Below are positions 1 through 64,000 of a stretch of DNA of 64,000 bases, in pieces. Location: the NCBI RefSeq assembly GCF_000235425.2, contig NZ_KI912266.1:5776166-5840165 (forward strand). Direction: 5' to 3'. The translations under genes were made by a program, and so were the position numbers. The notes beneath the pieces are model-generated. The model was not told where the DNA came from, made no database searches, and saw nothing but the letters and a program-made list of their open reading frames with translations. How positions within the stretch are numbered: position 1 is the stretch's first letter; the number at the start of each line of letters is the position of its first letter. This stretch comes from Pseudofrankia saprophytica (GTDB taxonomy: Bacteria > Actinomycetota > Actinomycetes > Frankiales > Frankiaceae).

Positions 1-1152
<1,152 letters not shown>

Positions 1153-1176
1153 CGGCCAGCCGATGCAACAGCGCCG

Positions 1177-1947
1177 TCAGGAGTTGGCCGGGCGGGGCCA
1201 TCCGCCGAACTGCTGAGCAGCCGCGTCGCCGAAGCCGGCTGGCTCTCCCGCCTCGGCGAACGTGCGAGCTATCTGGCGCATCTCCTCCTCCCAGCGCCAC
1301 CCCTTGTGGGCTGCCGCATCGAGCGCGGCGGCGTGGCGTGTGGCGAGCTCAGGCTGAGAGCGCGCCCACTCTGCCGCGAGTGCTTCGTCCACACCGTGGC
1401 GCTTCGCGACGCGGCGGGCACTGATCAGCAGGGCCGCAGTGATCTTGGTCCACGCCGCATAGGTCATCTTCAGCGCCGACGCGGCCGTGTTGTCGCCGTT
1501 CAGCACGACAGCTTCGATGTGGGTGCCGCGAAAGATCGCGGCGACGTCCCCGGCTCGCTCCCCGGACAGGAACACGCGGGTGGTCCCGGGTTGCTCCGGT
1601 GGCGGCCCGATGATCCCGCCGTCGACATACGTGGCTCCGCGGGCCTGAACCACCGCTGCGACGCCGGAAGCGGTGCCCGGGCTGATCGCGTTGGCGTCCA
1701 CGTACAACCCAGAGAAGCCAGCAACCGTCCGGGCGGTCTCCGCCGCGGCAGCGGGTGGGCAGATGGACAGGACAACGTCGCGGTCCCTCAGGTCGACCGA
1801 CTCGCGCATCCCCGCGGCATCCGCGCGACGGCGCGTGCTCGCGCTTCGTCCGGCTGGCAGCCAGGTCACGTCGTGGCCGGAGCCGACCAGCGCCCAGCCC
1901 ACCGCCGCGCCCATCTGCCCCGGGTGAAGAATCGCGATGCGGCTCAC
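1177..1947 (-). CDS. NAD(P)-dependent 6PGDH-like / beta-hydroxyacid dehydrogenase
   Basis: The 256-residue protein opens with a Rossmann motif (IAILHPGQMGAAVGWAL, GxGxxG-like with GQMG), followed by a 6-phosphogluconate dehydrogenase-type NAD-binding fold with VVLSICPP and DANAISPGT. The middle GGIIGPPP and the helical C-terminal part with ALKMTYAAWTK (conserved K) fit the family paired with the DUF1932 domain. It probably oxidises or reduces a small hydroxyacid in the cytoplasm; the substrate cannot be told. It stands alone, convergent with the transposase, and its stop lies 24 bases past the IS end, so its downstream context has been replaced by the IS. No obvious start-site ambiguity. Confidence 0.85.
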   Translation of the reverse strand: MSRIAILHPGQMGAAVGWALVGSGHDVTWLPAGRSASTRRRADAAGMRESVDLRDRDVVLSICPPAAAAETARTVAGFSGLYVDANAISPGTASGVAAVVQARGATYVDGGIIGPPPEQPGTTRVFLSGERAGDVAAIFRGTHIEAVVLNGDNTAASALKMTYAAWTKITAALLISARRVAKRHGVDEALAAEWARSQPELATRHAAALDAAAHKGWRWEEEMRQIARTFAEAGEPAGFGDAAAQQFGGWPRPANS

Positions 1948-2044
1948 CAGGGCATCATCCGCAGTCCGTCACCGCCAGTGGACATCGACCATCCGGCCGC
2001 CTCGCGGCCCAGCAAGGTCGGGAGTTTCTGCTGTATGTCCGTGC

Positions 2045-2312
2045 TCAGATCTCGACGAGGTAGCTCGTGAAGCCGCCGTCGCCGCTCGAGCTGGCGCGAG
2101 ACCTCGGCCGTCAGCAGACTGATCTGCCCGGTCACCGCGGCGACCGCCGCGCGTACCGCGGCCTGACCACGCTCGACTACCGGCCGGCGACGATGCGCCC
2201 CCGACGCGCCCTCCATCCGCGACCCACCCGACGGCAGCTTCGCGGAGGTTGCGGGCACCAGCGCCACACCCACCTCGGACGTCCAGCCCCCAGGTTTCCC
2301 GTCGCCAGTCAT
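2045..2312 (-). pseudogene. Small hypothetical protein, probably frameshifted
   Basis: From the ATG at 2312 the frame gives a plausible short protein (TSEVGVALVPATSAKLPSGG, then AAVRAAVAAVTGQISLLTAE). Near 2075 the reading would have to shift by one base to finish as GFTSYLVEI with a stop at 2045-2047. Without the shift it runs on into unrelated sequence. I do not recognise the family. The helix-rich C-terminus and the clean alternative ending suggest a decayed small gene rather than noise, but this is weak. Confidence 0.35.
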
Positions 2313-3293
2313 CACGGCCCCCGACCACCACCCGCGACGTCACCCGCCGCACCCGGACAAACGCGGCCAGCATCTCACAGACACCAACCGCCACCACACC
2401 TACACCGGCAAGCCGCCGAAAGCCACAAGGATGGGAAGTCCACCGTCGAGGCCCCTGGCCGACCCACTCGTCCGGCAAATGCCTCGGCGTCCGTGGCATA
2501 CACGCGGTACTTGGGCCAGCGCGGCTCAGGCTGCGTCCCCGAGCAGTGCTTCTCCGCAAGCCACTCCACGCCCTCGCCGTGCGAAGCCAGATGTCACTCA
2601 CAGCAGCCACGCGAGGGCCGTCGAGCGAGGACCTCTTTCCGTACGAACCAAGAGCCAGGCCTGTCTACCTGCTCGTTTAGACGACCTCCAAGTAGTCCGA
2701 CTAATAGGTCAAACCTATTGACCCAGGTCGGATGCCAACTACGGAGCGTGGTGGGCCGTGTGTGCCAGCATCCGAACCGTTTGATCTTGGTTGCTGGCCC
2801 CGAAATCGCCGTCCGGCCGGTCGCCACCCGGGCTCTGGCCAGGGACGATGCCCAGTGACCGCGCCGACCTCTACATCATCTACCGAATCGAACAAACGTT
2901 CCGTAGACCTGGTAGGTCCGGCTGCACGTCGGCGCCGACACCGCCCGCGGCCTGGTCGCGCAGATCCGTAGCGACACGCATCTAACACTCGACAACCAGC
3001 CGCCAGAGGCGGCCTCAACCTAGCCCGCGCCGGTCGGCGTGCATAGGACCGTGTCGGCGTGCGCCGGCACGGTCCTATGGGCTCTGGTGCCGGCCCCGGC
3101 CTGCCGCGGCCGAGAGTCGATCCCGGGCGCCGGCGGTACAGGCCACCCACGTGCTGAAGCATCACCCCAGCGGCAAGATCGCCATCACCGCATAGCGAGC
3201 GACACCGCGCGCCATCGAACAGGGGCGCGGCCGGCGGGCGGCGTCCAGGTCTCCGCGATGCCGCGGGCTGACCGGACAGCAGGCCGGCCGCCC
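2313..3293. other. Intergenic stretch without a convincing gene
   Basis: All frames have codon use unlike the surrounding genes and no recognisable domain. The only clear structure is the hairpin at 3043-3078. Probably decayed sequence between the dehydrogenase region and the TetR/MFS module. Confidence 0.5.
3043..3078. terminator. Strong hairpin, possible bidirectional terminator
   Basis: The arms ataggaccgtgtcggcg and cgccggcacggtcctat pair over 17 bp with one mismatch around a 2-base centre. It lies about 215 bases beyond the stop of the TetR gene at 3294. There is no T-tract, as is common in high-GC actinobacteria. A terminator is the simplest reading, but an IS remnant end is possible. 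Confidence 0.45.
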
Positions 3294-3956
3294 CTACTGC
3301 GCCTCGCTGAGATGGACCATGGCGTCGTACAGCTGCTCGTACGTCATCGGCGGCTCGGGGATCGGATGTGCCCGCTCAGCCCGGTAGGCGTCGAGCATGA
3401 GGTGGAGGTAACGCCGCCAGGCGTTGGGCGCCGTGGCGCTGGTGGCCTCGATGATCCTGCCGTTCGACCAGATGAGGTTGACGATGTCGGCCAGGGTGAT
3501 ATCGCGGCGAGCCTCGCCGGCTTCTTGGGCCCGGGTGAGCATGTCCACGATCTGCTGGCACATCTCGTCGTGGATGCGCTCGGTCTCGGCGCTGTCGGTG
3601 AAGCGGCGGGAGAGGAAGTCGTTGAAACCCCGGTCTCCCGCCTGCATGCCGAACAGGTGCTCCAGGTAGTAGACGAACCCTTCCCACGGGTCGTTCATCT
3701 CCAGGGCCTTGTTGGCCCCGTCGAGGAACTCCTGAAGCCGGGGCTGGAAGGCGGCCATGAGCAGGTCCAGGCGGGTTGGGAAGTGGCGGTACAGGGTGCC
3801 GATGGCAACGCCAGCGTCGCGTGCGATCTTCTCCAAGGAGGCATCCACGCCGTGTGCGGCGAATTCGCGCTGCGCCGCGGCGAGGAGCTTGTCTCGGTGC
3901 TCCCGGGCGTCACGGCGCAGGGGCCTTCGCATCTGCTCAACGTCGCTGCGGCTCAC
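3294..3956 (-). CDS. TetR/AcrR-family transcriptional regulator
   Basis: The 220-residue protein has the canonical N-terminal helix-turn-helix (HRDKLLAAAQREFAAHGV, LEKIARDAGVAIGTLYRHFP) at about residues 20-70 and an all-helical ligand-binding C-terminus. It is divergent from the MFS gene at 4443. The 486-base gap between them carries three repeated operator-like sequences, so it most likely represses the MFS-SDR-reductase-LLM genes and perhaps itself. The inducer is unknown; the enzymes suggest an electrophile or a drug-like compound. Confidence 0.92.
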   Translation of the reverse strand: MSRSDVEQMRRPLRRDAREHRDKLLAAAQREFAAHGVDASLEKIARDAGVAIGTLYRHFPTRLDLLMAAFQPRLQEFLDGANKALEMNDPWEGFVYYLEHLFGMQAGDRGFNDFLSRRFTDSAETERIHDEMCQQIVDMLTRAQEAGEARRDITLADIVNLIWSNGRIIEATSATAPNAWRRYLHLMLDAYRAERAHPIPEPPMTYEQLYDAMVHLSEAQ

Positions 3957-4326
3957 TTCGTCAGTCTACCGGCGATACTGAGGGTGGCCTCCCTTTCTGT
4001 GCCGCTCAGGAGCCCGGCAGAGCGCGGTTGACCTCGGTGAGCTCGTCGGCATGGTCGTGCGCGACGTGGCTGACGGCGCGCCGCAGCACCGTGGCGCCCG
4101 CCATCTGGCTGACGATCCCGGGGGCCCTCCCGCGAGCATGACGTTCGTTCGGTGCCCTGGCACGGTGGCAGGGCTGAGAACAGGCCAGGTGGCTGCCGGG
4201 GCCGGGCGGTACCCGGCCTGGATGTCGCCGCCGTCGCGGGCAGCGTTCGCGACCAGGCGGCGAGGGGCACCTTGTCTTCCTTCGTCTCCTTGGTGCCGCC
4301 AGATGTCGAGGCCCGAAACTCCTGCC

Positions 4327-4407
4327 AAGATGAGGCACCCCTCCGGAATAGAGTGAGGTACCCCTCCGTTTGTACGGGCAGCAACAAACGGAGGGGTGCC
4401 TCATCTT
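4327..4407. promoter_or_regulatory. Triple operator-like repeat between TetR and MFS
   Basis: Three related blocks are seen. Block A (4327-4345, aagatgaggcacccctccg) is an exact 19-bp reverse complement of part of block C (4384-4407). Block B (4354-4373, tgaggtacccctccgtttgt) is a direct repeat of A and pairs with C over about 14 bp around a 10-base loop. The array ends 35 bases before the MFS start. Direct plus inverted copies upstream of a gene divergent from a TetR gene are most simply operator sites; an attenuating hairpin is the alternative. Confidence 0.6.
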
Positions 4408-4442
4408 GGCGCTCTGACTTGACCGCACGAGGAGCGAAGCAG

Positions 4443-5984
4443 ATGAGCACTATGGAGCCCTCCGGGGCGCAGGCGCCTCAGCGGCCCGCGGAGGCCGTCG
4501 GGGCGCACCTGGCCGCTTCGCCCGATCCCCATGACGAGCGGCGCTGGATGGCCCTGGGTGTCCTCGTCATCGCCCAGATCATGATCCTGCTGGATGCGAC
4601 CGTCGTGAACGTTGCCCTGCCCTCGGCGCAGGCCGACCTCGGCTTCTCCGACGCCAGCCGCCAGTGGGTGATCACCGCCTACGTGCTGGCCTTCGGCAGC
4701 TTGCTTCCGCTGGGAGGCCGGCTGGGCGACGCGCTCGGCCGCAAGACCATGTTCATCGTGGGACTGCTGGGGTTCGCGATTGCCTCCGCTGCCGGCGGCG
4801 CGGCCCCGAACATCGGCACGCTGATCGCCGCCAGGGCCGTCCAGGGCGGGTTCGCCGCAGTTCTCGCGCCGGCGGCGTTGTCGCTGATCACGGTGATTTT
4901 CACCGACCTCAAGGACCTGAACAAGGCGTTCGGGATCTTCGGTGCAGTGTCCGGCAGCGCCGGCGCCGTCGGCCTGCTGCTGGGCGGGCTGCTGACCGAC
5001 TACGTGGACTGGCGCTGGTGCATGTACGTCAACATCGTCCTCGCGGTCGCCGGGATCATCGGTGGCCTCACGCTGCTGCACAACTCCGCCGAGCCCGACA
5101 AGCCCAGGCTTTCCGTGTCGAGCACGGTCGTCGGCTCGGCGGCGATCTTCGGGTTGGTCTTCGGGTCGGCCAAGGCCCAGACCGACGGCTGGGGCTCGGC
5201 GGTCACACTGACCCCGCTCATCGCCGGCGGTCTCCTACTGGCCGGCTTCGTCGTGCTCCAGAAGGTCGCCCGCCACCCGCTCATCCCGCTGCGGGTGGTC
5301 GCCGACCGCAACCGTGGTGCCGCCTACCTGACGCTCTTCCTGGCGAACGCGGCGGTGTTCGCGCTGTTCCTGTTCCTGACCTATTACTTCCAGGGCGTGC
5401 TGGGCTACTCGCCGATCATGACCGGCGTCGCGTTCCTGCCGATGATGGCGGCGATCGCCGTGGTCGCCACGCTGACCCAGGGCGTGCTGCTGCGGCGCCT
5501 GACCATGCGGGTCATCGTCGCCGCCGGCTTGATCGCCTCCGGTGCCGGAGCCGCACTGCTGACCCAGGCCGGTGCGGGCAGCCCGTACGCGACCTGGGTG
5601 CTGCCCGGGCTGGTCCTGGTCGGGACCGGCATCGGGTCGGCCGCCGTCGTGGCAGTCGCGGTCGGGCAGCTGGGTGTCGATCCGCGCGACGCTGGTACGG
5701 CGGGGGCGCTCAACAACGTCTCCCAGCAGCTCGGCTCGGCGCTCGGCGTCGCCTTGATCAGCACCTTCGTCGCCACCGCCACCAGCCACTACCTGACCCG
5801 CCACGGCAGCACTGCCGTCGTCGACGCAACCGTGCACGGGTTCACCGTCGGCTACTGGTGGGCCGCTGGCGTCTTCTGGGCCGCTGCCGTCCTCTGCAGT
5901 GCCCTGATCCGCGGCGGCACCCGGCTCCATCACGAGGCCGGCCAGCCCGAGCCCCTCGACGAGATCGCCGGCGGACTGATCTGA
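4443..5984 (+). CDS. DHA2-type MFS efflux transporter
   Basis: The 513-residue protein has about 14 hydrophobic segments and the drug:H+ antiporter-2 signatures: LDATVVNVALPS in TM1, GGRLGDALGRKTMF (motif A) in loop 2-3 and a QQLGSALGVAL segment near the end. It should export a hydrophobic or toxic compound across the plasma membrane using the proton gradient. The ATG at 4443 is preferred over upstream in-frame codons because GGAG (4431-4434) stands 8 bases before it and the protein then begins just ahead of the first membrane helix. It heads a same-strand group with the SDR, reductase and LLM genes and is probably controlled by the divergent TetR. Confidence 0.9.
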   Translation: MSTMEPSGAQAPQRPAEAVGAHLAASPDPHDERRWMALGVLVIAQIMILLDATVVNVALPSAQADLGFSDASRQWVITAYVLAFGSLLPLGGRLGDALGRKTMFIVGLLGFAIASAAGGAAPNIGTLIAARAVQGGFAAVLAPAALSLITVIFTDLKDLNKAFGIFGAVSGSAGAVGLLLGGLLTDYVDWRWCMYVNIVLAVAGIIGGLTLLHNSAEPDKPRLSVSSTVVGSAAIFGLVFGSAKAQTDGWGSAVTLTPLIAGGLLLAGFVVLQKVARHPLIPLRVVADRNRGAAYLTLFLANAAVFALFLFLTYYFQGVLGYSPIMTGVAFLPMMAAIAVVATLTQGVLLRRLTMRVIVAAGLIASGAGAALLTQAGAGSPYATWVLPGLVLVGTGIGSAAVVAVAVGQLGVDPRDAGTAGALNNVSQQLGSALGVALISTFVATATSHYLTRHGSTAVVDATVHGFTVGYWWAAGVFWAAAVLCSALIRGGTRLHHEAGQPEPLDEIAGGLI

Positions 5985-6076
5985 CAGCCCGTGGCGGGCA
6001 GCGCCCCGGTGGGGGGACGGATCGCGGCGCCAACCAGCAAGACGCGAACCACAACCGACAGAAAGGCCAGTTCACC

Positions 6077-6811
6077 ATGCCCAAGCTCGACGGCAAGGTC
6101 GCAGTGATCACCGGAGCGACGTCTGGGATGGCGCTAGCAACGGCCAAGCTGTTCGTGGCCGAAGGCGCACACGTGTTCATCACCGGACGACGCAAGGACA
6201 AAGTGGACGAGGCGGTCACCGCCATCGGCCACAACGTAACGGGCGTGCAGGCGGACTCAGGAAATCTGAACGACCTTGCCCGCTTGGCCGAGACCGTGCG
6301 GGAGCATCACGGACGAGTCGACGTCCTGTTCGCCAGCGCCGGAGTCGGCTCGGTATCCGACCCGCTGGGCAGCATCACCCCGGACTCGTTCGACACGCTC
6401 GTGGCCGTCAACTTCCGGGGCACCGTGTTCACCGTTCAATACCTGCTGCCGTTGATGAGCGACGGCGCGTCGGTCATCTTGAACGGCACGACCAGCGCGA
6501 CCAAGGGCATCCCCGGCGCCGGGGTGTACTCGGCCAGCAAGGCAGCCGTTCGCTCACTCGCGCGCACCTGGGCTGCGGAGCTGAAGGACCGCGGCATCCG
6601 GGTAAACGTCATCAGTCCCGGCTCGATCGACACCGCGCTCTTCAGCACCGTCACCCCGGAATTCCGGGAGCAGATCACCTCCGCCATCCCCCTAGGACGG
6701 CTGGGGACCAGTGAGGAGATCGCGGCCACCGCGCTGTTCCTCGCCTCTCCGGACGCCAGCTTCATCACCGGCGCAAACCTGGTCGTCGATGGCGGGTTCA
6801 GTCAAGTCTGA
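6077..6811 (+). CDS. SDR-family oxidoreductase
   Basis: The 244-residue classical short-chain dehydrogenase has the cofactor motif TGATSGMA near the N-terminus. ASAG stands in place of NNAG. The catalytic Tyr and Lys are in YSASKAAV, with Ser/Thr in LNGTTSATKG, and PGSIDT and a GGFSQV end follow. It probably reduces a carbonyl with NAD(P)H. The start has aGAAAGG at 6060-6066. It lies 92 bases after the MFS stop and 80 before the next gene, consistent with one TetR-controlled unit for reductive handling of a reactive substrate. Confidence 0.92.
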   Translation: MPKLDGKVAVITGATSGMALATAKLFVAEGAHVFITGRRKDKVDEAVTAIGHNVTGVQADSGNLNDLARLAETVREHHGRVDVLFASAGVGSVSDPLGSITPDSFDTLVAVNFRGTVFTVQYLLPLMSDGASVILNGTTSATKGIPGAGVYSASKAAVRSLARTWAAELKDRGIRVNVISPGSIDTALFSTVTPEFREQITSAIPLGRLGTSEEIAATALFLASPDASFITGANLVVDGGFSQV

Positions 6812-6891
6812 CGCCATCCGGCCGGGCAGCCGACCCCCGATCCCCTTAAGCAAAAAGTTCATCCCAGACTACAGAAAGTGAGCGCCCGTCC

Positions 6892-7512
6892 ATGAGTGGC
6901 ATCAGCTTCGTCGGCCTGGGCGGCATGGCCCGCGCCATAGCCGCCCGCGCGGTCGAGGGCGGCAACGCCGTCGAGGTCATCGGCCGCGACCAGGCCAAGG
7001 CCAAGGACCTGGCCGCCGCCCTCGGCGGCGGCGCGACGGCCGGGACATTCGGCGCCGCGCCGGCCGGCGACATCGTCATCCTCGCCGTGCCCTACGCCAG
7101 CGCCGCGCAGGTCCTCGCCCAGTACGGGGACGCACTGGCCGGCAAGGTCGTCATCGATATCTCGAACACCTTCAACGCCGACGCCACCGCGCTGGTCACC
7201 CCTGACGGCACGTCCGGCGCGCAGGAGATCGCCAAGGCCGCCCCGGCCAGCGCGCACGTCGTGAAGGCGTTCAACACCGTCTTCGGCCACGTCCTGGCCC
7301 AGGGCGGCCCGCTGGACGTGCTCATCGCCGGCGACGACGCGGACGCCAAGGCGAGCGTGTCGGCGTTCATCGAGAGCCTCGGGCTGCGCCCGCTGGATGC
7401 CGGCGACCTGGCGGCGGCGCGCTGGCTGGAGGCGGCGGGCCCGCTGCTGATGGGCCTGGCCAGCCATGGCGCAGGGTTCAACATCAGCCTCGGCGTCAAC
7501 GTCCCGGACTGA
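6892..7512 (+). CDS. NADPH-dependent F420 reductase-like protein
   Basis: The 206-residue single-domain Rossmann protein begins FVGLGGMARAIA (GxGxMA nucleotide-binding loop) and has VIGRDQAKAKDLA (position of NADP 2'-phosphate recognition), VILAVPY, ISNTFN and HVVKAFNTVFG. This layout matches the F420-NADP+ oxidoreductase family and its relatives, which pass hydride between NADPH and a deazaflavin. It sits before an LLM oxidoreductase, a class that often uses F420 or FMN, so it may supply reduced cofactor. It could instead be a ferric-reductase-like paralogue. A second member lies at 10925. Confidence 0.85.
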   Translation: MSGISFVGLGGMARAIAARAVEGGNAVEVIGRDQAKAKDLAAALGGGATAGTFGAAPAGDIVILAVPYASAAQVLAQYGDALAGKVVIDISNTFNADATALVTPDGTSGAQEIAKAAPASAHVVKAFNTVFGHVLAQGGPLDVLIAGDDADAKASVSAFIESLGLRPLDAGDLAAARWLEAAGPLLMGLASHGAGFNISLGVNVPD

Positions 7513-7555
7513 AGCCCGCTTGCAGTTCTAGCACCGCGCACTGGCACCCGGCGGC

Positions 7556-7591
7556 CATCCCGGGCAGGCAGGGTTCCGCCTGCCCGGGATG
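7556..7591 (+). terminator. Factor-independent-like hairpin terminator
   Basis: A perfect 14-bp stem (catcccgggcaggc / gcctgcccgggatg) with an 8-base loop follows the reductase stop at 7512. It precedes the ribosome-binding site of the next gene and contains the earlier ATG at 7589, which argues against that codon as the LLM start. No T-tract. Confidence 0.65.
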
Positions 7592-7741
7592 TCGGCGGCC
7601 CCTGCGCCATCCGACCTGCAGGCAATCGACTCTGAGCACCCGGGACTGCCCGCGTCCGGCACTGGCGAAGACGTCATCAAGCAGGTCGGCGACAACATCT
7701 CATCGTGGCTGGCCACACACGAAAGACTGAAGGAGACACCC

Positions 7742-8596
7742 GTGCCTGACTACGGCCATCCTCTGCGTTTCGCAACGTTCATCTCTCCCGCCAACTCCCC
7801 GGCGCGCCGTCCGGTCGAGCTGGCGCAGCACAGTGAGCGGCTCGGTTTCGACTTCGTCACCTTCCAGGATCATCCCTACCAGTCGAGTTTCCTCGATACC
7901 TGGACCCTGCTGAGCTGGGTGGCAGCGCGGACCGAGCGGATCGGCGTGTCCGCCAACGTGCTGAACCTGCCGCTGCGCCAGCCCCCCGCCGTGCTCGCCC
8001 GCGCGGCTGCCAGCCTCGACCTGCTCTCCGGTGGACGGACGAGCCTCGGGATCGGGGCCGGCTTCTACTGGGACGCCGTGCAGGCGGCCGGCGGACGGCG
8101 GCTGACCCCGCTGCAGGGCGTGGCGGCGCTCGGCGAGGCCATCGACGTGATCCGCGGGATCTGGGACGCCGACGTGCCCGGCACCCTCAATGCCGACGGC
8201 GAGTTCTACAAGGTCCACGGCGCCGAGCGCGGACCCGCGCCCGCACACGAGATCCCGATCTGGCTCGGCGCCCACAAGCCGAGGATGCAGGACCTGGTGG
8301 GACGCAAGGCCGACGGCTGGCTACCGTCGCTGCCGGTCATGGAGCCCGGCGGCCTGCCCAAGGGAAACGCGATCATCGACGACGCCGCACGGGCCGCGGG
8401 CCGCGACCCCCGCGAGATCACCCGTCTGCTCAACATCTTCCCGGACCAGCAGACCCCGGAAGCACTGGCCCAGATGACCCTCCAGGACGGCGTCAGCATC
8501 TTCATCCTGGCCAGCGACGACCTGGACGTGCTCGAACGCTTCGCCGCCGAATCGATACCCGCCGTACGCGAACACGTCGCCCGGGGACGCAAATAG
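7742..8596 (+). CDS. LLM-class flavin-dependent oxidoreductase
   Basis: The 284-residue TIM-barrel protein of the luciferase-like monooxygenase superfamily begins VPDYGHPLRFATFISPANSP. Family features are SERLGFDFVTFQDHPYQ, LSWVAARTERIGVSANVLN, ASLDLLSGGRTSLGIGAGFY and IWLGAHKPRMQDLVGRKADG. The cofactor is FMN or F420. The GTG at 7742 is chosen because AGGAG (7731-7735) lies 6 bases upstream; an earlier in-frame ATG sits inside a terminator hairpin. The hairpin may give this gene partial independence from the reductase. It likely reduces or oxidises the compound handled by the MFS module. Confidence 0.9.
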   Translation: MPDYGHPLRFATFISPANSPARRPVELAQHSERLGFDFVTFQDHPYQSSFLDTWTLLSWVAARTERIGVSANVLNLPLRQPPAVLARAAASLDLLSGGRTSLGIGAGFYWDAVQAAGGRRLTPLQGVAALGEAIDVIRGIWDADVPGTLNADGEFYKVHGAERGPAPAHEIPIWLGAHKPRMQDLVGRKADGWLPSLPVMEPGGLPKGNAIIDDAARAAGRDPREITRLLNIFPDQQTPEALAQMTLQDGVSIFILASDDLDVLERFAAESIPAVREHVARGRK

Positions 8597-8597
8597 C

Positions 8598-8897
8598 ACG
8601 CGTGCCCGCTTCGGCATCACTCACGCGCCGGCCGCCGACCGGCCTGAGCTCTACCTCGAAGCATTCGTGACCTCCCGTCCGCATGCGGGCCGTGAGGTCG
8701 GCCGGCATCTGCTCGCTGCGGTCATCCGCGAGGCAAACTCCCGCGGCGCCGAACAACTGCGGGCTGACTGCTGGGCCGGCGGCGACGGACGACTCGTTCG
8801 CTACCACGAGCAGCAAGGCTTCACATCGGCCGAGACCTTCCACATCGGCACCTGGGCCGGACAGCTACTCGTACTCCCGCTCACCCCAAGGCACTGA
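8598..8897 (+). pseudogene. GNAT acetyltransferase, C-terminal remnant
   Basis: The open frame reads YLEAFVTSRPHAGREVGRHL, LAAVIREANSRGAEQLRADC and VRYHEQQGFTSAETF. These match the acetyl-CoA binding loop (R-x-x-G-x-G/V-like GREVG) and the strand-helix end of GNAT enzymes. The N-terminal half is missing and no good start exists; the frame begins immediately after the LLM stop. A short GTG-started peptide (8667) could still be translated, but it lacks most of the fold. Confidence 0.6.
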
Positions 8898-9468
8898 TCA
8901 ACGCGGCGCCGCTCAGCTGCGGGCGCCGACCAGGTTTGGCTCAGATCAACGCGGCGGGCCCGCGGGTGCACTCGCAGCCCGCTCCGCATTTCGGGCGTCG
9001 CGAGGGTCGCTGCCATTGATCGCTGTGAGGGCGGGGCGGGGAAGAATCGCTTCGATTCTGTGGGCGGCGGTGGTGGCGCTGTTCGAACCCTGCTGTATTT
9101 GCGCTCGCCGATTCGGCGGTGGACCGACCTCCCGCGCCGGCTGCGGGCCGTGGGGTGATGCTGGACTTCGGCGGGGGCCTGAGGGCCGACTGTTGATCAT
9201 GCCAATTGATGGATGACCGTTTCGGTGTCCGCCGGTGTGGTGGATCGTGTTCTATCTGGACTGCCGGCCCGCCACGGCCACTGGGCGGAGGCTGGGGTGG
9301 GCTAGCGGAGGAGAAGCGCGACACCCCATCCCGCTCGATCCGTCACTACGGTGCTGCTGGTCGTCCGAGGACGACGGCCACCTGGCGATGTCCGAAGCTG
9401 GCCCTGGCGGATCGATCCGATCCGATGTCCACATGCATCTGGACATGTCGCCGCCTGCCGTCTTATGG
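8898..9468. other. Gap without a recognisable gene
   Basis: Several long open frames exist on both strands, but only because of GC bias. Their residue composition is Arg/Pro/Ser-rich and no motif is recognisable. Confidence 0.5.
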
Positions 9469-9724
9469 GTGGACCGTAACGCCCACCTGCTGGAGCAGAA
9501 TCGGCATTCGTTGACCTGCTGCGCGACGCCGATTGGTCCGTGCCGGTCTCGACCTGCCCGGGTTGGACCCTCACCCAGCTTCTGCGTCACGTCGCTCGCG
9601 GTCCGCGTTGGGCCGCGGCGATCGTGCGGACCCGGTCTCGGGAAGCGATCGACCCGCGCGGGGTTTCCGGTGGCAGGCCGCCGGCGGACCGTGTGGGCGT
9701 GCTCGCCTGGTTTCAGGAAGGTCC
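9469..9724 (+). pseudogene. Mycothiol-dependent maleylpyruvate isomerase, N-terminal half
   Basis: GTG 9469 starts VDRNAHLLEQNR. After a one-base loss near 9503 the reading continues AFVDLLRDADWSVPVSTCPG, WTLTQLLRHVARGPRWAAAI and GVLAWFQEGPR. This is the N-terminal helical bundle of the MDMPI family, including the conserved PTCPGWT-like and H-x-x-R elements of the metal/mycothiol site. At about 9725 it runs into an IS3 OrfA remnant on the other strand. The missing C-terminal part of the same family is found on the opposite strand at 15219-15368. Confidence 0.7.
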
Positions 9725-9726
9725 GC

Positions 9727-9981
9727 GGCCCGCGGCCTTCCGCAAGATCTTGACCTCGTCCTCCAACTCGGCGATCCGCACCTGAGCGGCCCGCAGGGCC
9801 GCCGACTCGACCGCCCGGCTGGTGGGTGTCTTGAGCCCACGATCGATCAGGTCCCGCGACCGCCAGCCGTACAGGCAGGACTCGGCGATCCCAACGAGGC
9901 CCCGACGTCACGGACTGAACGGCCCCACGCGACCAGGTCCAAGGCACGACGACGGAACTCCGGCGGGTACGGCTTGGGCAC
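9727..9981 (-). pseudogene. IS3-family OrfA (HTH) remnant
   Basis: GTG 9981 has GGAGG upstream and starts VPKPYPPEFRRRALDLVAWG. After a one-base loss near 9890 it continues GIAESCLYGWRSRDLIDRGL, then RIAELEDEVKILRKAAG, the classic OrfA helix-turn-helix plus leucine zipper. OrfB is absent; the remnant joins directly to the isomerase fragment. Not able to transpose. Confidence 0.72.
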
Positions 9982-10191
9982 GAGCAGTGGCCTCCTTCAG
10001 GCAGCCACCGAACCGTAGAACTCCTCACTTCCGAGTCCGCCGAACGGGATCAACATCACCGGCGCCACTGGCAACGATCCACGCTGACGCTGTGAGGAGT
10101 CCCGCGCGGGAACTCGGACCTACTCCCTTGACTGCGGTCCTTGATCGTTTGATGAGGATGCGGTGGCGGTGATCCGGAAGGGTCACGCCGC

Positions 10192-10698
10192 TCAGGGCGA
10201 GAGCGCGGGTTCGTCTGGGGTGGAGTGTTCGGGGAACGGGTCCTCGGCGAGGTGACCCAGGATCCGTTCGTTGAGGGCGGCGAGGATGTCGAGTTCGGCG
10301 GCGGTGAGCAGGCCGATGAAGTGCCGGCGGACGTTGCGCACGTGCTGGGGCGCGGCGTCCTCGATGGCGCGGCGTCCAGCGGGCAGGAGGCGGATCATGG
10401 AGCTGCGGGCATCGGCTGGGTTAGTTTCCCGGACGATGAACCCATGCTCCTGCATGCGCCGGGTCTGGTGGGAGAGGCGGCTCTTCTCCCACTGCAGCAG
10501 GGCGCACAGTTCCCGAGCGGGCAGGCTGCCCGTGGCGTGCTCCGAGAGCACAGCGAGGATTTCGTAGTCGGCCTCCGTCAGTCCGGAGTCCTCCAGCAGG
10601 TGCCGGCGCAGACGGACGGCGAGCTGGTGGTGCGCGTGCATGAAGGCCCGCCAGGCGCGGTCTTCACGGGGGCTGAGCCAGGTCGGTTCCGTCGGCAT
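10192..10698 (-). CDS. MarR-family transcriptional regulator
   Basis: The 168-residue winged-helix protein has the N-terminal dimer helix (WRAFMHAHHQLAVRLRRHLL), the DNA-binding domain (TEADYEILAVLSEHATG, LPARELCALLQWEKSRLSHQ, RMQEHGFIVRETNPADAR) and a C-terminal dimer helix. RETNPADARS is the wing with the family's D-x-R motif. It is divergent from the oxidoreductase at 10925. Two copies of a palindrome lie just upstream of its start, so it is probably autoregulated and represses the neighbours. Confidence 0.93.
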   Translation of the reverse strand: MPTEPTWLSPREDRAWRAFMHAHHQLAVRLRRHLLEDSGLTEADYEILAVLSEHATGSLPARELCALLQWEKSRLSHQTRRMQEHGFIVRETNPADARSSMIRLLPAGRRAIEDAAPQHVRNVRRHFIGLLTAAELDILAALNERILGHLAEDPFPEHSTPDEPALSP

Positions 10699-10716
10699 GC
10701 GGCGATATTACCTGCT

Positions 10717-10760
10717 GGTTGACTCGTCAACCAAGAGTCAATACGGTCGACGAGTCAACC
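10717..10760. promoter_or_regulatory. Two MarR-type operators
   Basis: Site 1 at 10717-10732 (ggttgactcgtcaacc) has 7-bp inverted arms around 2 bases. Site 2 at 10745-10760 (ggtcgacgagtcaacc) is the same sequence on the other strand with one change. Centres are 28 bp apart. They lie 19-62 bases upstream of the MarR start and are the natural candidates for its binding. Confidence 0.7.
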
Positions 10761-10924
10761 AAGATCTCGGCGCTCCGGGAAACACATCGTGAGCATCGTC
10801 GGCCTGCACAGCCAGAGCCACATCTCCATCGCATCCGGCGCGTGACGCCATCCGGCGGGGTCGTCCGCGCCGGGCACGCCCGGATCCCGGTTGCTCCCAC
10901 GCGCCCACTCAACAGGAGTGACCC

Positions 10925-11563
10925 ATGAAGTTTGGAATGATCGGCGCGGGAACGGTCTCGCGCGCCATCGCCGGCCACGTGGTCAAGGCCGGTCACGACG
11001 TGGTCTTCAGCAACAGTCGCGGTCCGGGCACCCTCGACGCCGTCGTCGACGCCTTCGGTCCCCGCGCGTCGGCCGGCACCGTCGCCGAGGCGGGAGCCGC
11101 GGACTTCGTCGTGCTCGCCGTGCGCTGGACACGGGTGCGCGACGCGGTAGGCAACCTGCCCACCCGCGACGGCCGGATCGTTATCGACGCCACGAACCAG
11201 TGGGCCAGCCTGACCCCCACCTTCGTCGCCGACCACCTCGAGATCGGAGGCAGCGAACTGGTCGCCTCACTGATCCCCGGCGCCCACGTCATCAAGGCCT
11301 TCGACAACATGTACGGCCCCTACATCGCCGCCGACCCCGTCACCGACGCCGGCCGCCGGATCCTCTTCTACGCCGGCGACGACGGGACCTCGAAGGATCT
11401 CTTCCGCTCCGTTGTCGAGGACTTCGGATTCGCGCCCGTCGACCTCGGCCCACTTGAGATGGGACGCCTGATGCAGGTGGACGGCGGACCGCTGAGCGGA
11501 CTGCACGCCGTCCGAGAAGACCGCCTCCCGCAGATGGTTGACGCATCATCTAACCAGCCGTAA
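10925..11563 (+). CDS. NADPH-dependent F420 reductase-like protein
   Basis: The 212-residue protein has MKFGMIGAGTVSRAIAGHVV (GxGxxS dinucleotide loop), NSRG after strand 2 (NADP phosphate pocket), FVVLAVRWTRV, IDATNQW and AHVIKAFDNMYG. This is the same family as the 6892 gene, with low sequence identity. AGGAG stands 6 bases before the ATG. It is divergent from the MarR gene and shares its operator region; a truncated YceI gene follows, so it is probably a MarR-regulated redox response gene. Confidence 0.85.
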   Translation: MKFGMIGAGTVSRAIAGHVVKAGHDVVFSNSRGPGTLDAVVDAFGPRASAGTVAEAGAADFVVLAVRWTRVRDAVGNLPTRDGRIVIDATNQWASLTPTFVADHLEIGGSELVASLIPGAHVIKAFDNMYGPYIAADPVTDAGRRILFYAGDDGTSKDLFRSVVEDFGFAPVDLGPLEMGRLMQVDGGPLSGLHAVREDRLPQMVDASSNQP

Positions 11564-11566
11564 GTT

Positions 11567-11581
11567 GGTTGAGCAATCAAC
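11567..11581. promoter_or_regulatory. Third MarR-like operator
   Basis: The sequence ggttgagcaatcaac just after the reductase stop keeps the GTTGA/TCAAC half-sites seen at 10717, with a 4-base centre. It lies 28 bases before the YceI-like start at 11609, suggesting that gene was a separate MarR target. Confidence 0.45.
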
Positions 11582-11608
11582 TGTCCACCCCACCGCGAGG
11601 AGCGGCAG

Positions 11609-11908
11609 ATGTCCGACACCGCCGAGGCCATTTCCGATCTCACCGGCGAGTACGTCATCGACCCGGCCCGCACTCGCATCGGCTTCGTGGCTCACGCCAT
11701 GGTGACGAAGGTCCGCGGCTCGTTCACCGAGTTCGCGGGCACGGTCCGCCTCGACGAGGAGATCCCGGCGAACTCGAGCGCGCAGATCGTGATCAAGGCG
11801 CACAGCATCGACACCGGCAACGCCGATGACCGTCATCCCCGGCCTCCCGACAGCCCAACCCGAGCAGATCACTCCGCTCTACTGGGAGCTACACACCACC
11901 GACCGTGA
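11609..11908 (+). pseudogene. Truncated YceI-family protein
   Basis: The first 70 residues are clearly YceI-like (LTGEYVIDPARTRIGFVAHA, MVTKVRGSFTEFAGTVRLDE, HSIDTGNAD), the start of the lipocalin-like isoprenoid-binding barrel. After NAD the frame turns to low-complexity sequence and stops at 11908, so over half of the barrel is missing. An overlapping frame from ATG 11826 gives TAQPEQITPLYWELHTTDRD, a second unrelated fragment joined here. An intact YceI gene lies at 12574. Confidence 0.75.
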
Positions 11909-12099
11909 CGAGGCCGAGCGCGTGAACGGCCTCTGACACCACACCAGCCACACGCGGCTCGCCGACGCCTGATCGCGCCGCAGCCCACGGGCCGCGGCGC
12001 GATCCGACGCGACGGCTCCCGCCTCGATGACCACTCGCACCGCGATGCGTCCTGACCGCGCTACGCGAGACCATCCGCAGGCGGCTCGCTGGCGGGTGC

Positions 12100-12474
12100 C
12101 TACAGTTCCACCGGCTCTGCCCGGCTACAGGGCGGGGCGTCGGCGGTGCCGGCGATCAGGTGTTCGGTCGCCCAGCGTTCGAGCTCCGCCAGCGCCGGGC
12201 GCAGCGCCTCCCCGCGGGCCGTGAGCCGGTAGCGGACACCGACCGGCGGGCCCTCGATCACCTCACGGGCCACCAGACCGGCCGCGACGAGTTCATTCAG
12301 CCGCCCCGACAACATCCGCTCACTGACACCGGGCACCAGCTTGGAGATCTCCGAGAAACGCGCCGGCCCAGCCAACAGCGTGCCGATGATCAGACCGCTC
12401 CACCGCTTCCCGAGCAACGCGAACACCGGCGTGAGCGCATGACAGCTCACCGCGTCCCGCTCGCCCGGCTCCAT
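12100..12474 (-). CDS. HxlR-family transcriptional regulator
   Basis: The 124-residue single winged-helix protein has the HxlR hallmarks CHALTPVFALLGKRWSGLII, ARFSEISKLVPGVSERMLSG, RLNELVAAGLVAREV and VRYRLTARGEALRP. The conserved N-terminal Cys of the redox/electrophile-sensing type is present (residue 11). It is divergent from the YceI gene at 12574, which it probably controls. The DNA between them is strikingly AT-rich around 12511-12547 (tatattttcagcggcaacta), a likely promoter/operator. Confidence 0.92.
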   Translation of the reverse strand: MEPGERDAVSCHALTPVFALLGKRWSGLIIGTLLAGPARFSEISKLVPGVSERMLSGRLNELVAAGLVAREVIEGPPVGVRYRLTARGEALRPALAELERWATEHLIAGTADAPPCSRAEPVEL

Positions 12475-12573
12475 CCACCGATGGTACTGACGGCCACCCC
12501 ACGCCTGCCTTTGCTATATTTTCAGCGGCAACTAACTTTTTGTAACCCCTGATGTTCTTCGAGGAAGGTCGCC

Positions 12574-13167
12574 ATGACGACTCCATCCGTGTCCAACCCC
12601 TCGGCGCCAGCACTCCCTGAAACGGGAAGCGGGCTACCGCTCGCTGCCGGCGTCTGGCCCATCGACCCCGCACACTCCGGTGTCTACTTCCAGGTCCGCC
12701 ACCTCGGCCTGACCAACGTCCGCGGCCGGTTCGACCTGTTCAACGGCACACTCACCATCGGCGAGACCCTCGCGGACGTCGCCATCGACGCCACGATCGA
12801 CATGGCCTCGGTCAACACCAACCAGCCCGACCGAGACGCCCACCTACGCTCCACCGACTTCTTCGACGTCGAACACCACCCAACCATGCATTACCGGTCA
12901 CTATCCGTCACCGAAGGCGAAGACGGCTACCAAGTCGCCGGCGAACTGACCATCAACGCGACCACACAGCCAGTCAGCCTGGCGGTCGAGTTCAACGGCG
13001 TCGACGTCCACCCCGCGGACGGCCGGACCAGAGCCGGGTTCGCCGCCACCACCGAGATCCGCCGCAGCGACTACGGCATCGACTTCAACATGCCCCTCGG
13101 CGCCGGCAAACTCGCCCTCGGCGACAAGATCAAAATCGAGCTCGACCTCCAGTTCATCGCCCCATGA
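12574..13167 (+). CDS. YceI-family lipocalin-like protein
   Basis: The 197-residue protein is full length for the YceI domain: WPIDPAHSGVYFQVRHLGLT, NVRGRFDLFNGTLTIGE, MASVNTNQPDRDAHLRSTDF, FDVEHHPTMHYRS and RSDYGIDFNMPLGAGKLALG. Members bind polyisoprenoid or amphiphilic molecules. There is no signal peptide, so it is cytoplasmic, as is usual in actinobacteria. Its stop overlaps the start of the PPOX gene (ATGA), indicating translational coupling. Regulation by the divergent HxlR protein is likely. Confidence 0.92.
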   Translation: MTTPSVSNPSAPALPETGSGLPLAAGVWPIDPAHSGVYFQVRHLGLTNVRGRFDLFNGTLTIGETLADVAIDATIDMASVNTNQPDRDAHLRSTDFFDVEHHPTMHYRSLSVTEGEDGYQVAGELTINATTQPVSLAVEFNGVDVHPADGRTRAGFAATTEIRRSDYGIDFNMPLGAGKLALGDKIKIELDLQFIAP

Positions 13168-13574
13168 CAACCCCGACACCCGCGCAGATCCCGGACTCAC
13201 ACCTGGACCTGCTCACCCAGCCCCTGACCGCGGTCCTGACCACCATCGGCACGGACGGCCGGCCGCAGTCGACCGCCGTCTAGTACCTCCTCGACGACTC
13301 GGCCCTGCGGACATCGATGGTCACCACCCGGCAGAAATACAAGAACCTCCTCCGCAACCCCGTCGCGGGCCTGTTCCTCCTCGACCCGGCCAACCCGTTC
13401 CGCACCCTGGAAATCCGCGCCGACGTCACCCTCACCCCCGACCCCGACCCCGACAAGGAACTACTCCCACTGTTCGCCAAGCACTACGGCGTCGACGAGT
13501 CGATGCTCGACCTCCCAGGCTCACAGCGAGTGACCGCGACCCTGGACCCCATCCGGATCGTCGCCAACGGCTGA
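13164..13574 (+). pseudogene. F420/FMN PPOX-class oxidoreductase with in-frame TAG
   Basis: ATG 13164 overlaps the YceI stop. The frame reads LLTQPLTAVLTTIGTDGRPQ, STAV, then TAG at 13281-13283, then YLLDDSALRTSMVTTRQKYK and on to a stop at 13572-13574. The family normally has Trp after STAV (split-barrel core), so one base change TGG to TAG explains it. All other codons are in frame. The 136-codon length is right for TIGR03618-like enzymes that use F420. Downstream re-initiation at 13317 would lack the first strands. Recently inactivated, or an assembly error. Confidence 0.8.
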
Positions 13575-13583
13575 CGGTCGCAC

Positions 13584-13620
13584 CCCCACGCCCGCCTCCA
13601 CCTTCAAGACGGGCGTGGGG
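13584..13620 (+). terminator. Hairpin terminator after YceI-PPOX unit
   Basis: An 11-bp perfect stem (ccccacgcccg / cgggcgtgggg) lies 10 bases after the PPOX stop. Confidence 0.6.
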
Positions 13621-13757
13621 CCCCCGGCCCCCGCCCACCCTGAAACGGCGGCTACCGCACGACGGACTCCGGCGACAGCACAAGACCTCCGGAACCGTCG
13701 CCGACCGCTTGCCTATTGACGCGCAAACCGGATCCCGCCGGGGCCGGCACGGTCCAT

Positions 13758-15181
13758 GGGACTGTCAAGTTAACGGTGTAACGGATTGTTATTGAGTTGC
13801 TACTTTCGGCCGGCGGTGAGGCGCCCGTCGAACGCGAGGTCGAAGGCGTTCAGCGGTGCCTTCCAGCGGATCATCCACTTTGCCCGGCCGCGTCCGGTGG
13901 GGTCGAGGCTGGTCACGGTGAGGTAGAGGTGCTTGAGTGCGGCCTGTTCGTTGGGGAAGTGGCCGCGGGCCTTGACGGAGCGGCGGAACCGGGAGTTCAG
14001 CGACTCGATCGCGTTGGTCGTGGCGATGACGGTCCGGATCTCGGCGTCGAAGCGCAGGAACGGGACGAACTCGGCCCAGGCGTTCTCCCAGAGCCGGATG
14101 ATCGCGGGGTATTTCTTCTCCCAGATCGCGGAGAAGTCGGCGAACCGGTCGAGCGCGGCCGCCTCGGTCGGGGCGGTGTAGACGGGCTTGAGGTCGCGGG
14201 CGAGTGCGGGCCAGTCCCTCTTGGACGCATATCTGAACGAGTTGCGGAGCAGGTGCACGATGCAGGTCTGGACGATGGTGTCGGGCCAAACCTGGGCGAC
14301 GGCGTCGGGTAGGCCGGTCAGGCCGTCGCAGACGAGGATGAGGACGTCGGCGACGCCGCGGTTCTTCAGGTCGGTCAGGACAAGCTGCCAGTGTTTGGCG
14401 CCTTCGCCGCCGGTGCCGGCCCAGAGGCCGAGGATGTCGCGTTCGCCGTCGGCGGTGACGCCGATCGCGGCGTAGATCGGCCGGTTCGCGACCTGCCCGT
14501 CGCGGATCTTCACCATGATGGCGTCGATGAACACGACGGCGTAGACGGCGTCCAGGGGGCGGGCGCGCCAGGCCTCCATGCCCTCGATGACCCTGTCGGT
14601 GATGTCCGAGACCTGCTGGCGCGACACGGTGGTGCCGTAGATCTCGGCGAGATGCGCCTGGACCTCGCCGGTCGTCAGTCCCTTCGCGACCAGCGAGACG
14701 ACGAGGTCCTCGACCCCGCCGAGGCGGCGTTGGCGCTTGGCGACGATCGTCGGGGTGAAGGTGCCGTCACGGTCACGGGGCACGTCGATCTCGACCGGTC
14801 CGATCTCGGTGACCACGGTCTTCGTTCGAGTGCCGTTACGGGAGTTCCCGCCGTCACGGCCGGCCGGGTCGTGGGCCTCGTAGCCCAGATGCGAGCTCAG
14901 CTCGGCGGCGAGGGCCTTCTCCAGGACCATCTTCGTCAGGGTGCCCAGCAGCCCGCCCGGCCCCGTCAGCGACAGCCCCTCAACCCGGGCCTTCTCCACG
15001 AGGCTCTGCGCGAGCGCCTCGTCCACGACCACGCCCGCCGGCGCCCCATCGCCATCCACCGGTCTGACCGGGATCGCCCCAGCCGCCGTGTCAGCCATCG
15101 TGTCGGTCATCTGGTGTCTCCTCTACCTGCACAGATGCACAGAGTGTCACAGGGGAGTTACACCGTTGTTCTTACAGGCCC
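13758..15181 (-). mobile_element. Complete IS256-type element with 8-bp target duplication
   Basis: Termini gggactgtcaagttaacgg (left) and the complement of the right end, gggcctgtaagaacaacgg, form imperfect inverted repeats of about 25 bp that share aacggtgtaac. The octamer cggtccat occurs at 13750-13757 and again at 15182-15189, immediately outside both ends. Length (1424 bp), one intact transposase and an 8-bp duplication all fit IS256. The preserved duplication shows simple insertion and relative youth. Confidence 0.9.
13800..15110 (-). CDS. IS256-family (mutator-type) transposase
   Basis: The 436-residue protein has the DDE residues in YAVVFIDAIMVKIRDG (D), LVCDGLTGLPDAVAQVWP (D) and TNAIESLNSRFRRSVKARG (E), with the conserved C/H motif TCIVHLLRNSF between them. 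The N-terminal part contains a region for DNA binding (LEKALAAELSSHLGYE, DVPRDRDGTFTP). It is full length and apparently intact, and should catalyse copy-out-paste-in transposition of its element. Confidence 0.95.
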   Translation of the reverse strand: MTDTMADTAAGAIPVRPVDGDGAPAGVVVDEALAQSLVEKARVEGLSLTGPGGLLGTLTKMVLEKALAAELSSHLGYEAHDPAGRDGGNSRNGTRTKTVVTEIGPVEIDVPRDRDGTFTPTIVAKRQRRLGGVEDLVVSLVAKGLTTGEVQAHLAEIYGTTVSRQQVSDITDRVIEGMEAWRARPLDAVYAVVFIDAIMVKIRDGQVANRPIYAAIGVTADGERDILGLWAGTGGEGAKHWQLVLTDLKNRGVADVLILVCDGLTGLPDAVAQVWPDTIVQTCIVHLLRNSFRYASKRDWPALARDLKPVYTAPTEAAALDRFADFSAIWEKKYPAIIRLWENAWAEFVPFLRFDAEIRTVIATTNAIESLNSRFRRSVKARGHFPNEQAALKHLYLTVTSLDPTGRGRAKWMIRWKAPLNAFDLAFDGRLTAGRK

Positions 15182-15218
15182 CGGTCCATCGGTTGCAGGC
15201 GGTGGACTAGGTGGATGG

Positions 15219-15368
15219 TCAGAAGGGGGTGTTGACCAGCCAGGTCGTCCAGTGCTGTCGCTCGCCGGCGACCTGGAGTCGGCGGTCGTCGCCGGGGATG
15301 CGGCGCATCACCGCGAGCAGTAGATCCGCGGCGGCACCGGACACCGTGACATCGCCGGTGCCGTGGCG
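15219..15368 (-). pseudogene. Maleylpyruvate isomerase-type C-terminal fragment
   Basis: Reading from 15368 to the stop at 15219: RHGTGDVTVSGAAADLLLAV, MRRIPGDDRRLQVAGERQHW, TTWLVNTPF. This is the end of the MDMPI C-terminal (SCP2-like) domain. It is cut precisely at the left end of the IS6 element. It is the complementary half of the fragment at 9469-9724 but in opposite orientation, so one original gene may have been split by an IS-linked inversion. Confidence 0.62.
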
Positions 15369-16192
15369 GGGACTGTTGCAGCTGGCCATCGCACTGATCC
15401 GCGCCGCGAGCCGGCATGATCGTGTGGTGGCTCAAGGTGTCGTGCGTCCGCTGGTCCCAGAGTCGGAGTTCGTCGGGTTCCGGTTCCCGCCCGAGGTGAT
15501 CACATTGGCGGTTCGCTGGTACTTGCGGTTCGCGTTGTCGTACCGGGACGTTGAGGAGCTGCTCGCGGAACGCGGCCTCGACATCGACCACGTCACGATC
15601 TTCCGGTGGGTGCAGCGGTTCACGCCGCTGCTGGTCGAGGCGGCCCGACCCTGCCGGCACCGCCCGGGTAGCAGGTGGTTCGTCGACGAGACGTACATCA
15701 AGATCGCCGGAAGGTGGAGGTACTTGTATCGCGCCGTTGACCAGCACGGCCAGGTCATCGACGTGCTCGCCAGCGAACGGCGCGACCAGCTCGCGGCCCG
15801 CCACTTCTTCCGCCAGGCCCTGGCCCACAGCCGCCGGCCGGTCGAGGTCACCACGGACAAGGCACCGATCTACCCCCGGGTTCTCGATGAGCTGCTGCCC
15901 GAGGCCTGCCACGTCGACGCACGCTGGGAGAACAACCGCATCGAGTCCGACCACAGCAGACCCAAAGCCCGGCTACGGCCGACGCGGGGCCTGAAACGGC
16001 TGCGCTCCGCTCAGACGATCAGCACCGGACATTCCTTGATCCAGAACATCCGCCGCGGCCACCATGAACTCGGAACCGACGTCGAACCCCGGCGCCGACT
16101 CGCCGCAGCGTTCACCGAGCTCTCCCACGCCATCTGATCACCAGGTCAGTATCGGCTCGGCATGCCCCGGCTCCTCACGATGCAACAGTCCC
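15369..16192 (+). mobile_element. IS6-family element
   Basis: The ends are gggactgttgca (15369-15380) and its exact complement tgcaacagtccc (16181-16192). The 824-bp length and single transposase fit IS6. The flanking octamers (ccgtggcg, gcccgaga) do not match, so no target duplication survives. This, and the truncated genes on both sides, suggests the element took part in a deletion or inversion. Confidence 0.85.
15424..16137 (+). CDS. IS6-family transposase
   Basis: About 237 residues from GTG 15424. The N-terminal HTH region reads FRFPPEVITLAVRWYLRFAL, SYRDVEELLAERGLDIDHVT and IFRWVQRFTP. DDE residues are in RWFVDETYIKIAGRW, VTTDKAPIYPRVLDELLP and NNRIESDHSRPKARL. Intact and probably active. 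Partial relatives are found at 18155, 18485 and 27243. The alternative start at 15427 is equally possible. Confidence 0.9.
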   Translation: MVAQGVVRPLVPESEFVGFRFPPEVITLAVRWYLRFALSYRDVEELLAERGLDIDHVTIFRWVQRFTPLLVEAARPCRHRPGSRWFVDETYIKIAGRWRYLYRAVDQHGQVIDVLASERRDQLAARHFFRQALAHSRRPVEVTTDKAPIYPRVLDELLPEACHVDARWENNRIESDHSRPKARLRPTRGLKRLRSAQTISTGHSLIQNIRRGHHELGTDVEPRRRLAAAFTELSHAI

Positions 16193-16370
16193 GCCCGAGA
16201 TGGCTGCCTCGCATGATCAGTGCCTGGATGGAGACGCCCCAGCGTGCCTTGAGCATCACGAAGTCACGCAGGGTGTATTCGTGGTCGGCCATCGCCCCGC
16301 GCATCCGATCTGCCCATATGATCATCGGCAGGTCGCGGTTGGTGCGACGACCGATCACGCGTGCCGGCAT
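16193..16370 (-). pseudogene. Gene fragment cut by IS6, possibly ImmA/IrrE-like C-terminus
   Basis: The minus frame gives ADRMRGAMADHEYTLRDFVM, LKARWGVSIQALIMRGSHLG and then enters the IS6 end. The LKxRWxVSxxALIxRxxxLG pattern resembles the C-terminal helices of ImmA/IrrE metallopeptidases. The zinc-binding HExxH part is not present upstream, so the identification is tentative. Confidence 0.4.
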
Positions 16371-16397
16371 CCCGATGTTGCCGGCGGCGACATCTCC

Positions 16398-16823
16398 TCA
16401 GTGGGTGTGCGCGATGAGGATGTCGCAAGGCGCGTGACGGGCGACGTCCGCTGCGATGCTGCCCAAGACTCGAGTGACGCCTTGGACGCGTTTGTTGCCA
16501 ACCACGATGATGCTCGCCCCGAGCTCTTCGGCGACACTGACGAGCACGTCAGCCGGCCTGCCGAACTCCGAGCGAGGAGTGGTCGGCAGGCCAGCGAGGT
16601 CGGCCGGGAGATCTTCGATCGCCTGCTCGGCCATCTTCAGCGCGACATCGCTCGCGGACAGGTCGAGTTCGTCGCCGGGCCGGCCGATCTGCAACCGGTC
16701 GGTTGAGCTGAAGGCGCTGACGACGATCAGCTCATGCCCGAGGGCGGAAGCGAGCACCGCCGCTCTAGCCGCGGCATTGCTCGCTGTGTCACTTCCATCG
16801 ACGCCGACAATGATCTTGCCCAT
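16398..16823 (-). CDS. Universal stress protein (UspA family)
   Basis: The 141-residue single Usp domain starts GKIIVGVDGSDTASNAAARA and ends with the ATP-binding segment VVGNKRVQGVTRVLGSIAAD, followed by HAPCDILIAH (the G-x2-G-x9-G-S pattern is present). ATP-binding Usp proteins modulate stress and dormancy responses in the cytoplasm. A MaoC fragment lies just upstream on the same strand. No operon partner is evident. Confidence 0.95.
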   Translation of the reverse strand: MGKIIVGVDGSDTASNAAARAAVLASALGHELIVVSAFSSTDRLQIGRPGDELDLSASDVALKMAEQAIEDLPADLAGLPTTPRSEFGRPADVLVSVAEELGASIIVVGNKRVQGVTRVLGSIAADVARHAPCDILIAHTH

Positions 16824-16833
16824 CTCACACCTC

Positions 16834-17000
16834 TCATGGCCTGCGCGGAAGCGCGACGGTAGCCGTGCCCGGCCTGACGTTCTGTCCGCGCTGGTTGGTT
16901 GCCCAGGTCTCGATTTCGACGACGTTATCGCCGCTCTGGTCGAGGTGCTTGCCGGTCACTCGTCCACTCGGCCGGACGACGTCAGAAAGGTAGACGTGGG
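16834..17000 (-). pseudogene. MaoC-like hot-dog dehydratase, C-terminal remnant
   Basis: The frame ending at 16834 reads SHVYLSDVVRPSGRVTGKHL, DQSGDNVVEIETWATNQRGQ, NVRPGTATVALPRRP. This is the last strands of a hot-dog fold of the MaoC/enoyl-CoA hydratase type. The catalytic D-x4-H part is missing, and upstream sequence is unrelated. It stops 11 bases before the Usp start. Confidence 0.6.
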
Positions 17001-17111
17001 AGCGATGGGAGTTGCCGGGTGGTGTCGACAGACGACTGTTTGCCGACACGATCAAGGGCAAATTTCATGATCTACACGGGGCCGACACTCCGTCCCAGCG
17101 GAATCGGAGGG

Positions 17112-17330
17112 TCACGCTCCGTGTCCATTGCCTGGTCCGTCGGGCTCTGATGGATGAGCGGTCACGGCAAGGGCGCGCGCGAGCGCGTCGATGAGGGCGA
17201 GGGTGGCGGCGCTCCATGCGGCGGTGAACAGGTCTGTGGTGTTGGCGAGGCCGATTGCGACGGAGGCGGCGCTGGCGATCCCAGCGAGCGCGGCGGCGAG
17301 CTGGTGGGGTGTCGGGTGTGGGGCGGACAT
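17112..17330 (-). CDS. Small hypothetical hydrophobic protein
   Basis: The 72-residue product has one long Ala/Leu-rich segment (LAAALAGIASAASVAIGLAN, then LFTAAWSAATLALIDALARA) that could form one or two membrane helices, and a charged tail. gaaggg lies 8 bases before the ATG. It is divergent from the sigma-like remnant. No family recognised; coding nature is likely but not certain. Confidence 0.45.
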   Translation of the reverse strand: MSAPHPTPHQLAAALAGIASAASVAIGLANTTDLFTAAWSAATLALIDALARALAVTAHPSEPDGPGNGHGA

Positions 17331-17533
17331 GGGTTGCGTCCCTTCTGCGGTGGTTGTCCGCCTGTCATAGGGGCGTGGGCAGGCTGTTCTCGCGCCGCTG
17401 CGGTGTGGGCAAGTTCTGCCGGGCGCTGTGTGAGATCGGGTGTCGCGATGGCCTACGACCTCGCGTCGGAACCATCGCGAGGGACGGGGTCTATGGATGC
17501 GTGGCGGAACAGCGCGACCTGCGGCGGGCAGCC

Positions 17534-17961
17534 GTGACGCGCCCCCCAGAACCGGCCGAGGAGGACGCTGTGTTGTACGGCCGGCTGGCCGAGGTTGGGT
17601 GCGCCGGTCCGGACTTTGATGCCGTCGCCGGCGCTTTAGTCCGCTACGCGTACACCGTGCTGTGTTCCTGGCTGGCCAGCGGCCACATCGTGGACGAGTG
17701 CCGGCGAGTGGGGGTTCGCCGTCTGGGCCGGCTCGGCTCTGGGGCGTTGGTTCTGACTCGGCACGATGTCGAGGACTTGGCGCAGGAGACGTTGCGGCGG
17801 GCCTTGGAACGGTTCGTCATCGACGGGCGGGCCGGCCAGGGTTGGTCGCCCGGCGGCGGGGCGGCGCTGAGTACCTATTTCGTACGCAGCTGCGTTCTGC
17901 GCTTCGGAGATGTGTATCGGGCGTGGGAGCGTGACGAGCGGCAGCCGAGGCCGAAGGGGGA
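17534..17961 (+). pseudogene. Sigma-70-like protein, truncated
   Basis: From GTG 17534 the protein carries ALVRYAYTVLCSWLASGHIV, then VLTRHDVEDLAQETLRRALE, FVIDGRAGQGWSP, LSTYFVRSCVLRFGDVYRAW. DxxQET(L)xRAL and STYFV resemble sigma region 2 of the divergent sigma-like proteins of filamentous actinobacteria. Region 4 is missing: at about 17961 the frame passes into a fragment of another gene. It is unlikely to act as a sigma factor in this form. Confidence 0.5.
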
Positions 17962-18141
17962 CCGTTCAGCATTCTACGGTTCCCCGAGACAGTCCTACCC
18001 GACGTGGTCTACCTGGAGTTCTTCGGAGGCTGCACCTACCTGGACCGGCGCGACGACGTCGACCGCTACACCCAAGCCTGGAACCAGCTGTGCATCGACA
18101 GCACGCCCCCATCCCAAACGGCCGACCTGCTAAAAAATTGA
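17962..18141 (+). pseudogene. DUF5753 (Scr1-type HTH regulator) C-terminal fragment
   Basis: In the frame from 17962: PFSILRFPETVLPDVVYLEF, FGGCTYLDRRDDVDRYTQAW, NQLCIDSTPPSQTADLLKN and stop 18139-18141. This is the end of the DUF5753 ligand-binding-like domain found behind XRE HTH domains in Scr1-like regulators/antitoxins. The HTH half is absent; the fragment is spliced behind the sigma-like remnant and ends 13 bases before an IS6 end. Confidence 0.65.
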
Positions 18142-18154
18142 TGACGACCTGGCC

Positions 18155-18482
18155 GGGCTCTGTTGCGTTCGCGGATGCCGTGATCGGGCCCGGTGGCCAG
18201 GCATGATCGGATCGTGCTTGCTGCCGTCCTTGTCCGCCGGTGCCGGTCTCGGAGTTCACCGGCTTCCGGTTCCCACCGGAGGTCATCGTTCTGGGATTTC
18301 GCTGGTATCTGCGGTTCGCGCTGTCGTACCGGGATGTCGAGGAGCTGCTCGCCGAGCGCGGCATCGAGGTTGATCACGTGACCGTGTACAGGTGGGTGCA
18401 GCGGTTCACCACGCTGCTGATCGACGCCGCCCGGCCGTGCCGCCACAGCCCGGGCAGCAGGTGGTTCACCGATGAGACGTAA
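18155..18482 (+). mobile_element. IS6-type 5' fragment
   Basis: The left end gggctctgttgcg resembles the IS6 end at 15369. The frame reads SEFTGFRFPPEVIVLGFRWY, LRFALSYRDVEELLAERGIE, VDHVTVYRWVQRFTTLLIDA, SRWFTDET and then stops at a junction. Only the first catalytic Asp remains; the rest of the transposase is missing. Confidence 0.8.
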
Positions 18483-18484
18483 TC

Positions 18485-18705
18485 CATGAACCACGCGTGG
18501 CCCGGGCTGTGGCGGCAGGACCGGGCGGCGTCGATCGGTGCCCGGGTGAACCCTTGCACACAGCGGCAGATCGTGACGTGGTCGACGGTGATGCCGTGTT
18601 CGGCCTGCAGTCCCTCGATGTCGCGGTGCGACAGGGCGTACCGCGGCTACCGGCGTACGGCCAGCGTGATCATGTCCGGCGGGAATCGGAACCCGTGAAC
18701 TGCGA
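18485..18705 (-). mobile_element. Second IS6-type 5' fragment, inverted
   Basis: The minus strand reads HGFRFPPDMITLAVRR, stop, PRYALSHRDIEGLQAEHGIT, VDHVTICRCVQGFTRAPIDA, ARSCRHSPGHAWFMD. It abuts the preceding fragment tail to tail at the same conserved WF-x-DE position. It is a more diverged element with an internal stop. The palindromic junction is typical of nested or intramolecular IS6 events. Confidence 0.75.
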
Positions 18706-18938
18706 TGTCCGGCCAGCCAGAGCACCGAAACCGAGCTGGCCCGGCCTCGGCCACCCCGCAGGTCACTCAAACTGACGACGCGCAGTCGACCTACCCATGG
18801 ACAAGATCGAGGACGAGGGCGATTGCCGCACGACCTGAGACGGGCCAGTTAAAGGACGAGTTCAGTGCTAGCACGGTCGACAGTGCGGCGACTATTCGTC
18901 ATAGACTTGACTATGGTGTCGAAAATTGGAGGCGCACA

Positions 18939-19304
18939 GTGACTCGATCAGACTACGAGGCCACTCGGACCGAACTAGTCAAGAGGCGTGACCGCTATTT
19001 TGAGTTGTCCGAAGGCCGCGTGCGGGCGGCGGTTGACTTCTATGTCGCCGCGAGGCTTAGAAATCCCGACCTCCTCGACCTTACGGGTAATAGCAAGTGG
19101 GACGAGCTGGCAAAGCCGGCCGCGCAACGAGGTGAGTGGAAGACGATACAGGACTGCACCGACTACCAGGACCTCGCGATTCTCTCCTACCAGCTCGCAA
19201 TAGACGCCCTATTGGCGGGAGACTCCGCCGGCGCCGACAACTTCGCATTGTTGGCTAATTCCGCCGAGCAATTGAGTGTCAATTGTATCCAGATATTTTT
19301 GTAG
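18939..19304 (+). CDS. Hypothetical protein of distinct base composition
   Basis: The 121-residue soluble protein starts at GTG 18939 with a perfect GGAGG (18928-18932). It begins TRSDYEATRTELVKRRDRYF and is mostly helical (RVRAAVDFYVAARLRNPDLL, YQDLAILSYQLAIDALLAGD). Codons such as tta, ata, aat and ttt make it clearly lower in GC than its surroundings, indicating transfer. No family recognised. It sits alone between IS6 debris and the CHAT gene and shares their strand; a small accessory or immunity-type role is possible but unproven. Confidence 0.7.
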   Translation: MTRSDYEATRTELVKRRDRYFELSEGRVRAAVDFYVAARLRNPDLLDLTGNSKWDELAKPAAQRGEWKTIQDCTDYQDLAILSYQLAIDALLAGDSAGADNFALLANSAEQLSVNCIQIFL

Positions 19305-19522
19305 CGGCACGATGAGGATGTCACCGAGTCTTTCGCGCCGTTCCCTGTCAGCGTGCTCGCGGCAGGGCACCGCGCAAAGCGGTCTCCGGTGCCCATGACG
19401 AGATGCGTACGCTCTGATCTTGTCGTCAACTTGCAGGTCTCGTGAGTCGCGCGGCAGCCACCTCGCCCTTGATCTTGCAAACCGGTGGGTGGACTGTTCG
19501 GTAGACAGGACGGGGGCGAAGG

Positions 19523-22500
19523 ATGCGGAAGCGTCTACTGCGAAAGCGTCTGCTCGGGCGGGTACGGTCACGGCTGGAACGGTTTGAGGTCGATCGGAAT
19601 CCGGCCACGGTCCTGGATCCGGAGGCGCTCGCCGAGGTGGCGGCATTGGTCAACACGGTCTCCGACCCGGCCGCGGATCTGGAGATCGCTCAGGTGGCCG
19701 GGCGGCTGTACTGGGCGCGTTACCTGGTTCTCGACCCCGGCGAGGACCAGCAGGATCTCACCGCTGCCCTGGCGTTGTTCGCGCAGGTGTACCAGACCCG
19801 CCCGGACGCGATCCCTGACCAGGTGCGCGCCTTGTTCGACGAGAACTCGCCCAGCGAGCTCGACACTGCCCAGGCGTGGACTGGCCGTGCTGTCGCTCTC
19901 GTACGCGAAACGATGCGGACCGGTAACCGGTCAGCACTGAACGACGCGATCGACCTGTTCCGGCAGGCGGTGGACGCCACCCCACTCGACCACCCCGACC
20001 GCGTCGGGTACCTCTCCAACCTTGGCGCCGCCCTGCGGATCCGGTTTGAGCGGGGTGGGGTGCTGGCGGATCTGGACGGCGCGATCACGGCCGGACAGGC
20101 CGCCGTGGACACCACCCCGGCCGACCACCCCACCCGCGCCATGTACCTGTCCAACCTCGGCATCGCCCTGCGGACCCGGTTCGAGCGGGCCGGGGCGCTG
20201 GCGGATCTGGACGGCGCGATTGTGGCCGGGCAGGCCGCCGTGGACGCCACCCCCGGCGACCACCCAGACCGCGCGGGACGGCTGTCCAACCTTGGCATCG
20301 CCCTGCAGACCCGGTCCGGGCGGGGCGGGGGGCTGGCGGATCTGGACGACGCGATCGACCTGTTCCGACAGGCGGCGGATACCACTCCCGCCGACCACCC
20401 CGACCGCGCGGGACGGCTGTCCAACCTCGGCGTCGCCCTTCGGAGACGGTTTGAACGGGGCGGGGAGTTGGCGGATCTGGACAGCGCGATCACGGCCGGA
20501 CAGGCCGCCGTGGACGCCACCCCCGCCGACCACCCCGACCGCGCCATGTACCTGTCCAACCTCGGCATCGCTCTGCGGAGACGGTTTGAGCGGCGCGGGG
20601 AGCTGGCGGATCTGGACAGCGCGATTGTGGCCGGACAGGCCGCCGTGGACGCCACCCCCGCCGACCACCCAGACCGCGCGGGACGGCTATCCAACCTCGG
20701 CCTGACCCTGCAGACCCGGTTCGAGCGGGGTGGGGTGCGGGCGGATCTGGACAGCGCGATTGTGGCCGGACAGGCCGCCGTGGACGCCACCCCCACCGAC
20801 CACCCCGACCACGCAGGACGGCTATCCAACCTCGGCATCGCCCTGCGCACCCGGTCCGGGCGGAGCGGGGAATCGGCGGATCTGGACAGCGCGATCGGCC
20901 TGTTCCGACAGGCGGCGGACGCCACCCCCGCCGACCACCCCGACCGCACCGCGATCCTGTCCAACCTCGGGACCGCCCTGCAGACCCGGTTCGAGCGGGC
21001 CGGGGAACTCGTGGATCTGGACGACGCGATTGTGGCCGGCCAGGCCGCCGTGGACGCCACCCCCACCGACCACCCCGACCACGCAGGAATCCTGTCCAAC
21101 CTCGGCGTCGCCCTGCGGACCCGGTTCGAGCGGGCCGGGAACCTGGCGGATGCGGACGCCGCGATCGCGGCCGGGCAGGCCGCCGTGGACGCCACCCCCG
21201 CCGACCACCCCGACCGCGCGGGACGGCTATCCAACCTCGGCAACGCCCTGCGCACCCGGTTCGAACGGGCCGGGGACATTGCGGGCCTGGACGGCGCCAT
21301 CGGCCTGTTCCAACGGGCGGCGGACGCCAGCCCTGCCGACCACCCCAACCGCGCCCTGTACCTGTCCAACCTCGGCGTCGCCCTGCGGACCCGGTTCGAG
21401 CGGGCCGGGAATCTGGCGGATGCGGCCGACTCGATCGCGGCCGGGCAGGCCGCCGTGGACGCCACCCCCGTCGACCACCCCGACCGCGCGGGGTGGCTGT
21501 CCAACCTCGGCATCGCCCTGCGCACCCGGTTCGAGCGAGGCGGGAACCTGGCGGACCTGAATGCCGAGATCGACGCCCACCAGGCCGCGGTTCGGGTGGT
21601 CGGAGCGTCGCCGCGGGTCCGGGTGGGTGCGGCGCGTGGCTGGGCGCGGGCGGCGGCAGACGCAGGCCGGTGGGACGAGGCGGTGACAGGGTTTGCGGCG
21701 GCGATCGAGCTGCTGGGGCAGGTGGCGCCGCGTGTCCTGGGTCGAGGCGATCAGGAGTATCTGCTGGCCGAGGTGGGGAGTCTGGGCGCGGACGCGGCGG
21801 CCTGCTGCGTACGGGCCGGTCTGGTGGGCCAGGCGGTGGAGCTGTTCGAGCAGGGCCGGGGGGTGATGCTGGGCCAGGCATTGGACACCCGCACCGACCT
21901 GACCATCCTCGCCGAGCGGCATCCCGACCTGGCGGCATCGTTCACCGGCCTGCGTGACGCCTTGGACCGGGCCAACGACCCGGCCCGGCCGACTCGGCAC
22001 CAGCTCAGTGAGGGTGGTGCCGCTGCCACTGCTACCGGTGCCGAACGGCGGGCGACGGCGGTGGCGTTCGACGATCTGATCGCCAGGATCCGTGAGCTGG
22101 ATGGCTTCGCTGGGTTTCTCCGGCCACCGCCGGTCGGCGAACTGCTGGCGACGGCCGCCGACGGCCCGGTGGTGGTCGTGGCGGTCTCGCGGTTCGGTTC
22201 CCACGCGCTGCTCCTGACCGGCGGCGGGGTGGAGGCGGTGCCGCTGGCCGGGCTGACCCCCCAGACGGTCTACGACCAGGTGAACGCCTTCCTCACCGCG
22301 CTGGACGACACCACCTCAGCGGCACAGGGGCGGGTGGGTGAGATTCTCGGCTGGCTGTGGGATGTCCTCGCCGGCCCAGTACTCGACCGGCTGGGCATCG
22401 TCGGCCCGACGACCGACGGTGGACGCTGGCCGCGGCTGTGGTGGTGCACGTCGGGGCTGCTGTCGTTCCTGCCGGTGCACGCCGCCGGTCATCACCACAC

Positions 22501-23209
22501 CCGGTTCGACCCGGCGCCGGCCACCGTCCTCGACCGGGTGATCCCCTCCTACACTCCCACCATCCGCGCCCTGGCCCACACCCGCCACACCGGCCGCCCA
22601 CGCGCCGACAGCCGGGTCGCCCTCCGCGAGGACGGCCGGCTGGTCGCGGTGGCGATGCCCCACACCCCCGACGCGCCCGACCTGCCCGGCGCCCTGGCCG
22701 AAACCAGTGCCCTGCAGGCCCGGTTCCCTGGCCAGGTCGACGTGCTGACCGGTCCGGAGGCGACCCGGCAGACGGTGCTGGACAGGCTGCCGGCCGGCCG
22801 GTGGGCGCACTTCGCCTGCCACGGCGCCGCCGAGCTGGCCGACCCCTCCACCAGCCGTTTGCTGCTGGCCGACCAGCCGCTGACCGTCCTCGACGTCGCC
22901 CGGCTACAGCTGCACGACGCGGAACTGGCGTTCCTGTCCGCCTGCTCCACCGCGATGCCAGGCAGCCGGCTGACCGACGAGGCAATCCACCTGGCCTCCG
23001 CGTTCCAACTCGCCGGCTACCGACACGTCATTGCCGCCCTGTGGCCGATCGGCGACCAGCATGCCGTCAACATCGCCCACGACATCTACACCACCCTCAC
23101 CGACAGCGGGGACACCGCCGCCGCCGTCCACACAGCCGCCCGCGGATCCCGCAGCCTGTGGGCGCGCATGCCGGCGGTGTGGGCATCCCACATCCACGTC
23201 GGCGCCTGA
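19523..23209 (+). CDS. TPR-repeat CHAT-domain (caspase-like) protein
   Basis: The 1228-residue protein has three parts. Residues 1-140 are helical. Residues 144-683 are twelve uninterrupted 45-residue TPR-like repeats with the core DHPDRAGRLSNLGIALRTRF. About residues 910-1228 form a C-terminal CHAT domain. The caspase-type dyad is present: His1100 in WAHFACHGAAE and Cys1141 in AFLSACSTA. CHAT proteins are cysteine peptidases, of which some act in stress or phage-triggered cell death (established for TPR-CHAT/Craspase and gasdermin-linked systems). The TPR array presumably senses or scaffolds a partner. Two genes follow closely on the same strand. No signal peptide or membrane segment, so cytoplasmic. 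The assigned ATG has only a weak, close purine stretch. Confidence 0.93.
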   Translation: MRKRLLRKRLLGRVRSRLERFEVDRNPATVLDPEALAEVAALVNTVSDPAADLEIAQVAGRLYWARYLVLDPGEDQQDLTAALALFAQVYQTRPDAIPDQVRALFDENSPSELDTAQAWTGRAVALVRETMRTGNRSALNDAIDLFRQAVDATPLDHPDRVGYLSNLGAALRIRFERGGVLADLDGAITAGQAAVDTTPADHPTRAMYLSNLGIALRTRFERAGALADLDGAIVAGQAAVDATPGDHPDRAGRLSNLGIALQTRSGRGGGLADLDDAIDLFRQAADTTPADHPDRAGRLSNLGVALRRRFERGGELADLDSAITAGQAAVDATPADHPDRAMYLSNLGIALRRRFERRGELADLDSAIVAGQAAVDATPADHPDRAGRLSNLGLTLQTRFERGGVRADLDSAIVAGQAAVDATPTDHPDHAGRLSNLGIALRTRSGRSGESADLDSAIGLFRQAADATPADHPDRTAILSNLGTALQTRFERAGELVDLDDAIVAGQAAVDATPTDHPDHAGILSNLGVALRTRFERAGNLADADAAIAAGQAAVDATPADHPDRAGRLSNLGNALRTRFERAGDIAGLDGAIGLFQRAADASPADHPNRALYLSNLGVALRTRFERAGNLADAADSIAAGQAAVDATPVDHPDRAGWLSNLGIALRTRFERGGNLADLNAEIDAHQAAVRVVGASPRVRVGAARGWARAAADAGRWDEAVTGFAAAIELLGQVAPRVLGRGDQEYLLAEVGSLGADAAACCVRAGLVGQAVELFEQGRGVMLGQALDTRTDLTILAERHPDLAASFTGLRDALDRANDPARPTRHQLSEGGAAATATGAERRATAVAFDDLIARIRELDGFAGFLRPPPVGELLATAADGPVVVVAVSRFGSHALLLTGGGVEAVPLAGLTPQTVYDQVNAFLTALDDTTSAAQGRVGEILGWLWDVLAGPVLDRLGIVGPTTDGGRWPRLWWCTSGLLSFLPVHAAGHHHTRFDPAPATVLDRVIPSYTPTIRALAHTRHTGRPRADSRVALREDGRLVAVAMPHTPDAPDLPGALAETSALQARFPGQVDVLTGPEATRQTVLDRLPAGRWAHFACHGAAELADPSTSRLLLADQPLTVLDVARLQLHDAELAFLSACSTAMPGSRLTDEAIHLASAFQLAGYRHVIAALWPIGDQHAVNIAHDIYTTLTDSGDTAAAVHTAARGSRSLWARMPAVWASHIHVGA
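19952..21571 (+). repeat. Twelve tandem 135-bp units encoding TPRs
   Basis: Units are exactly 135 bp (12 x 135 = 1620) without any indel. Two subtypes differ in the first helix: xAGQAAVDATP (units 2, 3, 5, 6, 7, 9, 10, 12) and LFRQAADATP-like (1, 4, 8, 11). The spacing of the second type suggests growth by duplication of multi-unit blocks. DNA identity between many units is very high, so copy number could change by recombination. Confidence 0.92.
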
Positions 23210-23266
23210 CAACCACACCTTGCACAGACCCCGCCAGACCTCGACACCACCTGGGATGACACCGAC

Positions 23267-23704
23267 ATGCAGACCGACGACACCAGCCCGGCCGTCGGCG
23301 ACGACGGCGTGGCGGAGGCGGCGCGGGCGATCCGCCCCTACCTGGACGAGCTGATCGGCCCGCGGGCCGCCGCCGGACTGGACCGTCAGCTCGCCGACAC
23401 CCTGCTCGGCCCGGCCGATCCAGCCGAGCGCACCCGCCGACTACGCGACCTGCTCGACACCAACCCCACCACCAGCCGGTTCCTCATGGAGGTCCTCACC
23501 GACCCCCCACACTTCCGACCGCCCTACCAGCAACCCCACTACCACCACCGCACCGCAGGCAGCGGCAGCCCGCTGGGGGACCCCAGCCCCGCCACCGCTG
23601 ACCGCTACACCTGCCCACACGGCGACTACGTCTGGTACCGACCCGACGTCGGAACCCCCGTGCCGACCTGCAAAACCCACCAGACTCAGCTAACGCGGTC
23701 CTGA
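23267..23704 (+). CDS. CHAT-associated small protein with Cys/His C-terminus
   Basis: The 145-residue protein has an acidic start, a helical region (VAEAARAIRPYLDELIGPRA, ERTRRLRDLLDTNPTTSRFL), a Pro/His-rich linker and a C-terminal motif YTCPHGDYVWYRPDVGTPVP followed by TCKTH. The C-x2-H...C-x2-H spacing (about 20 residues) suggests a small zinc ribbon. It lies 57 bases after the CHAT gene and 3 bases before the membrane protein. It may be the adaptor or the cleavage target of the CHAT peptidase. This is inference; I know no experimentally described homologue. Confidence 0.8.
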   Translation: MQTDDTSPAVGDDGVAEAARAIRPYLDELIGPRAAAGLDRQLADTLLGPADPAERTRRLRDLLDTNPTTSRFLMEVLTDPPHFRPPYQQPHYHHRTAGSGSPLGDPSPATADRYTCPHGDYVWYRPDVGTPVPTCKTHQTQLTRS

Positions 23705-23707
23705 CAC

Positions 23708-24643
23708 ATGCTTGGCACCTTCTGGGAGGCGGTCGGCGGCAAACTCGCCGACCGAGCCGCCGCCATCTCCATCCCCGCCCTCATTTTCTGGCTGGGCGGG
23801 CTGGCCGCCTGGACCTACCACCACGGCGGACTGCACAGCCTGACCACACACACCAACTGGCTCGACCGGCAGACGACCCTCGTCCAGGCCACGGCCGTCC
23901 TCACCGTCCTGCTCGCCGTCGCCGCCTCCGCCGTCCTCATCCACCAGGCCGCCACCCCGCTGCTGCGGCTGCTGGAAGGCTACTGGCCGGCCTGGGCCGA
24001 CCCCCTACGCCACCGCCTCGCCCACTGGCTGGCCACCCGTGCCGCCCACGACCAGAAAGCCTGGCAGACCGCCTACGCCCAGATCCATCCGCCTGCGACA
24101 CCCACCGTCGACCAGCTCGCCGCCTACACCCGGCTCGAACGCCGCCGCCGACGGCGCCCCTCGCCCGCCACCCCCGGCTACTTCCTGCCCACCCCAATCG
24201 GCAACATCCTGCGCGCCGCCGAACGCCGCCCCCTCGACAAATACGGCCTCGACACAGTCATCTGCTGGCCCCGACTCTGGCCCGCCCTCCCCGACAACGT
24301 CCGCGCCGACCTGCAAGCCGCCCGCACCGCCCTCGACACCGCCGCCACCACCACGCTGTGGGGACTGCTGTTCTGTGCCTTCGCCCCCCTCACCCTCCTG
24401 GCCATCCCCATCGGCCTGGCCGTCGCCGCCCTCACCATCACCCTCGTGATCCCCGCCCGGGCGGGGATCTTCGGTGACCTGATCGAAGCCGCCTACGACA
24501 CCCACCGCACCACCCTCTACACCCAGCTACGCTGGCCCCCACCCACCAACCCCCACCAAGAACACGAGCACGGACGGAAGCTCACCACCTACCTGTGGCG
24601 CGGCTCCGACGACACCACCCCCACCTTCACCCCACCCTCCTAA
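23708..24643 (+). CDS. CHAT-operon multi-pass membrane protein
   Basis: The 311-residue protein has two N-terminal membrane helices (ISIPALIFWLGGLAAW; ATAVLTVLLAVAASAVLI), a basic cytoplasmic-looking middle (LERRRRRRPSPATPG, PTPIGNILRAAERRP) and a C-terminal hydrophobic pair (TTTLWGLLFCAFAPLTLLAI, PIGLAVAALTITLVIP). It has no enzyme motif. It overlaps in expression with the Cys/His protein (3-base spacing), so the three genes form one operon. A membrane component next to a caspase-like protease could be a pore-forming effector or an anchoring receptor. Confidence 0.85.
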   Translation: MLGTFWEAVGGKLADRAAAISIPALIFWLGGLAAWTYHHGGLHSLTTHTNWLDRQTTLVQATAVLTVLLAVAASAVLIHQAATPLLRLLEGYWPAWADPLRHRLAHWLATRAAHDQKAWQTAYAQIHPPATPTVDQLAAYTRLERRRRRRPSPATPGYFLPTPIGNILRAAERRPLDKYGLDTVICWPRLWPALPDNVRADLQAARTALDTAATTTLWGLLFCAFAPLTLLAIPIGLAVAALTITLVIPARAGIFGDLIEAAYDTHRTTLYTQLRWPPPTNPHQEHEHGRKLTTYLWRGSDDTTPTFTPPS

Positions 24644-24652
24644 CCGCCATCC

Positions 24653-24862
24653 ATGGCGAGAAAACAGCAGTCAGATAAATATGATCTTGAGCGGACGGAT
24701 GGGCCACACAACGATCGACCATTGACCGCCGCAGGGATGGTCGCGCTGTCCGATGGCATCCTCACCGCCGTCAAACGGCACCGCCCGGCCGGGACAGCGC
24801 TCAACCGCGCCGCGACCGGCCGCCGCGATGCGCGATCTCGCTATCCGGCCCCGGAACTTTGA
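24653..24862 (+). CDS. Possible small hypothetical protein
   Basis: The 69-residue frame starts ARKQQSDKYDLERTDGPHND ten bases after the membrane protein stop, with an AT-rich beginning (aaacagcagtcagataaata). The first 40 residues have plausible composition, while the end looks degraded. No RBS is evident. It may be a remnant. Confidence 0.3.
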   Translation: MARKQQSDKYDLERTDGPHNDRPLTAAGMVALSDGILTAVKRHRPAGTALNRAATGRRDARSRYPAPEL

Positions 24863-25006
24863 CGGGCCACAGCACCTGGCCGCCGGACACAGAGCAGACC
24901 CCGAGGCTTACCCACGTTTGAGTACAACCATCGGCGTAGCGCGACGCCAGCAATCGGCGATACTGTGCCCGCTCCTCCGCCATCCCTGCGCCTCGTAGTC
25001 CGGAGA

Positions 25007-25563
25007 ATGGCCTATTGGATCGGCATATTCGACACGGCCGCGCACGCCGGCCGGACGCCGAACGTGCCAGGTACGGCGCGTAGTTCCGTCCCGGACCTCC
25101 TGGAGATGATCGTGGACGTCGCGGTCGAGGACATGCTGCGCCTGGTGACCCTGGCAGGTGCCAGCCCTTTCGCCCGGCTGCGCGCCCGGGGCGCCAGCGG
25201 CCTGGTCCTCGCCGGCGGCGTGGCTGGCGCGGGACCGGACGCGCTCGTGGCCGACACCCTGCTGACCTTCCGCACGACGACCGACCTGACCGCGCTCACC
25301 AACCCGACCGAGGCCCTGCGCTACTGCGCCGACTGGTCGCCGGCCTGCTCACCGACCACGCCGAACCGGAGCCCCGCCATCTGGCCCTGTACCTGACCAG
25401 GCAAGGAATCGGCGTCAGCTGGCCGGTCGACCGGCTCCTGCAGATCTGCGCCGGACCGGCACCCCGATACGGCCTGCGGGAACACCGCGCAGCCCTCACA
25501 GAAGCCGTCCTCGAACAGACGTTGCCCCGAAGCCCGGAGCCGCCTCGGGCTCCCCGGCAGTAA
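25007..25563 (+). pseudogene. Unrecognised protein, frameshifted
   Basis: ATG 25007 reads AYWIGIFDTAAHAGRTPNVP, MIVDVAVEDMLRLVTLAGAS, DTLLTFRTTTDLTALTNPTE. Near 25320 the sensible reading moves by one frame to LRRLVAGLLTDHAEPEPRHL, ALYLTRQGIGVSWPVDRLLQ and ends at TAA 25561-25563. Together they would give about 185 residues of one soluble protein. I do not recognise the family. It lies between the CHAT operon and an NB-ARC fragment, so it may have belonged to a conflict gene set. Confidence 0.5.
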
Positions 25564-25751
25564 CGGGACCGTCAACCTGAGACGCTTCGGCGCCGGTAGG
25601 CGACGGGGGTGCGCCTACCGGCCACCGAAGCGAATGCCCAGGGTAGATCAAGGATCGGGATGCGACCAGCCGTGGCGTACCAGGACACTTCTCGTCCACC
25701 GTCATGCCGATTCCCAGGGCTCCTGGCCAGCCCGGCCGTCGATGGTGATCG

Positions 25752-25929
25752 ATGGTGTCGACGCACGGCGCGTGGCCTTCGGCCGCGGGCGGCGTCGCCC
25801 TCGTCGAGATCGGCGAATTCACCCGCACCGAATCGATCGCCCTCCTACGCCGCCACCTCCCCGACCTGGCCGTCGACCAGTCCGACGGGCTTGCCGCAGC
25901 GGTCGGCGACCTGCCGCTGGCCGTCGACC
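25752..25929 (+). pseudogene. NB-ARC domain fragment (FxsT/TPR-type STAND protein)
   Basis: The frame reads [47 protein letters not shown]. ExxxLL-x-x(L)P and GDLPLAVDL are the ARC1/ARC2 elements following the nucleotide-binding part of NB-ARC ATPases in actinobacterial FxSxx-COOH or TPR proteins. The Walker motifs upstream and all downstream repeats are missing; the fragment is cut at 25930 by the IS element. Confidence 0.6.
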
Positions 25930-27115
25930 TGTGGGGTGTGAACAGTCGGCCTGGGCTTGTGACCTGGGCTGATGCGATGGCTGCGCGGTCGGCAGGACGG
26001 TCAGTCATGCCCGTGCGCCTGCTCTACCTGATCTTCGCTCGGGTGTGTGGCTGGCTCGTCCTGCTCGGTCGTTCCTCGGCGTCCAAGGACATCGAACTGC
26101 TCGTGCTCCGACACGAGGTCGCCGTGCTGCGCCGGAACCAACCCAAACCCCGGTGGGACTGGGCGGACCGGGCGGTACTCGCCGCGCTGATCCGGCTCCT
26201 GCCGAGACGGCTACGGATGCACCGGCTGATCACCCCCGGCACCGTCCTGCGCTGGCACCGCCGCCTGGTCACCAGGAAGTGGACCTATCCGCACCGGACC
26301 GGACGGCCGCCCGTCAGCCCAGGGATCACCACGCTGATCAGCCAGCTCGCGACCGAGAACAGGACGTGGGGCTACCAGCGGATACAGGGCGAGCTACGCA
26401 AGCTCGGCCACCGGGTCAGCGCCTCCACCATCCGCCGCGTCCTCAAGACGCTGCGGATACCGCCGGCACCGACCCGGCAGACCGACACCACCTGGCGGCA
26501 GTTCCTGCGCACCCAGGCATCGACCACGCTGGCCGTTGACTTCTTCCACGTCGACTGCGCCGTGACGCTGCGGCGTCTGTACTGCTTCTTCGTCCTGGAG
26601 GTCGGAACCCGCTACGTCCACCTCGCCGGCGTCACCGCCCACCCGGACGGGCCATGGACCACCCAGCAGATCCGCAACGTCCTCATGGATCTTGGCGACC
26701 GGCGGCCGAGTTCCGGTTCCTGGTCCGCGACCGCGCCGGCCAGTTCACCGCGTCGTTCGACGCGGTCCTCGCCGACGCGGGCATCACGGTGCTCAAGATC
26801 CCACCTCGAGCTCCCCGAGCAAACGCCCACGCGGAACGGTTCGTCCGCACAGTCCGCGCGGAGGTCACTGACCGCATGCTCACCTTCGGTGAACGACACC
26901 TCCGTACCGTCCTGACCGAATACACGGGCCATTACAACGGACGACGACCCCACCGCAGCCGTGATCTCCGGCCACCGCGGCCCGATCACCTCATCGCCGA
27001 CCTTGCCAAGGAACGGATCAAGCGCCGGCCCGTCCGCGGCGGCTTGATCGGCGAATACGAACGAGTCGCATAAAAGCCCAGCTCAACACAGGTGGCCGAG
27101 TTCTGGAACCCCACA
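25930..27115 (+). mobile_element. IS element, second copy of the 1-1152 type
   Basis: The left end tgtggggtgtgaacagtcgg (25930) and the complement of the right end (tgtggggttccagaactcgg, ending at 27115) form imperfect inverted repeats. Length 1186 bp. The encoded transposase is frameshifted (next entry). It separates the NB-ARC fragment from a further transposase fragment. Confidence 0.75.
26008..27073 (+). pseudogene. Frameshifted DDE (rve) transposase, second copy
   Basis: ATG 26008 ([20 protein letters not shown]) stays in frame through [20 protein letters not shown] up to VLMDLGDR. There one g is missing at about 26702 (gaccggcggccg, against gaccgggcagccg in the first copy). The end continues in another frame: [53 protein letters not shown]. 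All three catalytic residues are preserved across the two frames. Confidence 0.82.
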
Positions 27116-27242
27116 GGTCCGCGGCGGTGGAGCTACCCGCACCGGGTCGGCCGACCGCCGGTGAACGACGAACTGCGAGCACTGGTGATCCGTCTGGCCC
27201 TCGACAACCCGACCTGGGGCCACCGCCGCATCCAGGGCGAAC
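27116..27242 (+). mobile_element. Integrase HTH fragment of another IS
   Basis: The short frame [38 protein letters not shown] matches the HTH_21-type linker region of rve transposases (compare [16 protein letters not shown] at 26279). It is cut at 27243 by an IS6 end. Confidence 0.65.
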
Positions 27243-27583
27243 GGGCCTGTTGCATTCGGAGGGCCGGGTGCGCGCGGAGGCCCTGGTAGGCGCGAGGATC
27301 AGACCGCTGCGGCGAGCTCGGAGAACGCGACCGATAGCCGCAGCCGCGGATCGGCGTCGGTGGCGAGTTCGTTGTGGCCGCGGCGGATATTTTGGATCAA
27401 GGCGTGTCCGCTGCTGATCGTCTAGGCGGAGCGCAGCCATTTCAGCCCGCGCATCGGTCGCAGTCTGGCCTTGAGCCGGCTGTGGTCGGACTCGATCCTG
27501 TTGTTCTCCCGAGCGGCGTCGACGTGGCAGGCCTCGGACAGCAGCTCGTCGAGGACCCGCGGGTAGAGCAGTGCCTTATCCGT
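27243..27583 (-). mobile_element. IS6 3' remnant
   Basis: The end gggcctgttgca (27243-27254) is an IS6 terminus. The minus frame carries the C-terminal half of the transposase (TDKALLYPRVLDELLSEACH, ENNRIESDHSRLKARLRPMR). A TAG at 27423-27425 stands where the 15424 protein has Gln. The N-terminal half and first Asp are absent. It joins in frame to a LacI fragment. Confidence 0.82.
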
Positions 27584-27682
27584 GGTGGCGTTCAGGACGT
27601 ATCCCACGGTGGCCCGCGAGACCCCGGCCTCGCGAGCGACGTCCACGGCTGTGACACGGCGTCCGATGCTTGCCTCTGGCAT
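27584..27682 (-). pseudogene. LacI regulator N-terminal fragment
   Basis: The 33 codons from ATG 27682 (PEASIGRRVTAVDVAREAGV, SRATVGYVLNAT) are the HTH headpiece of the regulator at 44931. They then fuse in frame to the IS6 remnant. It is part of the 484-bp inverted duplication. The chimera of about 86 residues would have a DNA-binding headpiece without dimer/core domain; function unlikely. Confidence 0.85.
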
Positions 27683-27728
27683 GGCCGCCTGTCTCCTGTC
27701 TCTCGTCCCGCTGGCGTGGCCGCTGTCC

Positions 27729-27791
27729 GACTTGCACGTGCAAGTCCATCGATGTTAGCTTGCGTCCCGCGCCACTTGCTCGTGCAAGTGG
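27729..27791. promoter_or_regulatory. Two LacI-type operators upstream of GH43
   Basis: The perfect 18-bp palindrome gacttgcacgtgcaagtc (27729-27746) and the near-palindrome ccacttgctcgtgcaagtgg (27772-27791) are separated by 25 bases. They are identical to those between LacI and GH2. CG-centred palindromes are typical of LacI-family sites. Confidence 0.8.
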
Positions 27792-27910
27792 CCTGGGGCA
27801 CCCGGGCCGTGGCGGATCCAGGAGCACGCCATCGGCGGCTTCCGAGACGGCTTCGCCGGCGCGGGCGGGGTGTCACCGCCGAATTCCACGTGCAATCAGA
27901 GGGGCGTCGG

Positions 27911-28144
27911 TTGATTCGCACATCGTTCAACGACGGCTGGTTCTTCCGGCCGAAGGCCGAGGCGTTCCTGACGATCCTGGGGCAGGCCGACACCGGCTGG
28001 GAGCCGGTCCGACTGCCGCACGACGCGATGGTGCACGGCGAACGCGACGGCACCGACACGACGGCGGACATCACGACTCCCGGCGTCACGGAATCATTCC
28101 GGCGTCGGCGCAGCATCATGATGCATCGAGGAGAGCGCACGTGA
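27911..28144 (+). pseudogene. GH2 leader fragment coupled to GH43
   Basis: From TTG 27911 (GAGGGG upstream) the frame encodes the GH2 N-terminus (IRTSFNDGWFFRPKAEAFLT, GWEPVRLPHDAMVHGERD) for about 52 codons. It then becomes unrelated and stops with TGA at 28142-28144, overlapping the GTG start of GH43 (GTGA). The 77-codon peptide could act as a translational leader for GH43. Confidence 0.6.
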
Positions 28145-29634
28145 ACGTCAACCCGATTCTTCCCGGTTTCTATCCGGACCCGTCGATCTGCCGAGTCGGC
28201 AGTGACTACTACCTGGCGACCTCCAGTTTTGAGTATTTCCCCGGGGTGCCGATCTTCCACAGTACGGACCTCCTGCACTGGGAGCAGATTGGCAACGTGC
28301 TCGACCGCCCCACCCAGCTGAACGTGGCCCCTGGCCTCGCCTTTGCCAGCGCCGGGATCTTCGCCCCTACACTGCGCCACCGTGACGGCCGGTTCTGGCT
28401 CGTCACGACGAACTTCACGGATGTCAGGAAGGGCCATCTCCTGGTCCACACCGACGACCCGGCCGGGGCATGGACCGACCCCGTCTACACTCAGGGGGCA
28501 TTGGGCATCGACCCCGACCTGGCCTGGGACGACGACGGCACCTGCTATCTAAGCTGGTCATACCCCGGAACGATCATGCAGGCCGCCGTCGACCCCGAGT
28601 CCGGCAAGCTCCTCTCCGAACCACAGGCGCTGTGGAGCGGGACAGGACTCGCCTTTCCCGAGGCACCCCACCTGTACCGCCACGGCGGCTGGTGGTACCT
28701 CGTCATCGCCGAAGGCGGCACCGAGCGCGGCCACACCGTGACCGTCGCCCGCTCCCGTTCGATCACCGGCCCCTTCGACGCGAACCCAGCCAATCCAATC
28801 CTCACCCGCAGCGGCACCGAACACCCGGTCCAGAACACCGGCCACGCCGACCTCGTGGAACTCCCCAACGGAGACTGGGCCATGGTCCACCTTGGGGTAC
28901 GCCCCCGCGGCAGCTCTCCCAAGTTCCACGTCAACGGCCGCGAAACGTTCCTCGCCGGCGTCGAATGGGCCAGTGACTGGCCCACGGTCGTCGAGGACCG
29001 ATATACCGTGCCGGTACGGCCCACCGCCTTCACCGACGACTTCTCCGCTCCGGCCCTACACCACCGGTGGATCTCACCCGGGACGAACCCGCAGACGTTC
29101 GCCGATCTCCGAGCCGGAGGCGGCGTCGTGCTGGCCGCCGGTCGGGCACCGGACGCACGCGAGGCCCGCCACCTACTCGCGGTACGCACCCAGGACATGC
29201 AGTGGCAGGCCACCGCGACGATCCCCGCCGGCGACGCCTGCCTGACCGTCCGTCTTGACGACGACCACTGGGCCGCCGTCGAACGGCGCGGCGACACACT
29301 GACCGCGCGGATGGTGCTCGGCCCCCTCGACCAGGCCCTCGCCACCGTCGCGGGGATCGGGCCACAGCATCCGCTCGCTGTCCGCGCCGTCGCGCATCCC
29401 GACGCGCATACCTTCCGCAGCGGACCCGACCAACTCGAACTGGGCTACCTCCGCGACGGCCAATTCCAGCCGCTCGCCGCCGCCGACGGCCGCTACCTCT
29501 CCACCGAAGTTGCCGGTGGATTCACCGGTCGCGTCGTCGGCGTCGAAGCCATCGGAACCGACGCCACGCTGGCGAACTTCGAGTACCAGGGTTTGGATGC
29601 CTCCACAGCAGCGGTGCAGGAAACCCGGAAATAG
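28141..29634 (+). CDS. GH43 beta-xylosidase / arabinofuranosidase-like enzyme
   Basis: The 497-residue cytoplasmic protein (no signal peptide) is full length. The five-bladed propeller begins NPILPGFYPDPSICRVGSDY with the catalytic base Asp in FYPDPS. The transition-state Asp is in GIDPDLAWDDDG and the acid Glu in FPEAPHLY. From about residue 300 a C-terminal beta-sandwich (FTDDFSAPALHHRWISPGTN) is typical of the xylosidase subfamily. It should release xylose or arabinose from short imported oligosaccharides. GTG 28141 has GAGGAG (28128-28133). It is preceded by duplicated LacI operators. Confidence 0.9.
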   Translation: MNVNPILPGFYPDPSICRVGSDYYLATSSFEYFPGVPIFHSTDLLHWEQIGNVLDRPTQLNVAPGLAFASAGIFAPTLRHRDGRFWLVTTNFTDVRKGHLLVHTDDPAGAWTDPVYTQGALGIDPDLAWDDDGTCYLSWSYPGTIMQAAVDPESGKLLSEPQALWSGTGLAFPEAPHLYRHGGWWYLVIAEGGTERGHTVTVARSRSITGPFDANPANPILTRSGTEHPVQNTGHADLVELPNGDWAMVHLGVRPRGSSPKFHVNGRETFLAGVEWASDWPTVVEDRYTVPVRPTAFTDDFSAPALHHRWISPGTNPQTFADLRAGGGVVLAAGRAPDAREARHLLAVRTQDMQWQATATIPAGDACLTVRLDDDHWAAVERRGDTLTARMVLGPLDQALATVAGIGPQHPLAVRAVAHPDAHTFRSGPDQLELGYLRDGQFQPLAAADGRYLSTEVAGGFTGRVVGVEAIGTDATLANFEYQGLDASTAAVQETRK

Positions 29635-29636
29635 GG

Positions 29637-29878
29637 GAGCTGGAGGAATTCCGTGTCACTACGGCGACCGCCAGGAGTGACACGGGCTGGCGTGCCGCGA
29701 CCGGCGCGATCCTCGTGGACGGCGTCTGCGACGGCGAGACCCACGACGCCCGGCCGGATCTCACGGATTGGAGCACAGCGGGCTACGACGGCGGCGGGTC
29801 TGCGGTCGAGGTCGTCGACCGCGGACCTCGACACCCTCGTCGCGCGAACGCACCGCCGATCAGGCGGGTAGCCGGCGG
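29637..29878 (+). pseudogene. GH78 alpha-L-rhamnosidase middle fragment
   Basis: The frame gives GWRAATGAILVDGVCDGETH, DARPDLTDWSTAGYDGGGSA, VEVVDR. This is the middle of the N-terminal domain of GH78 enzymes (W...GE-x-x-DAR...W). After it one inserted and one lost base scramble a short piece, then PPIRRVA follows. Exactly this part is missing from the GH78 gene at 33879-35396 on the other strand. Confidence 0.65.
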
Positions 29879-29879
29879 C

Positions 29880-30230
29880 GTAGTCGCGGGGTGAACTCAT
29901 CAACCCACCGGCCCCGCGATGGTCGTCCATGAAGTTGGTGTCGATTTCGATGTCGCCGAACGGGACGAGGGACATGAAGTCGGCGTACGGGTCGCCCCGG
30001 AAGGCACGTCCGCCGACGATGACGCCTCCAAGGTGCACGGTTTCGTTACGCTCGCCGAGCGCGTTGCCGTCTCAGAGTCGAAGGGCGCCAGCACGGCACG
30101 CGCACGTCGTGAAGCAGTTCCGGGTTGGCCCGGCCACGTCACGGATCTCGTCGGCGGAAAGCATGAGGTCGGCGCCGTAGCTGGCGGCGTCGGCAGGTGC
30201 GGCTTCGCTTCGACCATGCCGCCGCGCGAT
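29880..30230 (-). other. Decayed coding remnant, family unknown
   Basis: Minus-strand pieces DAASYGADLMLSADEIRDVA and HLGGVIVGGRAFRGDPYADF, MSLVPFGDIEIDTNFMDDHR lie in different frames with stops between. Their composition is protein-like. They follow the PhyH gene on the same strand, so a further operon gene probably decayed here. Confidence 0.4.
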
Positions 30231-31454
30231 TCAGCGGCCGTCGGTGGCGGCCGGATCGAGAATTTTGAACACCCGCTCGCGGAGCTCGGCGATCGCGCGG
30301 CCGGCGTCGGTGGCCGGCTCACGCGCGGGGAGCGAGAAGCTCGTGTACAGCACGCGGCGCTCCGACACGAGTGGCGGGGTCGACTCGTGGAGCGTGCAGC
30401 TCAGATGCACGGTCACGTCGCCCGCCTCGGTGGGGACGGCGACCACCGGCAGGTAGGGCCGAATCTTGGCGATCTCGACCGGCATCAGGGCACGGTGCGA
30501 ACCGGCGACGACCCGCAGCTGCCCGTTCTCCTCGCCGCTCGCGGTGACAGCGATGCCGACGATCGGTTTTGAACACCCATAGGCGTGCCGACCGAGGTGA
30601 CAGTCTCGGTGGAAGCTGACATCCGACGGGCCGGCCCTCACCTCGCGCGGCTTGACGAGCGCCTCCAGAACGCGCCCCGTCACCGGGGCTGACACGAGGA
30701 CGTCGTCGCCGGCCAGGGCGCGACGCAGATGGTCCCAGCGGTCACCACGGAGGATGGCCGCGATGGTCGGAGACCGATCTACGAACTCCTGAAGCCGGAC
30801 ACAGCGGCGGGAGCCGTCCGCCACGGTCGCCCACCACGACCGACCGTCGCCTTCGTAGTAGTCGGGCAGCGCACGATCGACATCAGCCGACACCTCCCGC
30901 ATGTCCGCCGGGTCGACCCAGCCGCGCAGGTGCAGAAACCCGGCCTCCCGCAGGAAATGGGCGACGTCCGTCGGGTCGTCGTCGGGAGTGAAGATCCGGC
31001 CGAGTTCGAGCCGTTCGCCGTCGCGGTCACGGAAGTCGACGTCGTCGGGCGTGACCGGCCACCCTTCCAGGAGGGTCAGCCAGAGCGAGTCCCAGATGGA
31101 GACGTCCCGCTCGGTGCCGCCGCGGTACCGAAGCTCGCGCGCGACGAGCATGGCGTTGAACGAACGCTGGTTCTGCACCCAGTCGGAAAAGTCGCCGGTG
31201 CTGAACGTTACAATGAGGGCGCCTTCGGCCACACCGCTGGCGGCCGTCAGTGTCCTCCCGTCGCTGGAGAAGGTCCACGCAGCACCACCCATCTCGATCG
31301 CGAGGGGCGGAGCGCCGAGGAAGTCGATTCCCTGCGCCACGAGATGGCCGTGACGCGCGGCAAGGTCCGGAAACTCGTTCGCGAGGAAATCCTCTATGTC
31401 GACGTGGCGCAGGTCGGCGTCCCAGCGGGTACGACGGTCCAGGGTTACAGGCAC
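30231..31454 (-). CDS. Phytanoyl-CoA dioxygenase-like Fe(II)/2OG enzyme with extra N-terminal domain
   Basis: The 407-residue protein has two parts. Residues 45-135 (PLAIEMGGAAWTFSSDGRTL, FSDWVQNQRSFNAMLVAREL) look like an SCP2/sterol-carrier or similar alpha/beta sensor domain. Residues 160-400 form the PhyH fold: HRDCHLGRHA supplies the His-x-Asp of the iron site, DVTVHLSCTLHES the distal His, and VSERRVLYTSF the 2-oxoglutarate Arg. It likely hydroxylates or oxidatively cleaves a small substrate. It is the last intact gene of the minus-strand glycosidase/transport operon, 113 bases after GH3, suggesting that the imported glycoside carries a group needing oxidation. Confidence 0.8.
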   Translation of the reverse strand: MPVTLDRRTRWDADLRHVDIEDFLANEFPDLAARHGHLVAQGIDFLGAPPLAIEMGGAAWTFSSDGRTLTAASGVAEGALIVTFSTGDFSDWVQNQRSFNAMLVARELRYRGGTERDVSIWDSLWLTLLEGWPVTPDDVDFRDRDGERLELGRIFTPDDDPTDVAHFLREAGFLHLRGWVDPADMREVSADVDRALPDYYEGDGRSWWATVADGSRRCVRLQEFVDRSPTIAAILRGDRWDHLRRALAGDDVLVSAPVTGRVLEALVKPREVRAGPSDVSFHRDCHLGRHAYGCSKPIVGIAVTASGEENGQLRVVAGSHRALMPVEIAKIRPYLPVVAVPTEAGDVTVHLSCTLHESTPPLVSERRVLYTSFSLPAREPATDAGRAIAELRERVFKILDPAATDGR

Positions 31455-31567
31455 AACTACCCCTCCGGGGGAAACTATTCTTGGTCGACGGCGAAATCTT
31501 CAACGGCTCACGGGCACCCTCTCTGCATTCCCCGTCGCGCCGGTGGTCGCAGGTCGACGAACGGAGA

Positions 31568-33784
31568 TCACCGGCTCAGCTCCATCATGTGGGCCAGGGT
31601 TTCGTTCTGGAGCGCACGGCCGCCGAGATTCAAAAGCTGGCGGATGGGCATACTGGAGATCATTTCGAGCACCTCGGGGTTCCGGGCGAGTGACTCCTGC
31701 GCCTCTCCGGTCATTCCCTCGTCGAGTGACTGCCGGAACATCTCGCCGACGACGGGGTGGTCGAGCCATTCACCGATCGGGGAGTCGAGAGTGAGCGGCC
31801 TGTGGTCGGCGTCGCCGGTGAGGGTTATGGTCTGCTCGGCGACGATGTGCGCGGCGTTCTCGCCGATCTGGATCGTGTAGTCGCCGGGGGCGACGGCCCA
31901 CCGGCCCAGTTCGACGTCGTAGTAGGCGAAGGCGCGCCGGTCGAGGTCCAGAGCGACCGAGTAGGTCTCGCCGGGCCGCAAGGCGATCTTCGTGAAGGCG
32001 CGGAGCTCGCGGGTGGGACGGCGGGCGGGTCCCGCGGTGGTGGCGACGTACAGCTGTACGACGTGTTTGCCCGCCCGGTCACCGGTATTGGTCACGGTGA
32101 CATGGACCGTGGCGGTGTCGGCTCCGGTCACGGTGGTCCCGAGGCCGTCGGTGGCGAAGGTGGTGTAACCCAGCCCGTGGCCGAAGGGGTAGCGGACCGC
32201 GCGGTCGACGGTCTGGTAGTGGCGGTAGCCGACCATGACACCTTCGCCGTAGCGGACGTGGCCGGCCTCGCCTGGGAAGGTCAGGTAGCTGGGGGTGTCC
32301 TGCAGGCGCAGAGGAATGGTCTCGGCGAGGTGTCCGGAGGGGTTGGTGACGCCGAAGAGGATGTCGGCGATCGCGCCGCCCGCCGCCTGGCCAAGCAGCC
32401 AGCCCTCGAGGATCGCGTCGACCTCGTCGTGCCAGCCTTCGAGGGACACGACACCGCCGTTGGAGAGCACGACGACGGTACGCGGGGCAGCCGCGGCGAC
32501 CGCGCGGATGAGGTCCACCTGGTTGGCGGGCAGGTCGATGTGGGCACGGTCGACGCCTTCGGTCTCCTCGTCCGGCCCGACGAACACGACCGTCACGTCG
32601 GCATTCCTGGCGATCTCTACGGCCTGCGCACGCAGTTCCGACTGATCGTCCGCGCCGTCGGCCGCGTATCCCTGCGCGTACGTCACGGCCGTGCCGAGGG
32701 CGCGGATGCAGTCGAGGGGGATGTCGGTCTGGGTGGGGATGATGCGGGAGCTGCCGCCGCCCTGGAACCGGGGACCGGTGGCAAGGTCACCGATGACCGC
32801 GATGCGCGACCGGCGGTCCAGGGGCAGGACGTTCCCGTCGTTCTTGAGGAGCACGGCGCAGTCAGCGGCCAGCTCTCTGGCCAGGGCATGATGCTCGGCG
32901 ACTGGCAGGTCGCCCTCCGCCTCGGCGGCCAGGGTGGCCAGGGTGGCTATACGGCGTGCGCTCGCATCAACCAGGGACTCGTCAAGGGTCCCGCCGCGGA
33001 CGGCCCGCACGATCTGCAGGTCGTTGCCGCCGTTCGTGCCCGGCATCTGCAGGTCCAGCCCGGCGGCCAGGGCGGCGACGCGGTCATAGACGCCGCCCCA
33101 GTCGGAGACGACGACACCCTGAAATCCCCATTCGGTGCGAAGGACGTCCGTGAGCAGCCAGCGGTTCTGGGAGGCGGGCGTGCCGTTGACGCGGTTGTAG
33201 GACGACATCACCGTCGCCGGCCGCGCCTCGGTGACGATCCGCTCGAAGGCGGCGAGATAAATCTCCCGCAGGGTCCGCTCGTCGACGTCGGCGCTGACCC
33301 GCATCCGGTCGGTCTCCTGGTTGTTGGCCGCGAAGTGCTTCACCGACGCGCCCACGCCCTGGGACTGCAGGCCCCGCACGTGCGCGGCGCCCAGCACGCC
33401 AGCCAGCAGGGGGTCCTCCGAGTAGTACTCGAAGTTCCGCCCGCACAACGGCGAACGCTTGATGTTGACTCCCGGGCCGAGGACCACCGTGACGCCGAGC
33501 GCGCGGGCCTCGCGGCCGACCGCCACGCCCAACCGTTCGGCCACCTCGACATCCCAGCTCGAGCCCACCGCGACGGCGGGCGGCAGACAGGTAGCGGGCA
33601 GACTGTCGTTGATGCCGAGATGATCGGCGTCGCCTCGCTGGAGGCGGATACCGTGCGGACCGTCGGTGAGAACGATCGAGGAGATTCCGGCCTCATCAAG
33701 GGGCTTGGTTGTCCAGAAGTCACGGCCCGACAGCAGGGACGCCTTCTTTTCCAGGGGCAGGTCGGCGGGATCGGTCGACGGCAT
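31568..33784 (-). CDS. GH3 beta-glucosidase-type enzyme
   Basis: The 738-residue protein has the full GH3 order. The barrel starts LPLEKKASLLSGRDFWTTKP; KHFAANNQETDR and the nucleophile Asp in GVVVSDWGGVYDR follow. The alpha/beta sandwich has AADCAVLLKNDGNVLPLD and GPDEETEGVDRAHIDLP, and a fibronectin III-like C-terminus follows (VTVTNTGDRAGKHVVQLYVA). No signal peptide, so intracellular. The ATG at 33784 (MPSTDPADLP) has GAAAGG 8 bases upstream and is preferred over 33817. It should remove terminal beta-glucose or xylose from imported oligosides. Confidence 0.92.
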   Translation of the reverse strand: MPSTDPADLPLEKKASLLSGRDFWTTKPLDEAGISSIVLTDGPHGIRLQRGDADHLGINDSLPATCLPPAVAVGSSWDVEVAERLGVAVGREARALGVTVVLGPGVNIKRSPLCGRNFEYYSEDPLLAGVLGAAHVRGLQSQGVGASVKHFAANNQETDRMRVSADVDERTLREIYLAAFERIVTEARPATVMSSYNRVNGTPASQNRWLLTDVLRTEWGFQGVVVSDWGGVYDRVAALAAGLDLQMPGTNGGNDLQIVRAVRGGTLDESLVDASARRIATLATLAAEAEGDLPVAEHHALARELAADCAVLLKNDGNVLPLDRRSRIAVIGDLATGPRFQGGGSSRIIPTQTDIPLDCIRALGTAVTYAQGYAADGADDQSELRAQAVEIARNADVTVVFVGPDEETEGVDRAHIDLPANQVDLIRAVAAAAPRTVVVLSNGGVVSLEGWHDEVDAILEGWLLGQAAGGAIADILFGVTNPSGHLAETIPLRLQDTPSYLTFPGEAGHVRYGEGVMVGYRHYQTVDRAVRYPFGHGLGYTTFATDGLGTTVTGADTATVHVTVTNTGDRAGKHVVQLYVATTAGPARRPTRELRAFTKIALRPGETYSVALDLDRRAFAYYDVELGRWAVAPGDYTIQIGENAAHIVAEQTITLTGDADHRPLTLDSPIGEWLDHPVVGEMFRQSLDEGMTGEAQESLARNPEVLEMISSMPIRQLLNLGGRALQNETLAHMMELSR

Positions 33785-33878
33785 CAGTTGGACCTTTCGC
33801 GGAGGTGGTGGCGACACGACGGTTGAACACGTCGGGCGTGTCCGAGGTGACGGATGAAGAGGTGGACCTGGAGCGGCT

Positions 33879-35396
33879 CTAGGGAGCCTCGAGCACCGCG
33901 GCGAGATCCCGTTCGAGCGCCGGAGCCTGGGCGGGGAAGTACTCCAGGAGTGCCTGGAGCGAGGGCAGCGACGGTTCGGTTCCGCTGTCGGTGTTGGCGA
34001 ACTGCGGCAGGTGTTTCTGGAAGACGGTCCCCAGGGCGGCCCAGACGGCAGCGTCGTAGAAGAGCACCTTCAGCGGCGTGTCGAGGCCGTAGGCGGGCCG
34101 GGCGGGCGATGGGGTGTCGTACTCCCAGCGGTGGTCGCCCGCCTCGATGTCCACGGTGAGGTCCTCCGGGTGTCGTGGCAGGACGACCTGGGCGGTGGTG
34201 CCGGCCGGGACGGTCACCTCAACGGTCATCCGGCCGTCCGGTCCGTGTCGCCAGCCCATCCGGACCCGGCCGTAGGGGGTGTCGTGGGTGACGGTGGCAT
34301 GGGTGAGTCCGCCGCCGGGCCCTGGCGCGATGCGCATCCGGCTGTAACCGGGTTGGATGGGTTCGAGGCCGCCGACCACGCGGTGCAGCCAGCCGGCGAT
34401 GGCGCCGAGGGCGTAGTGGTTGAGGGACGTCATGTCGGTGTCGTTGAGCGTGTCGTCGGGACGGATGGCGTCCCACCGTTCCCAGATCGTGGTCGCGCCC
34501 TGCGTGACGGGATAGAGGAAGGAGGGGCAGGCGGTCTGGAGCAGCAGCCTGTAGGCGGTGTCCAGATGACCGGTGCGGGTCAGGGCATGCGTGACGAAGG
34601 GCGTACCGGCGAAGCCGGTGGTGATGGTGTGGTCGGCCTTCGCTACGAGAGCGGCCAGCCGGGCGCCGGCGCGCGGCTCCTGGCCCGGGGCGAGGATGTC
34701 GAAGCAGATGGCCAGTGCGTAGGCGGTGACGGTGTCGTTCGCGACCAGTCCGGCGGGGGTGACCCACCTGGTCGCGGAACGCCTGGCGGACCCGCTGGTG
34801 CAGCGCTGTGTACCTGGCCGCGTCACCGTCGTGGCCCAGCACCTCGGCGGTGCTGGCCAGCTCCCGGGTCGTCCGGCACAGGTAGGCGGTGGCGACCAGG
34901 TAGGCGTCCGTCTTCCCGCCGGCGGGGTTGTGGGCGGGCGCATCCGGTCGAGCCAGTCCCCGAGCTGAAACCCTGAGTTCCACAGGCCGTTCTCGTCGAG
35001 GCGGCCTGCCACACTGTCGATGAACGCGGTCATGGACAAGTACTGGCGGGCAAGGATGTCCCGGTTCGGCTCCCAGGTCAGCCGGCCGACCGCCCAGCCC
35101 TCACCGAGTACGGCACCGAGCGCGTTCCGTCCCGTCCGCAGCATGCTGGTGATGTCATGGCTGCTGACGGCCAGGCGGTGGTCGTAGGACGTCCACCCCG
35201 GCGTGAGCACCTCGTTACCCGCCCGACCGCCGTCGACGTGGGCCTCGACGAGCCCGAGCGCGGTGACGTGCAGGCTGGCTCTCACCAGCCCCTCGCCGAC
35301 GGTGAACTCGCGGCGCAGATACGGCGCCGGCACCGGGATCTCCGCGACGGCGCGGAAGGAAGGGATTATGAAGGAGGCCCGCCAGGAAAGTGACAT
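33879..35396 (-). pseudogene. GH78 alpha-L-rhamnosidase, deleted and frameshifted
   Basis: ATG 35396 (GAGGAG upstream) starts a GH78 N-terminal domain (YLRREFTVGEGLVRASLHVT, WTSYDHRLAVSSHDI, GAVLGEGWAVGRLTWE). Near 35050 it jumps into the catalytic (alpha/alpha)6 domain (SMTAFIDSVAGRLDENGLWN), losing several hundred residues including the usual acid region. A lost c near 34945 and an extra g near 34757 put the part TDAYLVATAYLCRTTRELAS in another frame. The end (TTIWERWDAIRPDDTLNDTD, MTSLNHYALGAIAGWLHRVV) is well preserved. It is about 506 codons, where the family has 900-1000. It cannot be a normal rhamnosidase. Confidence 0.85.
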
Positions 35397-35530
35397 CGTT
35401 TCTCTCACTCCTCGGTAATCCTGTCGGCCCGTTCGTCGGCGGCCGTCACCCGGATATCCGGCCGCGGAGCCGGCCGGTGAAGGCCGCGGACGCCTCCCCG
35501 GCCGGACCCATGACGAGCCGGCGCCGACCG

Positions 35531-36829
35531 CTACCGGACGAGGGCGAAGTTCTTCTTCGCCGGGTCGTACTCGAACCGGCGGTCCGGAATGGCGCCGTGC
35601 GGCGTGTTCTGGCTGTAGGTGGCCCTGTCCGTGTAGAAGGGGATCTGGAAGGAGCCGAGAGCGAAGCCCGCCCGTTGGAAGCTCTGGTAGGTGAGATCCC
35701 GGCCGGCCTTGTCGGCGATGGCGGTGAACAGGGCGAGATAGCGGCACGCGACCGACACCGACACCCCTGGTGCCGGCTCACCGGGCGGTACGGTATCCGG
35801 GTCCACGATCTTGAGGCCGGGTACGGCGGCCTCGACGGTGTGGACGCATTCCTGGTTGGCCGGTTCGGCGAAGTCGGTGCCGAGGCCGAGAGCCACTGCG
35901 CCCCGCAGCGTGCTGAAGTCGTGGGCACCGGCGTCGAACGAGTACGCGCGAGCCTGGCTGACGTCGGTGAACAGCAGCCTGGGCCGGTAGTCGGTCTTCT
36001 CGAGCTGCGCCGGGAACTGGGTCGAGATACCGCCGACCACGAGCACCGTGTCCACGCCGGCGGACTGGAACTTCTGGACGAAGACGCCGGTCTGCTGGGC
36101 GACCGCGGCCGGGTCGGTCAGCGGCGCGTCCAGCACCCCGCTCTGGACCGGGGTGACACCCATGCTCCGCAGCCCTGGCAGCACGGTGTCGTCCAGCACG
36201 GCCTTGTCACCGACGTAGGTCACGACCGCGACCTTCCTGCCAACCAGGTCGCCACGGAACAGCTTCAGGCCGTCGCCCACCTCGTCGCCGCCTCGCAGGT
36301 CCGAGAACCAGGGCGCCTGAGCCTTGGCGTAGCTCTCCGTCGTGAGCGAGCCGCCGACGAGGGCGGTCTTGTGGGTCTGGACGTAGCACATCGGCTCGTT
36401 GGTGTTGAGGTTGCCGACGACCGCGAAGACCTTTTCGTCCTCGATCAGGTGGACGCAGGTGTCCTGGGCGCCGGTCGGCGAGAGGACGTCGACCGCGCCG
36501 TACACGGGCACAATCTTGCGGCCGTTGATACCGCCACCCTTGTTGATCTTGTCAACCAGGGCCTGGAAGGCGGCCTTGTAGTCACCATGGTCGATGTGGA
36601 CGAACTGCTTGACCTTGGACAGGTCGGGATAGACGAGTCCGAGCTTGATGGTGTCGGCGGTGACGCCGGGCGAGATCGCCGGGGCGAGCGGCGCCGGCAG
36701 CAAACTCGGCGAAGAGGACGGTGTGGCGGCGTCGCCGCCCGACTCGACACTGCAGCCGGCCACGGCGAGCGCGGTGACCGCAGCGAGTAGTAATCCCAGA
36801 CGGCGTCGGCGATGGTGGTGCGGCCTCAT
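35531..36829 (-). CDS. Liv-type substrate-binding lipoprotein
   Basis: The 432-residue protein has a basic start, a hydrophobic segment (LGLLLAAVTALAVAGC) ending in a lipobox with Cys26, then a Ser/Pro-rich linker and the periplasmic-binding type I fold (IKLGLVYPDLSKVKQFVHID, KINKGGGINGRKIVPVYGAV, VVGNLNTNEPMCYV). These proteins present branched-chain amino acids or many other small organic molecules to LivHMGF permeases. Its partners are the two fused transporter genes just upstream in the operon; the glycosidase context suggests a glycoside or aglycone ligand. Confidence 0.9.
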   Translation of the reverse strand: MRPHHHRRRRLGLLLAAVTALAVAGCSVESGGDAATPSSSPSLLPAPLAPAISPGVTADTIKLGLVYPDLSKVKQFVHIDHGDYKAAFQALVDKINKGGGINGRKIVPVYGAVDVLSPTGAQDTCVHLIEDEKVFAVVGNLNTNEPMCYVQTHKTALVGGSLTTESYAKAQAPWFSDLRGGDEVGDGLKLFRGDLVGRKVAVVTYVGDKAVLDDTVLPGLRSMGVTPVQSGVLDAPLTDPAAVAQQTGVFVQKFQSAGVDTVLVVGGISTQFPAQLEKTDYRPRLLFTDVSQARAYSFDAGAHDFSTLRGAVALGLGTDFAEPANQECVHTVEAAVPGLKIVDPDTVPPGEPAPGVSVSVACRYLALFTAIADKAGRDLTYQSFQRAGFALGSFQIPFYTDRATYSQNTPHGAIPDRRFEYDPAKKNFALVR

Positions 36830-36930
36830 CCAAGGGCTCCGATTTCATACGGCGGGTGGTGGGGAAAGAAGCGGACCGGCGGCGGTCGCCGCGTGGCGGC
36901 GTCGCGGGCCGGCGAGCGGCGAGCCGTCGC

Positions 36931-39798
36931 TCAGGTCGACGCGTTCGCCGCGGCGGGCGCGTGGTCGTCATCCGGTGTGCCGGGCGCCCGTCCGCTACGG
37001 GTGATGGCGCGTTCGTCGGTGCCGAGGTAGCTGGCAATGACCTTTGGGTCGGCGCGGACCACGTCGGGCACGCCCTCGGCGATGACACGGCCGGTCTCGA
37101 GGCAGTAGACCCGGTCGCTGATGCTCATGATCAATGGCATGTCGTGCTCGATGACGAGCATCGCGGCGTCGAGTTCGCGGCGGATCTCCTGGATGAGCGG
37201 TCCGAACGCCTCGGTCTCGCGTTGCGCTATCCCCGCGGTGGGCTCGTCCAGGCACAGCACCCGGGCGTCCAACGCGAGCAGCCCGGCGAGCTCGACGATC
37301 CGGCGGGTGCCAGTGGACAGGTCGGCGATGAGCGCTTCGGCGTAGCGGCCCAGGCCGAGGAAGCCGATCAGGTCGTCGGCCTCGGACTTCTTCGCGCGTT
37401 CGTTGCGGAAGGTGTGCGGCAGGTGCAGGGCCGTGGCCAGCAGCCCAGTGCGGCCGCGCGCCTCCAGGGCGACCTGCAGGGTCTGGCGGACGGTGAGTTC
37501 GGGGAAGAGGGTGGCGGCTTGGAAGGTGCGGCCGAGCCCGGCGCGGGCGCGGGCGGCCGGGTTCGCTGCGGTGATGTCCCGGCCGAGCAGCTCGACGGTG
37601 CCCGTCGCCGGGACGAATCCGCCGATCGCGTTCATCAGGGTGGACTTGCCGGCCCCGTTAGTGCCGATCAGTCCGACGATCTCGCCGGGCCCGACCTGGA
37701 GAGACACCCCGTCGACGGCGGTCAGGCCGCCGAACGCCACCCGAGCCTGGCTGGTCGTCAGCACGGGCCGGTCCGCGGGCCACGGCTCGCGGGCGGCGGC
37801 GCGGACCAGCGCCGCCGGGGCGCCACTGGCGATCTTGGTCGGGGGCGGGGCGCCGATCCGGCGTTCGGCGAGCCTCAGGACGGCGTCGCGGGCGGCGTAG
37901 CCGATCTGGACCAGCCCGCCGGGGAAGTACAGCAGCAGGACGAGCAGGCCAAGGCTGGAGGTCAGCAGGGGCACGACGTCGTTGTCGGGGAAGATCGCGG
38001 GCAGGCCGACGACCCACAGGGCGCCGAGCACCGGTCCGTATACCGATCCAAGGCCGCCGATGACCACGATGGACACCAGGGTGAGCGAGTCGCCGGTGAG
38101 GAAGAACTTGTCGGCGTACGGGACGTTCTGGACGGCGCCCGCGAGCAGGCTGCCGCCGAGGCCGGCGATGCCGCCGGCGAGCGCGAACGCGCGCAGCTTC
38201 ACCCGGGTGGCGGGCACGGTGTAGGCGGCAGCCGTCGCCGGGTTGTCGCGGACGCCGACCGTCGTGCGGCCGACGCCCGACCGGCGTAGCCGGGCGACCA
38301 CGGCCATCACGACCGCCAGAACGATCAGGACCAGGTAGTAATACGCGCGCTGGCTGGTGATGTCGATACCGAAAACCGTGCTCCGCGGGAACGACGCGAC
38401 GCTCGAACCCTCGTCGTGGAACAGGCCGAGGCGGTAGAGGTACTGCTCGGCAGCGATCCCGAACGCGAAGGTGCTGACCGCGAGCAGCAGCCCGCGTACC
38501 CGCAGCGCGCCGGCACCGACCAGCGCGGCGAGCGCGGCCGTGAGCAGGCAGGCGACCAGGACGGCCGCGGGGAACGGCAGGGCGTCCAGCGTGACGGTCA
38601 TGTCCCCGAAGGAGATCCGCAGGCCGCGGTTCAGGGCGGCGGCGGTGAGAGCGCCGAGGCCGGCGAAGGCCATCTGGCCGAGGGAGAGCTGGCCGGCCCA
38701 GCCGGTGAGGATCGTGACCGAGGCCGCGCAGATCGCCCAGCAGAGGATCACGGTGTAGAGCAGGTGCCGCGACGGCTGGGTGACCAGCAACGGCAGCACC
38801 ACGGCGATCAGCCCGAGCAGGAGCAGCGGGGCCCGTTCGAGGTGGCGGACCCACCACACGCCGCGCAGCCGGTCGGGAACCGGCCTGGTCTTCGGGGCGA
38901 AGGCAAAGGACGACGCATCGGTGTCACGCCCGCGGCTGACCAGGAACACCGCCGCCAGGACCAGCACGAGGATGACGAGGTCGGTCAGGCCCGGCTGGTC
39001 GAGCCAGTTGAACTGGATGAACGACTGGAGCAGGCCGAGCACGACGCCGGCGACCAGGGCGATCCGGAACGACGTCATCCGGGCGATGACCGCCGCGGCC
39101 AGCGCCCGCACCAGCGTGGTCGGGCCGAGGGTGGTGATCTGGGTCAGGGACTGGTTCTGCGCGGAGATCAGGATCAGGCAGAGGGTGCCGACCAGCCCGG
39201 CCGCCGCCCACACCGCGGTGGAGACCGTCTTCGGGCTGATCCCCTGCAGCCGCGCCAGTTCCGGGTTGTCCGCCGAGGCCAGCACCGTCCTACCGAGCAC
39301 GGTGCGCCCCAGGAACAAGCCCAGCAGGCTCGCGACGAGCGGAACCATGACCAGGACGCTCAGCTGCGCACCGGTGATCTTCAGACTGTCCACCGGCGAC
39401 CAGGTGCCGCCCCAGGGCACCGGGTAGCGCTCCGTCGAGTGGTCGTCCAGGTCCGGATATGAGGTGACGACGGTGAGCGCGAGTTGGGCGACACCGATGG
39501 TGGCGACCAGCAGGATCACCCGCGGCGCGGAGAACAGCCGGCGGACCACGGCCAGGTCGACGAGCGCGCCGAACACCGTCCCGACCGCCAGGGCGATGGC
39601 CAGGGCGATCCAGTACGGCACGTTCCAGCGCACAGCGAGCAGCGCGAAAAGGACGGAGCCGACGAGGCCCATGTTGGCGACGGCAAAGTTGATGACGCGG
39701 CTGGCGCGGTGGACGAGCACGATGCTGGTCGCGAGCAGGCCGATGACCAGTCCGGTGACGGCGCCGTCGAAGAGCAGTTGGGTGGTGGGCAGCTGCAT
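36931..39798 (-). CDS. LivH-LivM-LivG triple-fusion ABC transporter
   Basis: This 955-residue protein combines three normally separate subunits. Residues 1-290 are a LivH-like permease (TTQLLFDGAVTGLVIGLLAT, VINFAVANMG). Residues about 330-650 are LivM-like (TILTGWAGQLSLGQMAFAGL, RVKLRAFALAGGIAGLGGSL). Residues 690-955 are LivG ATPase: Walker A GTNGAGKST, signature LSTGTRRIVELAGLLA, Walker B VLCLDEPTAGIA, then H of DAAMLVIEHDMP. It lies 6 bases after the MFS-LivF gene, so they are co-translated and together make one complete importer with the lipoprotein 35531. Confidence 0.93.
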   Translation of the reverse strand: MQLPTTQLLFDGAVTGLVIGLLATSIVLVHRASRVINFAVANMGLVGSVLFALLAVRWNVPYWIALAIALAVGTVFGALVDLAVVRRLFSAPRVILLVATIGVAQLALTVVTSYPDLDDHSTERYPVPWGGTWSPVDSLKITGAQLSVLVMVPLVASLLGLFLGRTVLGRTVLASADNPELARLQGISPKTVSTAVWAAAGLVGTLCLILISAQNQSLTQITTLGPTTLVRALAAAVIARMTSFRIALVAGVVLGLLQSFIQFNWLDQPGLTDLVILVLVLAAVFLVSRGRDTDASSFAFAPKTRPVPDRLRGVWWVRHLERAPLLLLGLIAVVLPLLVTQPSRHLLYTVILCWAICAASVTILTGWAGQLSLGQMAFAGLGALTAAALNRGLRISFGDMTVTLDALPFPAAVLVACLLTAALAALVGAGALRVRGLLLAVSTFAFGIAAEQYLYRLGLFHDEGSSVASFPRSTVFGIDITSQRAYYYLVLIVLAVVMAVVARLRRSGVGRTTVGVRDNPATAAAYTVPATRVKLRAFALAGGIAGLGGSLLAGAVQNVPYADKFFLTGDSLTLVSIVVIGGLGSVYGPVLGALWVVGLPAIFPDNDVVPLLTSSLGLLVLLLYFPGGLVQIGYAARDAVLRLAERRIGAPPPTKIASGAPAALVRAAAREPWPADRPVLTTSQARVAFGGLTAVDGVSLQVGPGEIVGLIGTNGAGKSTLMNAIGGFVPATGTVELLGRDITAANPAARARAGLGRTFQAATLFPELTVRQTLQVALEARGRTGLLATALHLPHTFRNERAKKSEADDLIGFLGLGRYAEALIADLSTGTRRIVELAGLLALDARVLCLDEPTAGIAQRETEAFGPLIQEIRRELDAAMLVIEHDMPLIMSISDRVYCLETGRVIAEGVPDVVRADPKVIASYLGTDERAITRSGRAPGTPDDDHAPAAANAST

Positions 39799-39804
39799 GA
39801 CGGG

Positions 39805-42126
39805 TCAGCCGCCTTCCCGGCCGAGGAACACGGCACGGGCCAGGTCGTCGCGTTCGGCCAGCTCGCGGGCTGGGCCGGTGAACCGGACCTGGCCCTTCTC
39901 CAGGAACACGGCCCGGTCGGCGATCGCCAGCGCGATGTTCAGCGACTGTTCGACGAGGATGATCGTCAGCCCGTCGGCCTTGAGCCGTTCGAGGATGGCG
40001 AGCAGGTCCTGCACCACGATGGGCGACAGGCCGAGTGAGAGCTCGTCGATCAGCAGCACCTCGGGGTCGTGCAGCAGCACCATCGCGAGCGCGAGCATCT
40101 GCTGCTGCCCACCCGACAGCGACCCGGCACGCTGCGACAGGCGGCCGGCCAGGTCGGGGAAGAGGTCGAGCACGTAGGCGAAACGACGATCGCGGCCGGC
40201 GCCGTCCCGGCGCAGCTGGAAGGCGCTCATCTCGAGGTTCTCCTGGACGGTCATCGCGCCGAAGACGCCCTTGCCGCCCGGCATCAGCCGCACGCCGTAG
40301 CGCCCGCGCTGTTCCGGGGCGACGTAGGTGATCGTCCGGCCGTTCAGCCGGACGACGCCTCGAGACGGGGTGCCAAGCCCGCAGACGACCTTCAGGATCG
40401 TCGACTTCCCGGCGCCGTTGGTGCCGAGCAGGGCCAGCGTCTCGCCGCGCCGGACGTCGAAGGCGACGTCGAACAGCACCTGCACGTTGCCGTAGGAGAA
40501 GTCGATGTTGTTGACCTGCAGCACCGGGATGTTCTCCGGGTCGGTCCGCTGCCGGTCGCGTTCGGCCAGCTCCTCCTGGAGATCCGCGACAACCAGCGAC
40601 AGGTCGTTCTTCACGAAGGACGCGCCGCGGATCAGCATCAGGCCACCGACGAGGGTTGTCGGAACCCCGATCACCAGGACCGCCACCCGCGGGTCGTAGG
40701 CGTCGCTGAGCAGGCCGGACAGCAGCGCGCCGCCGGTCGCGCCGACGAAGAACATGTAGACGGCGGACATCGCGATGCCCAGGCCGCGCAGCCGGTAGGG
40801 CACCACGGACTGCATCACCGGGCCGACCATCGAGAACGCGACCGAGGCGAACACCGCGCCCGGAATGCTGGCCAGCATGAAGCCGATCCAGTTCGGCATG
40901 AACCACTGCACCGGCAGCAGTACCGCGCCCGGCAGCACGCACAGCCCGAGCAGCGCCACCGCCCGCGCGGGATCCCGGTGGTAGAGCCGGTCGTACCGCG
41001 GCCCGACGACCGGCAGCGCCAGGAGGAGCGCGGCGCCGCCGAGCGAACCCATCAGGCCCCGCTGGAAGGTCGACATCCCGTAGTGGTCCTCGGCCCACAG
41101 GTTCGCGAGGATGCTCGTCGTGAACAGGCTGAAGCCCAGCGCCGAGAAGGCAATGATCGCGGTCTTCACCGTGCGGATGCGCATCAGCCGGGCGAACGCC
41201 GCCTCCACCGAGATCGGCATCGGCTCGGCGTCCTCGATCACCTCCCCCAGCACCGACCTCATCTCGTGCTGGCCCCGTGGCGGCTCCGGTAACCGAAAGG
41301 CGACAACCGCCACGGCCATCGCGGGTAGGCCGAGGACCAGGAACGGCCAGCGCCAGCCATCGTCCCCGCCCGCCCAGGTCGCAATGGCCGCGACCAGCAG
41401 AGGGCTGAGGGCTCCCGCGGCACGGGCCGCACCGTAGGTCGTCGCCGAGATCCGCCCCCGCACCCCGATCGGATACACGTCCGCGAGCAGCGAGCCGTGA
41501 ACCGAGTTGTTGCTCGACTTCGCCACCCCGACACCGAAGCGGGCCAGGAAGAACAGGAACGCGTTCGCGGCCAGCCCCGACGCGAGCACCATCAGCGAGA
41601 ACGCGACACCCGCCCAGCCGATCACCCGGCTACGCCGGCACCGGTCCGCCAGCCATCCCATCGGCAGCGCACCCAGCACTAGGAAGGCACCGGCCGCGGC
41701 GGAGATGAACACGATCGCGCCGTCACTCAGGCCGAACGCGTCCCGGATGTCCGGCGCCAGCACCGCCAGGGCCGCCGACTCCAGTTCGTCCAACGCGGAC
41801 AGCACCACCAGCGTCAGGAACGTGAAGGCGCCGCCCACGGCCAGCCCCTGACGCAGCGACAACGACTCACCGCCGACCCCCGGCAGCAGGTCGTCGGCGA
41901 AGATCACCTCGCGGCGCGCCTCAGCCTGGCGTTCCCGGCGTTCCGCCTCGGCGTCGATCAGGCCGGCCGCCAGCCCCGCGACCGACCGTGTCGGGCTCGT
42001 CTCCTGGGCGGCGGCTGGTGCCTGACTGGCCGGCACGGCGGCCACCCGCGCCGAGCCGGCTCGCGCGCTCACGGCTCGGTCCGATCGCGGCGGACCGCCG
42101 TTAATCCCGACTTCCTGTACACCCAT
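39805..42126 (-). CDS. MFS transporter fused to LivF ABC ATPase
   Basis: The 773-residue protein is unusual. About residues 65-510 are a 12-helix MFS domain (LTLVVLSALDELESAALAVL, GWLADRCRRSRVIGWAG, SLLADVYPIGVRGRISATTY). Residues 530-773 are a complete LivF ATPase: Walker A GTNGAGKST, LSGGQQQMLALAMVLL signature, Walker B VLLIDELSLGLSP with catalytic Glu, and E-Q-S region LVEQSLNIALAIAD. The ATPase should pair with LivG of the next gene. The MFS half may be an additional porter or a membrane anchor. RBS AGGAAA before ATG 42126. Similar fusions occur in some actinobacteria, but their mechanism is not understood to my knowledge. Confidence 0.9.
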   Translation of the reverse strand: MGVQEVGINGGPPRSDRAVSARAGSARVAAVPASQAPAAAQETSPTRSVAGLAAGLIDAEAERRERQAEARREVIFADDLLPGVGGESLSLRQGLAVGGAFTFLTLVVLSALDELESAALAVLAPDIRDAFGLSDGAIVFISAAAGAFLVLGALPMGWLADRCRRSRVIGWAGVAFSLMVLASGLAANAFLFFLARFGVGVAKSSNNSVHGSLLADVYPIGVRGRISATTYGAARAAGALSPLLVAAIATWAGGDDGWRWPFLVLGLPAMAVAVVAFRLPEPPRGQHEMRSVLGEVIEDAEPMPISVEAAFARLMRIRTVKTAIIAFSALGFSLFTTSILANLWAEDHYGMSTFQRGLMGSLGGAALLLALPVVGPRYDRLYHRDPARAVALLGLCVLPGAVLLPVQWFMPNWIGFMLASIPGAVFASVAFSMVGPVMQSVVPYRLRGLGIAMSAVYMFFVGATGGALLSGLLSDAYDPRVAVLVIGVPTTLVGGLMLIRGASFVKNDLSLVVADLQEELAERDRQRTDPENIPVLQVNNIDFSYGNVQVLFDVAFDVRRGETLALLGTNGAGKSTILKVVCGLGTPSRGVVRLNGRTITYVAPEQRGRYGVRLMPGGKGVFGAMTVQENLEMSAFQLRRDGAGRDRRFAYVLDLFPDLAGRLSQRAGSLSGGQQQMLALAMVLLHDPEVLLIDELSLGLSPIVVQDLLAILERLKADGLTIILVEQSLNIALAIADRAVFLEKGQVRFTGPARELAERDDLARAVFLGREGG

Positions 42127-42203
42127 GGCCTACTTTCCTGAGCTGGCGGCCGGTTCGACGGACGCTCATGGTCGCTGTTCGCGACGGTGGGAGAAACGTT
42201 CCG

Positions 42204-44702
42204 TCACGGCCGCTGTCTCGCCGGGAACGGGTCCGCGGCGTCGCGTGGTCGGGCCTCGATGCGGACAGTCGAGGGCGTGCATTCCCGCGCGGTGAGGGTG
42301 ACGGACACCGTTCCCGGGGCCGTCGGGCGAATGACCGCGAGGGCCCGCCCGTCGAAGGTGGTCCGGGTGGTGTCGAAGAAGTTCTCCGTCGGCTTCGGGT
42401 CGGCGCTGCCGAATCCCTGGAGCTCCCCGGGTCCGGTCAGCTCGACGGACACCGGGCGGTCGGCGGTGTTGTAGAAGTTGCCGGCCTGGTCGACGAGGGT
42501 GATCGAGATGAAGGCGAGGTCGCCGTCATCGGCGCCGATCTCCGCACGGTCGGCCTCGACCCGGAGACGGACCTCGCCGGACGCCGAGCGCAGAACCGTG
42601 CGTCCGATTTCCTCGCCGTCGGTGTAGGCGACGGCGAGGATCTCGCCCGGCTCGTAGACGGTCTCGAACTCGGCTCTGAACCGGTTCTTCTCCCCCGCGG
42701 AGGCGATTCCCAGCGAGCGGCCGTTGACCAGGAGCTCGACCTCGTCCGCGGCCGAGTAGACGTCGACGTGGATCGGTCGGCCCTCGTGGCCGTCCCAGGT
42801 CCAGCTGGAGATCGAGTCGGTCCACGACCACCAGGTCGCCACCCTGACCGGCTGGCCGTGCCGTGCCGGCCGGTGCACGGCCAGGTACGGCTCGGAGCGC
42901 AGGCCGAAGACGATCTCACGGTAGTAGGAGGCGGGACGGCGATGCCCGGTGATGTCGAGGTCCCCGCACCACGCCGCGAGCCAGGGATAGGCCGCCTGGT
43001 GATCGGTCACGCTGGCGGTCGTGGTTCCCTCGCCCTGGTACTCGATCCGGCCGAGCCCCGGCTCGCCGAGATAGTCCCAGCCGGTCCAGGTGAAGTCGCC
43101 GATGACGTGGCTGTTGTCCTGGACGAGCCGCCAGTTCGTGTCGATGTCGGAGGGAAACGTCTCGGTCCCGAGAATGACCCGGTTCGGGAACAGCGCGCGA
43201 TCCATCGCGTACCGCGATTCCAGGTAGTTGTAGCCGGCCACGTCGAGGTAGGACATGGCTTCCGCCGTCTTCGACGTGATGACGTCGGAGGTCATCAGGA
43301 CCGGCATGAACTCCCGGAACTGGGTCATGAACGTGTTGACGTCGACATTCTCAGCGCTTTGCGGCTCGGATCCACCGGCGAACGCGGCGAACAACTCCGG
43401 ACCGCCGGCCAGCAGCCCGTTGACGGCGTTCGTGACCAGCCGCGTGCCATCCAGCGCGCGCACCTTCTCGGCGATCCGCCGCCCCAGCGCCGCACCGGCG
43501 GCGCTGCCCGTCTCGGGAATCTCGTTGCCGATCGAGTAGAGGACGACGCTGGGATGGTTGAAGTCCTTGTCCACCATCGCACGCACGTCCGACTCCCACC
43601 ACGTGGTGAAGTCGAGGGCGTAGTCCTCGCCGGACTTCGACCTTGTCCACGTGTCGAAGAGCTCGTCCACCACGAGCATGCCCAGCCGGTCGCAGGCGTC
43701 GAGCAGCGCCTTGCTGATCGGGTTGTGCCCGCTGCGGATCGCGTTGAAGCCGGCCTGTTTCAGGATCTCGACCCGGCGTTCCTCCGCCCGGTCGATCGTG
43801 GCCGCGCCGATGACGCCGTTGTCATGGTGGATGCACGCGCCGCGCAGCTTCACCGTTCGCCCGTTGAGCCGGAAGCCACGGTGTGGGTCGACGCCGAGGG
43901 TGCGGATGCCGAACCGCGTCAGGTCCTCGTCGAGCAGCTCGTCGCCGGCGCGCACGCTGGTCCGGCAGGTGTAGAGGAAAGGATCATCGACGCTCCACAG
44001 GCCTGGCTCCGCGACGGTCAGCCGCTGGCGCACGGTCTCGGTGGTGCCGGGGAAGAGAGTCGCCGGAGCGACGTCCTTGCCGACGACCGCGCCGTCCACG
44101 TCCACGATCTCCGTGACGACATCGACGGTTCGGGTGACCGCGGCCTCGTTGCGCACCTCGGTCGACACCGTGACGACGGCGAACTCGTCGTCTACGACCG
44201 GAGTCGTGACGCGCACGCCGTCCGGGGCCACATACACCAGGCCACCGAGAAGGATCTTCACGTTGCGGTAGATGCCACCACCGGAGTACCAGCGCGTGTC
44301 GTCCTGGCTACGCGCGTCGACCAGGATCTCGTTGTCCTGGCCGTACCGCAGCAGATGATCGGCACGCATCTGGAAGTTCGAGTACCCATTAGCGCACCGC
44401 CCCGCCAGGTCACCGTTCAGGTACACCCGGGCGTTTCGGTAGACCCCTTCGAACTCGAAGGTGACCCGGCGGTGCCGGTACTCGTCGGGCACGAAGAACG
44501 TCTTCTTGTACTCGTAGGCCCCGGCCGGGAAGTAGCCGCGCTGCGCCGCCGTCGTGTCGGTGCTGTCGCGTTCGCCGTGCACCATCGCGTCGTGCGGCAG
44601 TCGGACCGGCTCCCAGCCGGTGTCGGCCTGCCCCAGGATCGTCAGGAACGCCTCGGCCTTCGGCCGGAAGAACCAGCCGTCGTTGAACGATGTGCGAATC
44701 AA
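42204..44702 (-). CDS. GH2 beta-galactosidase/glucuronidase-like glycosidase
   Basis: The protein of about 832 residues has the GH2 domain order: jelly roll (GWEPVRLPHDAMVHGERDST, WYSGGGIYRNVKILL), immunoglobulin-like domain and TIM barrel (GACIHHDNGVIGAATIDRAE). The acid/base Glu is in YSIGNEIPE and the nucleophile Glu in ILGTETFPSD. A DUF4982-type domain and a C-terminal Ig-like domain follow (VELTGPGELQGFGSADPKPT). No signal peptide. TTG 44702 is preferred because GAGGGG lies 6 bases upstream; GTG 44723 is the alternative. It is the first gene of the operon and divergent from LacI. Confidence 0.9.
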   Translation of the reverse strand: MIRTSFNDGWFFRPKAEAFLTILGQADTGWEPVRLPHDAMVHGERDSTDTTAAQRGYFPAGAYEYKKTFFVPDEYRHRRVTFEFEGVYRNARVYLNGDLAGRCANGYSNFQMRADHLLRYGQDNEILVDARSQDDTRWYSGGGIYRNVKILLGGLVYVAPDGVRVTTPVVDDEFAVVTVSTEVRNEAAVTRTVDVVTEIVDVDGAVVGKDVAPATLFPGTTETVRQRLTVAEPGLWSVDDPFLYTCRTSVRAGDELLDEDLTRFGIRTLGVDPHRGFRLNGRTVKLRGACIHHDNGVIGAATIDRAEERRVEILKQAGFNAIRSGHNPISKALLDACDRLGMLVVDELFDTWTRSKSGEDYALDFTTWWESDVRAMVDKDFNHPSVVLYSIGNEIPETGSAAGAALGRRIAEKVRALDGTRLVTNAVNGLLAGGPELFAAFAGGSEPQSAENVDVNTFMTQFREFMPVLMTSDVITSKTAEAMSYLDVAGYNYLESRYAMDRALFPNRVILGTETFPSDIDTNWRLVQDNSHVIGDFTWTGWDYLGEPGLGRIEYQGEGTTTASVTDHQAAYPWLAAWCGDLDITGHRRPASYYREIVFGLRSEPYLAVHRPARHGQPVRVATWWSWTDSISSWTWDGHEGRPIHVDVYSAADEVELLVNGRSLGIASAGEKNRFRAEFETVYEPGEILAVAYTDGEEIGRTVLRSASGEVRLRVEADRAEIGADDGDLAFISITLVDQAGNFYNTADRPVSVELTGPGELQGFGSADPKPTENFFDTTRTTFDGRALAVIRPTAPGTVSVTLTARECTPSTVRIEARPRDAADPFPARQRP

Positions 44703-45029
44703 CCGACGCCCCTCTGATTGCACGTGGAATTCGGCGGTGACACCCCGCCCGCGCCGGCGAAGCCGTCTCGGAAGCCGCCGATGGCGTGCTCCTGGATCCG
44801 CCACGGCCCGGGTGCCCCAGGCCACTTGCACGAGCAAGTGGCGCGGGACGCAAGCTAACATCGATGGACTTGCACGTGCAAGTCGGACAGCGGCCACGCC
44901 AGCGGGACGAGAGACAGGAGACAGGCGGCCATGCCAGAGGCAAGCATCGGACGCCGTGTCACAGCCGTGGACGTCGCTCGCGAGGCCGGGGTCTCGCGAG
45001 CCACCGTGGGATACGTCCTGAACGCCACC
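44546..45029 (+). repeat. Inverted duplicate of the LacI/GH2 promoter region (copy 2, original)
   Basis: This copy lies in an intact context (complete GH2 and LacI genes on its sides), so it is the donor. It pairs with 27584-28067 in inverted orientation, about 16.5 kb away. Confidence 0.92.
44822..44884. promoter_or_regulatory. Two LacI-type operators between GH2 and LacI
   Basis: The near-palindrome ccacttgcacgagcaagtgg (44822-44841) and the perfect palindrome gacttgcacgtgcaagtc (44867-44884) have centres 44 bp apart. They lie 47-109 bases before the LacI start and 120-182 before the GH2 start, so one regulator could control both directions. Confidence 0.85.
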
Positions 45030-45926
45030 CCAGGACAGACGATCCCGCAGACCACCCGCCTACGCGTGCTCGACGCCGCGACCCGGCTCGGCTACCGGCC
45101 GAACAGCGCCGCGCGCGCCCTGGTCAGCGGCCGAAGCAGGATCATCCTGCTCGTCCTGCCCGACTGGCCTCAGGAGTTCAGGTTCAGACACTTCCTGGAC
45201 GAGGCATCCCTCGCCCTGGACGAGTCCGGCTACTCACTCGTCACCTACACCCGCCATCCCGGCACCCGCAGCCGACCGCTGTGGGAGTCACTCAACCCCG
45301 ACCTCGTGATCGGCCTGGTCCCGTTCGACCCCGAGGACGTCGCCTCGATGCGCAGCTGCGGGATCACCAGACTGTTCCCAGACCCCGACAGCGACGACCC
45401 GGCCAACATCTCGACTGCGGTCAGCGCCGGACCGGAACTCCAGGTCGACCACCTGATCGACCGAGGCCACAGCCGGCTGGTATACGCCACGTTCAAGGAA
45501 CCACCCCCATACTCGCTGGTCCTGGCGCGCCACCGCGCCGCAGGCGAACGCGCCCGCTCGCACAACCTGCCCGCACCCGACCTCGTCCAGATCGACCACC
45601 GGGACGGGTCCGCCGACAACGCGATCCGCCGGTGGCGCGACACGGGCATCACGGCCGTCATCGCCTTCAACGACCTCGTCGCCGCGGCCGTCGTGGGCGC
45701 CGCCGTCACCGCGGGGCTACGGATACCCGAGGACATCGCCGTCATCGGACACGACGACAGCCCACTGGCCGCCCTACTAGTCCCCCCACTGACGACCATA
45801 CGGTTCGACACCCCCACCCTCGGGCGCGACTTCACCGACTTCGCCCTCCACAAACTAGAAGGCCGACCCCGACAGAACCCAACCCCCTCCCACCGCGCCA
45901 CCCTCATACACCGCAAAACCACCTAA
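44931..45926 (+). CDS. LacI-family transcriptional regulator
   Basis: The 331-residue protein has an intact headpiece (TAVDVAREAGVSRATVGYVL, hinge RLGYRPNSAARALVSGRS) and a periplasmic-binding-like core (IILLVLPDWPQEFRFRHFLD, AVIAFNDLVAAAVVGAAVTA, IPEDIAVIGHDDSPLAALLV, PPLTTIRFD). It should bind the CG-centred palindromes upstream and repress GH2, its operon, GH43 (through the duplicated operators) and itself until a sugar binds. GGAGACAGGCGGCC precedes the ATG. Confidence 0.93.
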   Translation: MPEASIGRRVTAVDVAREAGVSRATVGYVLNATPGQTIPQTTRLRVLDAATRLGYRPNSAARALVSGRSRIILLVLPDWPQEFRFRHFLDEASLALDESGYSLVTYTRHPGTRSRPLWESLNPDLVIGLVPFDPEDVASMRSCGITRLFPDPDSDDPANISTAVSAGPELQVDHLIDRGHSRLVYATFKEPPPYSLVLARHRAAGERARSHNLPAPDLVQIDHRDGSADNAIRRWRDTGITAVIAFNDLVAAAVVGAAVTAGLRIPEDIAVIGHDDSPLAALLVPPLTTIRFDTPTLGRDFTDFALHKLEGRPRQNPTPSHRATLIHRKTT

Positions 45927-46016
45927 AACGGAACCCGCAAGGCCACGCCTGCGGATCCACGGGGATTCACTAAATCAACTGATCTTCATTCGCGACCGAA
46001 ATACGCGAGGACCGAC

Positions 46017-47228
46017 ATGCATTTATGTAGGCGACGATTAGTCTTAGGGGCAGCGATCGCGGTCATGGCTGCCGCGGCCACCGACTGCGCCACGCCGAGC
46101 AGTGGAGGCGGCGCGAACACGCCCTGCGACTCGCCCGGAGTCACACCGAACCAGGTGACACTGGGATTCGTCTATCCCGCGTCGGGAGGGTCGAGTTCCC
46201 CGCTCTCCACGGCCCGTGCCGGTATTGACGCCAGAATCGGCCTCGCCAATGAGCAGGGCGGCGTCCACGGCCGACGGATCGCTTACCAGTGGCGAGACGA
46301 TGGAGGGACCCCGTCCGTCGCCACGGTCGCGGTCGACGACCTTGTCCAACGCCAGCAGGTCTTCGGGCTCGTGACCGCCAGTGCCACCCTCGGTGATTCC
46401 CTCAACCACCTCACGAGCCTGGGAGTGCCCGTCACCGGCATCTCCATCGAACCTGCCTGGGCCGGGCGCAAGAACATGTTCTCTTTCATCTACGCCGCAT
46501 CACCGGCCGTTGTCGGCCAGTACATCCGGGCTGCTCATGGCACCAGGGTCGCGGTCATCACCGGGAGCGACTCGGCGGCAAGCTCCGACGCCACGACCGC
46601 GTATTTGGAGGGCCTACGGGCGGCGGGCGTCAGCACCTTCGAGACGTTTCCTTACACCGGCATCGGCAGTCCCGACCAGGTAGCCAGAAAGATCATGACA
46701 TTCGGCGCCGACGCCCTGCTGGGGATCGTCGCGCCACACGACTTCGGGCAGGTCGTACAGGCGACGCGAGCCGCGGGCGCGCAACTGGCCGTCAGTGTCG
46801 TGCTCACCGGCTACGACCGCAGCATTCTGGCATCCGACGGTCCGGCACTCGCCGGTGTGTCGATACCGATCTTCTTCCGCCCGTTCGAAGCAGGCGGCCC
46901 AGCAATGCAGCGTTACCAGAGCGCCATGGCCCGCTACGCCCCGGAGTCCGGCGGCACCGACCAGCAGTTCGCGATGTTCACCTACATCAACACCGATCTG
47001 CTCCTACGCGGACTCGACCTCGCTGGCCCCTGCCCCACCCGTGAGGGCTTCATCAGCGCCCTGCGAAGCGTTACCGCCTACGACGCGGACAGCCTCGTCG
47101 CACCCGTCGACCTCAGCGACTACACGGGCAAACCACTGTCCTGCCATGCCTTCGTCCAGGTCTCGCCCGACGGTGCCTCGTTCCAGGCCGTCCGTGACCG
47201 CGTCTGCGCCGACGGCAGCACCGGCTGA
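46017..47228 (+). CDS. Solo Liv-type substrate-binding lipoprotein
   Basis: The 403-residue protein has a signal peptide (RRLVLGAAIAVMAAAATDC) with an unusual lipobox (ATDC), then a type I binding fold (VTLGFVYPASGGSSSPLSTA, GIDARIGLANEQGGVHGRRI, VFGLVTASATLGDSLNHLTS). No permease or ATPase genes adjoin; it may feed the Liv fusion transporter or act as a sensor. It lies 90 bases behind LacI on the same strand with an AT-rich upstream region (about 45968-46010), suggesting its own promoter. Confidence 0.88.
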   Translation: MHLCRRRLVLGAAIAVMAAAATDCATPSSGGGANTPCDSPGVTPNQVTLGFVYPASGGSSSPLSTARAGIDARIGLANEQGGVHGRRIAYQWRDDGGTPSVATVAVDDLVQRQQVFGLVTASATLGDSLNHLTSLGVPVTGISIEPAWAGRKNMFSFIYAASPAVVGQYIRAAHGTRVAVITGSDSAASSDATTAYLEGLRAAGVSTFETFPYTGIGSPDQVARKIMTFGADALLGIVAPHDFGQVVQATRAAGAQLAVSVVLTGYDRSILASDGPALAGVSIPIFFRPFEAGGPAMQRYQSAMARYAPESGGTDQQFAMFTYINTDLLLRGLDLAGPCPTREGFISALRSVTAYDADSLVAPVDLSDYTGKPLSCHAFVQVSPDGASFQAVRDRVCADGSTG

Positions 47229-47245
47229 GCGTCGCCCGGATGGGC

Positions 47246-47279
47246 GCTGCCGCGTCCCGAGAAATCGGGACGCGGCAGC
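47246..47279 (+). terminator. Perfect hairpin with GAAA tetraloop
   Basis: A 15-bp perfect stem gctgccgcgtcccga / tcgggacgcggcagc closed by a GAAA loop starts 18 bases after the binding-protein stop. This is a very stable terminator structure. Confidence 0.8.
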
Positions 47280-48090
47280 CCTTCGAGATCCTCGCCGCCT
47301 GCCACCGCCGAATCGAGCGCTGGCACCATCAGACCGGCCTTCAGCACCAGGGGTCAGCGGAGGTCGTTCCACTGCGGGCACCGACCCCGATAAGGCAGAA
47401 GGCCCAGACGGGCTTGACGGTCGCCTCGACCGATTCGGCGGGTCCGAAACCGTCTCGGCGATAGGCCGCCATGACGACCTTACCGATGAGCGTGGCATCA
47501 CGGTCGACATCCGCCGGAGCAAGGGTCGCGGCTGCCGTCTAGTGGTCGTGGTGCTGTGACCGCACACATCCGCAGACGACTCGACGGTCAACGAGCCCTC
47601 CCTCGCCGTGGATCAGCCTGGCAGCGATACCGGACGGCGGTGAGCCGGCCGTAGACGATGCTCCTGCTCGAGCCGCCACGCCTGGCGTGGTCGGGGCCTA
47701 TTCCTCCACGCCAGGCGCGGACGGCAGCTCATGCATCGGGAAGCCGAACTACATGCCAGTCGTCCGCAACACGGCCAAGCGCACTTCGGCTTTCAGGCGG
47801 TGCAGGCGGCCGTCCTGGCGGATACACGAATCAACCGAGTGCCCTGACCGGCGGCAGAATCCCTGCCGCCAGGAGGCAGCAGTTCAGCCTGATCGCCACA
47901 GGCAGAAGTCGATGGGCGGGCGCACACCATCTCCAAGCGCGAACCCTATGAATTGCGCGCGCCAACGCCAAAGAGAAGCTATCACCCATCACTAGCGCGC
48001 ACAAGTCAGATGCGGCCCGGAAGTCATTTGAGGTACGTCAACTGGTCCCGTTGCTGTCGCCGACGGAAGGGTGTCAGTGAATTGGGCGGC
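47280..48090. other. Gap without a recognisable gene
   Basis: Frames on both strands are short or of implausible composition. Nothing recognised. Probably degraded intergenic DNA. Confidence 0.5.
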
Positions 48091-48355
48091 CTACAGGCGT
48101 GCGTAGGCGCCACCCTCGTCGATGAGCTGGTCGTGGGTGCCCTGCTCGACGACGGCGCCGTCCTCCATGACGACGATGGCGTCGGCGTCTCGGATCTTGG
48201 AAAGCCGGCGCGCTATGACGAACGCGGTGCGCCCTTCGAGCAGTGCAGCGGTCGCCTGCTCTATGAGGGCCTCGGTACGGGTGTCGACGGAACTGGTCGC
48301 CTCGTCGAGCACGAGGATCGCGGGTTGGGAGAGGAAGGCCCCCGCGATCGGAGCG
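48091..48355 (-). pseudogene. ABC exporter ATPase, C-terminal fragment
   Basis: The minus frame reads IAGAFLSQPAILVLDEATSS, VDTRTEALIEQATAALLEGR, TAFVIARRLSKIRDADAIVV, GGAYARL. This covers Walker B, the D-loop and the region of the H-loop, where His is replaced by Arg in IARRLS. The signature and Walker A are missing. A TAG follows ARL where such proteins usually continue with Tyr (YAAQF follows in frame). Clearly non-functional. Confidence 0.8.
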
Positions 48356-48419
48356 TGGTACCGGCGATCGAGACAGAGCGCAGCAGCCGGACTGTCGCGA
48401 CCGGGTTCCGCTGGTTACG

Positions 48420-50135
48420 ATGAACTCGTTGGGGGAAGCGATGGCTGGATTCCGTGGCGTCGGAGCGGTGGGGTCAGGCATCCGGCGCCCGTTCGGTGCC
48501 GGCCACGCACCGCCCTTATTCCCTGCTGCCATGGTCGCCTGCGCGCTGCTCATCGGGCTGGATGTCGCATTCGCGGTGCTATTGGACTACCGTGCCGGCC
48601 AGATCGCCACCGTCTTCACCTGCGTCGCCGCCGAGATCGCCGCCGCAACGGCCTGCCTGTGGACCGCTCGTCACGCCGGCTCCGGCGACCGGCGATGGCG
48701 GGTGCTGATTGGTGTGATGGCGGGCGGTATGACGGCCGGAGGCCTTCTGGCTGCGACGATACTGCTGACGGGTCGACCGCTGGCTGGTGAGACATCGTCG
48801 ACCCTGGTACTTCTTGTCTTCTATGCACTGGCTTTGACGGGGCTCCTGTGCCTGCCGACCGACCCGCTCGCCGACGAGAGCGCGAGGCGGCGGCACAGCC
48901 CGGGACGCTGGCACGCGATCACCATGCTGGACTGTGTCCTGATCGTCGGTTCCGTCGTCCTGCTGGAGTGGGTCACGGTGCTGGGCCCGGTCGTGCGATC
49001 GGGTGCACACGACCTGGCGCTGTTCCTCCTTGCCTTGGTGCACGACGTTGCGATGATGATCCTGGCAGCGGCGGTCCTGCTGATCGCGAGCTTCCGCCGG
49101 CCGCGTTCCGCCATGACGCTCGCCCTGCTCGCCGCGGGCCTGCTGACCCTGGGGCTCACGCAGAACATCCTCGTTTACCGTGTCGCCTACGGCGCCTACG
49201 AGCTCCCGCCATGGAGCCTGGTCCTGTTCGCCGCGGCCCTGCTTCTGATATTCCTCGCCGCGTTGGCGCCGGTCCCCCTCCAGGCGCAGGCGGACGACCT
49301 GGCACCGCCTCGTCCGCGGACGATGTGGGCGCACGCCGTCCTGCCATACGCCGTGTTCGGCCTGACGGGTCTGTTGGTCCTCTGCTCGCTGGTGACCGGC
49401 GCTCGCGTCGATCGGTTCGAGATGTATGGCACGGTGAGCCTGCTGGTGCTGGTCCTGATCCGGCAGATGATCACTTTGGCTGAGAACACCCGACTGCTCG
49501 CCGAGATCCGCGAACGCGAGCACGAGCTGCATCACCAGGCGTTCCACGACCCGCTGACAGGCCTGGCGAACCGGGCGCTGTTCACCCGACGGCTGCAGCA
49601 CGCAGTCACGTCTGCCGCCAACCCCGCCTCTAGGTGCAACACGCCCGCTGACCAGACGGTCGCAATGTCCGTCCTGTTCGTCGATCTTGATCACTTCAAA
49701 CAAGTGAACGACGCGTTCGGGCACGCCGCGGGCGACGAACTCCTCAAGATCACCGCACGGCGGCTACGCGCCGAAACTCGCGCCGCTGACACCGTCGCCC
49801 GCCTCGGCGGCGATGAGTTCGCCGTCATCCTCGACGGCGCCGGCTCCGACGACCCGCACCGCATCGCCGAGCGGCTCACGACCGCGATACAGGCACCCTG
49901 TCAGTTGGCCGGTCGAGACTACGCCCCGCGTGCCAGCCTCGGATTGGTCACCCTCGACGCCGTCAGCCGGCCAACCACCCCCGACATCCTGCTCCACCAA
50001 GCCGACCTGGCGATGTACGCCGCCAAACGACAACCAGTCCGGCTCGTGGTCTACCACCCCGACCTGCCCACTCGCTTCGGTCGGGACGGAGCACCCGGTT
50101 CGCCAGGCGCGCGGACCAGCACACCACAAAGCTGA
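48420..50135 (+). CDS. Membrane-anchored GGDEF diguanylate cyclase
   Basis: The 571-residue protein has about eight to ten hydrophobic helices in residues 30-355 (PLFPAAMVACALLIGLDVAF, HAVLPYAVFGLTGLLVLCSL), a short coiled linker (LLAEIREREHELHHQAFHDP) and a GGDEF domain. The active site RLGGDEFAVIL (GGDEF at 463-467) is intact, and an inhibitory RxxD (RAAD) stands 5 residues before it. It should make cyclic di-GMP in response to a membrane signal. It is monocistronic; the ABC fragment ends 65 bases upstream on the other strand. Confidence 0.92.
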   Translation: MNSLGEAMAGFRGVGAVGSGIRRPFGAGHAPPLFPAAMVACALLIGLDVAFAVLLDYRAGQIATVFTCVAAEIAAATACLWTARHAGSGDRRWRVLIGVMAGGMTAGGLLAATILLTGRPLAGETSSTLVLLVFYALALTGLLCLPTDPLADESARRRHSPGRWHAITMLDCVLIVGSVVLLEWVTVLGPVVRSGAHDLALFLLALVHDVAMMILAAAVLLIASFRRPRSAMTLALLAAGLLTLGLTQNILVYRVAYGAYELPPWSLVLFAAALLLIFLAALAPVPLQAQADDLAPPRPRTMWAHAVLPYAVFGLTGLLVLCSLVTGARVDRFEMYGTVSLLVLVLIRQMITLAENTRLLAEIREREHELHHQAFHDPLTGLANRALFTRRLQHAVTSAANPASRCNTPADQTVAMSVLFVDLDHFKQVNDAFGHAAGDELLKITARRLRAETRAADTVARLGGDEFAVILDGAGSDDPHRIAERLTTAIQAPCQLAGRDYAPRASLGLVTLDAVSRPTTPDILLHQADLAMYAAKRQPVRLVVYHPDLPTRFGRDGAPGSPGARTSTPQS

Positions 50136-50869
50136 TCAGCCAGGCACGGCGGGTCTGGTCTCGCTGCCTCGACGATGCGCGACGAGCCCCTGCGACCGCC
50201 AGTCTTCGGCCGGTCGCAGTGATCCGCTGCCGCGCCCGTCGCGTCATGGGCCGACGCGGCACCGGGTGGCCACGACAGTTCGTGTCGCAGCGAGGACCGT
50301 CGAATTCGACGGCCTCGCGTCGCCGGTGCTGGAGCACCCTCGGCGTGACCGGCCGCCAGGTTGGTCGGCGGTGCCCATGTGGACCTGATACCGCCGACCG
50401 ACGACGTCCGCCAGTACTCACCGTGCACCGACCGCTGAGGTGCCTACCGCCACCGGGTCGCGGTCCTGCGGGTGCAGGTCGGCCGCCACGGATCGACGTA
50501 CACCCACGCAGGCTGCCGCCGGCAGACAAGATCGCTTGTCGTCGATCCGTGCTTCTCAATCCGTTTGTCAAGCCGCGAGAGAGCCGACGGATGGTCGTTC
50601 CTTGTAGGCGCGCCCGTCGCGGAGCGTCGCCCACAGGACGTTGACCGGCGGCGCGCGAGGACAAGAACGGCCTGGTCGCGCCGTTTGCCCTCCGACGCGT
50701 CTGCGGTCGTAGGAGACCTTGACCGATGGCGGCCAGGAACTCGGTGCCGAGCAGGTCGCCAATGCCGTCATGCTCGTGATGACCGCCCCCACCGGCTGGA
50801 GCCCAGGCTCCGCCCTCGGTCCGCCCGTCCCGGTGCCACGCGACACCCTCCCGCCACGCCCGTCACGTC
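50136..50869. other. Gap without a recognisable gene
   Basis: Only GC-driven open frames of arginine-rich composition are present. The segment leads into the 23-bp tandem array. Confidence 0.5.
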
Positions 50870-50961
50870 CTGCTGTACAAGCGAGCAAAATTCTGCTATA
50901 CAGATGCGCAACGCCCTGCTGTGCATGCGAGAAAAGGCCTGCTATACGTCTATGCGGTGAG
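50870..50961. repeat. 23-bp tandem repeat array, locus 1
   Basis: Four units start at 50870, 50893, 50916 and 50939, each beginning ctgct(a/g)t(a/g)c. Units 1 and 2 are ctgctgtacaagcgagcaaa and ctgctatacagatgcgcaac (first 20 bases). The same array with the same period occurs at 63908. The 23-base period is not a multiple of three, so a coding repeat is unlikely. Confidence 0.75.
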
Positions 50962-51847
50962 CCTGGTTGTCTTTGCGCGCCCACCTGCCGATCGTCGCGG
51001 GGATCGGTGTCGGCGTGCAGAGAGAAAATGAGCGCCAGCGTGGTACGGGAAACGCGTCAGAGGAGAAGGCTATGACAACGATCGACGCTGGCGGAACGAG
51101 CGGAAGAGGTCCGGCGGAAAAGTAATTCCTATGACGTTGGGGCACGGAGCCTGGTGGTGGCGGCGGCCAAGGATGTCAGTTTCACTCCGTCGGGCCGGCC
51201 CGCTCGTGGAGTTCGTGGCCATGGACCAGGTCGAGCGGATCGGAACCTGGCTTGAGGTACTCCTCTCGGAACGTCTTCAAGGCTGACCCATGCTGGATCG
51301 ACGTGCCCGGCAGGGACACCGTCCGTCAGAGGCTTGCTGGCGGAACACTCCAAGGTTGCAGATCTGGCCTTCCTCGTTCAAGACGAAGTCGGAAAGCGAG
51401 CGGACCGCGTCGAGCGTGCCGTCCTCACGCTGATGTCGATCCAGGATCTCGTAGTACACGGGACCTGGCAGCTCGAATAGTCTCGGCCCCGAGCCGGCGG
51501 CCCTCTTGGCCTGAGACCAGGGTACCCCCGCAGTTCGATACGTCTTCACCGACAACCACGGCACCCCGGCGCTGCCGCGGCACGCTTTTAGGCGGTCCTC
51601 TCGGCTCGTGCAGACGTCGTCGCTTGGCTGGGTGATCGCTTCCGAATGACGTGCGCGGCATGTCCGATGCGCCCGAGTCGTTGTCGTCGCTGGAGCCGGC
51701 AGTACCTTGGGCCGCATCGTGACGGGCAACCTTAAAGCCCGCACCGAATCTTGAAATTGTTTTTTCTCAGCCAAACCGCTGACCACTCTTCGCGAACGGT
51801 TCGGCAATCCTTCGTAATCTCCAACATCGGACGACAAGGCAGGAAAC
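50962..51847. other. Gap without a recognisable gene
   Basis: No convincing frame. The last 100 bases are AT-richer (ttgaaattgttttttctcag at 51750-51769) and probably hold the promoter of the 51848 gene. Confidence 0.5.
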
Positions 51848-53188
51848 GTGTCACACATCCCGAAACAGGCCGCCCAGCGGTCATCTACACCGTCGCTACG
51901 GTCCGCTAGAGCCCTGCAGCCGCACACCCGCCCGACCGGGTTACAACTCGCTGGCATCGCCCTCTTGGCCGCGAGTCTTGCCTTCGTCTCGGCCTGTGGC
52001 GGCTCCGACGACCAAAGCGGCTCCACCCCCGCGGCCAACGGCCCCGCGAGTCCCGGGGACCTACTCGGCCCGATCGCCAAGGCCACCGGCGCCCCGATCA
52101 AGATCGGCGTGATCACCGACGGAGCCAGTCCGATCGCTGACCATCGAAACGACAACAGGGTGGCCGAAGCCACTACCAAATGGCTCAACGAGCACAAGTC
52201 CGGCCTCGGCGGCCACCCCATCGAGTTGACGATCTGCGAGACCCTGGGTGACCCGTCCAAGGCCACTGACTGCGGCAATCAGCTGGTCGAGGACGGCGTC
52301 GTCGCCGCCCTCATCGGCACGTCGGCTGTCATCGAGAGCGCCTGGAAGCCATTGAACGACGCGCACGTCCCCGTCATGCTCTACGGCTCGGATCATCCCG
52401 AGCTGCTCGCCAGCCCGACGACCTTCTCGCTGGGCAACCCGACCTTCGGCGTCATCGACCTGCCGATCCAGGTCGCCAAGGACAAGGGCAACAAGAAGGT
52501 CACCGCGATCGTCATCGACGTCCCCGCCGCACTCCACGCCGTCCAAGAGGTCGCGCCACCCCTGTTCCAGAAGGCCGGCATCGGCTACGAGCTCCTCCGG
52601 ATCGCGCCGGGCACCGCCGACATGACACCCCAAATGCAGCAGATCGCCGGCAACGGCTCCGACCAGGTCTTCATCCTCGGCAACGACTCGTTCTGCATCA
52701 GCGCCATGAACGGCCTCAGGGCCGTCGGCTTCACCGGCACCATCAGCGCCATCTCCCAGTGCATCACCGACGCCACTCGCAAGTCGGTTCCTGGCGGCAC
52801 GCTCAAGGGCATGGTCGTCGCTGCCAGCGCGCCGATCGGCGCGGACGGCCCGTCGATGCGTCTCTACACGCAGGTCGCCAATACATACGGCAAGGACATC
52901 GACCTCAGCTCTCAGGACGGCATGATCATGTTCATGATCACCGCCGGTTTTCAGAAGGCCGTGGAGAACATCTCGGGTGACATCACCCCAGCCACCATCG
53001 CCTCGACGATCAGGGCGATGAAGGAGGCGGACCTGCCTGGCGCCGGCGGGATCAAATACCGCTGCAGCGGCAAGGCCATCCCGGCGGAGCCGGCCGTCTG
53101 CGTCCTCGGCGGCCTGACAACGACCCTGGACAGCAAGGGCCAGCCGGCCGCGTACAAGGTCCTCGGCAACACGCCGATCGCGGGCTGA
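51848..53188 (+). CDS. Solo Liv-type substrate-binding lipoprotein
   Basis: The 446-residue protein from GTG 51848 (AGGAAA 3 bases upstream) has a long basic leader, the signal helix LAGIALLAASLAFVSACGG with a clear lipobox Cys, then IKIGVITDGASPIADHRNDN, KSGLGGHPIELTICETLGDP and ALIGTSAVIESAWKPLNDAH. It is the third Liv-type binding protein in the window and again lacks a permease neighbour. Related lipoproteins near P450/SDR clusters often serve hydrophobic substrates; the ligand here is unknown. Confidence 0.88.
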   Translation: MSHIPKQAAQRSSTPSLRSARALQPHTRPTGLQLAGIALLAASLAFVSACGGSDDQSGSTPAANGPASPGDLLGPIAKATGAPIKIGVITDGASPIADHRNDNRVAEATTKWLNEHKSGLGGHPIELTICETLGDPSKATDCGNQLVEDGVVAALIGTSAVIESAWKPLNDAHVPVMLYGSDHPELLASPTTFSLGNPTFGVIDLPIQVAKDKGNKKVTAIVIDVPAALHAVQEVAPPLFQKAGIGYELLRIAPGTADMTPQMQQIAGNGSDQVFILGNDSFCISAMNGLRAVGFTGTISAISQCITDATRKSVPGGTLKGMVVAASAPIGADGPSMRLYTQVANTYGKDIDLSSQDGMIMFMITAGFQKAVENISGDITPATIASTIRAMKEADLPGAGGIKYRCSGKAIPAEPAVCVLGGLTTTLDSKGQPAAYKVLGNTPIAG

Positions 53189-53214
53189 CGGGCCGCAGGG
53201 ATGGACCTGGCTCG

Positions 53215-53514
53215 GAGCTAAGCGCGTATCCGGGAGGTTCTGCGCCAAATCGAGCGAGGTCGCCGGAGGGAGGTGGTTGACACCGGCCTCGCCTGGGGTG
53301 GATCGAGGTTGCACCGCCCGTCCGTCCCCGGCGAGGTCCTGACCAGGATGCGCCCGCCCGGTGTGTTCGCCAACCGCTCCACCTGCGACCTGGAGAAGCT
53401 GCGGGATGATCTGCGGGGTCGGTGGTGGGTGGCGGTGCGGGCGGTGGTGCTGCCGTCGCTGCGCGGGCCGGCCGCGGCCGAGATCGCGGCGTTGACCGAG
53501 GCCGTGGCGTAGTC
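53215..53514 (+). other. Possible coding remnant, unknown
   Basis: The frame includes [40 protein letters not shown] and [20 protein letters not shown] before TAG. Its composition is protein-like but no family is recognised, and there is no clear start. It adjoins the IS remnant. Confidence 0.3.
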
Positions 53515-53534
53515 GCCGGGCAGCTGGTCCTCGC

Positions 53535-53823
53535 CTACCAGCTCGGCGAGCGCAACGGCGGGCCGTACAGGTTCCTGATCAGAGACTGGGATACCAAGTT
53601 CGCCCGTGGCTTCGACGACGTCTTCACCGCCGAGAGCATCCGAGTCATCAAGACCCCGTCCAGGCTATCTACCTACGTCGAGCACTACAACACCGCCCGA
53701 CCCCACCACGGTACTTACCTCGACGCCGCCGACCCGGTGCCACGGCCCGCTGATCCGAGCGGCACGATCAGACGCATCGACCGCTTCTGCGGCCTGCTCC
53801 ACGAATATCAACATGCTGCCTGA
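53535..53823 (+). mobile_element. rve transposase remnant with internal deletion
   Basis: The frame [34 protein letters not shown] joins directly to [20 protein letters not shown] and [10 protein letters not shown]. The segment between, with the catalytic Glu, is deleted. It is a dead fragment of an IS481/IS3-like element different from the other two copies. Confidence 0.75.
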
Positions 53824-54000
53824 CCAGCGAACCCGTCTACCTGCATCCTTCAGGGTGAACACGAACGGCCCGTCCTGAAATTTGATGAGGGGATCATCGG
53901 CCGATTCGGGGCCGGCCGCTCGCTCTGCGCTATCGCGAGGCATGGCCGCTGGTCGACGGCGCCGCCGGCCGACTCTGGCCGGTGGCGCCGCGCCCGACAG

Positions 54001-55230
54001 CTACCACACCACGGGAAGTTTCTCCGGTCGGCCGATCGGAGCTGCAAGTTCGTAGCGCAGGTCCGCGAGCGGCACGGCCAGTCGTAGGGTCGGCATGAGG
54101 TCGATCAACGCGCGCAGCACTTCCGCGAGTTCCACCCGGGCCAGGTGTGCGCCGATGCAGTGGTGGGGACCGTGGCCGAAGGCCAGGTTCGCGACCGGCG
54201 GTCGGGTGAGGTCGAGGCGGTCAGGGTCGTCGTAGAGAGCCGGGTCGCGGTTGGTGGCGGCGAACGGGGCGATCGCGACCTCGCCTGTCCGGACGACGAA
54301 GTCGCCGAGGTCGACGTCTTCGGTGGCGACCCGCGGGAAAGTCATCGACAGCGGGTGGTAGCGCAAGAGCTCTTCGACGGCAGTCGGCATCAGTTCCGGG
54401 TCGGCGACGAGGGACGCCCAGTGTGACCGCTCCGCGAGCAGCGTGCCCACGGCGTTGGTAAGGACGCCCGCGGTGGTCTCGAAGCCGCCGATGAGCAGGG
54501 TGAGCGCCAGCGAGCGCAGTTCGTCCTCGCTGAGGCGGCCGTCATCGCTGTCGTGGGTAGTGATCAGGACGTCGAACAGCTTCGTCGCGGTTTCGCCGGC
54601 GGCGAGCTGCGCCTGGCGCTCACGGACCAGGGTGTCCATGTAGGCATGCAGAGCCTTCTGGCCGGCGGCGGCGGCCTCCCGGTCGACGGAGAAGCGGAAC
54701 AGCGTCTCGGCCCAGGTGCGCACCTTGTCCTGGTCGATCTCCGGGACGCCGAGGAGGTGGCAGATCACTTCGACCGGGACCGCGGCGGCCACGTGTTTGC
54801 GGAAGTCGGCCGGTGCGGGGCCGGCAAGCATGGTCGCCACGTGTCGGCGGGCGGTCTCGGCGATCCAGGGCCGCAGGTGTTCGATGCGGCGATGGGCGAA
54901 TCCGGTGGACACCAAGCGGCGAATCCGGGTGTGGTCCGGCGGGTCGAGCCACAGCAACGAGGTGCGATCGGGGATCTGCGCTCCCGTCAGCGGGGGGCGG
55001 AAGTCCAGCGTCCTGGTTCGGGAGAAGCGGTGGTCGCCGAGCATCGCCCGGGCGGGGGCGTGCCGCACGATGAGCCAGACGGGGAGCTGGCCGGGCCCGA
55101 AACGGACGCGGATGGCGGGTGCCCGCCTGGCGATCTCGGCCAGAGTGCCCGATGGCAGGGGGCTGAACGTGTCCGGGAAAGGAAAGAACGGCAGGTCCTG
55201 GTCCTGGGTCACGGTCTCAGTAACTGACAT
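54001..55230 (-). CDS. Cytochrome P450
   Basis: The 409-residue soluble class I P450 has the heme loop FGHGPHHCIGAHLARVEL, K-helix EELLRY (ExxR), I-helix LLIGGFETTAG (acid-Thr pair) and SLLWLDPPDHTRIRRLVSTG. It has the CYP105/107-like look of actinobacterial tailoring or xenobiotic hydroxylases; electrons would come from a ferredoxin not encoded nearby. It is not close in sequence to the other two P450s of the cluster and stands upstream of the broken SDR. Confidence 0.93.
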   Translation of the reverse strand: MSVTETVTQDQDLPFFPFPDTFSPLPSGTLAEIARRAPAIRVRFGPGQLPVWLIVRHAPARAMLGDHRFSRTRTLDFRPPLTGAQIPDRTSLLWLDPPDHTRIRRLVSTGFAHRRIEHLRPWIAETARRHVATMLAGPAPADFRKHVAAAVPVEVICHLLGVPEIDQDKVRTWAETLFRFSVDREAAAAGQKALHAYMDTLVRERQAQLAAGETATKLFDVLITTHDSDDGRLSEDELRSLALTLLIGGFETTAGVLTNAVGTLLAERSHWASLVADPELMPTAVEELLRYHPLSMTFPRVATEDVDLGDFVVRTGEVAIAPFAATNRDPALYDDPDRLDLTRPPVANLAFGHGPHHCIGAHLARVELAEVLRALIDLMPTLRLAVPLADLRYELAAPIGRPEKLPVVW

Positions 55231-55639
55231 GAGAAGGAGTGGAATCCTTTCGCGATCGAGCTCCGTCCGTGCCAGGAAAGGCGTCTCGAGACACGGAGGC
55301 GGGCCGGGTCAAGGAACAGCGCGAGCCGGAAGCGAGGCGACGTAGCGACGAGGTCCCGGGACACGCCTGGACACAGGCAACCCCACCACCAGGTCGGGGA
55401 TGCGCTGGACGCGATCAGCCGACTTGGTATAGACCTCACACCCCCTTGCCAGCCTTCACGCCGAAACAATACTGCCGATCATCGCCCCACCCATGAAACG
55501 TGAACATCCTCTCACCATTCATGACCAGCGACAGCCGGTGGATAGTAATCCACCGCCGAATATCAGAGCCAGGCAGGCCAGACGGTCATGACCGCATGAT
55601 GCGTAGGGCGCGCAAGAAGAAAGATCATTGCCCGATGCG
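55231..55639. other. Gap upstream of the P450
   Basis: No gene recognised. The part next to 55230 should hold the P450 promoter; aagcgttcc-like or clear palindromic sites were not found. Confidence 0.4.
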
Positions 55640-55950
55640 CCGGCGATCTCTGTACCGACGCGAGTGTCCGGCGTCAGGTCCGGCGTCAGGTCCGGCGTCA
55701 GGTCCGGCCGAAACGCTCGGTAGACATTGTCGTTCTGCAGCAGCGCGGGTTGCCGTTTGTCGGGTGGATCGCGCCCAGTCGGAAGGAGTGCGGGGCGAGC
55801 TGCAGGGCGAGTAGCTCGACGTACCTGGCGGCCAGCTGCTTCGCCGACGAGCAGCCGAGCCCGCCCGGCGCGCCGGGCGCATCCGCCGCCCCCTTGATCA
55901 TTCCAGCGATCGAGCCGGTAACGATGATCGAGGATCCCTCGCCCCGCAGG
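55640..55950 (-). pseudogene. SDR remnant (mycofactocin-coupled type)
   Basis: The minus frame SSIIVTGSIAGMIKGAADAP, SSAKQLAARYVELLALQLAP, HSFRLGAIHPTN is the active-site and PG-loop part of an SDR. Here SAKQLAARY replaces the usual YxxxK surroundings. After a shift LLQNDNVYRAFRPDL follows, which is characteristic of mycofactocin-coupled dehydrogenases. Three copies of a 12-base unit (55666-55701, encoding LTPD) then follow. The cofactor-binding half is missing. Confidence 0.6.
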
Positions 55951-56100
55951 GGATTGTCTCGGCGGACCGTCCGCCGCGCGGGGACCCAGTGGCTCCTCCG
56001 CCGCGGGCCGGGCGGCGAACCTGTCTTCCGGCTCCCCCGGCTCCTCCCGCTCCCCCGGCTCCGCGGCGGAGGTGTCGGCGAGGCCGCGCCCGTTCGGGCG

Positions 56101-56658
56101 TCACCAGCGGGCCGTGGGCTCTGTGTCCAGATTCAACGGGCGCGCATAGGAAAGGTCGCTGGTGTCCCAGGTCCCTTTCAGGAATCCCTTGAAGGCGCCG
56201 GAATTCAGGAACGACGCGTCAGCGGTGAAGGCCCATTCGACCGTGCAGCGCCGCAAGGTGATCTTCCAGGCGCCGTCGCGGCGCTCCAGCCGGTCCAGGT
56301 AGCGACCACCCATGAAAGCGAGGGTCTTGCCGTCCTTCCCGACCATCGCACCGATGACGTAGCTCTCGGCGTGTGCCTCGTCGCCGTCGATCTCGCAGGT
56401 GTGTGTCGTGATGTTGTGCAGGTGGTCGGCGAACACCATCGAGTGCCGCGTGTTGGCCCAGGCACCGTAGTCGGGGCCGGGGTTCACGTCTGGGCCGTGC
56501 TCGTCGATCCCGTCCGAGGCGTAGACGCTCGTCATCAGGTCGGCGTCGTGCCGGTCGTGGCCGCGGGCTTGCTTGTTGATGCAGTCGAGGATCTCGATCC
56601 GGTCCTTCACGTAGCGGATCTCGCGGCGTAGTTCCTCGAGCTCGCTTTCAGTGCTCAT
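56101..56658 (-). CDS. SnoaL-like / NTF2-fold protein
   Basis: The 185-residue single-domain protein begins ELEELRREIRYVKDRIEILD. It has NKQARGHDRHDADLMTSVYA, HSMVFADHLHNITTHTCEID, AESYVIGAMVGKDGKTLAFM and GRYLDRLERRDGAWKITLRR, a typical SnoaL_4 cone fold with His/Asp residues lining the pocket. Members are ring-opening hydrolases, isomerases or dehydratases in steroid and polyketide pathways. ggagc stands before the ATG. It is on the same strand as the SDR/P450 genes that follow upstream. Confidence 0.88.
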   Translation of the reverse strand: MSTESELEELRREIRYVKDRIEILDCINKQARGHDRHDADLMTSVYASDGIDEHGPDVNPGPDYGAWANTRHSMVFADHLHNITTHTCEIDGDEAHAESYVIGAMVGKDGKTLAFMGGRYLDRLERRDGAWKITLRRCTVEWAFTADASFLNSGAFKGFLKGTWDTSDLSYARPLNLDTEPTARW

Positions 56659-56881
56659 GCTGCTCCCTGTTGTCTGGGTTCGTGGTCTGGGTGGCCCAAT
56701 CGATCTCCCAGTCCGTACCGGCTGCTAGCCATGGTCGTCTTCGTTCCCGAGTGGCAGATCGGAACGTTGCTGAGTCATGGTCATCACCTGAGGTGGTCAT
56801 CCGGCGGCCCGGTGAGCCATTGGCTCACCGGATCCGGTTGAGGCGTACGTGGTGTTCGCGGGCGGTGATTGGAAGTCCCCG

Positions 56882-57652
56882 TCAGATGCCGGCGGGGCCA
56901 GGGCCGCCGTGGACGTAGAGGGTCTGGCCGGAACAGAAACTGGCGGCGTCAGAGGCGAAGAACAGGACGACGTTGCCGATCTCCTCGGGCTCTCCCAGGC
57001 GGCCGGAGCCGTTCATCAGGCCGATCGCTTCCGGGTCGAGGCCGTATCGGGCGGCGTCGTCGGTCAGGGTGGCGGCGCGGACCGCGCCGACGGCGACACA
57101 GTTCACCCGGATGCCCTTGCGGGTCCAGGCCGCAGCCATTGACGCAGTCAGGTTGTTCACGCCGGCCTTCATCGCGCCGTAGGGCGCGGCCTGCGGCATG
57201 CCGAGCAAGCTGGCACCCGAGGAGATGTTGACGATCGCGCCCCTGCCCTGCGCGAGCATCGGCACGGAGGCCGCGCGGGACAGGAACCAGACGGAGCCGA
57301 GGTTGAGCGCTACCACCTGGTGCCACTCATTCTCGGTCCACTTTCTGATCGACTTGGTCTCGGCGCCGCCGGCGCAGTTGACGAGGACGTCGAGCCGGCC
57401 GAACTCCGCCAGGGTGGTGTCGACGATCCGCTGACACTCCTCGGGCTTGGTGACATCAGCCGGCAGGGCAAGGGCGCGGCGGCCCAAGGCCTCGATCTCC
57501 TTGGCGGTGGACTCCAGCGGCTCCGAGCGTCGCGCCGAGAGCACCACATCGGCGCCGTACTCGGCCAACGCCAACGCCGAACCCCGACCGATCCCAGTCC
57601 CGCCCCCGGTGACGACCGCGACGCGACCCTCGAGCGAGAACCTGTCACTCAC
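56882..57652 (-). CDS. SDR-family oxidoreductase
   Basis: The 256-residue classical SDR has TGGGTGIGRGSALALAEYGA, LPADVTKPEEC, NCAGG (NNAG-like), the Ser in VNISSGASLLG and Tyr-x3-Lys seen as YGAMKAGVNNLTASM, with a GGPGPAGI end. GTG 57652 overlaps the stop of the preceding SDR by four bases (GTGA), and GGAGGAG lies 7 bases upstream. The pair is co-translated and probably performs successive alcohol/ketone steps on the same carbon skeleton. Confidence 0.92.
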   Translation of the reverse strand: MSDRFSLEGRVAVVTGGGTGIGRGSALALAEYGADVVLSARRSEPLESTAKEIEALGRRALALPADVTKPEECQRIVDTTLAEFGRLDVLVNCAGGAETKSIRKWTENEWHQVVALNLGSVWFLSRAASVPMLAQGRGAIVNISSGASLLGMPQAAPYGAMKAGVNNLTASMAAAWTRKGIRVNCVAVGAVRAATLTDDAARYGLDPEAIGLMNGSGRLGEPEEIGNVVLFFASDAASFCSGQTLYVHGGPGPAGI

Positions 57653-58392
57653 AGAATGGCTCCTCCGTTTGCGGCGATGACCTGGCCGGTGATGTAGCCC
57701 GCCGCGTCCGAGCACAGGAAGGCGCAGGTCGCGGCGATGTCGTCGGGCGTGCCTATCCTGCCGGCGGGGATCATCCGGGCGATGTGCTCGGTCTTCGGAA
57801 GATTCCGGCTGCTCTGCTGGCCGCGTAGCGACGGGGTGTCCACCGCGAACGGCGGGATGGTGTTGGCGGTGATGCCCCGGGCCGCGTACTCGAGCGCGAC
57901 GGCCTTGGTGAGAGCGATCACGCCGCCCTTCGTCGCCGAGTAGTGGCCCTGGCGGGCCGTGCCGGTCTGCCCCGCCGCGGACGAGATCGTCACGACGCGG
58001 CCCCAGCCGGCCGCGGCCATGTCCTCGATCGCGGCCTGGACGCAGTGGAACGTGCCGGTCAGGTTCACCGCCAGGTAGCGGTTCCACAGGTCGACGGTGA
58101 TTTCCTCAAACGGAGTGAACCCAGAGATCGCCGCGCTGGTCACGACGATCTGCACGGGCCCGAGCTCGGCCCGCACCCGGTCGAAAGCCGCGTCGACCGA
58201 CGCGCGGTCCGAGACGTCGACCTCGACCGCCATCGCCGTCGCTCCGGCGGCGCGCAGGCCTTCCGCGGCGTCCTTAGCGGCAGCCCCGTTCAGGTCGAGA
58301 ACCGCCACCTGCCGGCCTGCGTCGGCCAGGTGTTGGCAGATCGCCAGACCCAATCCCGACGCGCCACCCGTCACGACAGCTACCCGTGTCAT
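57649..58392 (-). CDS. SDR-family oxidoreductase
   Basis: The 247-residue classical SDR has TGGASGLGLAICQHLADAGR, VDVSDRASVDAAFDRV, SAAISGF in the NNAG position, TISSAAGQTGTARQGHYSAT with YSATK as the catalytic Tyr-x3-Lys, and NTIPPFAVDTPSLRG. ATG 58392 with GGAG (7-8 bases upstream) is chosen over 58473. It is the first gene of the coupled SDR pair. Confidence 0.92.
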   Translation of the reverse strand: MTRVAVVTGGASGLGLAICQHLADAGRQVAVLDLNGAAAKDAAEGLRAAGATAMAVEVDVSDRASVDAAFDRVRAELGPVQIVVTSAAISGFTPFEEITVDLWNRYLAVNLTGTFHCVQAAIEDMAAAGWGRVVTISSAAGQTGTARQGHYSATKGGVIALTKAVALEYAARGITANTIPPFAVDTPSLRGQQSSRNLPKTEHIARMIPAGRIGTPDDIAATCAFLCSDAAGYITGQVIAANGGAIL

Positions 58393-58517
58393 ACGAGTCG
58401 CTCCTTTCTCCGTCGGCCCAACGCCGACCGGCATGGACACAAAGACCAGTGACCGCCACGCGATCGCCATCACGTGGACTCGTTCGCTCAGCCGAGCTCA
58501 GGACGGTGCCTTCCCCG

Positions 58518-59702
58518 TCAGAAGGTGATGGGCAGCTTTGCGTAGCCGCGGACCGTGCTGGTGTGCAGGCGGACGGCGTTCGCGTCGTCGACGTCCCAGG
58601 TCGGGAAGCGGCGCAGGGTTTCCTCGATCGCCACTCGGCTCTCGAGGCGGGCCAAGCCCGCGCCGAGGCAGAAGTGGATCCCGTGACCGAACGACACATG
58701 GCTGTCGAATTCACGGTGGATGTCGTAGCGGTCTGGGTCGGGATACTTGCGCTCGTCTCGTCCGGCGGACGCGGTGAGCAGCAGGACCTTCGAGCCGGCC
58801 GGGATGGTGGTGCCGTGCAGCTCGACGTTCCGCGTGGTCATCCGTCCCTGGACGGGGGATGGCGCCTCGTAGCGCAGCGTCTCCTCGAGCGCCTTCCTGA
58901 TCAGCAACGGATTGGCGACGATCTCAGCGCGCGCCTCGGAATGTTCGGCCAGCAGCGCGGCCGCCCAGCCGAGTAGGCGGGCCACCGTCTCCGTGCCGGC
59001 GCTCACCAGCAGGCTGGTGAAGTCGGCGGCCTCTGAGGTGGAGAGCCGACGAGTGCCGTTCTCGCCCCGTACCTCGGCCTGGGTGAGGGCGGTCATCATG
59101 TCGTCTCGTGGGTTGCGGCGCCGCGCCTCGAGCTGCTCGGAGAAGTACGTGTGCAGTTTGATCTGGGCGGCGAAGGAGATATCGTTGATCATCCCCTTCT
59201 CGCCGTCAATGTAGAGCGCCTCGTCGATCGTGCGCCGGATCTCCTCGCGGTCGGCCGGGTCGACGCCGATCAGCTCGGAGATCACCATCGACGGCAGCTG
59301 GGCCGCGAAGTCTTGGACGTAGTCGAAACCGCCGGAGCCGACCCGGTCGTCGAGCAGCCCGGCGGCGATCCGGCGGACCGTACCCTCCATCCCCCCGACC
59401 CGCCGCGGCGTGAAGGCCCTCGAGACCAGCACCCGCATCGTCGTGTGTGTCGGTGGGTCCATGAAAATCATCTGCCCGACGTTCATCGGCTCAGGCCCCA
59501 TCAGCTCCAGCACCGTGCCGTGCGCCGAGCTGAACGTCACCGGGTCGAGGTGCGCCGCGTCGACATCCGTATGCCGGGACAACGCGAAGAAGTCGAACCT
59601 GTCGTTGCGGTACACCGGCGCGTAGTCGCGCATACGGCGCCACACCGGATACGGGTCGACGTCGATCACCTTGTCGAACGGATCCCAGTAGAGATCCTCC
59701 AT
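58518..59702 (-). CDS. Cytochrome P450
   Basis: The 394-residue P450 begins MEDLYWDPFDKVIDVDPYPV. Its heme loop is FGHGIHFCLGAGLARLESRV, ExxR is EETLRYEAP, and the I-helix LLVSAGTETVARLLGW. It resembles the neighbour at 59863 (same heme loop and DPYPVWRRMRD start), so the two are paralogues from a tandem duplication, of the steroid/terpene-type CYP families. ATG 59702 with GGAG close upstream. Confidence 0.93.
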   Translation of the reverse strand: MEDLYWDPFDKVIDVDPYPVWRRMRDYAPVYRNDRFDFFALSRHTDVDAAHLDPVTFSSAHGTVLELMGPEPMNVGQMIFMDPPTHTTMRVLVSRAFTPRRVGGMEGTVRRIAAGLLDDRVGSGGFDYVQDFAAQLPSMVISELIGVDPADREEIRRTIDEALYIDGEKGMINDISFAAQIKLHTYFSEQLEARRRNPRDDMMTALTQAEVRGENGTRRLSTSEAADFTSLLVSAGTETVARLLGWAAALLAEHSEARAEIVANPLLIRKALEETLRYEAPSPVQGRMTTRNVELHGTTIPAGSKVLLLTASAGRDERKYPDPDRYDIHREFDSHVSFGHGIHFCLGAGLARLESRVAIEETLRRFPTWDVDDANAVRLHTSTVRGYAKLPITF

Positions 59703-59862
59703 GGTCTCCGCCTCCTTAAAGTAACGCCCACTCGGCGGCCGACTTGTCGAAATCGGGCACGGACCGGCCGGTCCGGGACTCGGCCGTGACAATGCCGGCC
59801 GGAGGCGCGCCGAGAAGTTCAGGCGGAGTGGACAGCGGAGTGGACATTGGTCGCTGGCCGTC

Positions 59863-61053
59863 TCAGCCGATGGCGGCGGGCATGGAATCCCATCCCCGGA
59901 CCGTCGAGGTGGGCGCGCGGCGGGCGCCGGCCAGGTCCACCTCCCACGTTGGGAAGCGCTTGAGGACCTCCTCGAGGGCGATGCGCCCCTCGAGGCGCGC
60001 GAGGCCGGCACCCAGGCAGAAGTGCGCGCCGTGACCGAACGTCACGAGCTGGCGCAGGTCGCGGTGGATGTCGAACCGCTCCGGGTCGGGGAACTGGCGC
60101 TCGTCGTGGTTGGCCGACGACAGCATGAGCAGCAACGCACTGCCAGCCGGAACCATCTGCCCGTGGTACTCGACGTCCTCGCTGACATAGCGCGCCACGT
60201 GTGGGCCAGGCGGCTCGAAGCGCAACAACTCCTCGATCGCACGCGGGATGAGCGTCGGATCCGCGACCAGCTCGCGGCGCTGGTCAGGATGCTCGGCCAG
60301 CACCTTGCCCATCCAGCCGAACAGCCGGCCGGTGGTCTCGACGCCGGCACCGGCGATCACCCCGACGAAGATCTGGACCTCCTGCCGGGTCAGCCGCCGG
60401 ACCTCCCCCGACAGGTCGGCGAACTCCAGGGTGAGCAACTCGGTAATGATGTCGTCCGAGGGGTTCTCGGCCCGCCACGTCACATATTCGGTGTAGTTCC
60501 CTCCGTCGAAGTACTTCTCCCTGGTGACCGGCAGCGGTTCACCCGGCCGGTTGCGCAGGGCGCGCTGGGCAGTCGACCGCAGCGACGGCTGCTCCGAGTC
60601 GGGGATACCGAACAGCATGCCGATGGTGCGCATCGGCAGCTCGGCGCCGAGGTCGAGCACGAAGTCGAACCGACCCTCGCCCACTAGCGGGTCCAGACAG
60701 GCCGCACAGAAGGCCCGCACCTTCTCCTCGAGCGCTTTGATCTTTCTCGGCGTGAACATCCGGGACACCAGCACGCGATGGATGGTGTGCAACGGCGGAT
60801 CCTCGTTGATGAAGATTCCCGGCGGCATGACGGGCGCGGCCTTGACGACCTCGAGGATGTCGCCCTTCGTCGAGGTCAGACGTCTGAGGTCCTTGAGCGC
60901 CGCAACGACGTCGTCGTAACGGCTGAGCCCCCAGAAGTCGAGACGCTCGTTGTAGTACAGCGGCGCCTCGTCACGCAGCCGCCGGTACACGGGATACGGA
61001 TCCGCGTCGATCTCGACGTCGTACGGGTCGTAGTAGAGGTCGCCTGCGCCCAC
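59863..61053 (-). CDS. Cytochrome P450
   Basis: The 396-residue P450 starts at GTG 61053 (GGGAGG 7 bases upstream): GAGDLYYDPYDVEIDADPYP. The heme loop is FGHGAHFCLGAGLARLEGRI, ExxR is EELLRFEPPGP, and the I-helix GVIAGAGVETTGRLFGW. It is the first gene of the minus-strand cluster, with two palindromic sites directly upstream. Its longer in-frame extension to 61269 is Arg/Ser-rich and unlikely to be translated. Confidence 0.93.
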   Translation of the reverse strand: MGAGDLYYDPYDVEIDADPYPVYRRLRDEAPLYYNERLDFWGLSRYDDVVAALKDLRRLTSTKGDILEVVKAAPVMPPGIFINEDPPLHTIHRVLVSRMFTPRKIKALEEKVRAFCAACLDPLVGEGRFDFVLDLGAELPMRTIGMLFGIPDSEQPSLRSTAQRALRNRPGEPLPVTREKYFDGGNYTEYVTWRAENPSDDIITELLTLEFADLSGEVRRLTRQEVQIFVGVIAGAGVETTGRLFGWMGKVLAEHPDQRRELVADPTLIPRAIEELLRFEPPGPHVARYVSEDVEYHGQMVPAGSALLLMLSSANHDERQFPDPERFDIHRDLRQLVTFGHGAHFCLGAGLARLEGRIALEEVLKRFPTWEVDLAGARRAPTSTVRGWDSMPAAIG

Positions 61054-61076
61054 TGCCTGGCCTCCCTGGACATCTT

Positions 61077-61114
61077 TGCACGAATGTACAGCATCGCTCC
61101 ATACGCTCGTACAG
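61077..61114. promoter_or_regulatory. Two operator-like palindromes upstream of P450
   Basis: tgcacgaatgtaca (61077-61090) and atacgctcgtac (61101-61112) share a (C/T)ACG-N2-(C/T)GTAC core, with centres about 23 bases apart. A similar site (atacatgcgtat) lies at 63643-63654 upstream of the LLM gene. The TetR gene at 61859 is the nearest candidate regulator. Confidence 0.45.
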
Positions 61115-61221
61115 TCCAGCGTTACGCAGGCCAGACCGGCTCGACGCGCGGCGCGCCCCCGGCTCCACCGACCACTGACGACGCCAGCCGAGCATGGGTA
61201 CCTAACCAATGGAGAGAAGCA

Positions 61222-61640
61222 ATGACCGCGGCGACGCAGGGCGCACGTGTCCCGGAGGTGACCGAGCACACCGTCGTCGCGTCGGCATCCGCGCTACTGC
61301 CGGCTGGGCGTGGAGGTCACCAGGATCGAGCACGTCGAGCGGGGCGACGCGATGCGCGCACTCGGCTCCACGGGCGCGGCGACCATCTCCTCCGAGGTCC
61401 ATGTGCCGTGCCGCTCGAGCACTTGAACAGAGGCAAGCGCAGCCTGGGCCTCGACCCCGCCTCCTCCAAGATCCTGGATATCCTCACAATCTGGCGGCGC
61501 AGTCAGATGTGTTCCTGACCAACAAGCTGCCGAGCGTCCACGCCAAACTGAAGATCGACCCTGACAATGTCCGCCCGCACAACCCGGACATCGTCTGCGT
61601 GCGTGGCACCGGTCAGGGCGAACGCGGGTCACATTCCCTG
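61222..61640 (+). pseudogene. CaiB/BaiF CoA-transferase, decayed 5' part
   Basis: ATG 61222 with GGAGAG upstream starts the gene. Pieces in changing frames match the family III CoA-transferase N-terminus: GVEVTRIEHVERGDAMRALG, LEHLNRGKRSLGLDPASSKI, SDVFLTNKLPSVHAKLKIDP, DNVRPHNPDIVCVRGTGQGE. At least three frame changes occur and the catalytic Asp region onward is missing. Loss of this gene means that CoA activation in the pathway is not provided here. Confidence 0.7.
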
Positions 61641-61858
61641 GTACGGGCCGACTCAGAACGTCACCGGCTCGTGGAGGCAAACATCATACCCTATGGCCTG
61701 CCGCGGCGCATCGTGACGACCGCGCATTCTCCTGATCGTGCGCCATCTCCTGGGCCGTCTGGTCTGGGACGTTAGCATGTCAGCGTCGGGGATCACGGAT
61801 GGCCTCAGTCGGACGCCGGACGTGCCGACGAGTGGAACACGGTCCTGAAAGGCTCAAT

Positions 61859-62530
61859 ATGACAACACCCCGTCGAGTCGGAGCAGAGACGTCCAAGAAA
61901 CGCGCGGACTTGTTGGACTGCGCCGAACGGCTGATGCTCAGCGAGGGATACGCCGCGGTCACCTATCGAGGGGTGGCGTCCAAGGCCGGGGTGACACCTG
62001 GACTTGTCCAGTACTACTTCCCGATGCAGGACGACCTGTTCCTCGCTCTGGTCCGGCGCCGCACCGAGCAGACCGTCGGGGCGCTGGCCGACGCACTCGA
62101 GACCGACCAACCCCTGCGGGCGCTTTGGAACTTCGCCAACAACAGTACCGCCGCGGCCCTCATAGTGGAACTTACCGCGCTGGCGAACCACCGTAAAGCA
62201 ATCCAAGCAGAGATTGCCGCCGTAGGCGAGAAGGTGCGGAAGATGGTGCTTGCCGCACTATCCAGATCAACAAACGACTATACGATACCCTTGGGTCAGA
62301 TCTCTCCCGAGGCGCTCGTTTTCCTCGTCACCAATAGCCCGCGAATGATCCACACGGAGAAGGCCGTCGGCATGTCCACTTCCCACGTAGAGACTGTCGA
62401 CTTTCTCCAGCAGTACCTGGACAGAGTCGAGCCCTGGCCGGCATCGAACAACCCGTCTACACCAGCATCGGTGACGAAGCGGGCCGACCAAGGCCTCATC
62501 TCGGACGACGATGACGGATCTCGTCGCTGA
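61859..62530 (+). CDS. TetR-family transcriptional regulator
   Basis: The 223-residue protein from ATG 61859 has the HTH KKRADLLDCAERLMLSEGYA, VTYRGVASKAGVTPGLVQYY (FP) and a helical C-terminal domain. It is convergent with the LLM gene at 62624 and lies behind the CoA-transferase remnant. It is the only intact regulator of the 54-63.6 kb cluster and is likely to sense a pathway acyl-CoA or substrate. The C-terminal 35 residues are disordered. Confidence 0.92.
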   Translation: MTTPRRVGAETSKKRADLLDCAERLMLSEGYAAVTYRGVASKAGVTPGLVQYYFPMQDDLFLALVRRRTEQTVGALADALETDQPLRALWNFANNSTAAALIVELTALANHRKAIQAEIAAVGEKVRKMVLAALSRSTNDYTIPLGQISPEALVFLVTNSPRMIHTEKAVGMSTSHVETVDFLQQYLDRVEPWPASNNPSTPASVTKRADQGLISDDDDGSRR

Positions 62531-62623
62531 TCTGAGGTGCTCGTCCTGCTCGGCGACTGACGCACCAAGTCTAATCTGGTTCCTGGTGGAACCTGGCCGC
62601 GGATCCAACGGCCCGTCGCCGCT

Positions 62624-63553
62624 TCATGTCGCGAGGAGCTCGCGCAGAAGGTCGGTAGTTCGGCCTACCGAGGCGGCGCGGGCGTCTCTTGTCTCGCCGA
62701 CGGGCACGATGTTGGCCCAGACGTCGGTCGCGCCAGCGTCGACGAGGGCCTGCAACTGCGACCGGACCGAGTCCTCGGCGCCGACAATGGCAGCTTCGGC
62801 CGGGTGGTCGGCGCCGCCGATGGCAAGGATGCGCTGGTAGTTCGGCATCCCCGCGTAGGCGGCCGCGGTAGCCGCGGTGGCCGTGCGGGCCTCGGTCACG
62901 TCGTCGTGCACCGCGACGGGCAGCCCGGCCACGATCCGCGGCGCCGGGCGCCCGGCGGCGGCCGCTGCCGCATGGATGCGGGGCACGACGTGGGTCTCGA
63001 TCGCGCGCGGCGGGGCCATCCACAACACGGCGCCGTCAGCGACCTCTCCGGCTACCCGCAGCAGACGCGGACCGAGCGCCGCCAGCAGGACGGTCACCGG
63101 GTGCGCGACCCTGGCCATCCGACCGCCTTCGCTGCGCGTCGACCAGTCCTCCCCCTTGAAGTCGACGTCCTCGCCACGCAAGAGCGCGGCGAGGATCGTC
63201 AGGTACTCCTCGGTATTGCGACCGGGGTGCTCGTACGACAGGCCGTAAACATCGCGGACCAGCGACTCGTGGGACGGGCCGATCCCAAGAGTGAAGCCTG
63301 GCCGGCCCATCGCCGCGACGACGGAGGCGGCCCGGTTCGCCTGCAGCAGCGGGTGGCATGGGTATGTCTGGAGGACGGCGGTGCCAAGTTCGATCGTCGA
63401 GGTCTCCCGCCCGGCCAACGCCATCGCGACCAGCGGGTCACCGGTGACGATGCTGGCGTACCACAACGCGTGGAAACCGTCAGCCTCTGCCTGCCGGGCC
63501 TGCTGGATGATCTTGTCGGGCGTCGACGCGCCGCCCGTCAGACCGATACGCAC
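62624..63553 (-). CDS. F420-dependent LLM-class oxidoreductase
   Basis: The 309-residue TIM-barrel protein from GTG 63553 (GGGAGG 5 bases upstream) has VRIGLTGGASTPDKIIQQAR, ADGFHALWYASIVTGDPLVA, IELGTAVLQTYPCHPLLQAN and GRPGFTLGIGPSHESLVRDV, the last being a signature of F420-dependent LLM enzymes (MSMEG_4879-like). It is expected to catalyse hydride transfer with F420. A palindromic site lies about 90 bases upstream. Confidence 0.92.
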   Translation of the reverse strand: MRIGLTGGASTPDKIIQQARQAEADGFHALWYASIVTGDPLVAMALAGRETSTIELGTAVLQTYPCHPLLQANRAASVVAAMGRPGFTLGIGPSHESLVRDVYGLSYEHPGRNTEEYLTILAALLRGEDVDFKGEDWSTRSEGGRMARVAHPVTVLLAALGPRLLRVAGEVADGAVLWMAPPRAIETHVVPRIHAAAAAAGRPAPRIVAGLPVAVHDDVTEARTATAATAAAYAGMPNYQRILAIGGADHPAEAAIVGAEDSVRSQLQALVDAGATDVWANIVPVGETRDARAASVGRTTDLLRELLAT

Positions 63554-63601
63554 GGATGCCTCCCAGGGTCGGACACGCGGGGAGCCGCCAGCGGCGCCCA
63601 C

Positions 63602-63907
63602 CGATCGAAAACATGACTCTCAGTCTTCATAGTCACCCTCTTATACATGCGTATGGCGGTCGACGCACGCCGTCCGATGCCCTGCCGGCAGGTTTGATCA
63701 ACGAGCCCGCGCCGGCGCCCAGGCCGGGCTGCCACCACTCGCGGAGAGCAACACATGCCCGATGACGAGCCCGACGACCTCAACCGCAAGTCCAGTGCCC
63801 GATGGAGGCGAGGCACGCTCCGGCCGCGGACCCGTTGCACGTCGCGGCCGCCCTCCCCCAGCCGATCCCAGCACCACGAGACACTCTCCCGTCACGCCCG
63901 CCGCAGA
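63602..63907. other. Gap before the terminal repeat array
   Basis: Contains the LLM promoter region (AT-rich 63635-63655). No gene recognised. Confidence 0.5.
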
Positions 63908-63953
63908 CTGCTGTACAGACGCGCAAACCTCTGCTATACAGATGCGCAACGAC
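63908..63953. repeat. 23-bp tandem repeat array, locus 2
   Basis: Two clear units, ctgctgtacagacgcgcaaa... and ctgctatacagatgcgcaac..., start at 63908 and 63931. A degenerate third starts at 63954. The preceding 30 bases (cacgagacactctcccgtca) also resemble those before the array at 50870 (cacgcgacaccctcccgcca), so a longer unit is repeated. Confidence 0.75.
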
Positions 63954-64000
63954 CCGTTGTGCGGGTAGGAAGACTTGCCGGACATTTGTGCGGCGAGGCG

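Follow-up and report, generated by a model that had tools for sequence, protein, structure and literature searches.

An MFS carrier domain fused to the LivF-type ATPase of a Liv-type importer in a glycosidase operon of Pseudofrankia saprophytica

In Pseudofrankia saprophytica we found a 12-helix MFS domain that is fused in frame to the LivF-type ATPase of a Liv-type ABC importer. The original prediction regarded this fusion as unusual, but it is no local oddity and marks an old protein family that is conserved in Actinomycetota. Textbooks treat ABC importers and MFS carriers as separate classes, performing primary and secondary active transport, respectively. In the MFS-LivF proteins, members of the two classes are covalently linked, and this widespread, conserved family offers a defined system for asking if the ABC engine and the MFS carrier have substrates or energy in common. 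In the literature that we searched, neither the MFS-LivF fusion nor this locus was described.

The fusion gene is located in a 64,000-nt window of the P. saprophytica genome (contig NZ_KI912266.1), and all coordinates are given in window numbering (Table 1). As predicted, LivF is placed behind a 12-helix MFS domain: a single frame encodes the MFS domain, a linker helix and the LivF-type ATPase in this order. In the 773-aa protein, Pfam matched MFS_1 at residues 111-459 (E 2.4e-35) and ABC_tran at residues 553-695 (E 8.1e-26). In the AlphaFold model (mean pLDDT 84.1), 12 membrane-length helices lie at about residues 100 to 501 (318-335 and 337-349 counted as one), followed by the linker helix at 505-528 and the ABC ATPase from residue 536 onward. 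The top Foldseek fold match of the ATPase domain was 1ji0, and the NCBIfam models UrtE and LivF scored highest on it, at ~190 bits and under their curated cut-offs.

Table 1. Features of the MFS-LivF locus in window coordinates.
Feature	Position	Strand	Remarks
GH43 glycosidase	27670..29634	+	downstream of duplicated LacI/GH2 promoter-region copy
PhyH-type dioxygenase	30231..31454	-	last co-directional gene
GH3 glycosidase	31568..33817	-	N-terminus without signal-like stretch
GH78 rhamnosidase remnant	33879..35747	-	middle of protein missing
Substrate-binding lipoprotein	35531..36829	-	Peripla_BP_6, E 1.4e-13; lipobox-like AVAGC
LivH-LivM-LivG fusion gene	36931..39798	-	955 aa; ATG start, no internal stop
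MFS-LivF gene, complete	39805..42126	-	773 aa; ATG start, no internal stop
LivF-type ATPase domain, residues 535-773	39808..40524	-	ABC_tran; UrtE/LivF models; fold match 1ji0
Linker helix, residues 505-528	40543..40614	-	AlphaFold model; conservation
MFS domain, residues 95-501	40624..41844	-	MFS_1, AlphaFold models; 12 predicted membrane helices, Spinster-like fold
GH2 glycosidase, first operon gene	42204..44897	-	conserved neighbour; start probably internal to open frame
Operator-like palindrome 1	44822..44841	strandless	CCACTTGCACGAGCAAGTGG; related palindromes in relatives
Operator-like palindrome 2	44866..44885	strandless	GGACTTGCACGTGCAAGTCG
LacI-family repressor	44931..45926	+	divergent to operon

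Six bases separate the MFS-LivF gene from the gene for the other importer components. The proposal that LivH, LivM and LivG form one chain held as well: one open frame of 955 aa holds all three domains (LivH ~1-292, LivM ~322-640 and LivG ~678-930), with Pfam matches to BPD_transp_2 (two stretches), ABC_tran and BCA_ABC_TP_C. The ATPase of this chain was identified as LivG-type by the LivG model and BCA_ABC_TP_C, with the NCBIfam scores for both Liv ATPases all under the equivalog cut-offs. When the binding protein was compared with solved structures, no relative was found at E <= 0.001, and the solved Leu/Ile/Val-binding proteins were only distant matches (best E 0.0097). The E. coli LivFGHM-LivK importer of the HAAT family (TCDB 3.A.1.4) likewise has a pair of BPD_transp_2 permease domains, together with LivG- and LivF-type ATPases and a Peripla_BP_6 lipoprotein. 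Here, however, H, M and G are one chain, LivF follows an MFS carrier, the genes lie among glycosidases, and the LivG signature of the family associated with MFS-LivF reads LSTGT, unlike that of the E. coli system. The same permease-ATPase chain occurs without MFS at three other loci of this genome (L194, L201 and L209), where neither an MFS match nor one of the tested glycosidase families was found within 8 kb. L201 and L209 have LivF as a gene of its own, and no LivF is listed for L194.

A scan of genome_contigs with the MFS part alone yielded 64 loci, 57 of which (several from the same genome in some cases) carry it in frame with LivF, while the other seven encode distant MFS proteins. In this survey of the fusions and their neighbours, LivH was located at most 400 bases downstream in all 57 fused loci. 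From the retrieved loci we gathered 85 non-redundant fused proteins, comprising 72 MFS-LivF and 13 MFS-LivF-LivG sequences. MFS-LivF is carried by Frankiaceae, some Streptomycetaceae and many Acidimicrobiia; in the latter, at least 67 of 246 genomes have an MFS match inside a frame whose length could accommodate the fusion. Such genome counts refer to MFS matches and are lower bounds, as the number of candidates scored was capped, and the retrieved loci were those checked for LivF in frame. The P. saprophytica genome itself harbours three copies, two of them 86% identical paralogues, and some other genomes contain several MFS matches. In a LivF-domain tree of 75 sequences (48 of the 85 fused ones, hand-picked for spread, and 27 without MFS), the fusion label required 2 changes compared to a shuffled mean of 22.2. 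Furthermore, dN/dS in nine comparisons was 0.16-0.32 for MFS and 0.12-0.20 for LivF, and purifying selection on the MFS half almost matches that on LivF. The family across Actinomycetota excludes an oddity of a single genome and, together with the three copies here and the several MFS matches elsewhere, indicates that the arrangement was probably selected.

The genes around the fusion had been described as a glycosidase operon under LacI control. GH2, GH3 and a divergently oriented LacI gene are indeed present, and the frames of GH2, GH3 and GH43 are open, but GH78 is an internally deleted remnant. The suggested LacI control is supported by two operator-like candidate palindromes in the interval from LacI to GH2; palindromes related to them were found in five of the six LacI-GH2 gaps examined in relatives. 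In a crude scan, a hydrophobic signal-like N-terminal stretch was absent from the glycosidases tested and present in the two binding proteins.

To identify the relatives of the MFS half we used Foldseek. With the full model, the best 50 matches listed were all ABC proteins, and therefore an MFS-only model was built, for which SPNS2, SPNS1 and DgoT were the top matches. The best sequence match of the domain was HnSPNS (E 9.6e-20), with DgoT also among the best. Both the MFS-only and the full AlphaFold models give a complete 12-helix carrier fold, which for the MFS-only model is nearest to Spns. The motif A residues D161 and R165 are present in 75 and 84, respectively, of the 84 rows with a letter at these positions, R196 in 75 of 85 fused sequences, D216 in 84 of 85 and R447 in 85 of 85. 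Judged from these alignments, the alternating-access residues are mostly kept, and motif A and the equivalents of R122 and D142 are shared with HnSPNS, SPNS1 and SPNS2. Unlike the Spinster carriers, the window protein is fused to an ABC ATPase and has Lys and Ser at the positions equivalent to E129 and R42. E129 is the TM4 proton-switch glutamate of HnSpns (PMC9440201); its equivalent is K203 here, usually Lys in the family and acidic in only 1 of 85 sequences. The TM1 Asp-Arg pair of Spns, D41-R42, corresponds to E116-S117 in HMM alignments, and an Arg equivalent to R42 is found in 4 of 72 MFS-LivF rows vs 11 of 13 MFS-LivF-LivG rows. Because of the changes at E129 and R42, ordinary proton-driven Spinster export is doubtful. 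An earlier placement of the TM1 pair by eye on D113-E114 was overturned by the HMM alignments. A charge-swapped salt bridge E114-K203 was dropped on the same grounds and because the 114-203 pair ranked only 1548 of 77815 long-range pairs in covariation.

With moderate confidence, we favour an inducible, LacI-controlled Liv-type importer of intact glycosides that carries one tethered Spinster-like MFS carrier per complex. In the presence of a glycoside or freed sugar, LacI would leave its operators, and the lipoprotein would capture the intact glycoside. LivH-LivM, by homology and with all domains present, would import it, powered by the LivG/LivF ATPase pair, and GH3, GH2 and GH43, presumably cytosolic since the tested glycosidases have no signal-like N-terminus, would free the sugars. 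The MFS carrier, which the LivF fusion would keep next to the importer in a 1:1 ratio, may then move another compound related to the first, in the most likely case the freed aglycone or a product in the outward direction. Anatomy, conservation and gene context were shown, whereas glycoside capture and the MFS step are the most tentative parts of this explanation. Spinster carriers have lipophilic substrates and can work in both directions (PMC9440201, PMC13192786).

A reading that we consider rather less probable is that the MFS half has ceased to transport, and instead stabilises or gates the Liv complex as a structural or regulatory membrane module, such as an anchor or a sensor of lipids or pmf. 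The 57 loci of the scan with the closest relatives all have the domain in fused form, the proton-switch acid is rare in the fused sequences and the R42-equivalent Arg is rare in MFS-LivF rows as described above, and in a subclade of eight loci (L027, L112, L127-L129, L142-L144) the motif A Asp and/or R196 is lost or altered. On the other hand, motif A, R196, D216 and R447 are kept in most sequences, the fold is predicted to be that of a complete 12-helix carrier, and a few MFS relatives without LivF do exist (L131/L162, L145, L152).

It is somewhat more unlikely that the MFS half is a second importer, taking up released mono- or disaccharides or a glycoside co-substrate, with the fusion merely setting stoichiometry and expression. 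The operon shared with the Liv genes fits such a role, as does the match to DgoT, a sugar-acid:proton symporter, and the Spns fold is able to power opposing directions (PMC13192786). However, the TM4 Glu of Spns proton coupling is missing. In addition, MFS sugar importers are not known to occur as fusions with an ABC ATPase. In LplT-Aas, an MFS carrier is covalently tied to a lipid-acylating enzyme that acts on the substrate of the carrier; the partner in MFS-LivF is an ABC ATPase instead.

We regard it as improbable that the LivF ATPase has a further role in driving or gating the MFS half, which would make the latter an ATP-coupled member of a superfamily known for secondary carriers. The points offered for this coupling are that the access residues are mostly kept while the proton-switch acid is missing in 84 of 85 sequences, and that the linker-helix residue D508 is present in 85 of 85. 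If true, one ATP-hydrolysing engine would power two routes within the same complex, one for import and one through the MFS half.

Liv-type importers are usually annotated as amino-acid transporters, and the families that the Liv part matches in Pfam and NCBIfam are those of transporters for branched-chain amino acids and urea. Nevertheless, there is only a slim chance that it is an ordinary amino-acid importer that lies in a glycosidase operon by coincidence, as the binding protein is distant from the solved Leu/Ile/Val-binding proteins and GH neighbours are conserved in several genera. Within the genome, GH genes were found beside all 3 MFS-LivF loci and beside none of 20 control loci of the Liv type, in spans of 19-20 kb and ~16.7 kb, respectively, with GH queries drawn mostly from MFS-LivF loci and with the Liv-type matches ranked next after the three MFS-LivF proteins as controls. 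LivF was listed in 18 of these 20 control loci (not in L194 and L196) and MFS in none. In other genomes, GH genes occur at 23 of 57 MFS-LivF loci (9 of 10 in Frankiaceae, 5 of 8 in Streptomycetaceae and 9 of 39 others). No tested GH family was found in the available flank of the remaining 1, 3 and 30 loci, respectively, which is weak evidence at short loci because flank lengths differ and some contigs are short. These neighbourhoods support the predicted tie to glycosides and suggest that Liv-type importers may serve glycosides in some actinobacteria. Since many loci are without the tested GH families, glycosides alone fail to explain the MFS domain family-wide.

An artefact, whether a missed stop, a frameshift or an assembly error, has a negligible probability, as the identical frame is found in many independent assemblies and no evidence in its favour was found; this excludes the missed stop or frameshift that the original prediction had allowed for. 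In GC-rich DNA, GC3 gene calling sometimes picked antisense frames. In 4 of 10 retrieved MFS-LivF-LivG loci, a partner gene was masked in the gene list, namely MFS-LivF-LivG in L150, L151 and L153 and LivH-LivM in L158. Finally, the single plasmid record with this MFS is an Embleya plasmid (68.7%), in which the region is unannotated.

The original prediction had placed the whole Liv importer in two fusion proteins, an MFS-LivF chain and a LivH-LivM-LivG chain. The Pfam domain order bore this out, and both reading frames were confirmed at the positions in the table. Only 6 bases separate the two genes. The order on the minus strand is GH2, MFS-LivF, LivH-LivM-LivG, binding lipoprotein, GH78 remnant, GH3 and PhyH dioxygenase, with LacI divergent; judged by order and spacing, the genes from GH2 to PhyH would form one transcript. 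In an AlphaFold model of the full MFS-LivF protein, 12 helices of membrane length are followed by a linker helix (residues 505-528) and a LivF-like ATPase. The signature motif of the LivG domain is LSTGT, not a canonical LSGGQ-like motif, and LSTG is invariant in 25 sequences, the window included.

Features of the operon region and its surroundings (window coordinates)
Feature	Position	Strand	Remark
Mutator-family transposase	13800-15110	-	
TPR-CHAT protein	19523-23209	+	1228 aa
LacI N-terminal remnant	~27569-27682	-	
Inverted repeat, first arm	27584-28067		
GH43	27670-29634	+	complete catalytic domain, behind copied promoter region
GH78-like piece	29667-29912	+	
GH78	33879-35747	-	
LivH-LivM-LivG	36931-39798	-	955 aa; two BPD_transp_2 stretches, ABC_tran, BCA_ABC_TP_C
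MFS-LivF	39805-42126	-	773 aa; MFS_1 (111-459) then ABC_tran (553-695)
Inverted repeat, second arm	44546-45029		
Palindrome core	44825		one mismatch
Palindrome core	44869		exact
Peripla_BP_6 protein	46017-47228	+	beyond LacI
GGDEF protein	48420-50135		
Peripla_BP_6 protein	51848-53188	+	beyond LacI

The MFS-LivF fusion is real and old. Three such proteins were found in the window's own genome (9,978,592 bases in two contigs searched), with 100%, 86% and 37% identity to the query. A scan of genome contigs used the MFS part and linker only, LivF being left out of the query. It returned 64 loci, and in 57 of these the MFS lies in one frame with LivF; a LivH start follows within 400 bases downstream in all 57, two of which are oddly labelled metagenome bins (L072, Bifidobacterium breve; L107, Acidobacteria) and were treated with caution. 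The remaining seven encode MFS proteins of low similarity, none of them in frame with LivF.

The MFS was present in 10/58 sampled genomes of relatives (E ≤ 1e-30), in 10/35 sampled genomes of the order (E ≤ 1e-40) and, own genome counted, in 20/396 sampled phylum genomes (E ≤ 1e-25); the fetched loci of the phylum sample have a same-frame LivF in 19 of 20 cases, genome G362 being the exception. It was also present in 78/246 sampled genomes from the class of genome G328, which we take to be Acidimicrobiia (E ≤ 1e-20). At least one listed match lies in an open frame of at least 700 aa, long enough for the fusion, in 67 of these 78. Eight have shorter frames only, and for three the match was unlisted.

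The fusion likely arose once, as judged from the trees. A tree of 75 LivF domains (48 fused, 27 MFS-less) requires two label changes versus a shuffled mean of 22.2, a test that measures clustering and is not proof of a single event. In the MFS tree the window groups with Frankiaceae, beside Streptomycetaceae, and both are nested in a wider set whose named records are mostly labelled Acidimicrobiia.

The 85 non-redundant fused proteins fall into two architectures. MFS-LivF accounts for 71 of them, plus one (L068) that the profile split, and the other 13 are MFS-LivF-LivG, an arrangement that is paired with a LivH-LivM gene. Both partner genes stand side by side in 6 of the 10 MFS-LivF-LivG loci fetched; in the other four an antisense call masks one partner. 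The next gene in five of these loci encodes a 564-615-aa protein, which we read as a binding protein; a Pfam scan of one of them gave no match. Since the domain set is the same in both arrangements, each complex would carry one MFS. Relatives of the MFS without LivF in frame are L131 and L162 (one gene), L145 and L152. The L162 protein (6644-9559, minus strand) has about 550 residues before its MFS, without a Pfam match.

The solved proteins nearest in sequence to the MFS half are the bacterial Spinster carrier HnSPNS (E 9.6e-20), human SPNS1, DgoT and SPNS2, and a model of the MFS alone (pLDDT 86.5) gave SPNS2, SPNS1 and DgoT as top Foldseek matches. Passages of PMC9440201 name D41, R42, motif A D87/R91, R122, E129 and D142 as functionally needed in HnSpns, with E129 as the proton switch. 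Placed on the window MFS by HMM alignments, D41 (conservatively, as E116), D87/R91 (D161/R165), R122 (R196) and D142 (D216) are kept; S117 stands in place of R42, and K203 in place of the E129 switch. Of the 85 fused sequences, 63 have Lys at position 203, 7 have Gln and one has an acidic residue. Eight aligned standalone relatives also lack an acid there, so the missing switch residue is not a feature of the fusion proteins alone. The R42 equivalent is kept in 11/13 MFS-LivF-LivG versus 4/72 MFS-LivF rows (two of the latter have a gap in TM1). R356, R447 and D508 occur in 85/85 fused sequences and D216 in 84/85, and pairwise dN/dS against nine relatives ranged from 0.16 to 0.32 in the MFS and from 0.12 to 0.20 in LivF. 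The MFS half thus appears to be under selection and probably still cycles, though the usual switch of Spinster carriers would not be what drives it. In the subclade that includes the genome's third copy (L027, L112), motif A or R196 is altered, and the domain may have a non-transporting role there.

The architecture, an ABC-type Liv importer to which a conserved MFS carrier is covalently joined, is confirmed, and gene neighbourhoods tie it to glycoside use in Frankiaceae. It would count as a new kind only if the ATPase drives the MFS; phrase matching in open-access papers found no description of an MFS-LivF fusion. Glycosidase genes adjoin all three MFS-LivF loci of the window's genome, the third having only GH3. 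Twenty control loci around the next LivF-like matches (8 kb each side) had no GH1, GH2, GH3, GH43, GH78, Gfo/Idh, PhyH, aldo-keto reductase or binding-protein match; one had a weak LacI match. The one-sided chance of 3/3 versus 0/20, computed by hand, is 1 in 1771, but two of the three cases are closely related paralogues, and the stretches searched were slightly longer for the cases than for the controls. Among named relatives, tested GH families were found at 9/10 Frankiaceae, 5/8 Streptomycetaceae and 9/39 other loci. L090 (labelled Sva0996), L092-L094 and L096, one marine or sponge-type clade, each have GH3, Gfo/Idh, PhyH, aldo-keto reductase and a binding protein (the Pfam check, on examples, covered four families). 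A combination of this kind was seen at none of the ten MFS-LivF-LivG loci fetched, one of which has a GH1 match (L168). In a crude hydrophobicity scan the glycosidases tested had no signal-like N-terminus and the two binding proteins tested had one, so the substrate probably enters the cell as an intact glycoside.

The predicted LacI control of the glycosidase operon agrees with the divergent LacI gene and two operator-like palindromes, 44 bases apart, in the gap between LacI and GH2. At up to two mismatches the window holds four sites versus 0.17 expected, these being the two sites and their inverted-repeat copies. CACTAGC...GCTAGTG occurs in five of six relatives' LacI-GH2 gaps examined (L026, L030, L033, L036, L038), and L034 has a weaker variant. 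The fixed pattern matched 8/210 loci, namely those five and L056, L059 and L060, which are overlapping copies of contigs already counted; it had no match in L028, L029, L031, L032, L035, L039 and L041.

A perfect inverted repeat of 484 bases flanks the operon. Through it GH43 is preceded by a second copy of the LacI/GH2 promoter region, both palindromes included. The window GH78 lacks residues ~115-428 of its relatives, and a fragment that resembles part of this missing middle (GH78 residues 137-216, 45-51% identity) is found on the opposite strand, past GH43. Beyond LacI are two more Peripla_BP_6 binding proteins, one on each side of a GGDEF protein. Elsewhere in the window are a protein that combines TPR repeats with a CHAT protease domain, and a Mutator-family transposase.
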